Below are positions 1-64,000 of a stretch of DNA of 64,000 nt, in pieces. The notes beneath the pieces are model-generated. The model saw nothing but the letters and a program-made list of their open reading frames with translations, was not told the origin of the DNA and searched no databases. Numbering within the stretch: the first letter of the stretch is position 1; every line of letters starts with the position of its first letter. The stretch spans positions 52,930,404 through 52,994,403 of the forward strand of contig JAVGWX010000013.1 of the NCBI GenBank assembly GCA_036924085.1. Direction: 5' to 3'. This DNA comes from Ariolimax columbianus. Its lineage: Eukaryota; Mollusca; Gastropoda; Stylommatophora; Arionidae. A program made the translations under genes and the position numbers.

Positions 1-745
1 GGTTCAGAAGCAGAACTCCAGGAATGGGTCAGAAGGCTCGATGAAACAGGTCTTGACTATGGTATGGAGATAAACGCTGGAAAGACAAAATTAATGACAA
101 ACAACGCTACGGGCTTCAACAGCAAGATAAAAGCTAACGGTCAGGAACTCGAAGTAGTTGACCGTTTTAAATATCTTGGGTCGATTGTCAGTGATGAAGG
201 ATCAAAATGTGAAGTATTGGCCAGAATAGCACAGACAATAGCGGAGCTTGCACGGCTTAACAAAATCTGGCAAGATAAACGGTTAGCACTACGCACGAAA
301 ATCAGATTAATGCGTACACTGGTCCTGTCAATGTTTCTCTATGCGTGTGAGACATGGACAGTTACAGCTGACCTTCAACGAAGGATACAGGCCTTGGAGA
401 TGAGATGTTTTCCAAAAACTTTTAAACAAAGATCGAGTTACAAACGAGGAAATCCGAAATAGAATTACAACGACAATAGGGCCTTTCGAAGATCTCTTGG
501 CAACTGTCAAAAGAAGGAAACTCACTTGGTACAGTCACATATCGAGATCAAATGGTCTTGCAAACACAATCCTCCACGGGAAGGTGCATGGCAGACGACG
601 AAGAGGCCAGCCCAAAAAGAGATGGGAGGACAACATAAAAGAATGGACCAGTCTCCGACCAGAAGAGTCACAGGCAGCGGCATCTGACAGAGAGGGATGG
701 CGTGGAGTTGTGAGGATGTCTTCATTAAAAAAATATATTTTTAGG
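1..745 (+). mobile_element. LINE-A fragment (RT C-terminal region), left-edge truncated
   Basis: Two frames (about 64-462 and 497-730) carry the region downstream of a non-LTR reverse transcriptase core: FKYLGSIVS, then YACETWTV, then a basic end with [10 protein letters not shown] frameshift near 415-495 separates them. The same text recurs at 7345-8100, so it is a copy of the same family. The 5' part lies outside the window and homology stops near 727. It sits in the same orientation as the 5715-8138 copy and opposite to the host gene. Decayed and not functional. Confidence 0.85.
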
Positions 746-1476
746 AATAGACGCTGCCGAAAGTGGGTGACTATATGTTTTATTTTTTTTATTTTCACCT
801 TTATTGTCTTGTATCTCAGAAACTAACACACACACCAGCAAAAATATCAACACCAACAAGTTCTTTATTCATTTATGTCTCTACACATAAACAAATCTTA
901 TCTATATGGCAAACGAAAAAGATACAGGCTCTCAAAGTCAATAACCTAGAAAAACGTGAAGCAGTGAAAAATAATTAAGTGGCAGAGGAAAGTGAGTCAT
1001 TTTTTTGGAGAAATATTGTTGAAGAAAATAGGCATCCCTGTTTGATCCTAGTTGACTATTTGCATTTGTGGACTATTCTACAGCTGACCTCTTCACATAA
1101 ATTGTGTATAATTGTTTTAAATGTATCTTGGTATTCCATTATGGAACAATGCACTGGACAGAGATATTTATCAGCTTCAATGATTAGACTTTGCAGGAAC
1201 CTTCTTTCCACTTGGAGATTGAAGTACACAATGTCATTACCAGCTCTTGTCTAACACAACTTGGTGACCAAGTATCTAACAAGACTAAACAAGAATGCTG
1301 CATCTCTCCTTTTTTAATGAGTCTAATCGTTTGTGTGTCTATTAATTCATGAGAGATATGAACCAGTGACCTGAGTAATTAATTGTATAAGAAAATATAA
1401 ATATTTGTGTGCGTCTTAATTATTTTCAAAGAACTACTACTGCCATTACATTCACAAAACATGAACTCATGATTAC
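746..1476. other. Intron/flank, AT-rich, no gene; holds one copy of a dispersed repeat
   Basis: No coding exon is recognised. About 780-985 (TTGTATCTCAGAAACTAACA followed by a TCTCTACACA segment) is related to 37225-37445, so it is a dispersed repeat. The last exon(s) of TMEM87 were looked for here and not found. Confidence 0.5.
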
Positions 1477-1553
1477 CATAGGCTTCACTAAGTGCTTGCT
1501 CATCATCCAGATCATCATCATCTGCTGCATCAAGAAGTGGGGAGAAAGCATAT
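1477..1553 (-). CDS. TMEM87: TMEM87 exon 14 of those seen: start of cytoplasmic tail
   Basis: Acceptor TTTCAG at the high end and donor GTAATC at the low end. The 77 nt read (R)[19 protein letters not shown] and on, ending in phase 1. YAFSPL follows the last membrane segment in TMEM87 proteins, and the acidic run matches the Glu/Asp-rich tail of the human protein. The next exon is not in the window. Confidence 0.93.
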
Positions 1554-4500
1554 CTGAAAGGATAAAAAAATGAGTGAGAAAGAATGCAACAGTAACTATG
1601 TGCATTTTAAATTTGTAGTTCCTATTAACAAAAACAACTTGAATTTGCACATCTAGTTCAAGTCCTGACCTATATGGTCCAGTTCTTTCTAGATGTTTAT
1701 TGTTTTCCCAATGGCATTCACTAACTTCTTCAAAGGACTATGTATGAATAACAGACAGCATATATGAAGCATTGTTGCAGGCAGTGAACTTGAACTTTAT
1801 TCAAGTCCTTGCTTGCTTCACCCTAAACTTAGTGATATTTCACAGAATGAGCAGCCACGTTAGTGTCATTTGTGTGTGGTGAGAGCCACATCCCCCTTGA
1901 GTTGGCCTTGGTAAATTCCCCATTACCCCATGCAGCAGTTATAAACCACCCCTATCCCAGATTGAAAACAAAGATAACCACTGTGCTTATGAAGGAGCCA
2001 GAAAAGAACTGAACTGGGCAGTAGTAAATTGGAGAATTCCAAAATGCACCAATCCCTGATGGCTGGAACCCATCATAAAGGCACAGTTACTAAGAATATC
2101 ACAAATGATTTTACCTTGAATTTTTGGTTAAGTGCATAGAAGCCCAAAGGAATTTAGCAAATACTGCAAGCAATTCATAGGGGGGAATGAACAATCATCC
2201 AAATAATTAAGAAATGTCTCAGCATGGTGCCAAGACATTTCAAATCAAGCATATGACTGTCACTGGTTTCTAGGATTAGGAAATCCACACATACTGCAGT
2301 TTTAAAATGCTATGACCACTGCTGGATATTGCACAGAAGCCACAAGTGCACCTGGATCACTGACAAGATGTAATGGACCACTTAAATGACCCCATGTTTG
2401 GGGTCTTTCTATACTTATTTGTATGTAAGGGTTCCAGAAAAATGTGGTGAAATTCATGTAAACATTGAACTTTCATGTTATATTTTTCAGCAAGTCTAAA
2501 ACCATATTCTAAAACAATATAAATCTTCACAACTGAAAAATATTATGGAAAACAATATCCTTGTCTACAGCTGCAGGTCATTTCAAGATGATAACAATAT
2601 TTAACAATTTGTACTTGGGTTGGTAACTAACTTCTGACATGCATCATTTATGTTCTTGAAAACTTAAAAAACAAAAACACAAACTGCATGATCTTGTATA
2701 CCTACCTATATGTGTCATAGACTTAATGGTGTAACTACACTATTGTCTACACTCATATTAGTGTCATAGACCCAGTAGTATCTTTGCAATAATATCAGTG
2801 TCATAAACCAAATGGTGTATTTACATTTGTGTTTGCACTTATATAAGTGTCATCGATCAAAAGTGTCTCTACACTCGTGTTTACATTAGCATTAGTGTCA
2901 TAGATCAAATGGTGTCTTTCTAGTGTTTACATTCATATCAGTGTCATAGACCTAATGGTGTCTTTACACACATATGAATGTCATAGAGAAAATTATGTCT
3001 TTACACTCATATGCAGAACACTTCAATGAGGAACACAATTTCAATTTGCATGCCCATTTCTATTTATATCTATTTTTTTCAGGTTTGTTACATTTTGTTT
3101 GTCAAGCTGAATGATGACTGTTTTGTTTATTTTTGAGCCACAAACAAATGTAAATATAGCAGTAGTTGACATAAGGAAATGACATGGATCAGTGTTACCT
3201 GCACAAGTCACCTTGCTAGCATATAATATGATACTTTGTGTGGAAAAGCAATACATGTCATGACCAGTGATGTCGATTGGGAATACAGGTAGGGGATACT
3301 AGGCAACATGCATATTCAATATCATACCAACACGCATGTATGCACATATGTATGTATGCATGTATGTATTTGCATGTGTATGCATGTGTGTGTGCAAGAT
3401 AAGGCACTCGTCTTTCAAAGCGATGAACGGAAACAGTGGGTGATCAAATACCGCACGTTTCAAGCTTCCCATGGCTCGAGGGAGATGGGACCAGTGCCTG
3501 CATCCTGAGTTACCTCCAGTCGTCTTGACTTATGTTTTGTCACTGGTTCAAGATAGCTCGAGACCAGAGAGTGAGTTTATGACTAGCACAGTTTTTTTCA
3601 TCACAATAATCCAAATGTCAAGTAGTATCCCGGGGACTTTGTGTATGACAATGATAAGAATAGCAATTCTGCCTCACAGAGAGATGTCGTAAGTGGTGAC
3701 TAACTGTGTGACATGGAATAACACCGACCATGGTTAGATGGTTTGCTTAGAGCAGCATAGATGGCGCCTAACAGGCTGTGGGTCTACTTTGCTATTAAGA
3801 TAGACTCGCACATCGGTTAACCACCCTCCATAAGCACTTGTAATAGCACAAAGTCTGATGATGTCATCATTGCTTGCGACAACTAACTAATTTATATATA
3901 TATATCTCACAGCCCTTGTCAAAAGCTCTCCCAGTATGGATGAGCTGGACATCAAACCATGCCTTGAAGACCTTAATATAGCCATTGACAGCTTTGCCCA
4001 TGGAAAATCTCCAAGTAGCAATGGGATGTCATCTGATCTGACTAAACGCTGTAGGGTAAACTATTGAACCCCTGCACATTATTTTATGTAGTGTTTGAAA
4101 GAAACCATTATACCTCAAGATATGAGAAATACTCAGTTTATATATCACTGCACAAAAATAAAGGTGATAGGAGTGACTGTAACAATTATTGAGACATCTT
4201 TGCGATCAGTGTTGTTGGCAAGGTCTTTGTAGGAGTCATATTATTACGGCTACAAAAATTAGCTGAGCATGTATCCAGAGCAACTGTGTGAATTCAGGTC
4301 TGAAAGATAAACAATCAACATGACCTTTGCTAAGCAGCAGAAAAAAACAGATGCACAAAACAAGCTATTTTTTTAATACCTTCATTGACCAAGATACTTG
4401 ATTTGGTTAGCAGGGTCGACTCTTCAAAATCCATATTAAAATAAGATGCCCTAATAAATTGCATCAGCTAGTAATATCGTTCATGAGGCCATAAAAAGAA

Positions 4501-7500
4501 CAGTTCAATTTTATGGTAGTTTATCAGTCATTTGGAATTTGCAGTGGTGTTAAACAAGGCTGCATCCTGGCCTCAACTTTATGCAGAATCTTCTATGCTA
4601 TGCTATGCTATTGAATTATGCATTTGGTAAAGCAAATTGCCCTATGTTTTTATTTTACGCCTGTCGGCCCAGTGCATCTGACTTCGGCATGAATTTTATG
4701 TAATGGTCTGCTTCCGCCCGCATTTTCAAAGAGTTTGCTATCTCGTGGTAACGGCCGGTGCTGTGATTGTGGTGCGAACCCAGCACCTTCGGTTTGTAAA
4801 CCGTGTCACTTAACCACTAGCCTACGCCGTTCCCTACTACATATATATGATTTTATCGACAGGAATTAGATGCCACCAACCACTACCATCAAAAATTGTA
4901 AATTGGTAGCTCTAGACCAAGAAATTGACAATCCCATTGGCAAAGTTGCTGCTAAATTGCTCGTCTCACAACGACCCAATACGGTAGTGAAACTTGGGCA
5001 ACTTATGCTAAACAAGAGCAAAGGTAGAACACTTTCTATCTACAGCAATTACGACTCATCCTTGGCATTTCATGCAGTGACAGATTGTCTCTGAGGTGCA
5101 TTCTCACACAGGTCTCCTTAGCATGTATACAGCGAAGACTGTGATAGCTTGGTCATGTCTGCTGCATGGATGATGGTCGCATCTACAAAGATATTCTCTA
5201 TCGACAGTTGGGGAGTGGCAAGAATAGTCAGCCAACTACAGCTGAGGTTCAAGGACATGTATAAGTAGGACCTGAAGGCACTGAATATGGGTCTGATGTC
5301 CAGAGAATAAAAAGTTGCAGACCGATCTAAGTGGAGATGTACCTATAAAAGCCACTTCAGAATGAACGAAAAATAGCTCTTGCAATATGGAGAAGTGAAA
5401 AGACAATGCCGCAAGACAAATAAAACACTTTCTAGAGAGTTACCACTTCAAGGTCACATCACTCTAATCCTATAGTCTGCTTGCATCAGGGTCAGTAAAC
5501 CAGATTGGACCAATACCCAAGTGGTGGCCCTGGAAACAGGTTGCACTTATGTAGTCTGGCTATGAGAATAAGGATCACAATGGGAAGACTAGCCTAGTAA
5601 CCAAACAAGCCAGATGAAACCAGTTGTGTTCAGCCGAAAGGCGCAGATATCGCTATAAACTATGACACAACATCCTTTTCAGGATGAACGCCGAAGAACT
5701 TTTATTTTAAAGTTATATATATAAGGTGTTTGAGCAGAACCTCAGACTCCTAGAATTTGCACGATGCAATAAGCTGTTGGTAGTAAACATGTTCAGGTTT
5801 AACAAGCCCGTCTAGATGCTGGACATGGCATAACCTAAACAATGAAGTGCACAGCCAAATTGATTATATACTGGTCCAGAGGAGATTAGATCTAGCATAA
5901 ACATCGACAAAGCGAGAAGTTTCCCCGGAGTGGATATAGGAAGCGAACACGATATTGTTATGATGACTGTGTCTGCGATTGAAGGGAGTCGCAAAGAAAG
6001 ATGTGACTAGCCTAAAGTTTTACAAACTAAAATACCCAACAATCATCGAAGTGTTCCAATCAAGGATAGGAGGGATATTTGCTCCACTGTTGGCTCTCAG
6101 AGAGGGACTAGATAACAGAGTCTCTTAACTCAGCACTCATAGATACAGCAACAGAGATCCTGGGATGCCACCAAACAAAAAAGAAGCCATGGGTGACCAA
6201 AGAAATTCTAGATCTTTGTGATAGAAGAAGGTCACTGAAAAACCAAAATCGTCCACCTGATGAGGTCGGCAGATATAAAGAGGTCAAGAAAGCGAAACAA
6301 CAAAAGATGAGAGAGGCGAAAGAAGTGTGGATATGTGAGCAATGTACAAACATAGAAGAGAGATTAAACAGAAATGACGCTAAAGGTGCATACAAGGTGG
6401 TAAAAGAACTGGTAATACCAAGACAAGGCAGGAACTTTATGATCCAGGATAAACGCGGCAAGTGCCTTATTGAGGAAAATGACGTAATGGCACGAGAGTA
6501 CTGTTCCGAGTTATACAACTATGAGGGATGGAACGAACCTGAGAAAACAATCCCTCCAACACCAACAACTATAGAGGATGCCCAACTGATAATGAAGGAA
6601 GAGGTAGCTGCAGCGGCGGTAAAGACATTGAGAAGAGGGAAGGTTTGCCGGGAGTGGACAATATACTAGCAGAGCTCTTACAGGCAGGTGGGGAGGTAGT
6701 GGTGGAAGGCCTGACACACCTTGCAACAAAATATGGGCAACAGAAAACTGGCCTGACTTATGGACAAAATCAATGGTTATACCGTTACCTAAGTCTGGAA
6801 ACCTAAAGCTGTGCCAAAATTACAGAACAATAAGCCTCATCAGCCACCCTAGCAAGGTCATGCTTAGATTAATCCTTGACTGATTCAAACCTCAAGCAGA
6901 GAACATCATTGCCGAGGAGCAAGCAGGGTTCAGACAGGGAAGAAGCACTACAGAAAGATATTTAATTTAAGGCTGTTAAGCGAGATTAATCTAGAACAGC
7001 AGCAAAAACTGTATCATGTGTTTGTGGATTTTAAGAAGGCGTTTGATAGGGTATGGCATAAAGCACTATAGGCAACCATGAGGTTGTATAAAATCAACGG
7101 AAATATTATAAAGGTCCATGAACACCTGTATGACAAGGCGTGCAGCGCAATTCTTGTCAATGGAAAATGAGGGGGCTGGTTTTGCACATCAGTTGGTGTG
7201 AGACAAGGTTGTACACTCTCTCCAACTCTTTCAATATATTCCTTGACGGAATTATGAGTGAGGCACTTGGAGGTCACGTTGGTACTGTCAAGATAGGGGG
7301 GCCGAACGATTACCAACCTTTGTTTTGCAGATGACATTGACGGGTTGGCGAGTTCAGAAGCAGAACTCCAGGAATGGATCAGAAGGCTCGATGAAACAGC
7401 TCTTGACTATGGTTTGGAGATAAACGCTGGAAAGACAAAATTAATGACCAACAACACTGAGGGTTTCAACAGTAGGATAAAAGCTAATGACCAGGAACTC

Positions 7501-10500
7501 AAAGTGGTTGACCGTTTTAAATATCTGGGTTCGATTGTCAGTAGTGAAGGATCAAAATGTGAGGTGTTGGCCAGAATATCACAGATAATAGTGGCGCTTG
7601 CACAGCGCAACATAATCTGACAAGATAAACAGTTAGCACTATGCACGAAAATCAGATTAATGCGTACATTGGTCCTGTCATTATTCCTCTATGCTTGTGA
7701 GACATGGATAGTTACAGCAGACCTTCAGCGAAGGATACATGCCTTGGAGATGAGATGTTTCCGAAGACTTTTAAACGACACATACAAAGATCGAGTTACA
7801 AATGAGGAAATATGAGACAGAACTACAACAGCAATAGGGCAATTTTGAAGACCTCTTGGCAGCTATCAAAAGAAGGAAACTCGCTTGGTACGGTCACATA
7901 TAGACATCAAATGATCTTGCAATTACGATCCTGCACGGAATGGTGCAAGGCAGACGACAAAGAGGCCGTCCCAAAAAGAGGTGGGAGGACAACATAAAAG
8001 AATGGACCAATCTCTGACCAGAAGAGGCACAAGCCGCGGCCGCTGACAGAGAAGGGTGGCATGGTGTTGTGAGGTTGTCTTCATATGTGCCCCAACGACC
8101 TCGTCAGTTACGGGATGACCTGATCTGACCTGAAGGTGTTTGCCTTGGGTGCTGGAGGTTGCAGGTTCAAATCACGGTAGAGACCGAAATTTAATCACAT
8201 GGATCCTGTAAAAATTTCCCCTGATCTCTGAGTAGTGAGATCAGACACCCATGTGCAGTTGCACGCACATTAAAAATCCCTTCGCAGTTAGAAATAAAAA
8301 AGAGTAGACCTAACGGCCACTGCCCAGGCAAAATTCAAGTTAAAAATCTACTCAAAATTACTCTAGGGATTCTCGCCCCACAGAGAATATGTTGCAAAAA
8401 GGGGGCTGTGTGGCTATAACATTTTGACTTGGTTATGTGGTTAGTTTACCAGTATCGCCTAATAGGCTGCAGGTCTACCTTGCTCTAATTTACGCTTCTA
8501 CCACAACCCAGTTCCAAAAATAGGCAATAGTATATTTCAGGGGTTACCAACCTAACGTTTGGTAACAAAAACTGGGATTGACCTGGCAAGTCACCAGCGG
8601 ATTTTTACCTGCCAAAAAAATATGAAACAAAGGTGGTCATATCTCACTATGACGTCTAATGACACAAGTGGACTGAAGATAGATAGATAGATAGATACTG
8701 AATATTGCCATGAAAATAAGATTAGCAACTGATCAGCAGAAACGCAGTCATATGTAAGTAATCTAATAATTATCTAATACAATATAATTAACCCCGCCAC
8801 ATTGGGTCCTGAACCTGAAAGAGAAAGTAAGAGGGTTAAGAGTGGGGCCAGCTCCCCTACCCCATAAAATCCTACTTGCTGCAAAAACATCAATAAATTT
8901 ATCTAATCGTGGTCGCCACAGCAAAGTCGCTAATATCATGGTTTGTTAGTCAAAATGTGTTTTAATGTGTTTGGATTCAGCAAAATTGATACTCTTATGA
9001 GTATTGAAATCATTTGTTTTTAAAATGAGTGCTGGCTGATGTCAAATACATTAGGTTGTAAGGCACAACTCGTGTTTTTTAATGTATCTAATGAGCTGTC
9101 CTTGAAGAAGAAAGGTCTTGCAACAGGATCGATAGCGTGGCACAGCAAAAGCTATATGAAAACCAGTTTGTTAACCTCCCTTCTGTCAGCAAGAAAGATC
9201 AGACTCTGCACCTGGAATGTAGGAATCATGTGGGAGGCAGAGAAAACAATGATATTGATGAGAGACTAATGTTAAAATAGGAGAGGATAAAAGAGGCTAT
9301 GAAGAGATTATGGGCAGGAATTATTTTGGAGTAAAGAAGGAAAATGGTGAAATAAGAAAATTCACAAGACAACATGTATATTCTTGGATCATGAAACACA
9401 ATACCAGATTGATCACATCTGCACATATATAAAATTTAGAAAACCTTTACAGCATGTCAGGGTCTACAGAGGAGCTGATGTGACTTCATACCCCAATTTA
9501 TTGATGATCAAAGATAAGAATATGAATAGATCAGAACAACTCATCAGCAGGCCTTGGTAAAATGTAGGATTTTCAAGGAGATGAGAATAAAAACAGAGTT
9601 CGACATCACACCAAGCCATAAATTTCAAGATTAAAGGGCTGACATTGATGAAAAATTGAATAAAATACAGTCTGGGTAAGAATAAATGGCAGCACAAAGA
9701 ATGGATGACGACAGCAATGGTGACAAAGAGTGAAGAGAGATGTGAACACCAAAAAAAGTGACTTTACTAAAGAACCGAACTAGAGCCTCCAAAAGCACAG
9801 AAAGACTGCACAGAGGTAAACAAACAAGTAAAAATGAGTAACATGTTAGACAAGGGAAGCTGCATTGATAGTCTGCCTACAGAAGCTGCAGTAAAAGGAA
9901 ACTTGAAAACTCAAGAAAATACCAACAAAGCAGGCCAATAAAAAAACAAATTGAGAAGGATAACCAATCCTGAAAAACATAAGAAAATATGCACTGAATA
10001 CACTGAGGAACTCCTCAATAGTCAACCACTGGTCAACCCATCTGACATTTAACTTGTTGAAGAAAAAAAGACCACAAAGTTAACTGTCATAAGTAGTAGC
10101 TGCATCAGCTAGAGATGAAAAAGCTGTGCTTAATTTAGACAAAAACCTGCTGATGTGAACATCAATTGGAAAGAATGAGTCTTAAACTTGTGTTTCCCAT
10201 TTAATTTGCATATATTCAGTGCCCAGAATTTATCCACAGTGCAATTAGGTTTTTTTTCATGAAACTTTCTTCAGGTTCTCCAGTCCTTTAAAATAAAAAT
10301 ATAAAGTTCACAACTTTAGTTGTGAGTTCTTAAAAAAAGCTTCTTTTACTATCTCTTTTTTGTATGGTAACTCATATTTTGTAATGTTTTTTTCTTAGAC
10401 AGACAGTATTTATGTTTTGGAAGAATGTAGATTTACAGTATATGATGCTGCATATTGTAACTTACTATTCCATATTACTCAATAAATCAGTACTTGCGTT

Positions 10501-13500
10501 GCGGGCAACAGACACTGGTTTCACAGGCGATATGCGACCTGCCGGCCGTAAGTTTCAGATCCCTGTGCTAGACAGATTCTAACAGAATGTAGGTATAAAG
10601 ATCCATACAGAAAAGACAGAAAATTGTCCAATTAAATGCAGCCAACAACATGACTTTGTCGTGTTGAAAACCATATGGAAATCAAAATGTATTTCAAGCT
10701 AAGGATATTCAACTCCAATGCGGTCTCTATTTTCAATAGAGGTAACACATGACAGATGACCAAACTCAATATTAAGAGACCACAGGGCTTTTCAAAACAA
10801 ATAGCTGAGAAAGATTCAGTGGTTTGACAAGGTTACAAATGGAAGCTTAAAGGAGATAACAAAGACATGTGGAACAGGAAATCTAAGGATGAAGGTGGTA
10901 TTTGATACACATGGTGAAAGTCCCAAATCAGTATCATCAAACAACCTATGTCGTGGAACTCATTGGGAAAAGAGGCAAAGGAAGGACCAAGAACGCGTAA
11001 GGAAAGGACCTAGATGTCAATACAAGAAAAATGTGGAGAAACTGGAAAGAAATGGTGAAAATAACACTGGACATCTGCTTGAAGAGGGTTGGTTGATGGC
11101 TTGTGCACCTCAAAGTGAGGAAGAATACAATATATGATTAATCAAAACAGCAAAGAGTACTGTCATGAAAAAAAATAGTTCCATCTAAAATAAAACACAA
11201 TATGGTCTTGAATACCTTCATTTGTCATAGATGTTATTGACTGTTCTATCTGACACGCTGGATGATACCTATATGAGAGCTGTGCAGGGTAAGATGGTGG
11301 CATGCAATGAGTTAATTATGAGGTGAAGTTTAAGGATTTAATTTTATTGTACACCATGATAGTAATGAGTCACACCTCAGCTGGCTGAAGGACAGTGGTC
11401 AGAGCTTATTTAACAAAAGTATTCAAATCTTGCTAAGAAAGATTGGGGCAGAAATGTACTCAAACCTGACACTTATGGCACTTTCCAGCTTGTTTTCTGT
11501 GACTTGTCTGTTGCATAAAGTTTTCACATCAAACAAATTAAATAAATCAAATGAAAACTACAAATCACATCATTATTTGCATAATCAGCAATACGAACCA
11601 GTAACTAGCAGGTAAAGCAAATATGCACGAGAATTCACTGTTACTGATGGCAAAATTAAGTTGTCATATTAGAATCACCATATTGAACAGTTATAACCTT
11701 TATAAAGAAAGTGATAATGGCAAAAGCAGTCAAAACAAAATGCTCCCAACTGGCAAGAATTATTATTTCAAGTGAAATTTAACATTACTTCACGCTGAAA
11801 ATGATATTACTGAATATTTAGACAAGAAAATAGTCAGCATCACTATGTCCATTATCTAGCAATGAATCAAGAAGGAAATAAACTTAAGCTTTTAGTTTTA
11901 ACTTCTAAATGAAAATTCAAGACATAACACTACTAGAAAAACGTCACATATCTGTAATATTTTGGCTCAATTATACACAACAATAGAGATTGCCAACAAG
12001 AATTCAGAAAAAGAATGGCCATCGCAATGGAGAGGTTAAATAAAATTAGAAACATATGATAAAACGCTAACAAAATGACAAAACTAAAAACTTGTATCTT
12101 CCCAATGACAACACATGCATGCAAGACATACACAGCCACACAAACACTAAGGAAGAAGATTGAATTCTTCAAGCTCAAATGTTACAGGAAAGTGTTAAAA
12201 ATAAAATGGATAGCAAAAAAAAGAAAATAAAGAAATCCTAAAAGTGTTGGATATAGAACCAAATTGGCTAACAATATTGGCAAACAATATTATATCTAGG
12301 AAACTAAAATAACTTTGGCCACATCAAATGCCCCAATGGGATCAAGATGCTGAGCAGTGCATGAGCTGCAGTGGTCAGCGACCCATAGCTGACTGCTAGC
12401 ATCAGGGCCAGCGAACCAAAGCTGCTAAGACCCTTCTACACCTCCACGCGGTGATCCTGGATAACAGGCTGCAGCAGGGCCGACTGGCTAAGGAGAAGGG
12501 ATCGAAGAGGGAATGCTAACCCGGTACTCAAAAAATGCTTGCTGAAGTCGGATGTGTTGGACTGAAAGGTGCAAATATCGCAGTCAAGCTGTAAACTATG
12601 ACACAACGCATTCCGTTCTCTGGACTACATTCTGCTACTTAAGCTCTTTCAGGGCTTGGTAGCGGGAGATTGAGAACGAACGAAGCCATGCCGAAGCCAA
12701 GCCAAATGCCCCAATGGTTTAGAGAACATAGATAGCAGTACATGGAAAGCGAGGTAAAGGGAGACCTCGGAGAAAATGGACACATGAAATTAGAGGCTCT
12801 GAGGTAACAGTGACAAAGGCAGGAGAGCTATCCATAGATCAGAAGTCTTACAGACCAGCTGTTATGAGAGTGACATTCTGTGAAGGACATGCTAAATGAT
12901 AAGTCTAAAAAAATTAATTTCTAGCATGTCATGTGTATCAGGTTTCTAGGAACTTGTGCACAATTATTTGTAAAATGCTAAATGATCACAAAAATTTGGA
13001 AACATTCATCACCTCTGATTATTTGCTGAGGGTCTCCACAGAATCATGATGACAAAGAGGATGACAGAAAATAACAGGTGCCAGAAGGCATCATCAATCC
13101 ACAATTCTCTCCAATCCTAAAAAAATAAGAATACATAGAATGTCTTAAGTTTTTAGAAAAATCTTTTCAGTAAATAACTTTGTCATTATTATGAACTTTA
13201 TTACCAGATTGTATTTGGGATCTTTGCCAAAATTGAGTTCCTAAAGGAAAGGGGTACATGTAATCTTTAAAACTCCTATTACATTAAACAACCAATTTTG
13301 ACTCTGTGTGCATCTGATATTAAACAAAGTTATCTTTATGTTGTTTGGGCTGCTGAATATGAATATGATCGTTAAAGCACCAGACAAGCTCTAGTTTTGG
13401 AAATATTTATTTGTAAAAGGTTTACCATTTGCAAATACAAATTTATATGATAATCCTCATAGAGGAAATTATTCAGAGCAATGCTGCTTTGTCTGTAATA

Positions 13501-16500
13501 AGTTTGAGTTTCTGTAGCATCTCTCACAAGGGTCCAACAATAGCAAGCTAGCATTGCATTTCCCTTGGTACCTTTTTTCGAGGGTAGAAATATCCTGATG
13601 AAACCATTCCCCATAGTTAGTCCAAGTAATCCAAATGAGAATGCAGAAAGTGTACTTTCAATTACGTGTTACAGCCTAGTCTCTTGTAGTGCTGCGAAAT
13701 GGATTTTTAGAAGATCCTGGTCATTGTCAGGCTTATTGTTCCTTAGAAAGTTTGTGGTCACTTGCTGGAAGGCATTCCAAGCTCTTTTCATCCCTTGCGT
13801 GGATATCATCAAAATACTTATCTCGAAAGAGCTGACATATCTGTGGACTGACAAATCCATCTTTCTTGATTTCGACCTTTCAAGTCTCAGAAATTTCTCA
13901 CAAAGGTACACAAATTCTGTCCCATTTCAATCCATGTCCATTACAAAATTCTTAATTAATCCAAGTTTGATATGGAGAGGAAGGAACATAATCTTACTGG
14001 ATTCTACAAGTGGTTCATTAAGTATATTCATTTTCCCAGATGTAAGTGACAGGCATTGGGGCCAATCCTTTTTCTTGCAATGGGAAGTTCTAGCATAGCA
14101 CATTCTCTTCTAGAAGATTCCATTGCTGCAGTCTGAACACCAACAGCTTTCCTTTACTTTTTGGCAATTCCAGATCTCTTACTAGCTCATTTAATTAACT
14201 CTCGTTAAGTTTTTGTAGATACAAAATCAGGATCTATTGATATAGATGATGCTTTCACAAGTGACAGATGTTTACTGGTCTTACTTTTGTCTTCATCATC
14301 CAAAGTACAAGAATCTGGTAGGTCCAGAAACTAAGGCCTTTCCTGGATAGCAAAATGAGTATTCCTGGATAACAGGCTGCAGCAGGGCAGACTGGCTAAG
14401 GAGAAGGGATCGAAGAGGGAATGCTAACCCGGTACTCAAAAAATGCTTGCTGAAGTCGGATGTGTTGGACCAAAAGGTGCAAATATCGCAGTCAAGCTGT
14501 AAACTACGACACAACGCATTCCGTTCTCTGGACTACATTCTGCTACTTAAGCCCTTTCAGGGTTTGGTAGCGGGAGATTGAGAACGAACGAAGAAGAAGA
14601 AATACCTAAGTTAGTCAATTTGTTAGTTAGTTGCCCATAAAGTGAATATGGCAACAGTGTCAGACATGTTTATTCAGATGACTGTACAGTCCGATCTGAG
14701 CGTGACAAACTGTCGCACGTAGGGCACATGTGAACAGCATTTATAGTTGGGCAGTCTTGCATTCTTTCCTTTCGTGCAGCTGACTTTTCCTGTGCCTCTC
14801 TACAATGGTCCTCTGCTCAGTGGTGCAAGCCCCATGTGTGATGGCAGTGCGCCAGGATGAGCGGTTCGGAGCAAGCAGCTACCAGTCAGCAACATCAATG
14901 GAGAAACTTCTCAAAGGAACTTTTAGGATGTCTTTGTTATCATTTCTTTTGTCCCCACATGTGAGCGCTATTCTGTCATGAGCTCACCATATAACAGTTG
15001 TTTAGGGAGGCGCTCAAAATACATGTGAACAACAAGCATTTCTGATCTAGGCTCACTGTAGCAGCATATAGATGCCAGCGAGAGTCTAGCCCTGCTGAGG
15101 ACTTCAGAGTTTGGTACTTTGTCCTGCCAACCGATCCTGAGCAGTCTGCGGAGACAGTTTACATGGAAATAATTAAATTTCCTGACATGCCTGCTATAGA
15201 CTGTCCATGTTTCGCATGTGTACAGAAGGGTGGTAAACACAACAGCACGATACACACTAATCTTGGTGGCAACACTAATTCCCTGTCCGGTCCCAATCAT
15301 TTTCTCAGTCTTCCGAAAGCAGCACTCGCCTTGGAAATCCTGTTGTGGACCTCAGTCAATATTTCCTTCTCTGGCGAGGGTACTAGTTTTAAATGTTGTT
15401 ATAGCTGGGTGTGGGGTTGAGGATGAACTCTCAACACCAACTAAATGCTCCCATAGCGTTCGTCTCATATAGCCTCTGACAACAAAGTCCAACTCCTGGC
15501 CTTCGTGCGGCAGAACTGTTTTTACTAACAGGAGAAGTGGCGAAAGGCGAGTCACTGGCGCCTTAAAACCAGTAGTTTCGGGCAGATGGGGCTCGAAAGC
15601 CTAGAAAGGCAGCTCGTCTAGGAGAAGGAAAACTCTGATTTCAAACCATCTGAAGCCTTGCAGATAAGATACTGGCGTATCTTGTCGGGTTTTGTCTGAT
15701 ATAACGGTGCAACCTGTTTTCTGATAACTCTGAAAGTTGGTCAGCACCTACCAAACCTAACAACCGACGATGTGCGAAGGAGCATACGCAAGAAGATACA
15801 ATGCCTTATCCAAGAGCGAGGAAAGACAACCTCAGCTGAGTGTTGTGGCAGGGAAAACCAGGCCCTTAGCCTTGGTTAGCTGCTGGTCTAGGAGTGAAGC
15901 CCCGACAGGCAAACAGATAGAGCATTGCTCTGCTGATCTAGCAGCTTCTACAGCTTGCCTAGATGCAAATGTATTGGTATTACCTTTCCCTTGGAGTAAA
16001 CAAGGCAGACCGAGAGAGGGACAATACTGCATGGGCAACACATGGTTTCTATATTTCTGCCCGGGCTTTGTGCTAATAGCACAATTACTATCGCCAGACA
16101 AGACAAAATGAGTCAATGAAGGTGAGGGCACTGCCAAGGTAGGTAAAGCTATCAGCTGCTTTTATGCGACGTCCCTGTACAGTGTCGTCTGGTTTGTAGT
16201 AGGGCTCCCATGTGCAGGTAGAAACATTACCTTCGTTTTCTTGGTGTTTACAGTAAGACCAAAATTAGTGCACGCAGTTGAAAACTCATTCATGATTGCC
16301 TGCATGTCCTGTTCTGAGCATGTGTTAATTGCGCAGTTATCGGCAAAGAGGAGATCTAAGATAGTTGCTTCTTTCACCTTTGTGAGAGCCTTTAGGTGCC
16401 TCAGAGTGACCAGCTGCCCATCCATCCGGCATCTGATCTGTATGTCACAGTCACGTCTTGCATCAGAAAGCATGGCTGCAAATCATCATAGGTGTATCAG

Positions 16501-19500
16501 TCTCTATAGACCATGCGTGTGACATCCTGTAAGTTTTTTCCAGCTCTGTCTTCTTTATTTCGACACTATCTGCTATGGTCGTAAAGGCCGATCTGAAAGT
16601 GACAGTCCCTGCCACAGATCGTACAAGCATACTGAGGAGGCTGGCTTGCCTGGCTGTTCCTTGATCTCTTCAGTCTTTGTCTTTTCTCTGCAGCCAGAAG
16701 ACCTCTACTAGCGTCAGCAGCCACTATGCTCCCTCCAACTGACTGTCTCCAAATAGCTCTATCTTGAGTAATTTCTTCTCAGCCCTCAGATGGGATATCG
16801 GTTGACTTCTTGTCCCTCTTGCAAATGTCCTTGAATCGCAGTGTGGGACGGCCAATTCTTCCAATGACTAGCTGTCCATAAAGGATATCCTTTGGCAGCC
16901 TCCCATCTTCCATGCGATAAACATGCCCCAACCACCGTAGATGTTGCTGGCTCAAAATCGAGTACATGCTGTGAGTGTTTGCTCTCTGTAAAACCGTATT
17001 ATGTGACTCTCTCTCTTGTCATTCAACCCCCAATATACACTGTAGACACCTCATGTGAAAGGTGTTCAGCCACCATTTCTGTTTAGTGTAAGTGCTCCAA
17101 GTCTCGCTTCCATACATAAGAGTGCCAAGAATGCATGTCTGATAGACCCGGACCTTAGTGTAGTGAGATAGCGCAGTGTTTTCCCAGACTCTCTTTGTCA
17201 GGCGAGCCATGACGGTACTTGCCCTGCCAAACTTACTGTCGAACTCCTTCTTGAGCGAGAGAGTGTTGCTGATGGCAGACCCCAGATAAGTGAAACTGTT
17301 GACGACCTCCAGAGTGACGCCATTAATCTTTATGGACGGCGTAGTGGTAATGCCCTGTGCGCAGACCTTAGTCTTTTCCAGACTTATGGTGAGACCAAAC
17401 TGCTTGCACCCCTCGGCAAATCTGTCTCCCAGTCTCTGCAAGGCCTTCTCACTATTTGTCACCAGAAAAGCATCATCCGCAAATAGCATCTCCCTAATGA
17501 GCACCGTCCTCGCACGCAGTCGGGACAGGTTAAACAGCCGCCCATCTGACCTGATGTGCAGATAAACACCGCCCACACAGATGTGTCATAAATGTAGGAT
17601 AGGAACATGGAGAAGAAGATACCAAGGAGGGTCAGCATGAGCACACATCCCTGCTTCACTCCACTCTTAATGGGAAAAGTGTTTGAAGAAGGTCGATCGT
17701 ATAGAACTGAGCCCTTCATATCATTGTGAAAAGAAATTATCATGCTATGCAGTTTTGGGGAGCAGCTAATCTTCTCAGGGAGTTTGAATAGACTCTTGCT
17801 ACTAACCAAGTCGAAGGCCTTGGTGATGTCTAGAAACAGTGGCTTTGCCACTGGACATTAAGCTGATTGCTTTCTCAATCTCATCTGTACTAGACGGGAT
17901 TCCCAGCCTGTCATTGACTTCAACTTGAGGCATGTGTGATATGGCTAATTTACTGATAGTGGATGGATATTTTAGGATAGCACTGGAGTGCTCTGACCAT
18001 CGGTCATCAGTGCCGTGCCATCAGCATTAAGGACATGAGATGAATGATAGGACCTGGCACCATAGACCGTCTTCAGGGCATAGTAAAACCACTATGAGTC
18101 TTTTTTTTTGGTGTTTGCATACCGCTGGATTTCATCTAGGTAGTATGTTCCCTGATGACAGTAGAGTGTCCAATATCAAATTGCACCTGGTAGCAGATCC
18201 ATCTTTGTGTACATGGATGATGTTTTGTGGATATAAGTTTATTGTTTCCAAGGCAATATTTTTCAGCAAAGATGGTAGGGTGTTTCTGCTTGCAGATTAT
18301 AGTTCTTACTATGGTTGTAGTCGCATGCCAGCAAGGTGGTTCAAAGCTGATGGTTACCATTAATCTTTGACCCTCTGGTAGGTGGTGTTTAATGCTCGTG
18401 TCATGGCTTATATACACATATCTACAAGTGAAAGAAAGAAGATGCTAAGAAAAGTTGAAAAAGCTAGACATCTTCTCTGAACTATTTACACTTATATTTG
18501 TTTAATGTATCAATCTATTATCCTAAATGTGAAAACCCCAAAACACTGAAGAGAGAATAAATAAACACAATTTTAAAAATGTATGTAATTATGACTAATA
18601 ACACACTATTACACAGAGTTGAAATGTTTTTCTGTTCGATTCTACTTACTGTAATACATTCCTTCAACTTGTGCTGGGTCATGAACCAAATTATGTAAGC
18701 CACAGATGCTGCAAAGTTGAAGATATTCAGCAGTGAAATTAAAACAAGTTTTCAAACATAAAGCAGTCAGTGGAAGTTCTATAATTATACATCACAAGAT
18801 TCACTAAAAACAGAGTGACAATGGTTAAACCTTGACTGTAAATACTGATCATGTCAACACATATGTAATGCAAGTAGCATGTTCTTTGCAACGTCATTTC
18901 TTACAACTGCCAACCTTACTTAACTTAACATTTTTATACTGGTTTAGAAGACTCATCAGAGTCTGTAGACAACCAGTCACATCTGCATTACCCTGCAATA
19001 AATAATATGCACATCCAATCTATTCTTAAATACATTTACTGTCTCTGCCTCCACCACCTCCTGGGGTAATGCATTCCAAGCATTCACCACTCTCTGACTA
19101 AAAAAATATTTCCTAATATCCAATCTGGATCTTTCTTTAGTTAATTTGTATCTGTGCCCTCTTGTTCTCGTTGTTGGTGCGGTTGTATTTTTAAAAACTT
19201 GTTATAGTCTAATTTTATCTTTCCTGTGATTATCTTATAAACCTGTATTAAGTCACCTCAAATTCTCTTTTCTAGACACTGGAGGCCGGTTTTTCTGAGT
19301 CTTTCCTCGTAACTGTAATTCTGGAATCCCACTATCAGTTTTGTCATTCTTCTTTGTATCCTTTCCAGCATGTTTATATCTCCTATATAATAAGGACTCC
19401 ACACCTGTACACAGTACTCCAATCTAGGTCTAACTAATGCTTTATACAGTTTGACAATCACCTCCTTACTCTTATGTTTAATATTTCTTTTTATCATACC

Positions 19501-22500
19501 TAACATTGCATTTGCCTTATTCAGTGCTACCTGGACTTGCTCATTCATTTTTCCTGTATAGTCTATTATAACCCCTAGGTTCCTTTCCTTATCTATCATT
19601 CAATTATTGTTCTTACCGATTCTGTAATTATGTTTCATATTGGATCTACCCATGTGGATGACTGTACATTTATCTATATTAAACTCCATTTGCCATTCCA
19701 CAGACCAGTCTCAAATTTTATCTAAATCTAACCTCAATGTATCCACCTCTGCTATAGATGAGACACTTCTTCATTGTTTTGTGTAATCTGCAAATTTTTC
19801 AATCATGGATCCTATATCAATGTCCAAATCGTTTTTATATATTTCAAGAACAATATTGGTCGCAAAACTGAGCCCTGTGGCACTCCACTTTTCACTTCAC
19901 ATCACTCAGAGTACTCCTTATTTATGCCCACTCTCTGCCTTCTTCCCGTTAACCAACTTTCAATCCATTCGGCAACCTCCCCACCTTTTCCATTTGATTT
20001 TAACTTTTTAAATAATAACCTATTTAAATAACCTATTCGGCTGTTTAAGTTTTTTAGCAGGTGTGCAGTATGTTAGGTTGCCATTACTTTTGATGTGTAG
20101 AAGCGCTCATCCGAGAATAACCCTGTGTCTGCCAAACTGGACAGGCGGGATTCACACCTGGTGCTTTGGGATTGTGAAGTGGACATTTCACCCCAGGCCA
20201 CACTGCCTCCGTCAACACATGTACACACACAAAATAACTGAACACATTGAACACAACAATGGCTACCTATTACAGAAAAAATCAGTGTGTTGGTGAAGTG
20301 CCTGTACAGTGAGAGCTTCACCACATTTCTTCTCAGTCTCAATGTCCTTGTTGTTTGCAGCAGCGATGAAAAAATGTGATTGGGTTAAGGAAAATAATTA
20401 TCATTTATTTAGAGAGATTCACCAGCCCTCACTTTTTAATAAAAAGAAGAATATCAACATTGGTTCCACTATAGATAATTGAACACTAGATTACTGCAAT
20501 TAAATTGATGAATAAAAAATGCTCTTTGCAATGTGTTACGCTGATCACTTACATAAGAAATGTTTCCCTCAAGAGACGAATGATTGATCTTACACTTCAC
20601 AGCCAACGTATTAGAGGTCTTCATAGCACTGACGTACAGCTAATGTCATTGGTGAAGAATTCGCACACCCATGCAGATACGATAAAACATTACTGGGCTG
20701 GTCACCTGCTTCAAAGAATGGACGGCCAATGGGGCACCATTAGAGTAGTCTAGTACCCATGAGACAGAAAGCGAAAATGGGAAGACAAGTAACAACTCCC
20801 TCAAACTCAGAAACAACATCCTCGATTAAGAATATCATTCTAAAAAACGACTCAGTTTATTAATTTCTCTAATATTTCTTAATTTACAAAACAGTATCAT
20901 CATTTTCTTGCCTTTATTTGAAGACCTCTGCAAATCAAATTTAGCATCTAAATCCAAATCTTTTCTTGTTCTGCTAAAACGTTACTTGCATTTTTGTGCT
21001 GTCTATTCTTATACCTCAAAAATTAAACCTTATTTTTGTATCCTCCTTAATCTTGTGGTCCTTGTTCTTGTAATATAGCAAGAATTGATACTTTTCCTTG
21101 CCTTTTGTGAACAATTTTCTGTTATTTTATTTTTATAAACAGCTTGTTTTAACAATCTATCATGTTAGTTGTAATTCTACATTTCTGAGGTTGTTTTTTT
21201 TAAAGGAGAATGTGCGCTTACAATTATTATTAAGGTATTAAGTGAACACGAAAGGAGCCTCCACAAAAAATCTCTCTAAAAACAACTACCAAGTCAGCCA
21301 ATCCGTCCAACACTAAAGCACCAAGGCTGAACACTGGACCTCTGCTGTATGACATGGTGCAATGGACATGGAAAGAAGAAGTATTAAAGATATTTTGATC
21401 TATGTTAATTCTATATATGAGTGTGTGGTAGATAGATGGGTCTTTCTAAGGATGCAAGCCACCTCTCTGCAACAGTGTTTGGGGCATGTGACTCGTAGGA
21501 GTAATGATTGGTTAGACGAAAATGACGCAGTTATCAAGATCTTGCTGGATGAAACCCGCTTGTTCGGACTGTTCTAAAGCGACCCCTCAAACTTCACCTA
21601 GAAAGACTGCATTCCACAATGTGTGTATGGTTGTACAATGCAGTCTCAGGTTCATGCAAGATGTTTGGCTTCACGACAAGGCAGTGAAGATTCAAGGAAA
21701 TGTTGATGCCAATGACTTGAGGCAGTTTTATTGTGCCCTGAAGATGGTATATGGCTCTCTGTTCCATGACTCATCTTCTGTCCTTAATGCTAACGGCATG
21801 GTGCTATTGACCGACAAGGACTAGATTTTTTAACGCTGGGTGGTGCATTTTGATGCCATCCTCAACTGACCATCCATCATCAGCAAACAAGCCTTAAGTT
21901 GCTATTAACCAAGGGTTTGACCTCGTGACCAGCGAGGTTGAGGTTAGAAATGCTATCAGCTCAATGTCCAGAGGTAAGGCTCCCAGGTCTAATTCCTTCC
22001 TTGCTGAGATTTACCAAGCAAGTGGTTCTAGCTATAACAGGAACTGACCACTCTCTTCCAATGCATATCGAAAGCCGAGACAGATCTGCAGGAGATAAAA
22101 GATGCAACTATTGGACACCTGTACAATCAAAAGAGCAACCGACAATCCTACAACAACCACAGAAAAATCTTCTTGCTATCAATTGCAGGCAAATTTCTGA
22201 CCCAAGTCCTGCTCAACCACCTAACTGGTTACCTTGGGCCAGGTCTACTTCCAAAAGTGGTTTTTGTACAGGGTATGAAACGGTTGTATGATATATACAG
22301 CGGGCCAGCTCCAAGAAAAATGCCAAGAACATCATTGTGACCTGTACAGTTTTTGTCGATTTGACCAAGAGTTCTGATTTGGTTGTTCCAGCATTATACT
22401 TCATCCTGTCTTTACCTCCTACAACATGGAAGCAGGGTTGGATTTTAGGAGGCAAATTAGCAAGTCAATAATTATTCAAGGAAAATATGTTTTTTTGTCT

Positions 22501-25500
22501 GCAAGACAATAAGTAAAGGATATCCACCAGCAAATAATGGCATCTGTGACAGCCAAAGGAATGCTGGCCACAAGTAGTTTCACTGACTGGTCAGCTCTAC
22601 CCTGAAATGACATGGTCAGTATAATAAGTAAACTGAACAATACACCCATTACTATTTAATGTTGCTGACATACATCACAATGCTCCCTTTAAAGTATAAG
22701 GCAATGCCACATCATGCATGGTTTCTACCTCTCATCTTAGGTTAGCCCTAATCTTAGGGACGATAAGGCTAACGTCTGGTCAGGCAAAACACACTGATCA
22801 GAGAATGTTAGCCAGGGTCAGGAGAAATATACTGGCCAAGACCCTCACCTGATCTCCTCGTTGGTTGTCCTTGAAACGGGCTGTTGTCGAGGACAACAGT
22901 TTGGCTAACAAGGTGAGGTTCGATGTGATCTCCGTAGTAGTGAGCGACACGCAGATGAGGCCAAGCATAGCACAACCGCCTGGAGGATCCCTGTCAACCT
23001 TCATCAGCATGCTCAGGATGTGAGGAAAGCTACTGCAACCTGTCACTTAACGCCCTTTTCAGGGTGCACATAAGAGTAACCTACTCATTGTGGGCATTCG
23101 AAACAATAACCCCTTATCTTAAACTGGAAGTAAGTATCATGTTCTCTGTCATGGACAATAATAGCAGACTCACCCAAACTACTTGTTATATACAGATCAT
23201 CAGAATCACTTTAGAAATGTCAGTAATATTATATATTTTTGGTTACGCAAAAGTCTTCTCAAAATATTTATTGACATGGCTGATTTTTAAAAATAGTCCG
23301 TAAGAGAGATCACATCAAATTATACAAAATGATAAACGTACCGACAATGCCCTTGAGCAACTTTCAATTGATGCCAGAATGAAAAATACAACCCCAACAA
23401 ACAGCACTTTGCGAAATGTTTGGCCAAGCCTCGGTCTGCAATATACATAAGATCTTTCAATATCAATAGCAAATATTAATTAGTTAATGTATTTGCTTAT
23501 TGGCCACCTATAAGTGCTCAAGTCGACAAATTCTGAAATTTATCTAAGTGTTCCAAATAGATTTTCATATCTGTAACTCCCAGTCAATCGGCACATTATA
23601 TTGTTAACATTAATGTTTTCTAATTATCTGACTATGATCATATTGAACATATTGATAAAACTGTAATAGTATTACAGGACAGAATAGAAGTCCTCAGGGA
23701 GCAAAGAGTTTTACACCACCTAACATTCCCATTTAGTCTCCTGGAAACAAGCGGTGTCACAGCAGTCTGGCCAATGAGGTGGGAATTGACAATGTAGTCC
23801 CCAAAGCCTACTGAGAAGCCATTGCATTACAACCAGGAGTAAAAGTTAACTAAGCACGAGAATCTCCAAACAACATCAGCAGAGGTCCATAACCAGTGGA
23901 GAACTTTCTCAGTAAAGAAATGTTGGGTTTCAAGTGGAGAATTATGCTTCAGTTTAGTCATTAAGTAATAAATTACACATTTTGTGGGTTAATTTTACAA
24001 CTTTTGTTCAAGTTTAAAAATCCATCAACATTTTATATTGCTATTCAATTTAGTAAATGACTAAAAATAATCCAAGTAAATGTGTATTATAAATAATTAC
24101 AGATTTTCAATATTATATGCATCTTATTTGGAATGCACTTTTTGGGTCAGAAAGTCTTGGGAAGGGGGAATAACATTCTGACATATGGTGAAAAGGATGA
24201 ATAGACCAAAACAGGTAAGAAGACCCCTGGAATAGTCTTGATTCTTATGTGTATATGTTCACTATAAAAATGTGTGAGAATTCAAAGTTTACATACTTGA
24301 CAATACCATAACCGAGGCTCACAATAAGGACCAACATCCTGGCTAGGGTTCTCTTCAAGCATGAGACTAACTCAGCAACAATGATGGCACCTCGGACAGA
24401 CTGGCCTGTATTGTTAACATTCTCATATTCACCAAAGAACACCGCCTTCTCCAGCATACCTGAGCATGAAGTAAAGAACAAATTTTTTAGTAGATCCTTA
24501 CTAAGTTTATCTGTTTGCCTTATATGTACTGAGAACAGTGGGGAAATGTCAGAGAAAGACATCTCTTATAGTCCGTCTTTTAATTCATGAAGAAGGTCCG
24601 AAGCAATTTTCTACTAAACTGCATGTCAGATCCAAATTATTTTTCGCATGCGGCCTTAGAATATCACTGACGCTAAAACATACAGAATTATTTCAATATT
24701 ATTTAGTCCAAAGATGTTAAGACATTTGTACACAGCGAATTCCTTTGATAGTTTAGAACCATTGCAAAGAAATGGCATTAAATTTAAGATTTTACAGTAC
24801 GCAGCTTAATTTCTGGTTACATTTTGTTCATAGATGTATTTCTAGTCTTGATAGATCAATTGATTGTTTGTGTTGCCTTTTACGTACAATCATAAAAATA
24901 ACACCAATATGGAACAGTTAGTATAGCACTTCAGTCACCATTAGACCCCAAGGTTGTATTAACTACGCAGCTAATTTTATGTTGTTTAAATAATATAATA
25001 ATAATGTTCGCGCAGGCGTCAAAGGCCGTTGCGTCGATTGACCACTACCATGTCCAACTGTTGAGGCTATGTCCATGCGCAGAGTATTAACCAAAATGTC
25101 TACAGACTCCCCAGGTGGAGACGTGTACTCCACAGCCTTGGGATGAGGGCCGCAAGGAGTGTGTAAAACCAATGTTTGTGTCAAGCTTTCCGTGTCTGTC
25201 CGTGTCAAACTCCCTGTTTCCACATGTTCCCCCGCCGAGGCTTCTGACTGAGTCCACCTGTTTGTCAGCGTGATCCTTGCTGTGCTGAGAATACAAGGTT
25301 GGGAGAGGTATCATGTAACCTCTGGTGGAGGGAGGGGCTTGCAGGAGGAAGTCGGCTTCAATCCGAGCAGAAATGTCCTTGAGTAGTGATAATCTAGACT
25401 GAATTCTGGTGTGCAGTTAAGCGGAATGTTGAACTCCGTCATGGACGGGTTTCCCAGCTTAAGACAGGCATGAAATGCAACATAACAAACAGGATAACCA

Positions 25501-28500
25501 ATCAAAAGCACACCAAATCCACAGAATAAAGTCCCTGATACCACCTGGTGAAGGAGTTGTGAAATATAATCTGGACAGGAACCATCAAACACCGGAAAAC
25601 TCGACACAAACACCGGAGAGTCGAGAGCGCAGCCACTAAGGCACGGTCATCTTACTTTTTAGCTTAAAGCGATTGAATATTAAAATGTATTTGTTGTCAT
25701 CGTATGTACACTTAATTGTTTTAATAAACATACGCTAATTCATCCAAGTCTGCCACAAAAGATGATATTAATAATTCTGAATCTGTAGATTAAAAGGGGT
25801 TGATAATTGTTACTGGATGGAAAATTTGTAATTCATCTCGTTGCCAGTACTGTTTTTCTTCCTGGAACACATGTTCAATACACTTCTTCCAGAACTGAAT
25901 GTCTATTTTTGAAAGGTACTCACGTGTCAGCACTTCAACATCACATATTTTAAATGTCCTGTTCTGTTTGGCAGCTTGTGCTTTGACTTTAGCCCACATA
26001 AGCTCTATATGGTTTAGATGTGCATGATATGCAGGTAGTCGCAGAGAAGTGTGCCCGTACTCTTTAATGATATTGTCAATATGATACATCTTTGTCTTAT
26101 ATGTCTTCCTCACAAGCTACAACAACCTGGGTTTCAACTACGTGTTGTTGAAATACACTTTTTCTTTAGCTAACCATGTCCTAATTTAAGCTTTTGTATT
26201 TGATGCAGTTGGTACTTTGTCTTCCTCTGATACTGCATTGTGATAGAATGTATTATCCATTACTAAGCATGATGGTCTATCCAGAATTGGAAGCAGATCA
26301 TTCGTCATCGAGTGCCTGAAAAATTTTTCATTCATTTCGTGGTAGTCTCAGTACTTTTTGAATTGAAAATAAGTTCAGCGTCATGGACAAGTCCTTTTTC
26401 ATTGCTTCCGGCATACGTTAGTATAATGCACTGCCCTTTGCTGCTTGGAGTTTGTCTTTTCTATTCACCGTCAACTGATTTAAATTCTTTTTTTCTTTTT
26501 TTTTTGTGTTCGTCTTATTTCTCTATTCCAAGACGTATATCTATAACTTCAGGAGAATGACATATTGGCGATACCTTTCTCCTTGCAAGAACTAAATGAT
26601 GCAATACATTAAATGAAAAACAACAAAGCCGCTGGCCCAGATGACTTGAGGACAGAGCAAATTAAAAACTTTGGACCAGAAACCATCACATGGCTGCTAA
26701 AGCTTTTCAACACATGCATCGGTTCTATGCAAATTCCTAAAATCTGGAGAAAATCCCATGTAGTTGCTCTGCTAAAACCAGGAAAAACCCCATCAGAACC
26801 TAAGAACTTCCAACCGATTTCACTACTGTGCTATCTGTATAAAGTCTTTGAAAGAATGATCCTCAACCATATCGCACCCCTCATAGACAAGAAATTATAA
26901 AGGAGCAAGCAGGATTCAGGCCTGGAAGATCATGTTGCGGCCAGATTCTTAACCTGGCACAACTAATTGAGGACGGATACAAACGTAAACAGATCACAGG
27001 AGTAACTTTTATTGACTTAAGCGCAGCTTATGACACCATAAACCACCAGAAGCTGTTTGCTAAGCATGACAAAGGACTGGCGTCTTACAAACCTCATTAA
27101 TTTAAATGTATCCTGCAGAATAGGCAATTCTACGTCACTTTGGGGGGTAAAAAATAAAGTTCAACAGTAATATTGTGAGGGTAATTGCAAACCTTTATGA
27201 GCAGGCGACAAGCGCTCTGTAGAGGGAACGCTAGGCGATTGGTTCCGCACGACGGTGAGTGTAAGCCAAGGTTGCATACTCTCCCTAACACTCTTCAATA
27301 TATTCTTGGAGAGAATAATGGAGACGACCTTAAAAGGACATGTTGGCATGGTTAAAATAGGTGACAGGCTTATCACAAACTTCCGATTTGCAGATGATAT
27401 TGATGTATTGGCAGGCACAGAAAAGAAACTCCAGGAGTTGATTGGTAGATTGCATAGAGCGGCCCTGAGTTTTGGTATGGATATAAATGCAGATAAAACA
27501 AAGCTCATGACTAAGAACATAGAGCGGTTTAAATCTGTAATCGAGGCAAATGGGCAGGAGCTTGAGGTGGTACAACATTTCAAATATCTGGGATCATTGA
27601 TCAGTAAAGAGGGATCGCAGCCAGAGGTAATTGCAAGAATAGCACAAACAACAGCAGCGCTTACTCGGCTGAAACCTATATGGCAAGACAAGCGGCTCGC
27701 CCTCTGCATAAAAGTTAGACTAATGCGCTCTCTGGTGATCTCAATATTTATGTATGCCTTCAAGACCTGGACCATTACAGCAGATATCCAGGGCAGAATA
27801 CATGCAATGGAAATGAGGTGCTATAGAAAACTCCTAAATGTTACATATAAAGATCTTGTCACGAACGTAGAAATCCGACAGAGAGTTGAAAACACTATTG
27901 ACCCTTTTGAAGATATGTTCACAACAATCAAAAGACGAAAGATGGCATGGTGCGGGCACATCGTGAGGTCCAACGGAATTACCAACTCGATACTCTTTGG
28001 TTCCGTACCGGGACAGAAGGCGAGGACGTCCAAAGAAGAGGTGGGTGAACAACATCACTGAGTGGTCAAGCCTTCGCCCCAATGAGATACAACAGGCGGC
28101 GGCAGACAGAGCAAAATGGCGTGGGATTTTGGGAGTGTCTTCAAGTGTGCCTAACGACCTCATGGATTACGGGATGAACTGAACTGAACGATCAAATGAT
28201 GAAGCCGAAGTTAAGAATTAAACCATTCGATATTGCTATTTTATAAATTTACACACCAACTCAAAAACACAGTGATGAAGAAATAGAAGAGCATTATGTG
28301 AACTTACAACAGATCCATAAAACCAATCAAATCTACTGATGGTAATAGGAGATATGAACTCCAAATTAGCAAAAAAGCATATATTATAATATAATAGGGT
28401 AATTTGTACTGAAAAAATGAAATGATAGCAGGTTGGCTGATACATTTTGAAAAGAGAACCATGACATCAGAGTAAGATATTTTGGTTACATAAAAGAACA

Positions 28501-31500
28501 TAACTCCTTTGCTGAAAACAATGCTGGAAGACAATGAGGAGGGCAAATGTGCCAGAGGCAAACAACGCTATAAGTTGGAGGATAACATAAAAAAACAGAC
28601 AGGGAAGAGTCTTGCAGATTGTACCATCTAAGCAAGAGACAAAGGATTTTGAGATCAATTGCAGCCAACCTACGTAGGAGGCATGGCACCTGAAAAGAAC
28701 TGACCAGCCAACCTTCCTTGTGGAGGTGACACCTAAACTGAACTGATCAGTCGACCTTCACTGTGGGGATGGCACCTGAACTGAACTGATCAGTCGACCT
28801 TCACTGTGGGGATGGCACCTGAACTGAACTGATCAGCCAACCTTCGCTGTGGAGATGGCCTCCAAACTGAACTGATTTAAGTTTCTATATTGCCTGACCT
28901 GAGGTGTAGGTAAAAATGTACCATAGTAGATACTGCCATTTGGGATGAAGTGTTAGAAATGTCCTTGTACTGGGTCTCTGCATTTTTTAGGTAGGGTAAA
29001 TCAGTTCACTTTTTTGCTGTCTTGCCTTTCCTAATTGTAAGTCAGGCACCTATTTACTGAAGGGCAGACAGAGGTGTATCTAGGCAGTGAATGAAACCCT
29101 GTACATTTGCCATGGGAAGCAAATGCTCTAACCAGTCTGCTACTCAGACACTCATAAACGAATTATAACAAAGAAGAAAAACTATATATCAGCTAGTTTC
29201 ATTCATCTATAAGAGATATCAGTGAGACAACAGTATTTAACTAGGAACACATGGTGAGTGAATAAAGTAATATTTTTAGACAACACACAGCAAACTAGTA
29301 TGTTATGTAGCACAAGGGTCAATGATGGTTTAAAGCATGACAAATTCAATCATCATTTTCATCAACTTCCATTACACCAGTAGACACTTTAAAGGCACAA
29401 GCAAAAACTCTACAACCAACAGATTCCTTTTCACTCTATCCAAATCCAGTAATAGACCTTTCTCTGTCTAACATTTGCATTTCTTGAATATTAAAATTAA
29501 CTTTGAATGTCAAGAGAGAAGTTGGGAAAAGGCTTTCGTTTCAGTTTTGACTCAGTATATCATAATGATAACTGTGTGAGATTTGTCTTATTCTGTATTT
29601 CTATAGCTGATAGTTATTGTTACAGTATTTGGAGCTTCATGTCAGACCATTCATAGTAGACTTCTACAACAGGTATGTCAATAAACAGATGATCTTATTC
29701 TGTGCATTGCTGATATGCATAGGAAAGATCACAGAATGTTGTATATTTTAAACTGCTAGTGAGATTTGTACAATAAATTGGTGAAAATGTCTGTCTTCAC
29801 ACTAGTAAAGAATATGTGAACTAATCATTCATGTCAGACTATAAAGAATTGACAAACTAATCACTAATTTCAGACTACAAAGAATTGACAAACTAATCAT
29901 TCATATCAGACTATAAAGAACTGACAAACCAATCAATCATGTCAGACTATAAAGAATTGACAAACCAATCAATCATGTCAGACTATAAAGAAATGACAAA
30001 CTAATCAATCATGTCACACTATAAAGAAATGACAAACCAATCAATCATGTCAGACTATTAAGAATTGACAAAATAATCAATCACGCCTGACTATAAAGAA
30101 CTGACAAACTAATCATTCATGTCAGACTACAAAGAATTGACAAATCATTAATGTCAGATCTCATTTAAAAGATATGTTTAAAGATGTAGATAATGAAAGA
30201 TGCAACCTGATTTGATCAGAAACACAACACACAATGTAATTTTTAAAGTAAAGCATGATAAACAAAATAACTGTCATGCCACATTGAATGCATATACACT
30301 TTATGCTAAATCACTATCTTTATTCTCATACATTGACATTTTACTGATTGCTGCATAAATTTAAAGTCATAAAACACCTACCAAGAAATATAACAGCTCC
30401 AATCCAAAATTGTACTCTCAGCAAATCTCGCCAATTGCAGGCCAACATCACCAGCCAAAATAGGCCAAATAATATATAAACAAGACCCATGACACCATAG
30501 AACTGGGGAAAGCAAATTATGATTTTGTATAAAGACACTCTCAAGTTATTTTAATCAACGAGAATTATGTTCAAGATGGTGGTGGATTCGAATTGACAGT
30601 ACAGAGATCTATATAGAATCAATTTGTGTAAAAATAATGTAGTTGTAATTGTAGTTTACTGTAGCATACTTATTTTCAAATAAAGTGGTCTGGTTGTAAC
30701 AAATAGTTAGTGACTTGAAAGAATTAAATAGCATGGTATAGTGAGCGGTAGTAACAGTCTGTAGTACTAGTTAGTGTACTGTATAAATTTAGTGCAGGCC
30801 TAATATTTAGCGATAGTTGTTGTAAGGTAAATACCAACGACATTTGATTTTTTCGTGTTGTTATAACAAGTATACATTGTATTAGGTATTAGTATAACTT
30901 ATTCGCTAACGGTAATAAATAGCATAATTAGTATGGCTGCTAAGACCAGGCGAAATGTGACGAAGAAAGGTCAGGACAGATTGTGTGATTTGTGTGGCAG
31001 AAATGTTTGTATTAGTGTAGGGATAGATACAACGTTTGAAGATGAAGTAAAATTTATATGTAGGATATGTAGAGTAGAAGAGAGGCGAGCTCGAATGGAG
31101 TGCGATATCATGACAAATGAGAAGAGATTGGAGGAGATAGAAAAGAGGCAGATCAAAATAGGAAAACAAGAGAAAATTGAGGAAGTTTTAAAGAAGCTTC
31201 AGTTGGGTAGTCGAGGTGATAAAATAAAACCACTATCAGTTAGGTATGGGTTGGAGAAGGAAATAAGAAATAGAAGTAAGTGGGATTCTAGTGAGAAAAC
31301 AGTACACACGGCAGAGTGCTTTGCAGAGAAGTATGGTATGCAAATATAGGTGAGGGTACAGTGTTGGTAGTAGAGGATTCAATGGTGAGGGAGGTAGGCA
31401 GTAAAATGTTTGAAAAAATGGATATTGGGGGAACAAAAATTGAGGACAAAAAGGGGAGAATAAAGAGGATAGATGACAGAGCAAACAGTCATGTTGTGGT

Positions 31501-34500
31501 ATTGGTAGGAACAAATAGTGTAAAGAGAGATGGTATAGAAATAATTATGCAAAGATACAAGAGTCTTATGGGAACACTTAAAGTAAAAAAGTTCAGAAAG
31601 GTCACAAATGGTATTTTAGACAGAGCAGATGGGTCAGACTAGTACAATAATAAGATAATAGGTATCAACCTTAGGCTGCAGGTGATGTGTGTGGACATGG
31701 GTATGGAATTTATTGATGTGAAAGTAGACAAAAGTAAAATGCTAGACAGGAGAGGTTTACATCTAAATGTGATAGGACAGCATGCTGTATCGAAGCATAT
31801 GGTTAATCATTGTGTTACAAATTTAAACTAGTAAGGCCAATAAAGTAGAGACTAAAGATAAGGTGCTATAGAGGATGCAGTCAACAGGGAGAGTTGGGGT
31901 AAAAAAAAAGTGTGAAATAAGTAGTGGAAAAGCAAAAATTAAAATGATAAAGCAAAAGCAAAAATTGGAAAAACAAAATTACAAACTAAAACGTTTTTAT
32001 GCAAATGTGAGAAGCATAGTAAATAAAAGAGAAGAATTGCAACTGTATGTAGAAGAAGAAAACCAGATATAATAGGGTTAACAGAATCATGGACATATCA
32101 AAATCATATGAATGCCAAATGGATTGAAAATTAGTTAACAGGAAGAAGGCAGAGGGTGGGCATAAATAAGGAGTACTCTGAGTGATGTGAAGTGAAAAGT
32201 GGAGGGCTTAGTTTTGGGACCAATTTTGTTCTTGATATATATAAATGTTTTGGACATTGATATGGGATCCATGATTGCAAAATTTGCTGATGAGACAAAA
32301 CTATGCAGCGGTGTCTCCTCTAAAGCAGAAGTGGATATATTGAGGTCGAATTTAGATAAAATTCAAGAATGGTCTGTAAGCTGGCAAATGAAATTTAATG
32401 TAGATTAATGTACAGTCATCCACATGGGTAGATCCAATATGGAACATAATTACATAATGGGCGAGAACAATATTAGAAAAATAGATAAGGAAAGGGAACT
32501 AGGAGTTATAATAAAGCATACAGGTAAGGTGAGTGAGCAAGTCCAGGTAGCAGTGAAAAAGGCAAATGCAATGTTAGGTATGATAAAAAGAAATATTAAA
32601 CATAGGAGCAAGGCAGTGATTGTCAAACTGTATATAGCATTAGCCCTAGTTTGGAGTACTGTGTACAGGAGTGGAGTCCTTATCATAGAGGGGATATAAA
32701 CATGCTGGAAGGAAAACAAAAATGAGCGACAAAGATGATAGTCGGATTCCAGAATTACAGTTATGAGGAAAGACTGAAAAACCAGACCACAGTGTCTAGA
32801 AAAGAGAAGAATTAGATGCGACTTAATACAGGTTTATAAGATGATCAGAGGAACGGATAAATTAGAGTATAACAAGTTTTTCAAAATACTACCACCCACA
32901 AGAACAAGAGGGCATAGCTACAAATTAACTAAAGAGAGGTCGAGATTAGATATTAGGAAATATTTTTTTAGTCAGAGAGTGATGAATCCTTTGAATACTT
33001 TGCCACAGGAAGTAGTGGAAGCAGAGACAATTAATGCATTTAAGAATAGATTGGATGCGCATAGCTTTTAGAACAAAGTCATGTAAATTAAACTGATTGT
33101 ATACAGACTCTGCAGTCTCATAAACCAGTATAAAGACGTTAAATGAAGTTAAATCGGCAAAACAACAGACTGTGGAAAATAGATGTCTCAACAACTTGTT
33201 TTGGTAAGCTGAACTTGTGATTTGAAAAATATAATCCTATCTCACCATTAATATCCTCTAAAATATGTATTAACCTGACTTTGGCTGTATGTAAAAATAA
33301 AAAAGCAGTGAAGTGAATTAATAGTGACGCATGCAGATTATCTGTCCATCAATTGAACTGTACAATATGAAAGAAACAATAGCAGTTTAACAATTAAAGG
33401 TTCTCTTCTTTTTGGCAGCTCTTCCCCATACTACATTTGCACTCTTCGCCCACCCATCAGTATTGTTGGAACTTCCAGATTATAAAGTATTTGGAATTCA
33501 TTTCTTTAGTTAGGGAACGGTGTGGCCTAGTGGTTAAGTGGCACGGCTCGTTAACCGAAGGTGCTGGGTTCGATCCTAATCACAGCACCGGCCGTTACCC
33601 GGGGGAAGCAAACCCATAGAAAATGCAGGAGGATGCAGACCCTTACAGAAAATGCATGCTGAAGTCAGATGCACTGGGCCGACAGGCGCAAAATAAAAAT
33701 CACAGTGCAACGCACACCACCTTGGGGATTAGAGAAATAAGGCGAACGCAAAAAAAAAAAAAATTTTTAAATTTCTTTAGTTGCCAAATAGTTCATTAAC
33801 ATATTCTGACCATTTGTCCAAGATTGCATCTCATTCCCCTAACATTTCTCAATTGTTCACCCTGTTTCAGATTCAGGACTATGTTAATGGGTTTCATAAT
33901 TATTCCAAGCAGCGCCCCATATTGTCGTGTTTACATACCGCAGTATCTCACGTCAAGCATCGAGTTGAACGTAAATTAGATCCCAATGAATCTCCACCCC
34001 CATTCCCCCTCTTGCCACCGATCTCTTCCCACCATATCAACACATCTACGCTTCTTCCAAATTCAAGACTGATTTTCCCAGCTACATCATTTTATAATTA
34101 TCCCACGCAGTTGCAGTGCCTCGCGGCAAGTGCCACTATGACCAACTCATAATGACATCACGTGATTCAAACAGCCAATTATGTCTCCACCACAAAAAGT
34201 GGAAATTCAGATGGATAATTTAAACTGATAAGACTCTGTTCTTAAATTCAATTTTTCCTATTGTTGGTGTAATTTTCCAGAAGGGCTGACTTCATGACTA
34301 AATTCTTATATGTCCCACATAGGCAATTCACTCTGACAATTCCCAGGCAAAACTTCTTCCACCAAGCTATGTCTTGTAATCTAGTGGATTCAGAAGTCGA
34401 AGTGTGATTTTATCAATGCTGAAGGTTTATGTTTGGTTCTTGTGTGTTTCACCCATTCTGAAATTTTATGCCATTCAATGACCACACGGGTTTCCGTACA

Positions 34501-37500
34501 AAAATAATTATAAGTGTCTAGCTATCAGAGTGCAGTTTTTTTGGGTGCAGTTTTGTTGTTTTTTGTGGGCCCTAAAAAGGACCTTGATGCTGGTTTGTGG
34601 GTCCTGAAAAGGGCCGTGAGAGGAACAGATTACCAAGGATCGCTGAAGCTATGCACATATCAGAACATACACATCATGTTGTTCGTTCGTAGCTGCACAA
34701 TTTAAAGAGGAGGCCAAAATTCTGTGATGTCCTGCAGAATATTGTCGGACGGGTCTAACTGACGGACTTTATTCCGATGTCGCCACAGAAACTTACACAT
34801 GTAGGAATCTATCATGTGTCTGTGTGTTCCGTTTTGACTTTTGTTGCGCTCTTTGGCAGCTTTCCACAACCTCTCTATCCGTTGTGTGTTTGCTCCTGTG
34901 ATAGTTTGTCCATCACAAGTGATGAAGACCACTCTCTTTGTTCAGCCGTGTGGACAGTCGTATCTCTTGCTGTGTCCGCTGAAATGGGTGACTTGCGCGG
35001 TGATTTGGATTAAAGTGAGGAAGAAACTGCGCCTTTTGTCAACCTCACTCGCAGAGCCTAAGCTACCTTTTGCCAGTGGCAAGACATTTATCGAGACGAC
35101 TGGAGATAGCATAGGATGCAGATTTTGCCTCAGGGTTACCACCGAAGCCTTTCCGTAAACATGTAACCCGCAGGGTAGAAAGGTCGGAAGGCATCTAACG
35201 CAGTTTGTCGTGCCTTTTCGATAACCACAAGAGGTCGTATGGACAACACTCAGCGTGTGAGTGAGTCTGGCATCTCTCCCCAGCTGTATTCAGTTCATCA
35301 TAGTAGCATCTAAAATTCCCACCCGCCAAATTCGTGAAGGTGAACCGGCAGAACTAACCCATGAGATACGACACGGGTATAAGCGTAGCGCCATTCAGCC
35401 AGCGTCCAGACCAGGATAAACGGATGGAAGAAATCACAAAAAAAGAACGAAATAACAAGTCCAGACAGAAAACAACTCCACGTTTCCATGAACACAAGTG
35501 TAAGTCGTCAACTAGTGTGAATTCCAGGCAAATCCGTGGTCTGGCGGCATCCATAATGATCCAAAACAGTAGAGAAATGTAGACTCGCAGCCAGTTACGG
35601 CGCCATCTTTGCCAGATTTTTCGCCAGATTGCTCCTGTGATAGGGTCGACAAAATGTGCAGAATGATGAGAGACAAAGTCATAACATGAATTTTAGCACA
35701 CAGTCGGACAGTGTGTATAATTCGTCTTTCCTGCAAAAACTGCACACAATTTATTTTCTTGCGTGTCAAGTGTGACAACTGCAAGAAATCCATCTTCCAC
35801 GTAAGGTATTAGATCTGAGAATGACATGGACATAGGTTTACCGCGCGAATTGAAAAGTATGGTGCTTCGTGTGGCTACATTCTACTAAATTTGACCTATT
35901 ATAATCCGTGGGTGAATTAGCGCACAAGTACCTTATGTTTTTATAAATTATTTCATTTTTGTCTTAACACATCTAGATTACAATAAGATAATGTTCTAAT
36001 AACCACTCTTCAAATTAATTTGATTTCCTATTTTGCCGTGTGTCATTATCTTATTAATTCTTGAGGAAACATTCACCTCTGCTGTTCAAAAATTTTTCCA
36101 TAGAGACATTTTTTAGCTTGAGATAATTATTCAATCCAGTGATAGCAGTCAAATTTACAATTAAAATAAGGATGTCATGTGATACAGAACAAACTTTTCT
36201 TGGTTTTATCAACTTTTTACCTTTGGCACCACCATAATTTTATTTATTTTGTATAAATCATATCACAGGTTCGAGGGACGGCGTGGGCTAGTGGTTAAGT
36301 GTTAAGTGACACGGCTCTCAACCCGAAGATGCTGGGTTTGCTCTTCAATCGGCTGTTACCCCAGGGAAGCAAGCCCTTAGAAAATGCAGGATGAAGCAGA
36401 CCCTTACATAAAATGCATGCTGAAGTCGGATGCACTGGGCCGACAGGCACAAAATAAAAACATAACGCAACACACACCGCCTTGGGGAATAGAGAAATAA
36501 GGCAAATGCACACCAAAAAAAAACTAAGCCATGCCTATGTGGGGTGGGGTGGCCAGTTCCCTTCCTTTCCCTTCCCTACCCTTCCCCAACTCATATGCCA
36601 GGTACCCATTTACAGCTGGGTGGACTGGTCATACCAGAAACTAACCACATTCTGATTCTTTTCTGTCCGTCAGTGATTTCAAACCCTGGTGCGGTATAAT
36701 CCCAGTCTTAGAAAGCCAGCTCACTGTCAACTAGGCTCCACTAATTTGCAAATCTATTTTGGATGATCTGGCTGTATCATTCCATGAGGTACCATGTTTT
36801 AATCTTTAGTGCGCCTTTGTAACATCCTAACAGACCAACTCGGCCTACAAAAACGGTGTGCGGAAAAAAAAAGATTTTTTTTAACCGAGCCACTCCAGAC
36901 ACCCATTTTGTTTATGCTGAATACGTCACCATATATATACAGCATTTTGTCAGTTAAAGTATCATATGTTAGATTACAAATGGCTTTTGAACAGTTTTAA
37001 TTTTGTACACGCCATTTGGAGCAAGCAGACTTTTTGCGAAAGGTGAAGTAGGTTGTTGGGAACGATCTTTATCGAGTAGATCTGTTTATTTTGCTTGTTT
37101 AGATGAAAGAACTATGTTTAAATTGGAAACTAACAGTTGTGTTGATATTGTAAACACAGTATCGATATATTGTTAGTGGTTTCCATGGTTTTCTATCGGA
37201 GCGACTTTTCAAGAGATTTTCATAAATTTTCAACTTTATCATTTTGTATCTCAGAAACTAACAAACACACAACAAAAACAATAATACCCACATGTTCGTT
37301 ATTCAATTGTGTCTCTACACACAAGAAAATCATATTTATTGACTGACAAACAGAAAAGTTAAAAATTTTGAAAGTCGACTACCATAGCGAGAATATAAGT
37401 TAATTAATTAGGTCAAATTTTCGCAATTAAAAAAAAGGTGGCGTGCTAAAGGTTAATATGGCATTTCCGGTGTTAGAAAAAGGTATTTGATATAATCAGC

Positions 37501-40500
37501 CCCAGTTCGAGGCATATGCTGATAAGTTCATCCCCATTGCTATTGCTGTTTGGTGTATCTAAAAGACTATGCACCTAAAATGTATAAACAAGATGTTTAG
37601 ATTTTAAAGTGCCAGAAATAATTTTATAAAAAAAACCTAATTGAACTCACAATCAGTAACGGCCATTCCACAGCTGAGAGGTAGCTGTTTCCATAACTCA
37701 TTTTGACTGTTACTGTGGACACAAAATGTTAGGTATCACAGTATCTTATTTTATTATCTGTAAAACTTGCTTAAATCTAAATGTTGAAAGTAGAAAAATA
37801 GTATGCAGGGGAACAAATACTTACATCTAGGAAATGAATCATCCATGAAATGATGTGATAAGGCTACCATACTTCATAAGTACATCAATTTGTTCCAACT
37901 ATAGCAATCCACTGTAAGTTATTTTACATGGACAAGACTAAACTCTGAATAATTGTGTTATATACTTTATTAATCCTAACCAGAAAAAGAAAGCCAATTG
38001 TTGTTCATTTCTATAAGAAATACTGCAAATCCTTGGCACTAGAAAAAAAGGAGAAAACAGTTTGGTGGAATGAGTGTCAAAAAGGCTGTAAATATTCTAA
38101 AAATATTACGTGATATGAAATGTATAATTGCATAAAGATTTTTGGTAAAAGTGTGTTAGGTTTTTACCATAATACTTCAATTATTCTTTTTTTGTTTTCT
38201 AAACCTCAACAGGAGAGTGGTTTAGAAGGCAACAAAAAAATAATATAAGTATTATGGTTGTTGTTGAATGCACACAATGAGTACGATTACTCTTTTGTGT
38301 GCCCTGGAAAGGTCATTGAGTGGCGAGTTGTCGTAGCTTTCCTGACATCCCGAGCGTGCTGATGAAGGTGGACTGGGGTTCTCCAGGCGGTTGTGCTTGG
38401 CGTGGCCTCATCTGTGCGTCGCTCACTACTACGGGGATCCCTCACTTTGTTAGCCAGGCTGCCATGAAATCAGCCCGTTTCCAAGGAGGGCTATGAGGAA
38501 GCCAAGTCTTGGGCAGTATATTTTGTCTGACCCTGACTAACTTGTCTGATCAGTATGTTTTGCCTGACCAACCAGATGTTAGTCTTCCTCCCCCAAGTCA
38601 TCATCATCATCATCTATCCAATTGTGTCATTAGATGCCGTGGGGAGGTGTAGTTTTCTGTTGTGTGCCAGCTTTGTCGCCAATGTTGTGGTCATTCTGTG
38701 TTTCTTCAGTGCCTCACTGACACCATCTATGCATCTTTTACGTAGTCTGTCTCTTGCTCTGCAACCCTGATGTCTGGTATTGTAGATACGAGCAGCTGGT
38801 AACTTTTGTTGCATTCTTGTTAGGTGTCCGAATCATTTTATTCTCTGCCCATGTATTCCATGCACGTTGTTGCACGGTGTCTGTCTGATTATTTCGTTTC
38901 TCAATCTGTCCAGCCTTGTGACCAGGACAGCCTTTCTCAAACACCTCATTTCATATACCATGATTTTTTTTTTCTTGTGCCTTAGTAAAAGTCCATGTCT
39001 GGCACTGGTAGCAGAGAGTTGGTATAAAAGTACTATTTATCAGATGTTTCTTTGTCTTTATTGGAATGTGTTTGTGTCTTAATAATGGTGAGAACTGATA
39101 GGAAACTGCATTAGCTTTCTGTGTTCTTGATTTCACCTCTATATCTAGCCTTCCATCTCGTGTGAACACGCTGCCCAAGTATTTGAATTCACTGACTTGT
39201 TTAAGCTCTGTACTTTTTATCTGTATATTTAGTGTTTTATCTATTCTACTGATTTTCATTGCCTCAGTCTTTACTGTACTAATCCTTATATTATATCTTT
39301 CACAGGCATTGTCAAGGGCATTCAGATGTTCTTGGAGGTTTTGTTCATCGGAATGAAAGCGATTTTGATTATCTGCAAAAAGCAGCTCATTCATTGTGAT
39401 TCATTCTGGTTTTGCTTCAGTTGCTATTTGATCCATTCATACAATGAACAAAAGTGGTGATAGTACACATCTCTGTCTTAACTACAAACCATGTAGTGAG
39501 TCCGCTTGGTGTTCTCCCCAAAGTATTATGGTAAAAACCTAACACTTTTTCCAAAAATATTAGAGAATTTTACAAGATCATTAACTGCATTTTCATTCCA
39601 CTCGTTAGGGAGGTAGTGACGAAAAATAACAATACAGGACTCTTTCGAGGCCCCGTAATTGGAATGAGTACACTTTAAACCCTTTAACATCTGGGGTAGT
39701 CTCTCGGTGGCTCGATTGACTCGCATCCAGTGTCCATACAGCGATCTCAGTCCCGCTTGACGAGAAGGGGTGAGAGCATGGCTTGCCTACCAAGCTCGCC
39801 CGCCTCACCCCGGCACTCTAGCAAGACCAATTTGGTGGAGTCGTACCGCTGGTAAAGGTGCGTTTCTGTAGTCCGTATCGAGAAGCTTTGTGAGTCCGTG
39901 TGGTTCGTCGAAGGCTAGCGCGTATAGCCAATCTCGACAGTTCGTCTCGCTTGAGGTCCTTCTCTCGCAATGAGCTTGGAACCGGCAAATGGAAAGCAGG
40001 AATCGTGCCTAAAGGCCCTATCCTCGCCCGACCAACCGGTCGGAGAAGGGCAGGCCAGCAGGCAAAAATCGTCTCCAGTCCGAGTGAAAATCATCGCCAG
40101 GGCTGTTGGGATCCGTTCTGCACAGAGCGCTGCCATCCCTCCCCGAGCGATCCCGGTCGGTTGGTTGGTGTGTGTACAGAGCCCCTGCCAGGCGGTCCTA
40201 GGTCGACGGAGTGAGGGACGGAACAACCGTCCGTCCGTCAGTCAGTCCCTGTGGCCGTCCTAGAGAGGATTTTTACACATCCATCCTTCGACGACCGGTG
40301 TGTGTGGTTCGTCCGTCTCTGACAGATATCTGATTGATCCTGCCAGTAGTCATATGCTTGTCTCAAAGATTAAGCCATGCATGTCTAAGTTCACACTGTC
40401 TCACCGCGAATGGCTCATTAAATCAGTCGAGATTCCTTAGATAACACGATCCTCATTGGAAAACTGTGGCAATTCTAGAGCTAATACATGCTTACCAAGC

Positions 40501-43500
40501 TCCAACCCTCGCGGAAAGAGTGCTTATATTAGTTCAAACCCAATCGTCGTTTCCCCTCGCGGGGTTGCGGCGTCCCTACTGGTGACTCTGGATAACTTTG
40601 TGCTGATCGCATGGCCTTATGTGCCGGCGACGCATCTTTCAAATGTCTGCCCTATCAAATGTCGATGGTACGTGACATGCCTACCATGTTTGTAACGGGT
40701 AACGGGAAATCAGGGTTCGATTCTGGATAGGGAGCATGAGAAACGGCTACCACATCCAAGGAAGGCAGCAGGCACGCAACTTACCCACTCCCGGCACGGG
40801 GAGGTAGTGACGAAAAATAACAATACAGGACTCTTTCGAGGCCCCGTAATTGGAATGAGTACACTTTAAACCCTTTAACAAGGATCTATTGGAGGGCAAG
40901 TCTGGTGCCAGAAGCCGCGGTAATTCCAGCTCCAATAGCGTATATTAAAGTTGTTGCAGTTAAAAAGCTCGTAGTTGGATCTCAGGCGCAGGCGGGCGGT
41001 CCGGCTCGCGCCGGTTCACTGCCCGTTGTCTCCTGCCCTACCGTCTGCCGGCTCTCTCCCACGGGTGCTCTTCGCTGAGCGTCCTGGGTGGCCGGCGCGT
41101 TTACTTTGAAAAAATTAGAGTGTTCAAAAGTCTAAATGCACACTTTGATGGGATAACAAACGAAATGCTGATGGGGCTGGGCCAAACAGCGAAGAGGAAA
41201 CTGCTATCGGTCCTGAACCAAAGCTGGAAAAGGGGAATTGTACCCCAGGCATGGAAAGACGCAGTACTTGTACCAGTACCAAAAAAAGGAAAGGACAAAA
41301 CAGATCCAAATGGATACAGGCCTATCAGCCTACTGAGCTGTGTCGGCAAACTGATGGAACGTATGATAAACACCAGACTTATGTGGCATCTGGAAGAAAA
41401 ACGAATACTAATTCCACAGCAAGCCGGCTTTAGACAGCACAGATCCACTGAGGACCAGGTCATCCTCATAGCCCAGGAAATAGAAGATGCCTACCAGGCA
41501 CAGAAACACACAGTAGCGGTTTGGGTAAACCTGGAAAAGGCATTTGACAAAGTCTGGAAAAATGGACTTAGAGTCAAGCTAAGAAGAAGTGATGTTTGTG
41601 GGAAAATGTACAAGTGGATCAACCACTACCTCAAAAACAGAACGGCCAGAGTCCAAGTACAAGGGCAGATGAGCAAAAAGGTGACACTCGAGCAGGGAGT
41701 ACCCCAAGGGGGAGTACTGTCACCCACACTCTTCCTGGTGTATATAAATGACATTACAGAGAATATACCAAGAAGAGTCCATAGCTCAATGTTTGCAGAC
41801 GATCTGGCTATGTGGACCTCTGAAAAGAATCTCACCATAGCAAAGAAATCGGATGCAGCAGGCCCTAACATCGCTGGAAGAGTGGGCAAACTCATGGCTG
41901 GTCAAAATAAACAATGAGAAAACCACATGCACAATATTCTCGCTTTCAATCAAACCCCAAAATACCAAATTAAGTTTAAATGGCAAATTCCTGCAGCCAA
42001 ACGACAACCCAAACTATCTGGGAGTCACATTTGATCGGCGCATGACATGGAAAAGTCAGATCGAGAGAAACCGAATGAGAGCCAGAGAAAGAATGGCAAT
42101 CATGAGGAAACTTGCTGGCACAAGCTGGGGAGCAGACGAAAGCATACTAAAGAAACTGTACACTGGAAGAGTGAGACCAGTTCTCGAGTATGGCATTGCG
42201 GCATGGACAACAGCAGCAAAGGCGAAATTCGATAAAGTTAGCAAACTTCAAAACCAAGCCATGAGAGTTATAACAGGAGGCATGAAGTCAACGCCAATTG
42301 TAGAACTTGAAAAGATTACAAATCTGCAATCCATGACCGACAGAAGAGACTGCAGAGCCCAGCAGCAAGCAGAGAAACTCAGAAGACTGACAGACAATTC
42401 AATGCATCAGAGACTAAATAGATTTGGAAATGGGAAACTAAAGCGGAGAAACTTTGCAGAAATAGCCAAAGCAAATATGAACGAAGACCTTATGAACGCA
42501 CTAACAACACCAAAGCCCATCCCTACTGTATGAAAACCTACCTGGAGGCAGCATATATTTCCAGAGGTGGTAGAAAACATACCAGGTATTGAAAACAAAA
42601 ACAGCCAGACTGAAAAAGAAAGAAGAGACATAACCCTGAGGTACATAACGAAAAACTACCCAAGCATGGACTGGACCCATGCATACACCGATGGCTCTGT
42701 AACAAACACAACACAGAACGGAGGGGCAGGGGTATTCCTGAGCCTACCAAATGGTAGAAAAATAACACTGTCAGTGGCAACTGGAAAATTCTCAAGCAAT
42801 TTCAGAGGAGAGGCAGAGGCACTGAGGGCTGCAGTATAAGCAATGCTGACAAGCGAAAGCAATGAAAGCCAGATAGTCCTGTTTACAGATGCCCTGGCTG
42901 TAGTCACAGCACTAAAAAGCCAGAACAATACTGAACTTAATGATTTAAGAGCAGTACTCTGTCAACTATGCCAGCAGTCCGCACCAAAAAGAGTAGTGGT
43001 ACAGTGGGTTCCATCCCACTGTAACATCCAAGGCAACGAGGAGGCAGACAGACTGGCAAAAGAAGGTACAAGACTACCACAACCAGATTCTAGTGTGACA
43101 TACGAAGAGTCCAAAAGGCTTATTAGGGCCAGATACATGGCCAAATGGGAAACAGAACATACTGGCTACACAAAAAATGATGCCTATTACCGGTTGAACA
43201 GAAGAGAGCAGGTCGTGGTCTTCAGACTTCGCACTGGCCACAATAGACTTAGGTACCACCTATTCAACAAATTGAAGATAGGTGGCACTGACGAATGCCC
43301 GTGTGGTACCGGGAAAATGACCGCTGAGCATTTGCTGCAAAACTGCCCGACATACGAGGACCAGAGAAAGCACATGTGGCCATCACCAGTGGCAACACTA
43401 GACAAGCTCTATGGCAGTGTCGACAGCCTCAGGATGGCCGCTGCTTTTTTCGAAAAAATACAGGTTGACGTTTGACAGCGTACGAAGAAGAAGAAGAAGT

Positions 43501-46500
43501 AGAAGATTCCACTCGTTATATCCCCATACATTTGTTGTCAAAATAGGAAATGTGCAATAAAGATATGAGAAAAATAATTGCCGACAAAATTAAACTAAGA
43601 GTTGAATGTTTCAATCCATCAACAATAATAAAAGATGGAAATGGCAATCCAATAATAAGCAATAACTTAAAAAGGATGAGATTTGAAGTATACTTCAAGC
43701 AAGTAATTAACTCTGCTGACGAATATGAAAACAGAAGATTCACCTCTATATAGTAAATTAAAAGAACTATCAATTACAGCAGCAGAAGTCAAGGAAATTA
43801 TCAAAACATTCACAAAACAAGGTACCAGGAGTCAACAGCATTACAATAGAAGCTGTGCAAGCATGTTGTGATATTGGAGTAAAGTGGTTGTCAAGAATAT
43901 TAATACAGCATGGACAGAACTAAATGTTCCTGAAAAATGGCAAACAACTATAGTCATTCCACGTGGATGCAAAACAAAAGAAATGAAAGACTTTTGAGAT
44001 CCTAGAAAAAAGGTCAAGGACCATAACGGAACCCCAGCTAAGTGATGCACAGTGTAGATTTAGAAAGAGCAGAGACTGCAAGGATGCTTTGTGTTACAAC
44101 AGATTTTTGTGAGCTAACTTTTGAAAAAAATGCGAAATGGATAATTGCCTTTATTTACCAGAAGACTTTTGATCAACTCAAAAGAAATAAATAATGGAGA
44201 ATTCTTTAAGATTACGGAGTACAAGGACAGCTTTTGGACAATAAATACGAATAGACAAGGCTCTGTGAAAGCAACATGTAGACTTACAAAAAGGTTTGAG
44301 ATTACTACTAGTGTATGACATGGATATGTACTATCACCCTTGTTATTCATAATATGGACAGGATATAACTTCTGAGGCACCCAAAGAATCGTCCACATTG
44401 AACAACATGATCCAAGTATCAAATATCAAGAGAAAAACGCTCGAGATGTGAGTAAAGCTACTGCAACTCACCACTTAATGTCTTTTTCAGGGTGTACAAA
44501 AGAGTAAACCTACTCATTGTGGGCATTCGAAATAACAACTAGGCCAGGGGGAAGATACAAATATTTTGGGTAGATTTTTAACTACAATTTTTGAATTTTG
44601 TCTAGGCAGCGGCCGTTAAGCCTACTCTTTTTTATTTCTAGCTGCCAAGGGATTTTCAACGTGTTCAACACTACCCAGAGATAAGGGAAATTTATACCAG
44701 AAGATCCATGTAAAAAATTCCCAGATTCAAATATCAGCAGGACTTCCGGGAATCGAGGCGGACAGCTTACCTCAAGACCACTGAGCCTCTCTCCAGGTGT
44801 TATCATTTAGTTTTAGTTCCTTCTCACGTTCTCTTTTCCATGTATTTTTGGGTTTACCTCTCCCTCTCTTCCCCAGAGAATAAATGCGATTGGAAAAGGA
44901 AGACTCAAGCAAAGCAGCTTTATGGTATCAGTGAAAGAAATGTTAAGAACAGATCCTATAAATGGCACGCCACAAATAAGACCCATGCACATTACACACA
45001 TGCTTCCCACCTGAAGAAAAATGTGCTTCCTAGAGCTGAAATTGGGGGGAAAAAAAAAAAGCAGCCAGACAAAAATACAAAGAAGAGTCCTAACTATAAA
45101 ACACATAGCAACTACCCAAGCAACATATATGTTTGAATCAGCATCAAATGCAACAAAGAACGGAGGTGTAGGGATCTTTCTAAGCCTAAAATACAGTATA
45201 AAAAATAGCTATCAGTGGCAACTGGAAAATTCTCAAGTAACCAGAGCAGAGACAGAAATTCTAATGACAGATGAAAACACAGAAAGACACGCGTTGTACT
45301 CTTCACAGACACCATGTCAGTGGTTGGCGCACTAGGGAGCCAGAATAATACAGACCTAAAGGAACTAAGAGTGATACTTTATAAACTATATCACCAGTTC
45401 AGGATTCCATTTCATTGCAATATCTTTCGCAATGAAGAGGCTGACAGACTGTCAAGAGAAAGTGGAAAGCTATCTCAACCTGATATAGGTATAACTTGTG
45501 AAGAGACCAAGTTGTTTACCAGATGTAGATACAGGAACAAGTGGGAAGTAAAACACACAGGTCATCAACCAAATGACGCATATTAACTCGGCTTCCTAGT
45601 AGCCCTCCCTGGAAACAGGCTGTTTTCATGGTAGCCTGGCTAACAAAGTGGGAGGGGGTCAAAGTGATCCCCACAGTAGTGAGTGGTATGCAGATGAAGC
45701 CAAGCATAGCACAACCACCTGGAGGACCCCGGTCCACCTTCATCCGCACGCTCGGGATGTGAGAAAAGCTTAACTTCCTTAACGTCCTATTCAGAGCGCA
45801 CAAATGAGTAACCTACTCATTGTAGGCATTAGCAAACAACAACATAAATTAAGAATTGGACATACAGATGAATGTGTCTGCAGCACTGACAAAATGTCTA
45901 CTGAACATCTGCTACAAAGGTGTCCAACATACGAGCAACAGAGAAAGCATGTGTGGCCATCACCAATGCCATTCCTGGACAAGCTCTATGGAGATAACCA
46001 CTTCTTTCTTTAGATATATTCAAGTTGACGTCTGAAGGCATACGAAGAAGAAGATGGTCATTTTAAACAAAATGCTAGAGAACAACTATGCAAAAATGTA
46101 TAATACACCAATAAACAGCTTTATCAGGAAACAAAATTGGGAGTGACACAGTGCAGAGTCAGACACTAAAATTTGGAATGGCAGTCCACAGATCAAGCAC
46201 TCAATAGGGAAAACAACACCAAAAAACTATACATGCTTTAATAATCTGTCCAGGCAAGTGAACAGGTCAACATGTGTAGCTATATCGTATAAACTGTATC
46301 AGTTGATATGATGAGAATAACAAAGTAACACTAACCACGCATTTTGAAATCCTTTTTCTCTGGGGGTTTATCTACAACAAACTGAAGGACAAAGAGATAG
46401 TAGCCATCTTCCCACACTCGAACTAATTTGCCATTCTGAAAAACAAAACAAAAACATCAGGTCTATACTATGCTAGAAAAATACATTTCAATTTAATACC

Positions 46501-49500
46501 AACTGACAATTGTTTGCATTAAGTAAGAAAATAAATGTACAGATTTGTGAAGTATTTAACAGCAATTTGACTTTTACTATCAAGTACACTTTATAAGACC
46601 TTAGAGGACATTTGTATAATGCACAAGGTACAATAAAAATGTGTGGTTTCAGCTAGCAGTTTGTCTTTCTTGTTGTTTTTGCCTCCCACCTTTATATTCA
46701 GCTTAAAAATGAAACATAGAAGCATTAATTATACCTGCTCAAGCTCGCTTCCTGGTTTTATATTAGTTTTGTTCTGTCCAACGGAAGCAATAGTTATGAT
46801 TGCTTCATCTGCCCTTCTTACTCTCACTTTGTCAGCTACCTCATCTTGTTTAGCCTGTGCTTGTTTATTTATAGCCTCTTTAACTGATGCATCTTTTTGT
46901 TTTTTTGCAACTTCATCTGCTGGTACTTTTGTGACTTTGGTTGCCTTAGTAATGAGAAAGTTGAGAACAAATGTAATTAATATAAATTCATGAAAATATT
47001 ATTTACAGAGCAGACTGAAATATATAAAATGTTAATGTCACATAATTAAGTTGTGTAACAACCATTAATAATATCTGACATATCTATAAAAGCCATGTAC
47101 TAGATCAGTTCTGAAATAATTTAGAATCCCCAAAGAACTAAGCAAAAAATGGTTTATTTTAAAAAGAAACTAATCAAACAGACCCTCTCGTGTTCACTAC
47201 CTTGCATGTCTCAATCATCACATGAGCTGGCTAGGGAACACGAAGGCTTTCAGAAAGGTCATCCAAACAGGACATGTCAAGGCGGAAAGATCAGACTAGA
47301 AACAGACACCTAGAGTATAATAGGTTGGATCAAGGCCAACCACTTAGATCCGCAAAAACAAAGCTGGTTATGGAAACATTGACAATCAAACAAAAGAAAA
47401 CAGTCTTGGCAAAGGAAAGACCTCAGATTATCAGAGCTATGATGCAGTGTAATAAAAGCTGCAAAGAAGATACAGTGCTGACAACTTTTTTGAGTACCAA
47501 GAAACCAATGGAAATGGCCACATGGAATGTTATGATTCTGTATCTGACAGAGAAAGTGACACAGATAGCCAAGGAAATGAGGAACTACAAGATGGCAGTA
47601 TTGGGTATGTGCGAGACAAGATGGAGCTATCTACGCTGGAAATGAAGAGGATGCACAAAGTGGCAATGATGTCGTCTAAAGAGGCGTAGATGGCACTAAT
47701 ACAGTGGGAGGCCACAGAATTAGCACTGCAAGTTTCAAAATTAAAAAGAAGTACACCAACATGAGCATCATCCAGTGCTACAAACTCACAAATGACACAG
47801 AAGTTGAACAGAAAGACATTTTATAACAAACTGCAGGAGGTCCTTAATTCACAGTAAAGAAGAGATCTCACAATTCTGATGGGGGATTTTAATGCTGATA
47901 GGAGCAAACAGCCATGGGATATGAACAAATCATGGGAATATATGGAGTAGGCCAAGTGAATTAAAATGGAGAGATAGTCGTAGAATTGTGCCCTTTCAAC
48001 AAAATGGTCTTTTCGAGCAGTATTTTTCAGCACAAGAGCATCCACAAAACAACATGAAGATCACCGAATCATAGAACAGAAAACCAGATTGATCACATCT
48101 GCATTAACCAAACCCTCAGAACTACACTGCAGAATGTAAAAGTAAAAAGGAGAGAGGATGCTGCATCAGTCCGCTACAAGCTGATGGGAACACTGCAGCT
48201 TAAGCTCAAGCAGTTGAGCAACAGGGTCTGATGGCAGTACTACCAAACTGTTGAAATACACATGTGACCCCAAGAGTTAGAAACAAAATCCTCATTTCCC
48301 TATACAAAGGAAAGGACCTCGCTCTGAATGTATCAGCTACAGGTCCATCACATTACTGTCTGTTGCCGAAAGTCTTTGCCCACAAACTTCACTCCTGCAC
48401 ACAATCTTTGCTGAAAAGAAATCAGCACCCCCAACAATGGTTTCAATGCCTTTTTTGTTCTTGACCTACTCATGGAGATGCATCACCTGGTGATCAGCAA
48501 GGTTGTGTCCTTGCCCGGCATCATTCTGCCGTGCCATGGACTGGATCTTCGGCCAGCTGGAGACATACAACTCAGGAGTCGCCATCGGATCACTGTGTGT
48601 GATCAACCTCTGCTGTAATGCACAATTGTCTTCATTTCTACTAGGTAATTTGTCATTTTCTCACCAGTAGGGCTCATTTACCCCTCTGTAGTATCAACTG
48701 AATATGGCACTTTGTTACCTTGTGTTGTAGTTTATAGCACGGCTGTGCTATCTGTGTCTTTCAGCCTGACACATCCAGTTTTAACAGAGCATTTTCTAGA
48801 CTGGGTTTGCCTTCCCTCTTCGATATGTATTCTCTCAGTCAGGCTGCCCGGGTGCAGTCTTTTTCAGGGTCACCACTTGGGGGCAGAATAAGGTATGTCA
48901 GTTGTTTCACTGACCCTGATGCAAGCTGCAAGCTATGAGTCCCTGGCTGATGTCAACTCATTCACTGCTGAGTCTTCTGCAGTCATCTGTCTAATTGCCA
49001 TCTTTATCCATGGCAATCGTAACATCTTTCTCATGATACCCTTGGTGAGTTCCTGTGCAGGGCGTGTCTGTTTTCTATGGTTACTGGCATATAGGCATGG
49101 CCTCAGTCAGTGGATGTTATTGGAAAAAGTTAAAGAGGCACATCATGCTCCATAGAACTTCACATTCCATAACATTTACTTCCAAATGAAAGTATTTGAA
49201 AGAAATGTACTCTCCAATATAATGAACTAGAAGAAATACATATTGATTGATTAGTTCGTTTTTTCGCTCCAAGTGGAACATTGGGCCACCAATTGCAGGT
49301 GACCCCTTCACATGAAGCCTGTAATTGAGCATTTGCAGTTTCATAGCAATGGTTTTACATGATGACATTGCTAGACCCACATACAGCTCTCTCTAGTCGT
49401 GTTTGCTAAATACTTGCAAAGATGTGGTTGGCCTATTTTTTTTTATCGTGAGTTAGAAACATATATACAAGTAACATATACCATATCTGATTTGCTCTCA

Positions 49501-52500
49501 AACAGACAAATGTGTAGTTAATCTTAAAAATTGTGCTACTCACAGGAGCTCCATAGCTTGCAAAATCTGGATCTTTATAAATGTATTGCTAAAATAGAAT
49601 AAAATATTGTCATTATAAAGTCCACAAATGATAGCCCTACAGGAAAGTAAGTTTCGTTTGTGTTTTTGTCTCTGTGCTGTATCTGACCATACCGATTTTT
49701 AAATTTTAATCAAATTCCATTTTAATTGACACAAAAAAAATGTTCATATGAAAATAAGAGTAAGTGAATTAGAAATTCTTAGAAATGATCTATACAAAGG
49801 AAGTATATGAGCTATGAACAACATGGATGAAACTGTTTTGCCCAGGATCTCAAACTATAAAATCTTTGAGTACCTATGTTAAAAAGAAATCTTAAAAAAA
49901 AACTGACACAACAAGAGTGACACAAATGCATGCACTTATAGGGATGTTATGAGAAACTGCTGCAGTACTAAAGGTCAAAAGCCTATAAAATTATACATAA
50001 GTATGACTCAGTTACAGCACCGTGACAGACACAAAATGAAACCAACATTACGGCCACAAGGACTTTGTCGAGGACACGGAACAAATGAAAACACCTAACA
50101 AATCACACAATAAACAAAAACAATGTATCAGTCCTATTAGCAAGAAAGTGGATGAGAATGTGTGAATCATTGTATACTACTTACACAGAGTAGGCCAAAC
50201 AAAAAATTATAATACAAGAACCAATTCTAACACATACCACTACACAAGCATATATATCAAGAAACATAAATACATATATACACATACATATATGCACATG
50301 TACATACAGACACATATATAAGGAAACAGCAATAGATGTATTAACATAATAATAAGAGGGAGATATAAATAAATACAAGTGAAAGAGTAAAGGGGGGAAA
50401 AACAGAGATCGAAAAAGAGGAATGTGCAGTGGAGCTTATGTAAATGTATGGATTGTATTCAAACCATGAGGTTTAAGGCTTCCTGTAAGGAAGCTTAACA
50501 ATTCTTGAAAAAAACCAGGAAGCCATCATCAGTGGTGCAGGAGACAATGATATTGATTTTACCATAGTGTCCAGGTATAATCAAATGGTTGGCGAATGGA
50601 GAGTCAAGAGTTATTCTAAATGTCATTGAGATGTTGGCAAGATGTATTTCGTATATATAACTTGTTTACCAGTGTAGCCCATCCTAAGTCACGGTACCAT
50701 TTAAATATTATATAACAGGTTTAACGTTACATCTATCCTAGGTGATGCTACTATTTACACGTATATATGACAGGTTTAACGTTACATCTATCCTAGGTGA
50801 TGCTACTATTTACACGTATATATGACAGGTTTAACGTTACATCTATCCTAGGTGATGCTACTATTTACACATATATATGACAGGGTTAACGTTATTGTAT
50901 CACTTTATTTACTAACTTGTTTCCTTACCACTATCACTCCTTAACTCACACTTTAATTAAACCACTAACAATTCTTTTAACAAAAGCAAACCAAAGAATG
51001 TTTATTTCACAAACATCATACACATCATATCAATAAACTAGGCTCGTAAATCGTATCATATTGTTCATAAATTATTAACTAATTTTAATCTCTCAAGAAT
51101 TTTGTTATCACACTACTCTAACTAACTATAATTACTGTCATTTTATATGCACGAGAAACTTGACATGGAGAAAGAATAATCAGCTAAATTGAGATTAACA
51201 TGAAGAGAACCAAGAATCAATCATGCTGGAGGGAGAGCAGAACAATTGACACGTGAAGATGAAGATATAAAGACCAGAACTGGAAAGGTAAGAATGGCAT
51301 TCCCGACACTAAACAGCATATGGTGATCCAGAGAAACCAAATTTAGAATATTCAATGTCACGTCAGTACTATTGAATGAAGCCAAAACATGAAGAACAAC
51401 AAAGGCAATACAACAAAGACGCCAGTTCTTTGTTAACAAATGCCTACGATGAATAATGAGGAATGAAGACCTGTGGAAAAGGAGCCAACAACAGTCACTG
51501 GAACAATAAAGAGGAGAAAATGGGGCTGGATAAGACATACACAGAGGAAGGTCCCGTCCAACATAGCCAGGCAGATTCACATGAAATCTTCAAGAGAAGA
51601 AAAATATGAGTAGACCTAAAATTACACAGAGAAGAGAGAGTGAGAGGGAACTGCAGTTAAATGGTCACACCTGGAGAGAGGCAGAAAGGGTAGCCGAGGA
51701 CTGTATTTGCTGGTGAGATGTGGTCAACGGCCAATACATCAACATCAACAGGAGTGATGGGCTTCGATGATGATTGACTTTACAAAATAATGTGTGTTGC
51801 TGCAAGATAAGGTACCATGGCGGTGAGATTTGAGTCGACTTCTGACCAACGTCAATCATGTTTCTTTCACATCTGTTGGTTACCAAAGGAGCACCAGGAA
51901 ATACCACATGCGTTGAAAAATCAAACTGAAAGATTGGGAGATGGCAGAACAAAATCTAATGGGCAGAGGAAGTATGAGGATGAAAAGTAAGAACCAGTTT
52001 GACATGGTGAGATAGAGGCTGGTGGGATGGGGGTGTGAGAGTAAGTACAAGAGATAAGGATTACACGCTTCAGGGTCGATATGCCTGTGGAAAAAGTCAA
52101 ACATGTCATAGGTTTTGTAGAATGTCTTCATCTTCCTGGCATTGGCAATGAAGGCACAGTAGCGGGGAAAATTGGAATGAGTCGTGACAAGATTGAGGGT
52201 GAGAAGTGTAAAGGAGATAGCCATGTATGTGTGTGGATTTATAATAAATGGTGGGCAGCTAGTGACATTGATGTAAAGAAAGTAGAATGATATAAGAGAA
52301 ATGATGAGATGTGAGGAATATTGTTGAATATAAATTGTTAACACAGTCTGTGAAGCTAGAGAGGTCAGCCTCAGACAAGTCAGTAATACTGATACAGTCA
52401 TCAATGTATCATTAGTACATCAGAGGAAAAGAACCCTGACAGTGAGATCAAATGGCCCATAAAATGACAAAGGTAGCTGGATCTTATCTTAGTGCTCATA

Positions 52501-55500
52501 TCTATTCCATGGATCTGGTCAAAGAAATAACCATCAAATTCAAAAGGTGTTGAAGGCAAGGTCAATGTTCAGCCAGATGGAGAATAGATGTAGCCATTAA
52601 TCCTCCTTTCAAGGTAGAGCTGGAGTGCTGTGGGACCATCAGAATGGGAAATAGAGGTAAAGAGAGAGCAAAGATTTCAAAGGAAGACGTGGTACCTCCA
52701 ATCTAAAGAAAAACAGTGGAAGGAACATTAACTAAGGCATGGTTTATGTCCCTAAGGAATTAGGTTAAATCCTCAACTACGGGCTGGAAGATGTTGTCTA
52801 GGTAGACGGGTATGTTTGAGATATGAAAATATGTGTGAGTGATAGGATGAAACATGTATTCTATAATAAAGGAATTAAAGCAAAATTTATAAATAATTTC
52901 AGAGACATCTCTGCAGTAAATGATCCCACTGACAATGCTGTTACAAAATTTTAAGTGTAGCACACAAAAAGTTACTGATTTTCTACACCCTGAAGAGTCA
53001 TTCTATGAAATATACAAGATCAAGGAAAATTGTATGCTTCATCCAACGACAATAAAGTAAGGAAGGGGGGATGATTCAATCTAAAAACAATTATAGCTCT
53101 AATAAATTAATATCGACAATCACTATAATACAAATTGAGAAGGCACTGTACATGGATCATTTCAGATAATCAAAGTCAGTTATACTAAATTATTAAATCA
53201 GTAACCCTAAATTCCATTGTGCACAGGCCAACATTAACATTATCCATTTCTGTAGTATGGTATTCTCTCCAGATGCAGTATGCTTGGGCCTACACCTCTA
53301 TAACTGCTGCTTCACTGTGTGTTTTCCTTCATCATCCTTTCTTCCTTTTTCTTTGTAGCCATTAGGCAATATTGTAACACTTTTCGCACAGAAACAATGG
53401 TCCTGCAATGGATAGCAGAATTCCTTACAAAATTCACATCACAGACAGAGAAATTGATGGTGATCTTCACTGATGTTCCCTTAGTGATAACCGCCACTGA
53501 AGAGTGAACAGTATGCTGCAGTTCAAAACTTGGGTACATTTGAATGTCTCACTCTGTGCTATCAGAAAAGCACAAATCATTGGATACCTGATCACTGTGG
53601 CATCTTGGGTAACAAGGAGACAGAAGGCTTGCCAGAAGCGAGGGTCTTTACAGAAAAGCAACATGTAGATAACATGTCACAAGGCCAAAACTAATATAAA
53701 AGCTGTCTTTAAATCAACAAGGCAGAAAAATCACCCATGTCATTTGAAAAATGACCTGTATGATCTGCTCTCTTAACAAGATAAAATGGACTGTTTTCAT
53801 GTTACACACTGGACACAAATAGACTGAGGTCCCATCTTTATAGAAAATTTGTGATTGGCACTTCGGATCTGTGCACATATGCCTGAACACTTGTTGCAGA
53901 TGTCCAATATGCACTGGTAAAAGGAGAGGCACTTGGCCGCACCCTGCATCACAGCATAAGGAGCTGTACAGCCGTGTCAGAAGCCCCGAGCTGATTGCTG
54001 CTTCATTAAGTCATTGAAATGGAACAAGGTAAAAGAATAAATTCTGAGAAAAACTATTATTATTTCTAACGTCAGCTGATAGATGCATTCAAAGGCATTG
54101 ATGTTGGAGTCAAAGTTTGCTATCACCTAGGTGATGAGTTCTTCAATCTGAGGAAATTGCAGGCAAGAATAAAAGTACAAATTGAGACCATATGTGAACT
54201 TATCTTTGCTAATGACTGCGTTCTCAATGTCAATTCAGAAACTGACATGCAATGTACTGTTGAGCTATTTGCAGCAGCTTGCAAGAACTATGGTCTCATC
54301 ATTTCTAAAAGTGGGAGTGAAGTGCTACACCAAGCAGCTCCAAGAACTAAGCACAATAAGCCATCTATCAATATCAATGGCAAGAAGTCGGCGAAACGAT
54401 TTGTATACCGTGGCAGCACATATTGATGATGAAGTAAACTCGAGAATTGCCAAAGCATGGAGAATAATTGGAAAACTAAGATCCTCAGTTTGGGACCAGA
54501 GAGGAATCAAGCTTACAGCCAAATTGAAGGTTTATGTGGCAGTTATCCTACCAACTCTTTTATACACTTTGTGAAACCTGGACTGTGTACAGTCGACATG
54601 CGAAGAAAAAGCTTGACCACTTCTATCTAGGCTGCCTAAAGAAACCCCTGAACATAAAATGGCAAGATAGGATAACAAGCATCCACAAAACTCTTAAATG
54701 GACTGGCCATGTCTGCACGTTAGATGAACTGTTTCCAAAGAAAATACTCCATGGCGAGCTTTAGTCAGTCAAGCGAGCTCTCTGTGGCCAAATAAAATGT
54801 TACAAAGACACTCTGAAAGCCTCAATGAAGAACTGCGACATTGACCTTGAAAACTGGGAGAACATAATTGCTGATTACTCTGCCTTACATAGTAAAATCT
54901 TTGTTGGCACGACGCATATTGAGCAGATAATAATCAAAGAAGCTGTACAGAGACATGCCATATGAAAAACAAGAGACAAATTGCCTCCATCTGACAGACA
55001 GTGTTTCTCTGCCATCAGTGGGACAGACATTTTTGGCTTCGGATTCTTTTGATCAGCCACCTCCGAAAACGATGGACAAACAACAAAGACACTGTTTGAA
55101 GATGTGGTTCTACTCTATCCATTGCTATTAACAGAGTAGGTTTGTTGTTGCTTTTAAAATTGGAACAACAAGTAAGTAGCATGTTCTTTGCAAAATATTT
55201 GACTGCTTTACGTTTCTTGGCAGGTGTGCAGTACGGTCGGTTGCCAATGCTTTCTTTATGCACCAAATAAACAACATGTGTCTGCCAAAGTGGACACAAT
55301 GAGATTCATACTCAGTGCATTTGGATTGTGAAAGAAACCTAAATATGGACCTTCTAACAGCAATTTAAGGAGCGGCTTACTAAGCTGGCTTTGCATCTGA
55401 GTGGTCCTGGGTTCATTCCCCAGTTGGGGGACGGCGTGGCCTAGTGGTTATGTGACACGGCTCACAACCATAAGGTGCTGGGTTCGATCCCCATCTCAGC

Positions 55501-55660
55501 ACCGGCCGTTACCCCGGGGAAGCAAACCCTTAGAAAATGCAGGAGGAAGCAGACCCTTACATAAAATGCATGCTGAAGTCGGATGCACTGGGCCGACAGG
55601 CGCAAAATAAAAACGCAGTGCAATGCACACCGCCTTGGGAATTCGAGAAATAAGGCGAAC

Positions 55661-55702
<42 letters not shown>

Positions 55703-56543
55703 CCCCAGTTGAGGAGGAAATGTTTTTTTCAGACCGCAATGGCTCCCGGGTCGACCCAGACTTAAATGAGTGACGGTAAGTAAAAGTGGCGAGGGAGAGG
55801 AGATGGCTACCGCCCTCATATAGCCAAGCCTTTCAAATTTGAGAACGCTAACACCTCTTACCCCTATGGCAGTAATGCTATGGGTTACTTTACTTACTTT
55901 ACTTTAACAGCAATTCTTCAAAAAGAAATGCATGATGCAGTTCTAGAGAAACTCATTAATTGTCTCAAAGACAATGTTAAAATAGATTCCTCTATAAATT
56001 GTAAAAAGTTTAATATGCACTATTGTACACTTACATGTATGATCTGATGCTGATCTTTTGTGCAGTTTATCTTTATAGTATTCTTCACAAATTTTGCATT
56101 TCTGTAAGGCAAGGATTCATGTGCATATCCAGTTTCCTTCAAATATGCCTCAGCCTGTTCCTTTGGAAGCACAAAATACAAACTATGAAGAAATTGAAAT
56201 TTTAAATTATTGAAATGTTAAAAGTTTTTGAAACAACAAAGCTAATAATATAATAGGATTATTAAGACTCTGGATGATGGTATGGCAAAAGTAATTAAGT
56301 AAACAGTATTATAGATGCTTAAATTTATTTTTTTTGGGGTTTTTTTTTTGGTAATTGAAACTAAACAAGTAGGTTGGGCTAAAGAATTATGTTGTTGCAA
56401 ATTGATTCATTGTCAGCAACAATAAAGCTGTAAAAAGAAAGCAGTACAAACCTCAGTTACAGCAAGGTACTCATTAGCACAAGGCGACTGACGAACCAGC
56501 CAATTTATGGTGACAGGAATGAGTTCACTGCCTTCACAGACAA
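1477..56543 (-). CDS. TMEM87: TMEM87-family seven-transmembrane Golgi protein, 14 internal exons (partial gene)
   Basis: The fourteen exons listed separately join into about 1440 nt (480 residues) with matching splice phases throughout. Order: lumenal domain (VTINWLVR, cysteines, [10 protein letters not shown]), first membrane segment ([15 protein letters not shown] and onward), the family signature [17 protein letters not shown], then [64 protein letters not shown] and an Asp-rich cytoplasmic tail. These match vertebrate TMEM87A/B almost block for block. Family knowledge: TMEM87A/B belong to the GOST (LU7TM) group of Golgi membrane proteins with a GOLD-like lumenal domain, linked to retrograde traffic, Golgi ion balance and mechanosensitive currents. 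Start and stop codons are outside the window: the first exon seen begins mid-codon and the last ends in phase 1. Vertebrate paralogues A and B cannot be told apart here. All mobile elements below 56 kb lie in its introns. No exon is broken. Confidence 0.95.
1554..2710. other. Intron sequence, nothing recognised
   Basis: Left part of the 11.5-kb intron 1554-13012. AT-rich, no coding similarity seen on either strand. Confidence 0.4.
2711..3010. repeat. Degenerate minisatellite (unit about 37-49 bp)
   Basis: The phrase GTGTCATAGA...AATGGTGTCTTTACA recurs with starts near 2712, 2761, 2798, 2847, 2895, 2941 and 2978. Units differ in length and sequence, so the array is old. Confidence 0.75.
3011..3400. 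repeat. AT-rich intron with an ATGT/ATGC microsatellite
   Basis: About 3330-3400 is an imperfect (ATGTATGC)n run followed by GTGTGTGTGC. Nothing else recognised. Confidence 0.6.
3401..3904. repeat. Possible SINE-like remnant
   Basis: The stretch near 3765-3795 (GCGCCTAACAGGCTG, then GGTCTACTTTGCT) resembles 8450-8485 (CGCCTAATAGGCTGCAGGTC). This suggests a shared dispersed repeat. No coding sequence seen. Confidence 0.35.
3905..5420 (+). mobile_element. LINE-B/C-type remnant, heavily decayed, interrupted by SINE1
   Basis: Translations in shifting frames show an RT start ([18 protein letters not shown] near 3940), a CNNYRGISLLS-like stretch, then after the SINE at 4632-4834 a [19 protein letters not shown] block (from 4900), followed near 5150-5230 by the C-terminal text for [12 protein letters not shown]. 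These blocks occur in the same order in the copy at 57590-60670. Many stops and deletions; no function expected. Confidence 0.7.
4632..4834 (-). mobile_element. SINE1 copy (tRNA-derived), 3' truncated
   Basis: On the minus strand, GCGTAGGCTAGTGGTTAAGTG (A-box region) is followed by GCTGGGTTCGCACC (B-box region), then the family body with GCCGAAGTCAGATGCACTGG. It matches the copies at 33512, 36270 and 55427 but lacks the A-rich tail. Inserted in a LINE remnant. Confidence 0.85.
5465..5735 (+). mobile_element. Degenerate mosaic SINE (SINE3-like front, SINE2-like back)
   Basis: The front (CCTGGAAACAGG...GTAGTCTGGCTA) resembles SINE3 and the back (CCGAAAGGCGCAGATATCGC...ACTATGACACAACA) resembles SINE2. 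It ends near TTTTCAGGATGAACGCCGAA. Confidence 0.5.
5715..8138 (+). mobile_element. LINE-A copy: endonuclease C-terminus, RT and C-terminal region, many lesions
   Basis: Blocks in order: end of an AP-type endonuclease ([16 protein letters not shown] near 5745, [17 protein letters not shown] near 5930), a linker frame 6193-6660, RT core with YRTISLIS (6820), [10 protein letters not shown] (6915), [16 protein letters not shown] (7020) and a FADD-like box near 7325, then [12 protein letters not shown] and CETWI, ending about 8138. Several frameshifts and stops; the front of the endonuclease and any ORF1 are missing. Carries the same C-terminal text as 1-745. Confidence 0.88.
8139..8365 (+). mobile_element. 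SINE5 copy (tRNA-like head)
   Basis: GAGGTTGCAGGTTCAAATCACGG contains a B-box-like GGTTCAAATC. The body (CCTGTAAAAATTTCCCCTGA, AAATAAAAAAGAGTAGACCT, AACGGCCACTGCCCAGG) matches the minus-strand copy at 44590-44797. It directly follows the LINE-A 3' end. Confidence 0.65.
8366..9190. other. Intron, unclassified repeats, a (GATA)n run
   Basis: A short GATAGATAGATAGATA tract lies at about 8680-8696. About 8538-8600 starts CAGGGGTTACCAACC, which resembles a hAT end, but no matching partner or target duplication is convincing. No coding sequence. Confidence 0.4.
9191..10105 (+). mobile_element. LINE-E remnant (AP-endonuclease domain)
   Basis: [18 protein letters not shown] (about 9199-9255) is the front of an apurinic-type endonuclease. 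[17 protein letters not shown] and [15 protein letters not shown] (9390-9510) correspond to its NQIDHI and SDH-like blocks. The rest to about 10100 fits a linker before the RT. Interrupted by stops. The 47260-48240 copy is related. Confidence 0.7.
10106..11955. other. Intron sequence, possible weak LINE trace, no gene
   Basis: An open frame at 10889-11137 ([13 protein letters not shown]...) could be the end of a decayed retroelement but has no diagnostic motif. 11140-11955 is AT-rich with nothing recognised. Confidence 0.35.
11956..12905 (+). mobile_element. LINE C-terminal remnant split by a SINE2 insertion
   Basis: About 12070-12240 translates as [17 protein letters not shown]...[15 protein letters not shown], the post-RT region of a LINE. 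After the insertion, 12718-12900 gives [13 protein letters not shown] and an [15 protein letters not shown] end. The element is 5' truncated and decayed. Confidence 0.7.
12340..12702 (+). mobile_element. SINE2 copy with 15-bp target-site duplication
   Basis: CAAATGCCCCAATGG is found at 12325-12339 and again at 12703-12717, bounding the insertion exactly. The body runs GATCAAGATGCTGAGCAG to the conserved GCTGAAGTCGGATGTGTTGG core and GAGAACGAACGAAG; the tail here is a diverged GAAGCC run instead of (GAA)n. Inserted in the same orientation as the host LINE. Confidence 0.92.
13013..13116 (-). CDS. TMEM87: TMEM87 exon: last membrane segment
   Basis: Acceptor TTTTTAG and donor GTGATG. The 104 nt encode [18 protein letters not shown]... 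to LWRPSANNQ(R), ending in phase 2 so that the next exon completes the Arg. This is one of the most conserved blocks of TMEM87. Confidence 0.97.
13425..14360 (-). pseudogene. Decayed copy of a widespread uncharacterised (probably transposon-derived) protein
   Basis: Minus-strand frames spell, in order, [77 protein letters not shown], then a [20 protein letters not shown] stretch and [16 protein letters not shown] recognise this series from proteins found repeatedly in hydroids, aphids and other animals without known function. Frames switch at least four times and no introns separate the blocks. The opposite-strand open frame 13565-14098 is a shadow. Confidence 0.6.
14362..14601 (+). mobile_element. 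SINE2 copy, 5' truncated, (GAA)n tail
   Basis: Starts at CCTGGATAACAGGCTGCAGC and runs through GCTGAAGTCGGATGTGTTGG to GAACGAACGAAGAAGAAG. Almost the same as 12453-12690 and 62790-63033. Flanks show no clear target duplication. Confidence 0.88.
14690..16500 (-). mobile_element. LINE-C copy, RT middle to 3' end, interrupted by an unknown insert
   Basis: Read from 16500 downward: [15 protein letters not shown] (RT catalytic box with FADN), [25 protein letters not shown]; then an insert of about 0.7 kb; then [68 protein letters not shown], and near 14725-14690 a C2H2-like end (CPTCD, then with a 1-base shift [10 protein letters not shown]). Related to 54060-55340. Confidence 0.82.
15391..16117. 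mobile_element. Unclassified ~0.7-kb insertion in LINE-C
   Basis: LINE-C text breaks at SAL (near 16110) and resumes at [10 protein letters not shown] (near 15390). Similar 11-mers GCGAGGGTACT and GTGAGGGCACT lie at the two breaks and may be a decayed target duplication. The insert is richer in GC than its surroundings. One phrase (CCAGTAGTTTCGGGCAGATGG near 15570) looks like a dispersed-repeat body, but I cannot name the family. Confidence 0.45.
16560..18130 (-). mobile_element. LINE-B copy, linker, RT and C2H2-ended 3' part
   Basis: From 18130 downward: [20 protein letters not shown] linker, [14 protein letters not shown] (RT), GVKQGCVL, then 17576-17019 open: [15 protein letters not shown] (catalytic FADD), [41 protein letters not shown]. 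16967-16779 gives [18 protein letters not shown]. At about 16634-16578 an intact finger-like [18 protein letters not shown] closes the protein. Decayed, but one 185-residue frame remains open. Confidence 0.88.
18140..18645. other. Intron sequence, nothing recognised
   Basis: No exon or repeat identified upstream (minus-strand sense) or downstream of the 18650-18708 exon in this stretch. Confidence 0.4.
18650..18708 (-). CDS. TMEM87: TMEM87 exon: ASVAYIIWF segment
   Basis: Acceptor CTTTGCAG, donor GTAAGT, 59 nt, 1-2 phase in and phase 0 out. With the preceding G it reads [20 protein letters not shown], matching human AASIVFIIWTTMKF. Joins directly to DWRELW. Confidence 0.93.
18917..20012 (-). 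mobile_element. CR1-type LINE, RT C-terminal half
   Basis: Minus-strand frames give [30 protein letters not shown], a decayed FAD box, [35 protein letters not shown] and [20 protein letters not shown]. The same text is on the plus strand at 32110-33150, including the 3' end TATAAAGACGTTAAATGAAG-type sequence. 5' truncated inside the RT. Confidence 0.9.
20030..20260. repeat. Dispersed repeat also seen downstream of LINE-C
   Basis: GCAGGTGTGCAGTA...GGTTGCC...TGTGTCTGCCAAA.TGGACA matches 55218-55345. It may be LINE-C 3' untranslated sequence. Confidence 0.5.
20267..20375 (-). CDS. TMEM87: TMEM87 exon after the AT-AC intron
   Basis: Acceptor is AC (CCAATCAC), donor GTAGCC. The 109 nt read [20 protein letters not shown] then [16 protein letters not shown](A), close to human IFISLTQTMKLLKLRRNIVK. 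Assuming a normal AG acceptor at 20347 instead would lose the first ten residues and break the frame with the previous exon. Confidence 0.95.
20376..20392 (-). other. TMEM87: U12-type 3' splice region: branch site TTCCTTAAC and AC end
   Basis: TTCCTTAAC (20392-20384, minus strand) equals the minor-spliceosome branch consensus and lies about 9-10 nt before the AC intron end (20377-20376). There is no polypyrimidine-AG in the right phase. Confidence 0.9.
20570..20830 (+). mobile_element. LINE 3'-end trace
   Basis: [17 protein letters not shown] then [18 protein letters not shown] resembles the RWAGHIARM.D.RW block at the end of many LINE proteins. Very decayed. Confidence 0.45.
20831..21300. 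other. AT-rich part of the U12 intron, nothing recognised
   Basis: Mainly A/T with short T runs; no coding or repeat similarity seen. Confidence 0.4.
21320..22470 (+). mobile_element. LINE-C remnant (linker and front of RT)
   Basis: [41 protein letters not shown] (21640-21800) and later [17 protein letters not shown] (22350) are linker and RT blocks of this family. Frames are broken and parts are missing. Lies in the AT-AC intron, opposite to the gene. Confidence 0.7.
22514..22523 (-). other. TMEM87: U12-type AT-AC 5' splice site
   Basis: Exon text CTGGTGG is followed by ATATCCTTTA, the exact AT-AC class minor-intron donor. It joins CWW to IFSSLL in phase 0. Confidence 0.92.
22524..22601 (-). 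CDS. TMEM87: TMEM87 exon before the AT-AC intron
   Basis: Acceptor ATTTCAG; 78 nt, phase 0 to 0, encoding [20 protein letters not shown] then AIICWW. Human has SLAFIPLAFLDTALCWWIF at this point. Confidence 0.95.
22765..23112 (+). mobile_element. SINE3 copy (near full length)
   Basis: Runs from GGCTAACGTCTGGTCAGG through GGGCTGTTGTCGAGG, GTAGTGAGCGACACGCAGATG and CACAACCGCCTGGAGGATCC to ACCTACTCATTGTGGGCATT. The same unit is at 38256-38592 (minus) and 45588-45838, with a 3' piece at 44435-44545. Confidence 0.88.
23342..23435 (-). CDS. TMEM87: TMEM87 exon: PRLG membrane segment
   Basis: Acceptor TATTGCAG, donor GTACGT, 94 nt. Completes a Lys codon then [20 protein letters not shown] and on to phase 0; human has PRLGVTLHKVVVAGALYLLF. 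Confidence 0.97.
23690..23860 (+). mobile_element. Degenerate SINE3 fragment
   Basis: CTCCTGGAAACAAGCGGTGT...GCAGTCTGGCCAATGAGGTGGG follows the SINE3 middle region; both ends are lost. Confidence 0.5.
24297..24459 (-). CDS. TMEM87: TMEM87 exon: MLEKAVFF ... SLGYGIVK
   Basis: Acceptor GCTCAG, donor GTATGT, 163 nt, phase 1 in and 2 out. Encodes (G)[18 protein letters not shown], then [18 protein letters not shown] and VSLGYGIVK. This is the family signature region. Confidence 0.98.
24460..24960. other. Intron, nothing recognised
   Basis: AT-rich; open frames here only extend exon shadows. Confidence 0.4.
24970..25655 (-). other. GC-richer island with two long minus-strand frames, unassigned
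   Basis: Minus-strand frame 25613-25311 (100 codons) contains a hydrophobic stretch ([20 protein letters not shown]) that could span a membrane. It ends at PPPEVT, after which a second frame (25314-25087 or 25223-24963) continues with [20 protein letters not shown]. Base composition is clearly richer in G/C than the flanks. I do not recognise the protein. It could be a decayed retrocopy or a repeat body. No splice evidence. Confidence 0.3.
25790..26475 (-). pseudogene. Decayed DDE transposase (Tc1/IS630-like type)
   Basis: Minus-strand blocks in order: [20 protein letters not shown], then [12 protein letters not shown] with a catalytic Asp, then an open 107-residue frame 26113-25790 with [20 protein letters not shown], the LPPYxxxLNPIExxWA motif carrying the last acidic residue. 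At least two stops or shifts interrupt the upstream half. No terminal inverted repeats were found by eye. Confidence 0.75.
26550..27135 (+). mobile_element. Jockey-like LINE fragment (front of RT)
   Basis: [10 protein letters not shown], then [60 protein letters not shown] and [17 protein letters not shown]. The [10 protein letters not shown] motif is typical of Jockey-group elements. It stops before the FADD box, at about 27130. Confidence 0.75.
27160..28195 (+). mobile_element. LINE-A subfamily copy with a 268-residue open frame
   Basis: 27255-28061 is open: [32 protein letters not shown] (catalytic box), [49 protein letters not shown] shift near 28000 leads to [18 protein letters not shown] and the end at [10 protein letters not shown]. 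Related to, but distinct from, the copies at 1-745 and 5715-8138. 5' truncated within the RT. Confidence 0.88.
28196..28682. other. Intron, nothing recognised
   Basis: AT-rich; open frames on the minus strand have no recognisable motif. Confidence 0.35.
28683..28880. repeat. Tandem repeat, 43-bp unit, about 4.5 copies
   Basis: AACTGATCAG-type starts at 28698, 28741, 28784, 28827 and 28870, each 43 bp apart; the middle units (CAGTCGACCTTCACTGTGGG) are identical. Confidence 0.92.
28881..29811. other. Intron, possible SINE trace, no gene
   Basis: About 29040-29155 (CCATGGGAAGCAAATGCTCTAACCAG) could be a tRNA-like SINE on the minus strand, too weak to call. Confidence 0.3.
29812..30160. repeat. 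Tandem repeat, 36-bp unit, about 9-10 copies
   Basis: TCAGACTATAAAGAATTGAC followed by AAACCAATCAATCATG repeats with a strict 36-bp step (for example CAGACT at 29835, 29871, 29907). Units differ by a few bases and have no spacers. Confidence 0.95.
30382..30502 (-). CDS. TMEM87: TMEM87 exon: FYGVMGLVY ... WIGAVIFLG
   Basis: Acceptor TTCCCCAG, donor GTAGGT, 121 nt, phase 0 to 1. Encodes [20 protein letters not shown] then [17 protein letters not shown]; human reads [21 protein letters not shown]. Confidence 0.98.
30690..33152 (+). mobile_element. CR1-type LINE with ORF1 and internally deleted ORF2
   Basis: ORF1 30933-31349: [13 protein letters not shown]...CRICRVEE (PHD-like zinc finger), then a charged coiled-coil stretch. 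The next frame 31316-31642 has [13 protein letters not shown] and [10 protein letters not shown], the block I and GTN motifs of the SGNH/GDSL esterase domain typical of CR1 ORF1. ORF2 starts [20 protein letters not shown] (endonuclease front, about 31995) but jumps near 32110 to the middle of the RT ([28 protein letters not shown]), then [13 protein letters not shown] and the C-terminal end near 33071. Most of the endonuclease and front of the RT are deleted. The left limit is uncertain. Confidence 0.88.
33512..33770 (+). mobile_element. SINE1 copy with 12-bp target-site duplication
   Basis: ATTTCTTTAGTT flanks both sides (33500-33511 and 33771-33782). Head: GTGGCCTAGTGGTTAAG (A box) and GGGTTCGATCC (B box), as in tRNA genes. 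Body: GCTGAAGTCAGATGCACTGG; tail: A run. An intact pol III promoter may remain. Confidence 0.95.
33783..34690. other. Intron; one 123-codon frame of no known kind
   Basis: Frame 33781-34152 has no recognised domain and is Ser/Pro/Thr-rich low-complexity text; probably chance. About 34555-34620 has two related GGGCCCTAAAAAGG and GGTCCTGAAAAGGG motifs. Confidence 0.3.
34695..35800 (-). pseudogene. Merlin/IS1016-like DDE transposase remnant
   Basis: Minus-strand reading: near 35793-35690 a [16 protein letters not shown] front (N-terminal LQ...C motif), then decayed text, then [19 protein letters not shown] and 34932-34702 [20 protein letters not shown] followed by [18 protein letters not shown]. 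The N-T-x-x-I-E-x-x-W...F-x-W-R pattern is that of ISXO2/Merlin transposases. Frames are broken in the middle. Inverted-repeat ends were not found by eye. Confidence 0.6.
35801..36265. other. AT-rich intron, nothing recognised
   Basis: No coding or repeat similarity seen. Confidence 0.4.
36270..36525 (+). mobile_element. SINE1 copy with a duplicated 8-bp piece in its head
   Basis: GGGACGGCGTGGGCTAGTGG is followed by TTAAGTG repeated twice, then a damaged B box (GGGTTTGCTC). Core GCTGAAGTCGGATGCACTGG and A-rich tail are present. No target duplication found. Confidence 0.9.
36526..37224. other. Intron, nothing firm
   Basis: About 36595-36720 (CAGCTGGGTGGACTGG, TTTCAAACCCTGG) may be a worn tRNA-like SINE. 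Otherwise AT-rich. Confidence 0.3.
37225..37445. repeat. Second copy of the dispersed repeat at 780-985
   Basis: Shares TTGTATCTCAGAAACTAACA, the TCTCTACACA segment and AATTAATTA-type 3' text with 780-985. Unknown family. Confidence 0.6.
37651..37712 (-). CDS. TMEM87: TMEM87 exon: [21 protein letters not shown]
   Basis: Acceptor GTCCACAG, donor GTGAGT, 62 nt, phase 1 to 0. Joins FKMR on one side and FYGVM on the other, giving the juxtamembrane strand (VTVKMSYG) and the start of the first core membrane helix (SAVEWPLLI). Confidence 0.95.
37713..38255. other. Intron, nothing recognised
   Basis: AT-rich; a candidate exon at 37826-37906 was examined and rejected. Confidence 0.4.
38256..38592 (-). 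mobile_element. SINE3 copy, minus strand
   Basis: Reverse complement of the 22765-23112 unit from its 3' end (GTTGTTGAATGCACACAATG) to its front (TGCCTGACCAACCAGATGTT). Confidence 0.88.
38600..39594 (-). mobile_element. LINE-D copy, RT palm to C-terminus
   Basis: 39394-38951 is open: [15 protein letters not shown] (catalytic FADN), [42 protein letters not shown]. 38944-38614 continues in other frames with [15 protein letters not shown] and [14 protein letters not shown]. Upstream, an RT piece ([12 protein letters not shown]) is shifted. The rDNA-LINE chimera inserted at its upstream end. Confidence 0.82.
39595..39607. repeat. Target-site duplication, left copy (ATTCCACTCGTTA)
   Basis: Identical to 43506-43518. 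The two copies bracket the whole rDNA-LINE block. Confidence 0.95.
39608..39689 (+). pseudogene. 18S rRNA internal fragment, duplicate of 40799-40880
   Basis: 82 bp from GGGAGGTAGTGACG to CCCTTTAACA, identical to 40799-40880 within the same block. The left edge abuts the target duplication; the right edge joins spacer sequence. Confidence 0.97.
39690..40326 (+). other. Probable 5' external transcribed spacer of rDNA
   Basis: GC- and CpG-rich (CCGTCCGTCAGTCAGTCC, CGGTCGGTTGGTTGG), unlike all other sequence in the window. It ends exactly where 18S begins. Assigned as 5' ETS by position and composition only. Confidence 0.75.
40327..41129 (+). pseudogene. 5' part of 18S rRNA (about 800 of 1800 bp), not functional
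   Basis: TATCTGATTGATCCTGCCAG, AAGCCATGCATGTCTAAGT, GGCTCATTAAATCAGTCGAG, GCCGCGGTAATTCCAGC and AAAAAGCTCGTAGTTGGATC are universal 18S text in correct order. Lesions: GGTTGATCC is GATTGATCC, a GGTGAAAC-type segment is missing near 40405, AGCAGCCGCGG is AGAAGCCGCGG. It breaks off at GAGTGTTCAAA. Lophotrochozoan-like variable regions (GATCTCAGGCGCAGGCGGGC). Confidence 0.95.
41130..43505 (+). mobile_element. LINE-I 3' half: RT, RNase H, cysteine-rich end, (GAA)n tail
   Basis: RT frame 41120-41860: [71 protein letters not shown] and MFADDLAMW. One frameshift near 41850, then [17 protein letters not shown] and [16 protein letters not shown] to 42530. RNase H 42567-43200 with [21 protein letters not shown] and [18 protein letters not shown], so all four acidic residues are present. 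The end is [18 protein letters not shown]. Two in-frame stops (42531, 42837). Lacks gag, endonuclease and RT front. RNase H and this end suit the I/Jockey superfamily. Confidence 0.9.
43506..43518. repeat. Target-site duplication, right copy (ATTCCACTCGTTA)
   Basis: Exact match to 39595-39607, directly after the GAA tail. Confidence 0.95.
43520..44430 (+). mobile_element. LINE-D remnant (linker and RT front)
   Basis: 43550-43753 open ([20 protein letters not shown]), then [30 protein letters not shown] (43920), a decayed AQCGFRK-like and [15 protein letters not shown] stretch (44050-44180), and a [14 protein letters not shown] end near 44330. Frame broken throughout. Confidence 0.65.
44435..44545 (+). 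mobile_element. SINE3 3' fragment
   Basis: GATGTGAGTAAAGCTACTGC to CCTACTCATTGTGGGCATTC matches the end of 22765-23112. Confidence 0.8.
44590..44797 (-). mobile_element. SINE5 copy, tRNA-like head
   Basis: Minus strand: GGCTCAGTGGTCTTGAGGTA (A-box region), CCGCCTCGATTCCCGG (B-box region), then GGGAATTTTTTACATGGATC and AAATAAAAAAGAGTAGGCTT as in the 8139 copy. Confidence 0.75.
44810..46053 (+). mobile_element. LINE-I remnant (RNase H and 3' end) with SINE3 inside
   Basis: Text parallel to 42560-43500: [63 protein letters not shown]; then SINE3 at 45588-45838; then [20 protein letters not shown] and LDKLYG, ending TACGAAGAAGAAG. Older than the chimeric copy. Confidence 0.8.
45588..45838 (+). 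mobile_element. SINE3 copy nested in LINE-I
   Basis: CCCTCCCTGGAAACAGGCTG, CACAGTAGTGAGTGGTATGC and CTACTCATTGTAGGCATTAG. It interrupts the LINE between its NDAY and GHTDEC codons; a short LINE piece is lost there. Confidence 0.82.
46336..46435 (-). CDS. TMEM87: TMEM87 exon: lumenal [10 protein letters not shown] strand
   Basis: Acceptor TTTTTCAG, donor GTTAGT, 100 nt, phase 0 to 1. Encodes [20 protein letters not shown] then [12 protein letters not shown]; corresponds to human TWQDAPYIFIVHIG in the GOLD-like domain. Confidence 0.93.
46735..46944 (-). CDS. TMEM87: TMEM87 exon: 70-residue Lys/Ala-rich lumenal insert
   Basis: Acceptor TTACTAAG, donor GTATAA, 210 nt, phase 0 to 0. [20 protein letters not shown] leads a charged, helix-prone stretch, ending near [18 protein letters not shown] with an N-K-T glycosylation sequon. 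Placed by frame and position; sequence similarity to human is weak and the human linker here is shorter. The plus-strand frame 46643-46993 is its shadow. Confidence 0.8.
46945..47255. other. Intron, nothing recognised
   Basis: AT-rich, no similarity seen. Confidence 0.35.
47260..48240 (+). mobile_element. LINE-E copy, AP-endonuclease region
   Basis: [20 protein letters not shown] (47510) and [14 protein letters not shown] form the endonuclease front (NVR and E-R-W motifs altered). 48050-48130 codes for [24 protein letters not shown] text, with [19 protein letters not shown] after it. Many shifts. Confidence 0.7.
48250..48620 (+). mobile_element. LINE-B/C-like RT scrap
   Basis: [13 protein letters not shown] resembles [16 protein letters not shown], and near 48490 [12 protein letters not shown] resembles [14 protein letters not shown] text. 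Too worn to place firmly. Confidence 0.35.
48621..49543. other. Intron, nothing firm
   Basis: About 48830-48890 (GTGCAGTCTTTTTCAGGGTC) recalls SINE3 3' text. No gene. Confidence 0.3.
49544..49588 (-). CDS. TMEM87: TMEM87 small exon: [15 protein letters not shown]
   Basis: Acceptor ATTTTAG, donor GTGAGT, 45 nt, phase 0 to 0. Accepted because both splice sites are strong and it keeps the frame between its neighbours; the region is poorly conserved in the family. Confidence 0.7.
49589..50715. other. Intron with ATACAT-type microsatellite
   Basis: About 50255-50320 is (ATACATAT)n-like. Nothing else recognised. Confidence 0.4.
50716..50895. repeat. Tandem repeat, 55-bp unit, about 3.3 copies
   Basis: AGGTTTAACGTTACATCTAT starts at 50717, 50772 and 50827, with a partial at 50882. 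Copies are nearly identical, so the expansion is recent. Confidence 0.95.
50896..51209. other. AT-rich intron, nothing recognised
   Basis: No similarity seen. Confidence 0.4.
51210..51775 (+). mobile_element. LINE-F C-terminal remnant
   Basis: Decayed frames: [61 protein letters not shown], then [16 protein letters not shown]. These align in order with a common LINE C-terminus (RI.KAR.AF..L..IW, C.WR.T). Confidence 0.65.
51780..52690 (-). mobile_element. Penelope-like element, RT C-terminal half
   Basis: Minus-strand text from 52560: [20 protein letters not shown] (motif like F.QI.G.AMG), [20 protein letters not shown] (RYIDD catalytic box), [41 protein letters not shown], and near 51900 [20 protein letters not shown]. 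This series (YIDD, LDI, HP..CK.SIPFSQ, FP.PP..A.RR..NLRD) is that of Penelope RTs. Shifts and stops throughout; no GIY-YIG domain found here. Confidence 0.75.
52700..53340. other. Intron, nothing recognised
   Basis: AT-rich, no similarity seen. Confidence 0.4.
53345..54025 (+). mobile_element. RNase H and cysteine-rich end of an I-like LINE
   Basis: [19 protein letters not shown] (RNase H core strand), [20 protein letters not shown] (W.P.HCG..GN motif), HTWTQIEVPSL and [20 protein letters not shown]. Distinct from LINE-I at 42560. Confidence 0.65.
54060..55345 (+). mobile_element. LINE-C copy, RT palm to 3' end
   Basis: [36 protein letters not shown] (FADD box altered to FAND), [11 protein letters not shown], then [55 protein letters not shown] and [20 protein letters not shown]. 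Same series as 16500-14690 on the minus strand. 55218-55345 matches 20050-20185 and may be its 3' untranslated region. Confidence 0.82.
55366..55904 (+). mobile_element. SINE4 with SINE1 inserted in its promoter region
   Basis: TAACAGCAATT at 55355-55365 and 55905-55915 is the outer target duplication. SINE4 begins GGAGCGGCTTACTAAGCTGG, has a B-box-like GGGTTCATTCC, and ends in ACTTTACTTACTTTACTTTA. SINE1 splits it just after the B box. Confidence 0.85.
55427..55699 (+). mobile_element. SINE1 copy, near full length, 38-nt A tail
   Basis: TTCCCCAGTTG flanks it (55416-55426, 55701-55711). Head GTGGCCTAGTGGTTATGTGA and GGGTTCGATCC, core GCTGAAGTCGGATGCACTGG, and a long pure A run (about 55662-55700): the freshest SINE1 here. 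Confidence 0.95.
56035..56160 (-). CDS. TMEM87: TMEM87 exon: lumenal domain, [12 protein letters not shown]
   Basis: Acceptor TTCCAAAG, donor GTAAGT, 126 nt, phase 0 to 0. [20 protein letters not shown] then [18 protein letters not shown]; aligns with human AEEVELYLEKLKEKRG and FQNCSELFK, including the cysteine. Confidence 0.92.
56452..56543 (-). CDS. TMEM87: TMEM87 first exon seen: lumenal VTINWLVR block
   Basis: Acceptor TGTTCAAG, donor GTTTGT, 92 nt, enters mid-codon. [20 protein letters not shown] then [10 protein letters not shown]; human has CDLSLNITWYLKSADCYNEI. The signal peptide exon(s) lie further right, beyond what I can find. Confidence 0.95.
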
Positions 56544-57589
56544 CTTGAACAGGTTATGGTTAAAAGAAGAAAATACAGTTAGCTACCAAAATAAAATCTT
56601 CCAACAACTTTGCAAACAGATAAGAGCTAATGCACATTTGAAAGTAAATAACCGCTGATTCAGATACATGCAAGTGCTTGAATCAATCCTGCTAATGGGT
56701 CTTAACTTTAAATTAGGTTATGATAAACAAATAATTTTATTACTGGTATATATCATAGTCAGAGCAGCAAAAAAAAAGAAATACATATTTTTAAATCAGG
56801 CACATAGAAATATTAATAGCAAAAAAACAAACAAATGGATGGCAGAAACATTTAAGTAGGTAGCTTTGTAGCTTCATAGAAAAGACTGGAAGATCAACTA
56901 CCAAAATAAAAAATATAGAGGAGACAGAAACATAAGTGAGAAAGAGAGTCCAGTAGCAATCTGTGAAATCAATGGTGTACAGATTAATAATTAATTTAAA
57001 TTAATTTTTCTAACAGAAATATCTGTCCTGAGAAGAAGAATATGTAAAAACTGAAAAATAACATCAAAAATTATCAGGGGTTTTCAAGATTGGAAGATTA
57101 AATAATGAAAATAAAAACAACACAAATAAAACTCGTCATAATTGTTGAAGAACTATCCAGAAAACCTTGCAACAAGAAAGGTCAAAGAAAAAAGTAACAA
57201 AGTAACAGAGAAAACCACCAATGAAGTCAGATCTGGAATAGTATTGTATGTCTGGGGTAACATCAAAGAGGTAGGGAGATCATCTGAATGCTCAAAAGGC
57301 ACACTGATGTGGAAAGGACTGACTGTCTTTGAGGTAAAGTAGCACCTGTCGATGACATGAAGTAACACAAAAGTCTTGATCCAAGTAGTGTTGTTACAGG
57401 AAACCAAGTTCCAGTGCTCCCATGTGGATCATGTGGTCCATTATTGTATAAAAAATAACAGGAGCCCAGCACACTACTAAGTTTATTGCAAAAGGAGAGA
57501 TGTGCATAGGGCTATGCTAGCAACGTCATCAAGTATAATAAACTGCTACAGAAATCAAAGGTTGAATCATATCAAGAATTACCAAAACG
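56544..57589. other. AT-rich, no exon or repeat recognised
   Basis: Probably the intron upstream of the first exon seen. A-rich runs near 56770 and 57110; no coding similarity. Confidence 0.4.
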
Positions 57590-60500
57590 TGGAGAGGGGG
57601 GATCTGCTGGCTGGACAACAGCGGTCCTCGCATCAATATGCTGAGGCAGGCACTAGAGAGGATTCACGTCAGAACCCATAGAAAAAACGCCTACAATGAG
57701 GCTTGGTTGCTTGAACTTACGCACCATGACCTCAATTATAGACCAGGAACTCAAAAGGCTTAGAGTCGACATCGTCACCCTCCAAGAAACGCATTTGGCC
57801 GATTCTGGGTATCTGATGGAAAAGGACTACACGTTGTTCTGGCAAGGGATATGAGTGGAGGACGTGTGAGAACATGGCGTTGGCTTTGCCATTAAAAACT
57901 CCCTTCTAGGATCAACAGAGATATGGCAAAAGGCACACAGCGGTTATTATCTCTTCGTCTTCAAACATCCAATGCCATAGTTAATCTGATCAGCGTGTAT
58001 GCTCCTACACTTGGCCCCACTAGTGACTCCAAGGATGAGTTCTATCAGCAGCTGACCTCACTCATCACAAGTATTCCTAGTGAGGAACACCTGATTCTAC
58101 TTGGGAACTTTAATGCAAGGGTGGGCGCCGATCACGACTCCAGGTATATGTGCATGGGAAAGTGCGGTGTCGAAAAGATGAATGAAAATGGACAGCGGCT
58201 ATTGGAGCTGTGTGCCTACGAGGACCTGTGCATCACTAACACCTTCTTCCAAACAAAGCGTCAACACAAAGTATTCTGGAGACATCGTCACTCCAGACAT
58301 AGGCATCAGCTGGACCTGATCATCACTAGACAGTCTGAACTGAAACATGTTTTGCAAACCCGCACATTTCACAGTGCACAATGCAATCCTGACCACTCAC
58401 TGGTCTGCTGCAAAATGAGACTCCAGCCCTAGAAGAGCCACCGCACAAGACCTGTGGGTAAATCCCGCAAAAACACAGGCGGAACTGATATTCCTGAAAG
58501 GGTGAAAGAATTCACAAAATCCCTCTCTGATAATGGCAAAACAGAGCACTATTGGAAACGCTACAGAAAGGTGGGAACACATCAGAGGGTCAATACACAC
58601 CCCAGCCTTGGCTGTCTTTGGAAAGAAGACAACAAGCAGAAATTACTGGTTTGAGGGTAGGTCTGCCATCCTTGCAACAGCCATTAAAAAGCGCTAATCT
58701 ACTCACCTGGAGTTTAAGATTTCCCAGAGCAGAGTACAGTACAGAGACTGGCAAGGAAATGTACAAATGATTACTGGCTTCAACTCTGTAAGTTCATACA
58801 GTCAGCATCGGATACTGGTAACATCAGGGCAATGTGCGAGGGCATAAAAAAAGTATTTGGACCAACAAAAGAGTCTACAGCACCTCTGAAATCTGTGACA
58901 GGTTAGATTATTCTGGACAGGGATATGCTAATGAAGTCTATTCAGTCTTATACACCTGTAATAATGTAGTGGCAGACTCTGCTCTCGAGATGGGCCGAAC
59001 ACTATTCAGCCTTGTACACCTGTAATAATGTAGTGGCAGACTCTGCTCTCGAGATGAGCCGAACACTATTCAGCCTTGTACACCTGTAATAATGTAGTGG
59101 CAGACTCTTCAATATCTGTATGAGCATATCTGCCAGTGTTGGGATGAGGGGGCAGTATCACAGGACATGAGAGACGCCAACATAATCACCCTTTACAAGA
59201 AAAAGGAAGACAAAGGAGACTGCAACCATTACAGAGGAATATCGCTCCTCAACACCATAGGCAAAGTGTATGCTCATGTCATCCTGAGTAGGCTGCGTAA
59301 GCTGGCCGACAGGGTGTATCCAGAGTCTCAGTGTGGTTTTCGCGCAGAGCGGTCCACCGTTGATATGGTCTTTTCACTGAGACAATTTTGAAGAGAAATG
59401 CTGAGAACAACACAGACCACTATTTCTTGCCTTCATTGACCTCACCAAGGCATTCGACCTGGTAAACAGAGAGGCTCTTTTCAAAGTATTGTCTAAAGGT
59501 GGCTGCCCAGCTAAACTACTGAGTATGATTAGGTCTTTCATGTGGGCATGAAATGTACAGTGCTGCATGATGGTCAGGAATCCGAGGCTTTCGACATTAA
59601 CTATGGAGTTAAACAAAGTTGTGTCCTGGCCCAACATTATTCTGCATTTTCTTTGCTATCGTTCTTAGACACGTCTTTGGAACTTCCACAGAGGGGGGTC
59701 TTTCCGCATGCTAGGTCAGATGGGAGACTTCAATCTAACTAGACTGCAAGCAAAAAGTAAGAGAAAGGAGACTGTCATTCAGGATATGCTCTTCGCAGAT
59801 GATGCTGCCCTGGTCATCCACACAAAAGTCGAATTACAGATCCTCATTAATAGGTTGGCAAATCCTGTTTGGACTCACCATCAGCGTAAAAAAGACGAAA
59901 GTGATAGCTCAGGGTCTAGATCCTCCAATTGTCTTAAATGATAAAAATCTGGAGATAGTAATTCACTTCAACTACCTCGGATATATCATTATCGACAACC
60001 TTTCACTGGACGCAGAGGTGCAGGAACAACTAGGAATGGCCTCACCAGCACTTGCCAGGCTCACATAGAGAGTGTGGAAAAACAATATGCTGACCATCTC
60101 CATAAAGGTTGCTGTGTACAGATCATGTGTGATTAGTACCGTGCTCTATGGCAACGAAACATGGACATGAAAAAATGCTAAATGCTTTTCATATACGCTG
60201 CCTGAGGCACATACTTGGAATTTCATGGAGTGACAGAGTGACTAACAACGTAGTATTGGACTGTGCAAAGATTGTCAGCCTAGTTATGCTCCTACGCCAG
60301 CGCCGCTTGTGTTGGCTTGATCACTTGTGCAGAATGGAGGATGGGCGAATACCAAAAGATATAATTTACGGAGAGCTGACCACGGTCAAGCGTAAAAAAG
60401 GTAGACGCTTCCTCCGCTACAAAGATGTTTGCAAGCGTGACCTGAAGGCGTTGGATACGAAAACCTGCAACTGGGAGGAACTTGCTAAAGACAGACCCGG

Positions 60501-60670
60501 CTGTAGGCAGGCTTTGTGTGTTGGTCTGCAAGCAGGAGGAGACAGGATGCGTCAAGATGCAGACTACAAACGTTTGCAGTGAAAGCTAGGGCAACAACTG
60601 ACTGTCCCCATCTAGTGTGAAGTCCATTGTCTTTCGAGACTGACAGGATGCCAATCAATCATTATAGAAA
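57590..60670 (+). mobile_element. LINE-B, longest copy: endonuclease, RT, C-terminal region
   Basis: Endonuclease from about 57600; open 57923-58432 with VNLISVYAPTLGPTSDSKDE, LILLGNFNARVGADHDS, FWRHRHSRHRHQLDLIITR and CNPDHSLVCCKMRLQP, the last catalytic blocks. Linker 58450-59160 with a 64-bp tandem triplication. RT: DANIITLYKKKEDKGDCNHY, ESQCGFRAERSTVDMVF, LTKAFDLV (shifted), DMLFADDAALVIHTK. End: FNYLGYIIIDNLSLDAEVQE, FHIRCLRHILGISWSDRV, LDHLCRMEDGRIPKDIIYGE, stopping at 60582; 3' sequence to GAGACTGACAGGATGCC near 60645. About ten lesions. Any ORF1 is absent. Confidence 0.9.
58925..59110. repeat. 64-bp unit repeated about 2.8 times inside LINE-B
   Basis: TACACCTGTAATAATGTAGT recurs at 58951, 59015 and 59079, exactly 64 bp apart; the units are almost identical. 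Confidence 0.95.
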
Positions 60671-61129
60671 TCATCAATGCAAATGCATACAATTAGTGTT
60701 GGTGGCAGATTTCCTCTGAGGTCCACTGCAATGATTTCAGAAGCTTGTGTAGATCAAGTCAGTATTTGTTACTATTTCTAATTTAGATCTCCATTAATAA
60801 ACTGAAATGGTATATAATTCTGAGCTTAATCAGTTGGAAAACAACTACATCCACATTTCTGTACTGTGTCCAGTAGGGGATAAATAAATTGGAGAATTCA
60901 CAAAATACGTGATTCAATAAGAGGTGAAGCATTGTGTGATGATGTGTTGTTAGTCTACCACATTATTAATTTTTTTTTTTTTTTTTCACCACTGGGCTAG
61001 GTAACATCACTGTCAAGGTCACAGTACAAAAAGTTGAAATATTTCCAGAATGAAGAAATGCCACTGGTGAAATGTGCTACATGTTTATGCTTCATGAATC
61101 TACACTGCCAATGAAATGACAGACTACAT
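60671..61129. other. Non-coding, T-run, nothing recognised
   Basis: A pure T run lies at about 60969-60986. No similarity seen. Confidence 0.4.
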
Positions 61130-61780
61130 CTAAGTCATCACCACCTTTGAGATGGAATGCTGAGAATGGTGCAATGAGAAAGTGGAACACGAGATTGAGC
61201 AGCTAATAAGTGATAATACTTTGTATGATGAAACTGTTGTATATGCAGATGAATCATTGATGTGCGGTGAGAAATGGGAATGAGGGTGCTTTGCTGGAAT
61301 GAGAGGTAAGGTTGCGACCAAGAGGAGTGGTGTACACATGACAACAACTTTGAGTATGAGAATGCAGATCAAGGCCATGACTTCAGCACTGAGGCAGCTA
61401 TCTGAGACCTCATTAACATTGTATCGAACTCCCAATCCTTGCTTCGAAAGGTACAGAAGGATTAGCTACAGCATGAGTGGATAGCAGACATTGAGGCTTC
61501 AAGCCTTCAGGTACTTGTGTGGATCACTGTCCTGGTTATTCTGGGGTTCATGACAATGAACGAGTCAATGTCCTTGCCTTAAAGGCATCCATAGTTTGAC
61601 TTTGAATATGGATAAGGGTGACATTCTGTGGTTGATCAATGACCATCTCTTGTATGTTGGCACTGCAATTGATGAACTAGCAATTCACAGATTGTAAAAG
61701 TTTTAAATAAATGGCTGATTGAACAGAGAAGGATACCTGAAAAGATGAAGATGGAAAATGTACAATCAGCTGGTTTACTA
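61130..61780 (+). mobile_element. RNase H-like retroelement scrap
   Basis: Near 61480-61600 shifted frames read HEWIADIEASSLQVL, WITV.PGYSGVHDNERVNVLA and KGDILWLINDHLLYVGTAID, resembling the W.PGH.G..GNE.AD.LA block of RNase H plus the following text. No intact domain. Confidence 0.45.
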
Positions 61781-61829
61781 ATACCATCAAAAATCCACTT
61801 TGCTTTTTTGTTATTTGACTATTTATTGC

Positions 61830-62659
61830 GTTTGTAGATCAAGAAAACGTTTTCGGTCAGGTAGACAGACAATATCTATGGAAATTATTGGCTATCTAAA
61901 TAGTAAACAATCACCTAATCAACCTATGCAAAAGTCTTTACATGGATAGCCTGTGAGTGCTCTGTTAGAACAACAACCGGACTCTCAGAAAAATTTCATA
62001 TCAAATCTGGGGTACGGCAAGGATGTGTGTAATCTCCTTTGTTGTTCATCACATATGTAGATCACATATGTAAAACAGCCAACCAAAATAAAGGAATCAA
62101 CATTGGTGAACTCTTGAACAAACATATTTACGCAGATGTCCAAGCTGTCATAGCAACTTCAGAAATACAATTACAACAACATATTGACAAACCAAATACA
62201 ACATGTAAAGAATACAGCATGAAAATCAACGTAGAAAAAACTGAGATGATGAAAATTTCCAGACAAGCAGGAGAAACCAATATCTTAATTGAAAAGCAGC
62301 AAATCAAATACTTTGGAAGGACATTATCAGCAGATGGAAGAATCACCATGAAAATCCAACAAAGATGCAATAAGGCAAATCAAATCATTTGGGCAATTAA
62401 CACTAATACTTAATTGCAAGCACGTGACATTAAATACCAAAAGACCTTTATACAACATGATTTTCATCCTGACACTATGCTACCAATGTCAAAACTGAAC
62501 ACTAACATCAATTGAAAAATGACAAATTGTAACAACAGAAATTAATTGCCTGCAAAAAATATGGGGTGTAACAAGGAGAGACAGGATCAGAAACGATGAC
62601 ATCAGGATACTGGTAGGAATAACACCAGTATTGCACTCAAAGAGATGATAAATGGTTTC
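61830..62659 (+). mobile_element. LINE-D copy, RT palm region
   Basis: Shifted EKAFDQVDRQYLWKLL-like start (61840), GVRQGCV-like (62010), open 62039-62413 with ANQNKGINIGELLNKHIYAD (FADD box reduced to YAD), YSMKINVEKTEMMKIS and YFGRTLSADGRITMKIQQ. Its end is interrupted by SINE2. Confidence 0.75.
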
Positions 62660-62673
62660 ATATGGGTATGTAC

Positions 62674-63035
62674 GGGATCAAGGTGCTGAGCAGCACATGA
62701 GCTGCAGTGGTTAGCGACCCATAGCTGACTGCTAGCGTCAGGGCCAGCGAACCATAGCTTCCAAGACCCTTCTACACATCCATGCAGTAATACTGGATAA
62801 CAGGCTGCAGCAGGGCAGACTGGCTAAGGAGAAGGGATCGAAGAGGGAATGCTAACCCGGTACTCAAAAAATGCTTGCTGAAGTTAGATGTGTTGGACCG
62901 AAAGGTGCAAATATCGCAGCCAAGCTGTAAACTACGATACAGCGCATTCCGTTCTCTGGACTACATTCTGCTACTTAAGCCATTTCAGGGTTTGGTAGTG
63001 GAAGATTGAGAACAAACGAGGAAGAAGAAGAAGAG
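62674..63035 (+). mobile_element. SINE2 copy, near full length, with target duplication and (GAA)n tail
   Basis: ATATGGGTATGTAC (62660-62673) and ATATGGGTGTGTAC (63036-63049), one mismatch, flank it. Head: GAGCTGCAGTGGTTAGCGAC (tRNA A-box-like); core GCTGAAGTTAGATGTGTTGG; tail GAGGAAGAAGAAGAAGA. Confidence 0.92.
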
Positions 63036-63059
63036 ATATGGGTGTGTACACAGCTGGTC

Positions 63060-63975
63060 CTCATGAGTATGCTGTAGTTAGATTCTGTTCAGGTGTTTGT
63101 TTAGTGAGATGTGTTGAATTCTCAGTCGGAAAATGGTACTCTGATCTTTCCTTGTGAGTTGATTTATACTGTAATTTGGATTGGGGTTTGCCATATGTCT
63201 GTAGACCTCCCTCCCCGTGTTTCCCATGGCCCATCTGTTCATCCAAATTTCTTTGTTTGCTGTTCTTATGAGCTGTTTGTAAATTTTGTTGCTGTATGTG
63301 GCTATTCTTGTATTGATCCCTTCTTTGCTAGTCTGTCTGCTTTGTCATTGCCAGGTGTGTTTGAGTGTCCAGAGATCCACTGCAGAACTATTTTGACAAC
63401 ATGGGAAGTGATAATGTGGTCAAAGTCTAGAGATATTTGGATAAGGTCTGGTCTACAATAACCAGCAACTTCTAATGCTTGAAGGACTAACATTGAATCT
63501 GTGAAAACAGCAATGTTTTGGGCCTTTGAAAGAAAGGCATCAAAAACTTTACTCAGATGGTACAAAACGGCTTCAAGTGCAGTGATTTCAGCTTCATAGT
63601 TGGAGCGAACCTCCCTACAAGCATCAGACAGCTCATCAGAGGATCTGTCCGGGTATTCTATATTAATGCCATAAACTGCTTTGATGGTGGCTTTAAATGC
63701 AGATCAATCAGTATATACATGTATCCATTCATTTTGCCAGTATTTGTGGTGGTTTAAAGAATGTTTGTGGTGGTATATCTTTTAATACTCTTTGTAACTT
63801 TTCTCTTCTTTCTGGGAATTGATATATTTCTTTGATTTCATTAACATGGTGAAGTACAGACTTTTGTTTAATTGTACTTTTTGGCTGAGCAATGCTTTTT
63901 AGATTTAACGGATTCAAGGTCAAAGGTCGACCATGATAAAGCATTGAAATATCTGAGGTGGTGAATATCATTGTG
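63060..63975 (-). mobile_element. RNase H domain of a LINE, minus strand, right-edge element
   Basis: From 63971 downward: ERREKLQRVLKDIPPQTFFK, then IHVYTD.SAFKATIKAVYGI (first catalytic Asp), SNYEAEITALEAVLYHLSKV (Glu), 63565-63302 open with NIAVFTDSMLVLQALEVAGY (Asp) and LQWISGHSNTPGNDKADRLA (Asp). All four catalytic positions are visible, split by one stop. The RT should lie right of the window. Confidence 0.8.
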
Positions 63976-64000
63976 CATGAAGCACACAGTACAGCTCATT

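Follow-up and report, generated by a model that had tools for sequence, protein, structure and literature searches.

The insertion at 39608-43505 of the 64,000-nucleotide stretch of Ariolimax columbianus DNA analysed here (the window) is best read as an old copy, with a rearrangement private to it, of a LINE family that is present in high copy number and carries a leader of ribosomal RNA. The insertion is framed by two perfect 13-bp direct repeats, ATTCCACTCGTTA, at 39595-39607 and 43506-43518 of the + strand (0 mismatches), the left repeat abutting a piece of 18S rRNA and the right repeat abutting the LINE tail GAAGAAGAAGAAGAAGTAGAAG. No further match to ATTCCACTCGTTA was found in the window, even when up to 2 mismatches were allowed. 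Shuffled sequence gives a mean expectation of 1.13 such loose matches, so it is the exactness of the repeats and their flush position at both ends that carry the weight. In a control that combined left with right flanks at random across 18 units, none of the 306 combinations reached the score of the window's own pair. Thus, 39608-43505 entered as a single insertion with one target duplication, as a sequence-only reading of the window had claimed, and the rRNA pieces and the LINE all lie on the + strand, in agreement with its claim that all parts are in sense orientation. The same reading placed the insertion in an intron of TMEM87. TMEM87-like exons are present in the window on the - strand at 13.0-30.5 kb (the search covered the region up to 43.5 kb), and the insertion therefore lies upstream of, and antisense to, the exons that were found.

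Within the insertion, an extra 18S piece (39608-39688, + strand) precedes a 5' external transcribed spacer (ETS; 39689-40326, + strand), followed by the 5' ~800 nucleotides of 18S rRNA (40327-41128, + strand), which departs from the family consensus at 21 of the 802 sites compared. The 18S start at 40327 corresponds to position 1 of the Rfam model, with another search giving a start at 40330. The ETS begins at a base, ATCTGGGG, that is shared by copies across the genome and is probably the transcription start (+1) of the pre-rRNA. The ETS was also considered as an anonymous spacer, a reading rejected because it adjoins position 1 of the 18S model and because copies throughout the genome have a common first base. 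Two 18S parts had been described previously, and both are present, but the first duplicates a piece of the later one: the 82 nucleotides at 39608-39689 are a perfect repeat of 40799-40880. This repeat also takes in the A at 39689, which may be part of the leader start.

The joint between the extra 18S piece and the leader start, CCCTTTAACATCTGGGGTAG, is also present in locus L014, and an exact match to its pattern occurs genome-wide in the window only. The window and L014 share a missing C at this joint; the same C is missing in L036, so that its absence is not tied to the 18S/+1 joint. That the two loci have this joint in common is more suggestive of shared descent, recombination or a hot spot than of a new jump. 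In addition, the two 82-nucleotide copies are identical despite the 2.6% divergence of the window 18S part from the consensus, making later gene conversion possible. Two CpG changes found in both copies were considered as the mark of one mutated template, an idea that was rejected when one of them was found in L011 as well. At the other end of the 18S part lies an 18-nucleotide filler, AGTCTAAATGCACACTTT (41129-41146, strand not assigned), that differs from the LINE sequence of nine other copies at this point. It matches an 18S stretch at 40382 at 14 of 18 positions and may therefore be another small 18S fragment. The 18S/LINE joint has a single genome-wide match at up to 3 mismatches, which is the window itself (control, 0). 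This privacy fits a jump in the window copy's own history, and the joint could also be a post-insertion DNA deletion.

The LINE part consists of the 3' part of the ORF (41147-43475, + strand), encoding a reverse transcriptase, an RNase H and a Cys/His-rich end recognised by eye, and of the LINE 3' end with its GAA tail (43476-43505, + strand). A frameshift near 41845 and stop codons near 42533 and 42839 interrupt the ORF. The reverse transcriptase matches RVT_1 (E 3.1e-31), and the RNase H that follows it matches PF00075 in the last piece (E 9.7e-8, above the cut-off) and in the preceding piece (E 1.2e-4, below the cut-off), bearing out the earlier description of the LINE as RNase H-bearing. 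Reverse transcriptase, downstream RNase H, target duplications and a 3' repeat tail are all traits of the EN-RT-RNase H LINEs of the I superfamily. The APE-type endonuclease is absent in the window copy, where the 5' part is missing, and present in the nearest proteins, P0001 and P0002 (PF03372/PF14529). The named relatives among the 120 matches listed are LINEs of the snails Batillaria and Littorina, at 45-47% identity.

The window copy is one of very many. In the family, the leader comprises up to ~2.5 kb of rRNA in the order 5'ETS, 18S 5' part and a degenerate 28S piece running to the 28S 3' end, followed by the LINE. The fixed 18S/28S fusion of this leader has 5,775 matches in the genome at up to 3 mismatches (reversed-pattern control, 0), and, of 39 other copies that were scored, 35 have a leader that starts at the same base within 7 nucleotides. 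An 18S pattern had 0 matches in viral_contigs and genome_contigs. Of 20 leader loci that were read, 17 have a LINE body or tail and at three none was seen; in six of the 20, and in L031, the leader is joined straight to the LINE tail by one joint. Target duplications were found in 16 of 18 testable units (the window and 15 of 17 others), with L018 and L019 having none under the rule applied; 13 of the 18 units scored above 9, the best score among the 306 random flank pairs. Traces of 18S upstream of the start in L016 and L014 were rejected as candidates, being target duplications, and L020 and L027 contain inverted parts.

Several lines of evidence bear on the origin of the leaders. In the second leader of L014, 109 of 618 ETS sites but only 6 of 802 18S sites differ from the consensus, and in L036 the corresponding values are 90 of 601 and 1 of 700. 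These two young leaders are thus 14-18% from the consensus in the ETS and 0.14-0.75% in 18S. Among 13 ITS1-5.8S loci there are 12 distinct joins (in L041, no leader was seen beside the ITS block). In the three of 62 28S-loop loci that were read, genuine 28S is joined to the LINE body at two further points (L046, L048), and LINE tails run into leaders in L046 and L047. On these sequence patterns, working rDNA appears to have supplied leaders on repeated occasions. Tandem 5' monomers are a feature of mouse L1. A tandem arrangement of this kind was rejected for L014, as its two leaders have different ETS types; the upstream leader was accordingly acquired separately.

A likely mechanism is that reverse transcriptase jumped between templates onto pre-rRNA, with some products becoming successful elements. 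The proposal draws on the family itself, its common first base and target duplications, the heritable 18S/28S fusion, the varied rRNA/LINE joins and the leaders with intact 18S and divergent ETS. RNAs of the family would carry a leader of pre-rRNA ahead of the LINE, and during target-primed reverse transcription the enzyme, on reaching the end of the LINE RNA or a homologous stretch, would jump to pre-rRNA or to another LINE RNA. It would then run to a natural 5' end, either +1 or an ITS1 processing site, and some of the jump products would go on to give rise to very many copies. For the window copy, the enzyme would have passed from the LINE reverse transcriptase region to nucleotide ~800 of 18S, either inside a LINE RNA that bore a leader or by switching to pre-rRNA, run to +1, and then copied 82 nucleotides more of an 18S piece before integration ended.

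The strongest competing explanation, which is possible though doubtful, is a one-off chimera in which a 5'-broken LINE RNA switched straight to cellular pre-rRNA with no leader-bearing LINE RNA involved. The private 18S/LINE joint favours it, as does the junction of genuine 28S with LINE bodies elsewhere. Moreover, the window LINE body groups with those of L013 (4.7% divergence) and L014 (6.8%), whereas its leader is 10.9% from the second leader of L014. All three points speak for the template-jumping reading as well. However, a leader of like type and age is present on very many LINE copies, and the enzyme could use such RNA. The single target duplication and the private joint are those of a single-event chimera, but the RNA partner is not new to the LINE. 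Since 17 of the 20 leader loci have LINE parts, a leader-bearing LINE RNA may have been the source of the window copy's leader, with only the middle lost. The earlier proposal of template switching between pre-rRNA and LINE thus holds for the kind of mechanism, while the singular chimera gives way to a leader with the same first base on very many copies.

It is unlikely that the source LINEs reside inside rDNA units (at GAGTGTTCAAA in the earlier note), are read through by RNA polymerase I from +1 and are dispersed by retrotransposition. This would account for the main copies beginning at one base resembling +1, for functional 18S being kept while the ETS drifts, as in real rDNA, and for the presence of a single type of 18S/28S fusion at 5,775 loci. 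Against it, the 28S of the leader is degenerate in the consensus, with an altered sarcin-ricin loop, unlike working rDNA, and the many different joins point to jumps. As a separate point, the family is unlike rDNA-targeted R elements, which insert at a fixed rDNA site: its target duplications differ and its insertion sites are scattered. No rDNA array was recognised among the 40 scored 5.8S and 62 28S-loop places, which are scattered over many contigs (the small contig C244 left out). It is also possible, though doubtful, that the family lives off rRNA, repeatedly renewing its 5' end from working rDNA, either through rDNA-seated sources using the rRNA promoter or through a selected benefit of 18S (nucleolar location, ribosome contact or recruitment of reverse transcriptase). 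Although rRNA repeats can mislead assemblers and the composite is improbable at first sight, an assembly artefact or a series of independent insertions nested in one another is very improbable given the one flush target duplication, which rejects nesting, and the many similarly built copies with duplications of their own.

Under the template-jumping reading, LINEs would be able to turn rRNA capture, otherwise known as a scattered accident, into a stable way of life, with a leader of host rRNA at thousands of places in one genome. Template jumping in vivo would become readable from many datable products, and rRNA capture could be a route by which truncated LINEs recover a 5' end. A caution also follows, in that matches to 18S, 5.8S and 28S in such a genome can be parts of mobile elements.

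No LINE family with an rRNA leader was found in the literature among the matches listed, which consist of titles and abstract openings, with most subscription journals outside the coverage. In primates, the available part of PMC13174262 describes chimeras of L1 with U6, U3, 5S, 28S, tRNA and other RNAs, including 28S/L1 at 18 loci, mostly in sense and with a median piece of 269 nucleotides, for which template switching or RNA ligation is put forward, and two nearly full-length L1 copies with a captured gene promoter. The earlier remark that such a chimera was not known to be described was too strong, as single 28S/L1 and other RNA/L1 chimeras appear in that part of PMC13174262. As in those chimeras, the RNA here lies on the 5' side of the LINE inside one target-primed insertion. 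Unlike them, as far as that text extends, the rRNA leader here is passed on within a family, reaches ~2.5 kb and has its fusion at thousands of places.

End-to-end template jumping by R2 (Bibillo and Eickbush, as cited in the available parts of PMC11331408 and PMC3414825) would be expected to leave LINE tails directly next to other RNA parts, and copies that extend as far as RNA 5' ends, as observed here. R2 is site-specific in 28S, whereas the target sites of the LINE family described here are scattered. The SIDEs of R2, in the portion of PMC3414825 consulted, are internally deleted, non-autonomous elements with a 5' part fused to the element's 3' end. A heritable fusion of this type is seen in the leader/tail form (six of 20 loci, and L031) and not in the window copy; unlike the SIDEs, which reside in rDNA, the 5' part is rRNA and the copies are dispersed. 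SINEs derived from 28S and 5S rRNA have an rRNA-derived head that is moved by LINE machinery. Such SINEs are named in the available text of PMC13174262. In the present LINE family, by contrast, a protein-coding LINE has the rRNA at its head, and this rRNA is of the precursor type, with its ETS.

In the case of the window copy, a 13-bp target duplication, ATTCCACTCGTTA, is found exact and flush with both ends of the composite (39595-39607 and 43506-43518), and the window holds no further copy of it at up to two mismatches. All parts between the two repeats lie on the plus strand and in one order. Directly after the left repeat comes an extra 18S piece of 82 nt, identical to 40799-40880, followed by a spacer (ETS) that starts with ATCTGGGG at 39689 and runs up to 40327, which is model position 1 of the eukaryotic 18S in Rfam. 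The 18S itself (40327-41128) is followed by an 18-nt filler and then by a LINE comprising its RT domain, RNase H and a GAA tail. The LINE frame is disrupted by one frameshift and two stops; the two closest proteins (66-68% identity, 1282 aa) carry EN, RT and RNase H domains.

The insertion lies upstream of, and antisense to, TMEM87-like exons on the minus strand at 13012-30502 (four strong matches and one weak). Another, degenerate fragment of a related LINE follows after 1.3 kb with the same orientation (44853-46054; 34-72% amino-acid identity in pieces), and RT/RNase H fragments of more distant LINEs are found at 6725-7530, 19264-20006, 26640-27040, 53497-54002, 59116-59385 and 63272-63730. 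Tandem arrays occupy 29819-30144 (~36-bp units), 50709-50894 (~55 bp) and 58938-59108 (~64 bp).

The spacer is a trait of the whole family, with ATCTGGGG as its usual start. When the 2.29-Gb genome (G000) was searched with window positions 39595-40200 and the best 40 of 3,100 first-look candidates were scored, the 39 places besides the window were 90-92% alike to the query; 35 start at query positions 90-96, corresponding to ATCTGGGG, and the remaining four at 80-86. Twenty of the 39 loci were read, 10 kb each, and a LINE body or tail is present in 17, with the LINE part of the unit not seen in these 10 kb for L011, L023 and L028. The body spans the window's LINE part in eight loci (L009, L012, L014, L015, L018, L019, L025, L027) and is internally shortened in L017 and L022. 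Seven others have the leader, the 5' rRNA part, fused to the tail, through one common joint in six (L010, L013, L020, L021, L024, L026) and a different one in L016. The tail of L020 sits in an inverted part, and L027 also holds an inverted LINE piece; inverted leader or LINE parts of this kind within one unit would result from 5' inversion by twin priming. In L009 and L027 the LINE 3' end (2078 onward) occurs a second time behind the first, at roughly the same position in each locus. An Rfam scan of 14 loci found 18S in 13 and the 28S 3' part in 11.

Target duplications, defined as repeats with at most one mismatch whose left copy ends within 3 nt of the unit start, were sought in the 18 units for which both ends were available (the window, L031 and 16 of the 20 loci; L011, L020, L023 and L028 lack a right end). 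By this rule 16 of 18 have a duplication, and L018 and L019 do not. Thirteen scored above all 306 mismatched control pairs; the score of L012, L022 and L024 was 9, which one control pair also attained. The best match for L014 falls in a repeated flank, with a 10-bp match directly at the tail, and L031 has a perfect 13-bp duplication.

A consensus of 14 leaders, window excluded, begins with ETS (1-636) and an 18S whose conserved motifs are intact; a fusion, GAGAGCACTTTCGTTGGGTC, leads from there to 28S, which runs to its last positions, and ~0.6 kb separates its end from the apparent start of the ORF. In this consensus the 28S is degenerate, its sarcin-ricin loop reading AATCCGAGAGGAATCG versus AGUACGAGAGGAAC in the Rfam consensus. 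The 32-base fusion recurs at 2,843+2,932 genome places at up to three mismatches (places rather than elements, some elements holding it twice) and the reversed pattern at none, so the fused leader is inherited. Working rDNA could not be placed in the assembly, and ATCTGGGG is a putative pre-rRNA start (+1) solely from the common 5' end of the copies. Leaders of L012, L021, L028 and L014, and also L037 and L045, contain an internal second start, in which leader positions up to 1956 are followed by the first ~50 nt (ATCTGGGG..) and then by 1812 onward; this may be the relic of a former 5' end.

Thirteen copies of the main leader type (without the partial L010 and L020) deviate from their own consensus by 4.0% in the ETS (327/8192) and 3.0% in the 18S (313/10388), with star-like divergence matching the neutral-decay prediction. 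Against this consensus, the second leader of L014 differs at 109/618 ETS and 6/802 18S positions (Fisher p 2e-34), alignment having some effect (an alternative gives 82/604 for the ETS), and the leader of L036 at 90/601 and 1/700 (p 7e-31). These two second-type leaders differ from each other at 29/622 and 5/694 (p 5e-6). A near-intact 18S beside a diverged ETS is explained by sources under rRNA constraint on the 18S and none on the ETS, suggestive of leaders taken from working rDNA more than once, as judged from only two second-type leaders. A source LINE residing within rDNA and transcribed by polymerase I is possible, as it would account equally for the shared first base and the 18S constraint, and so is selection on the leader's 18S part; a single LINE-borne leader drifting neutrally does not account for intact 18S beside divergent ETS. 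Upstream in L014 lies a partial main-type leader (ETS 27/626, 18S 14/552), and therefore two different leaders are joined within one insertion.

The window's 18S/LINE joint, with its filler, is unique in the genome. The pattern of its 82-nt/+1 joint matches exactly only the window, and three two-mismatch matches cluster within 500 bp on one contig (C9). L014 has this joint with later differences, and both lack a C that the other 19 loci have in their starts. L036 also lacks the C, yet has no 18S ahead of its start, so that the resemblance could reflect descent, a hot spot or recombination between leaders. The window's LINE body is nearest to a separate LINE in L013 (4.7%) and then to that of L014 (6.8%), whereas its leader is 10.9% from L014's second leader, and 6.96% from five main copies versus 7.0% among those five, which suggests separate histories for leader and body. 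At 51/1435 sites off consensus (other copies 2.2-4.0%), the window copy is, by divergence, of roughly the same age as the main burst.

Other rRNA has also been joined to the LINE. A 5.8S family search scored 40 places, of which 15 were read (L029-L031, L034-L045; L034 duplicates L031). The ITS1 start GGTACCTGAGCGTCC, at up to two changes, is kept in 11 and is probably a processing end. All but L041 show a join to the LINE leader or its +1, with 12 different joins among the 13 non-duplicate loci, L036 and L042 sharing one. In L031 an ITS-type front accompanies the leader-tail joint that marks the main non-autonomous form; judged by this joint, it is the same backbone carrying different rRNA. 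L031 and L034 lie 86 kb apart on contig C4 with the same ITS-type insertion, left flank and preceding 96-bp minisatellite; compared at insertion and left flank, the pair is a segmental duplication. A functional 28S loop pattern occurs at 62 places (20 exact; control 0), three of which were read: genuine 28S meets the LINE body at a different point in each of L046 and L048, and in L046 and L047 the LINE tail passes straight into a leader, as would be expected from end-to-end jumps.

What is seen in the sequence is composite units with target duplications, joints both common and private, and intact 18S beside divergent ETS. Here, the reverse transcriptase would jump template during target-primed reverse transcription, either where an RNA ends or where the leader's own 18S/28S pieces share homology with pre-rRNA. 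Among the matches listed in the literature searched, most subscription journals being outside its scope, there was no LINE family whose pre-rRNA leader is heritable. Published cases include L1 chimeras whose partner RNAs are U6, 5S, 28S and others, with mention of SINEs from 28S (PMC13174262), as well as internally deleted R2 elements, where end-to-end jumping is cited (PMC3414825), and template jumping is likewise cited for R2 proteins (PMC11331408).
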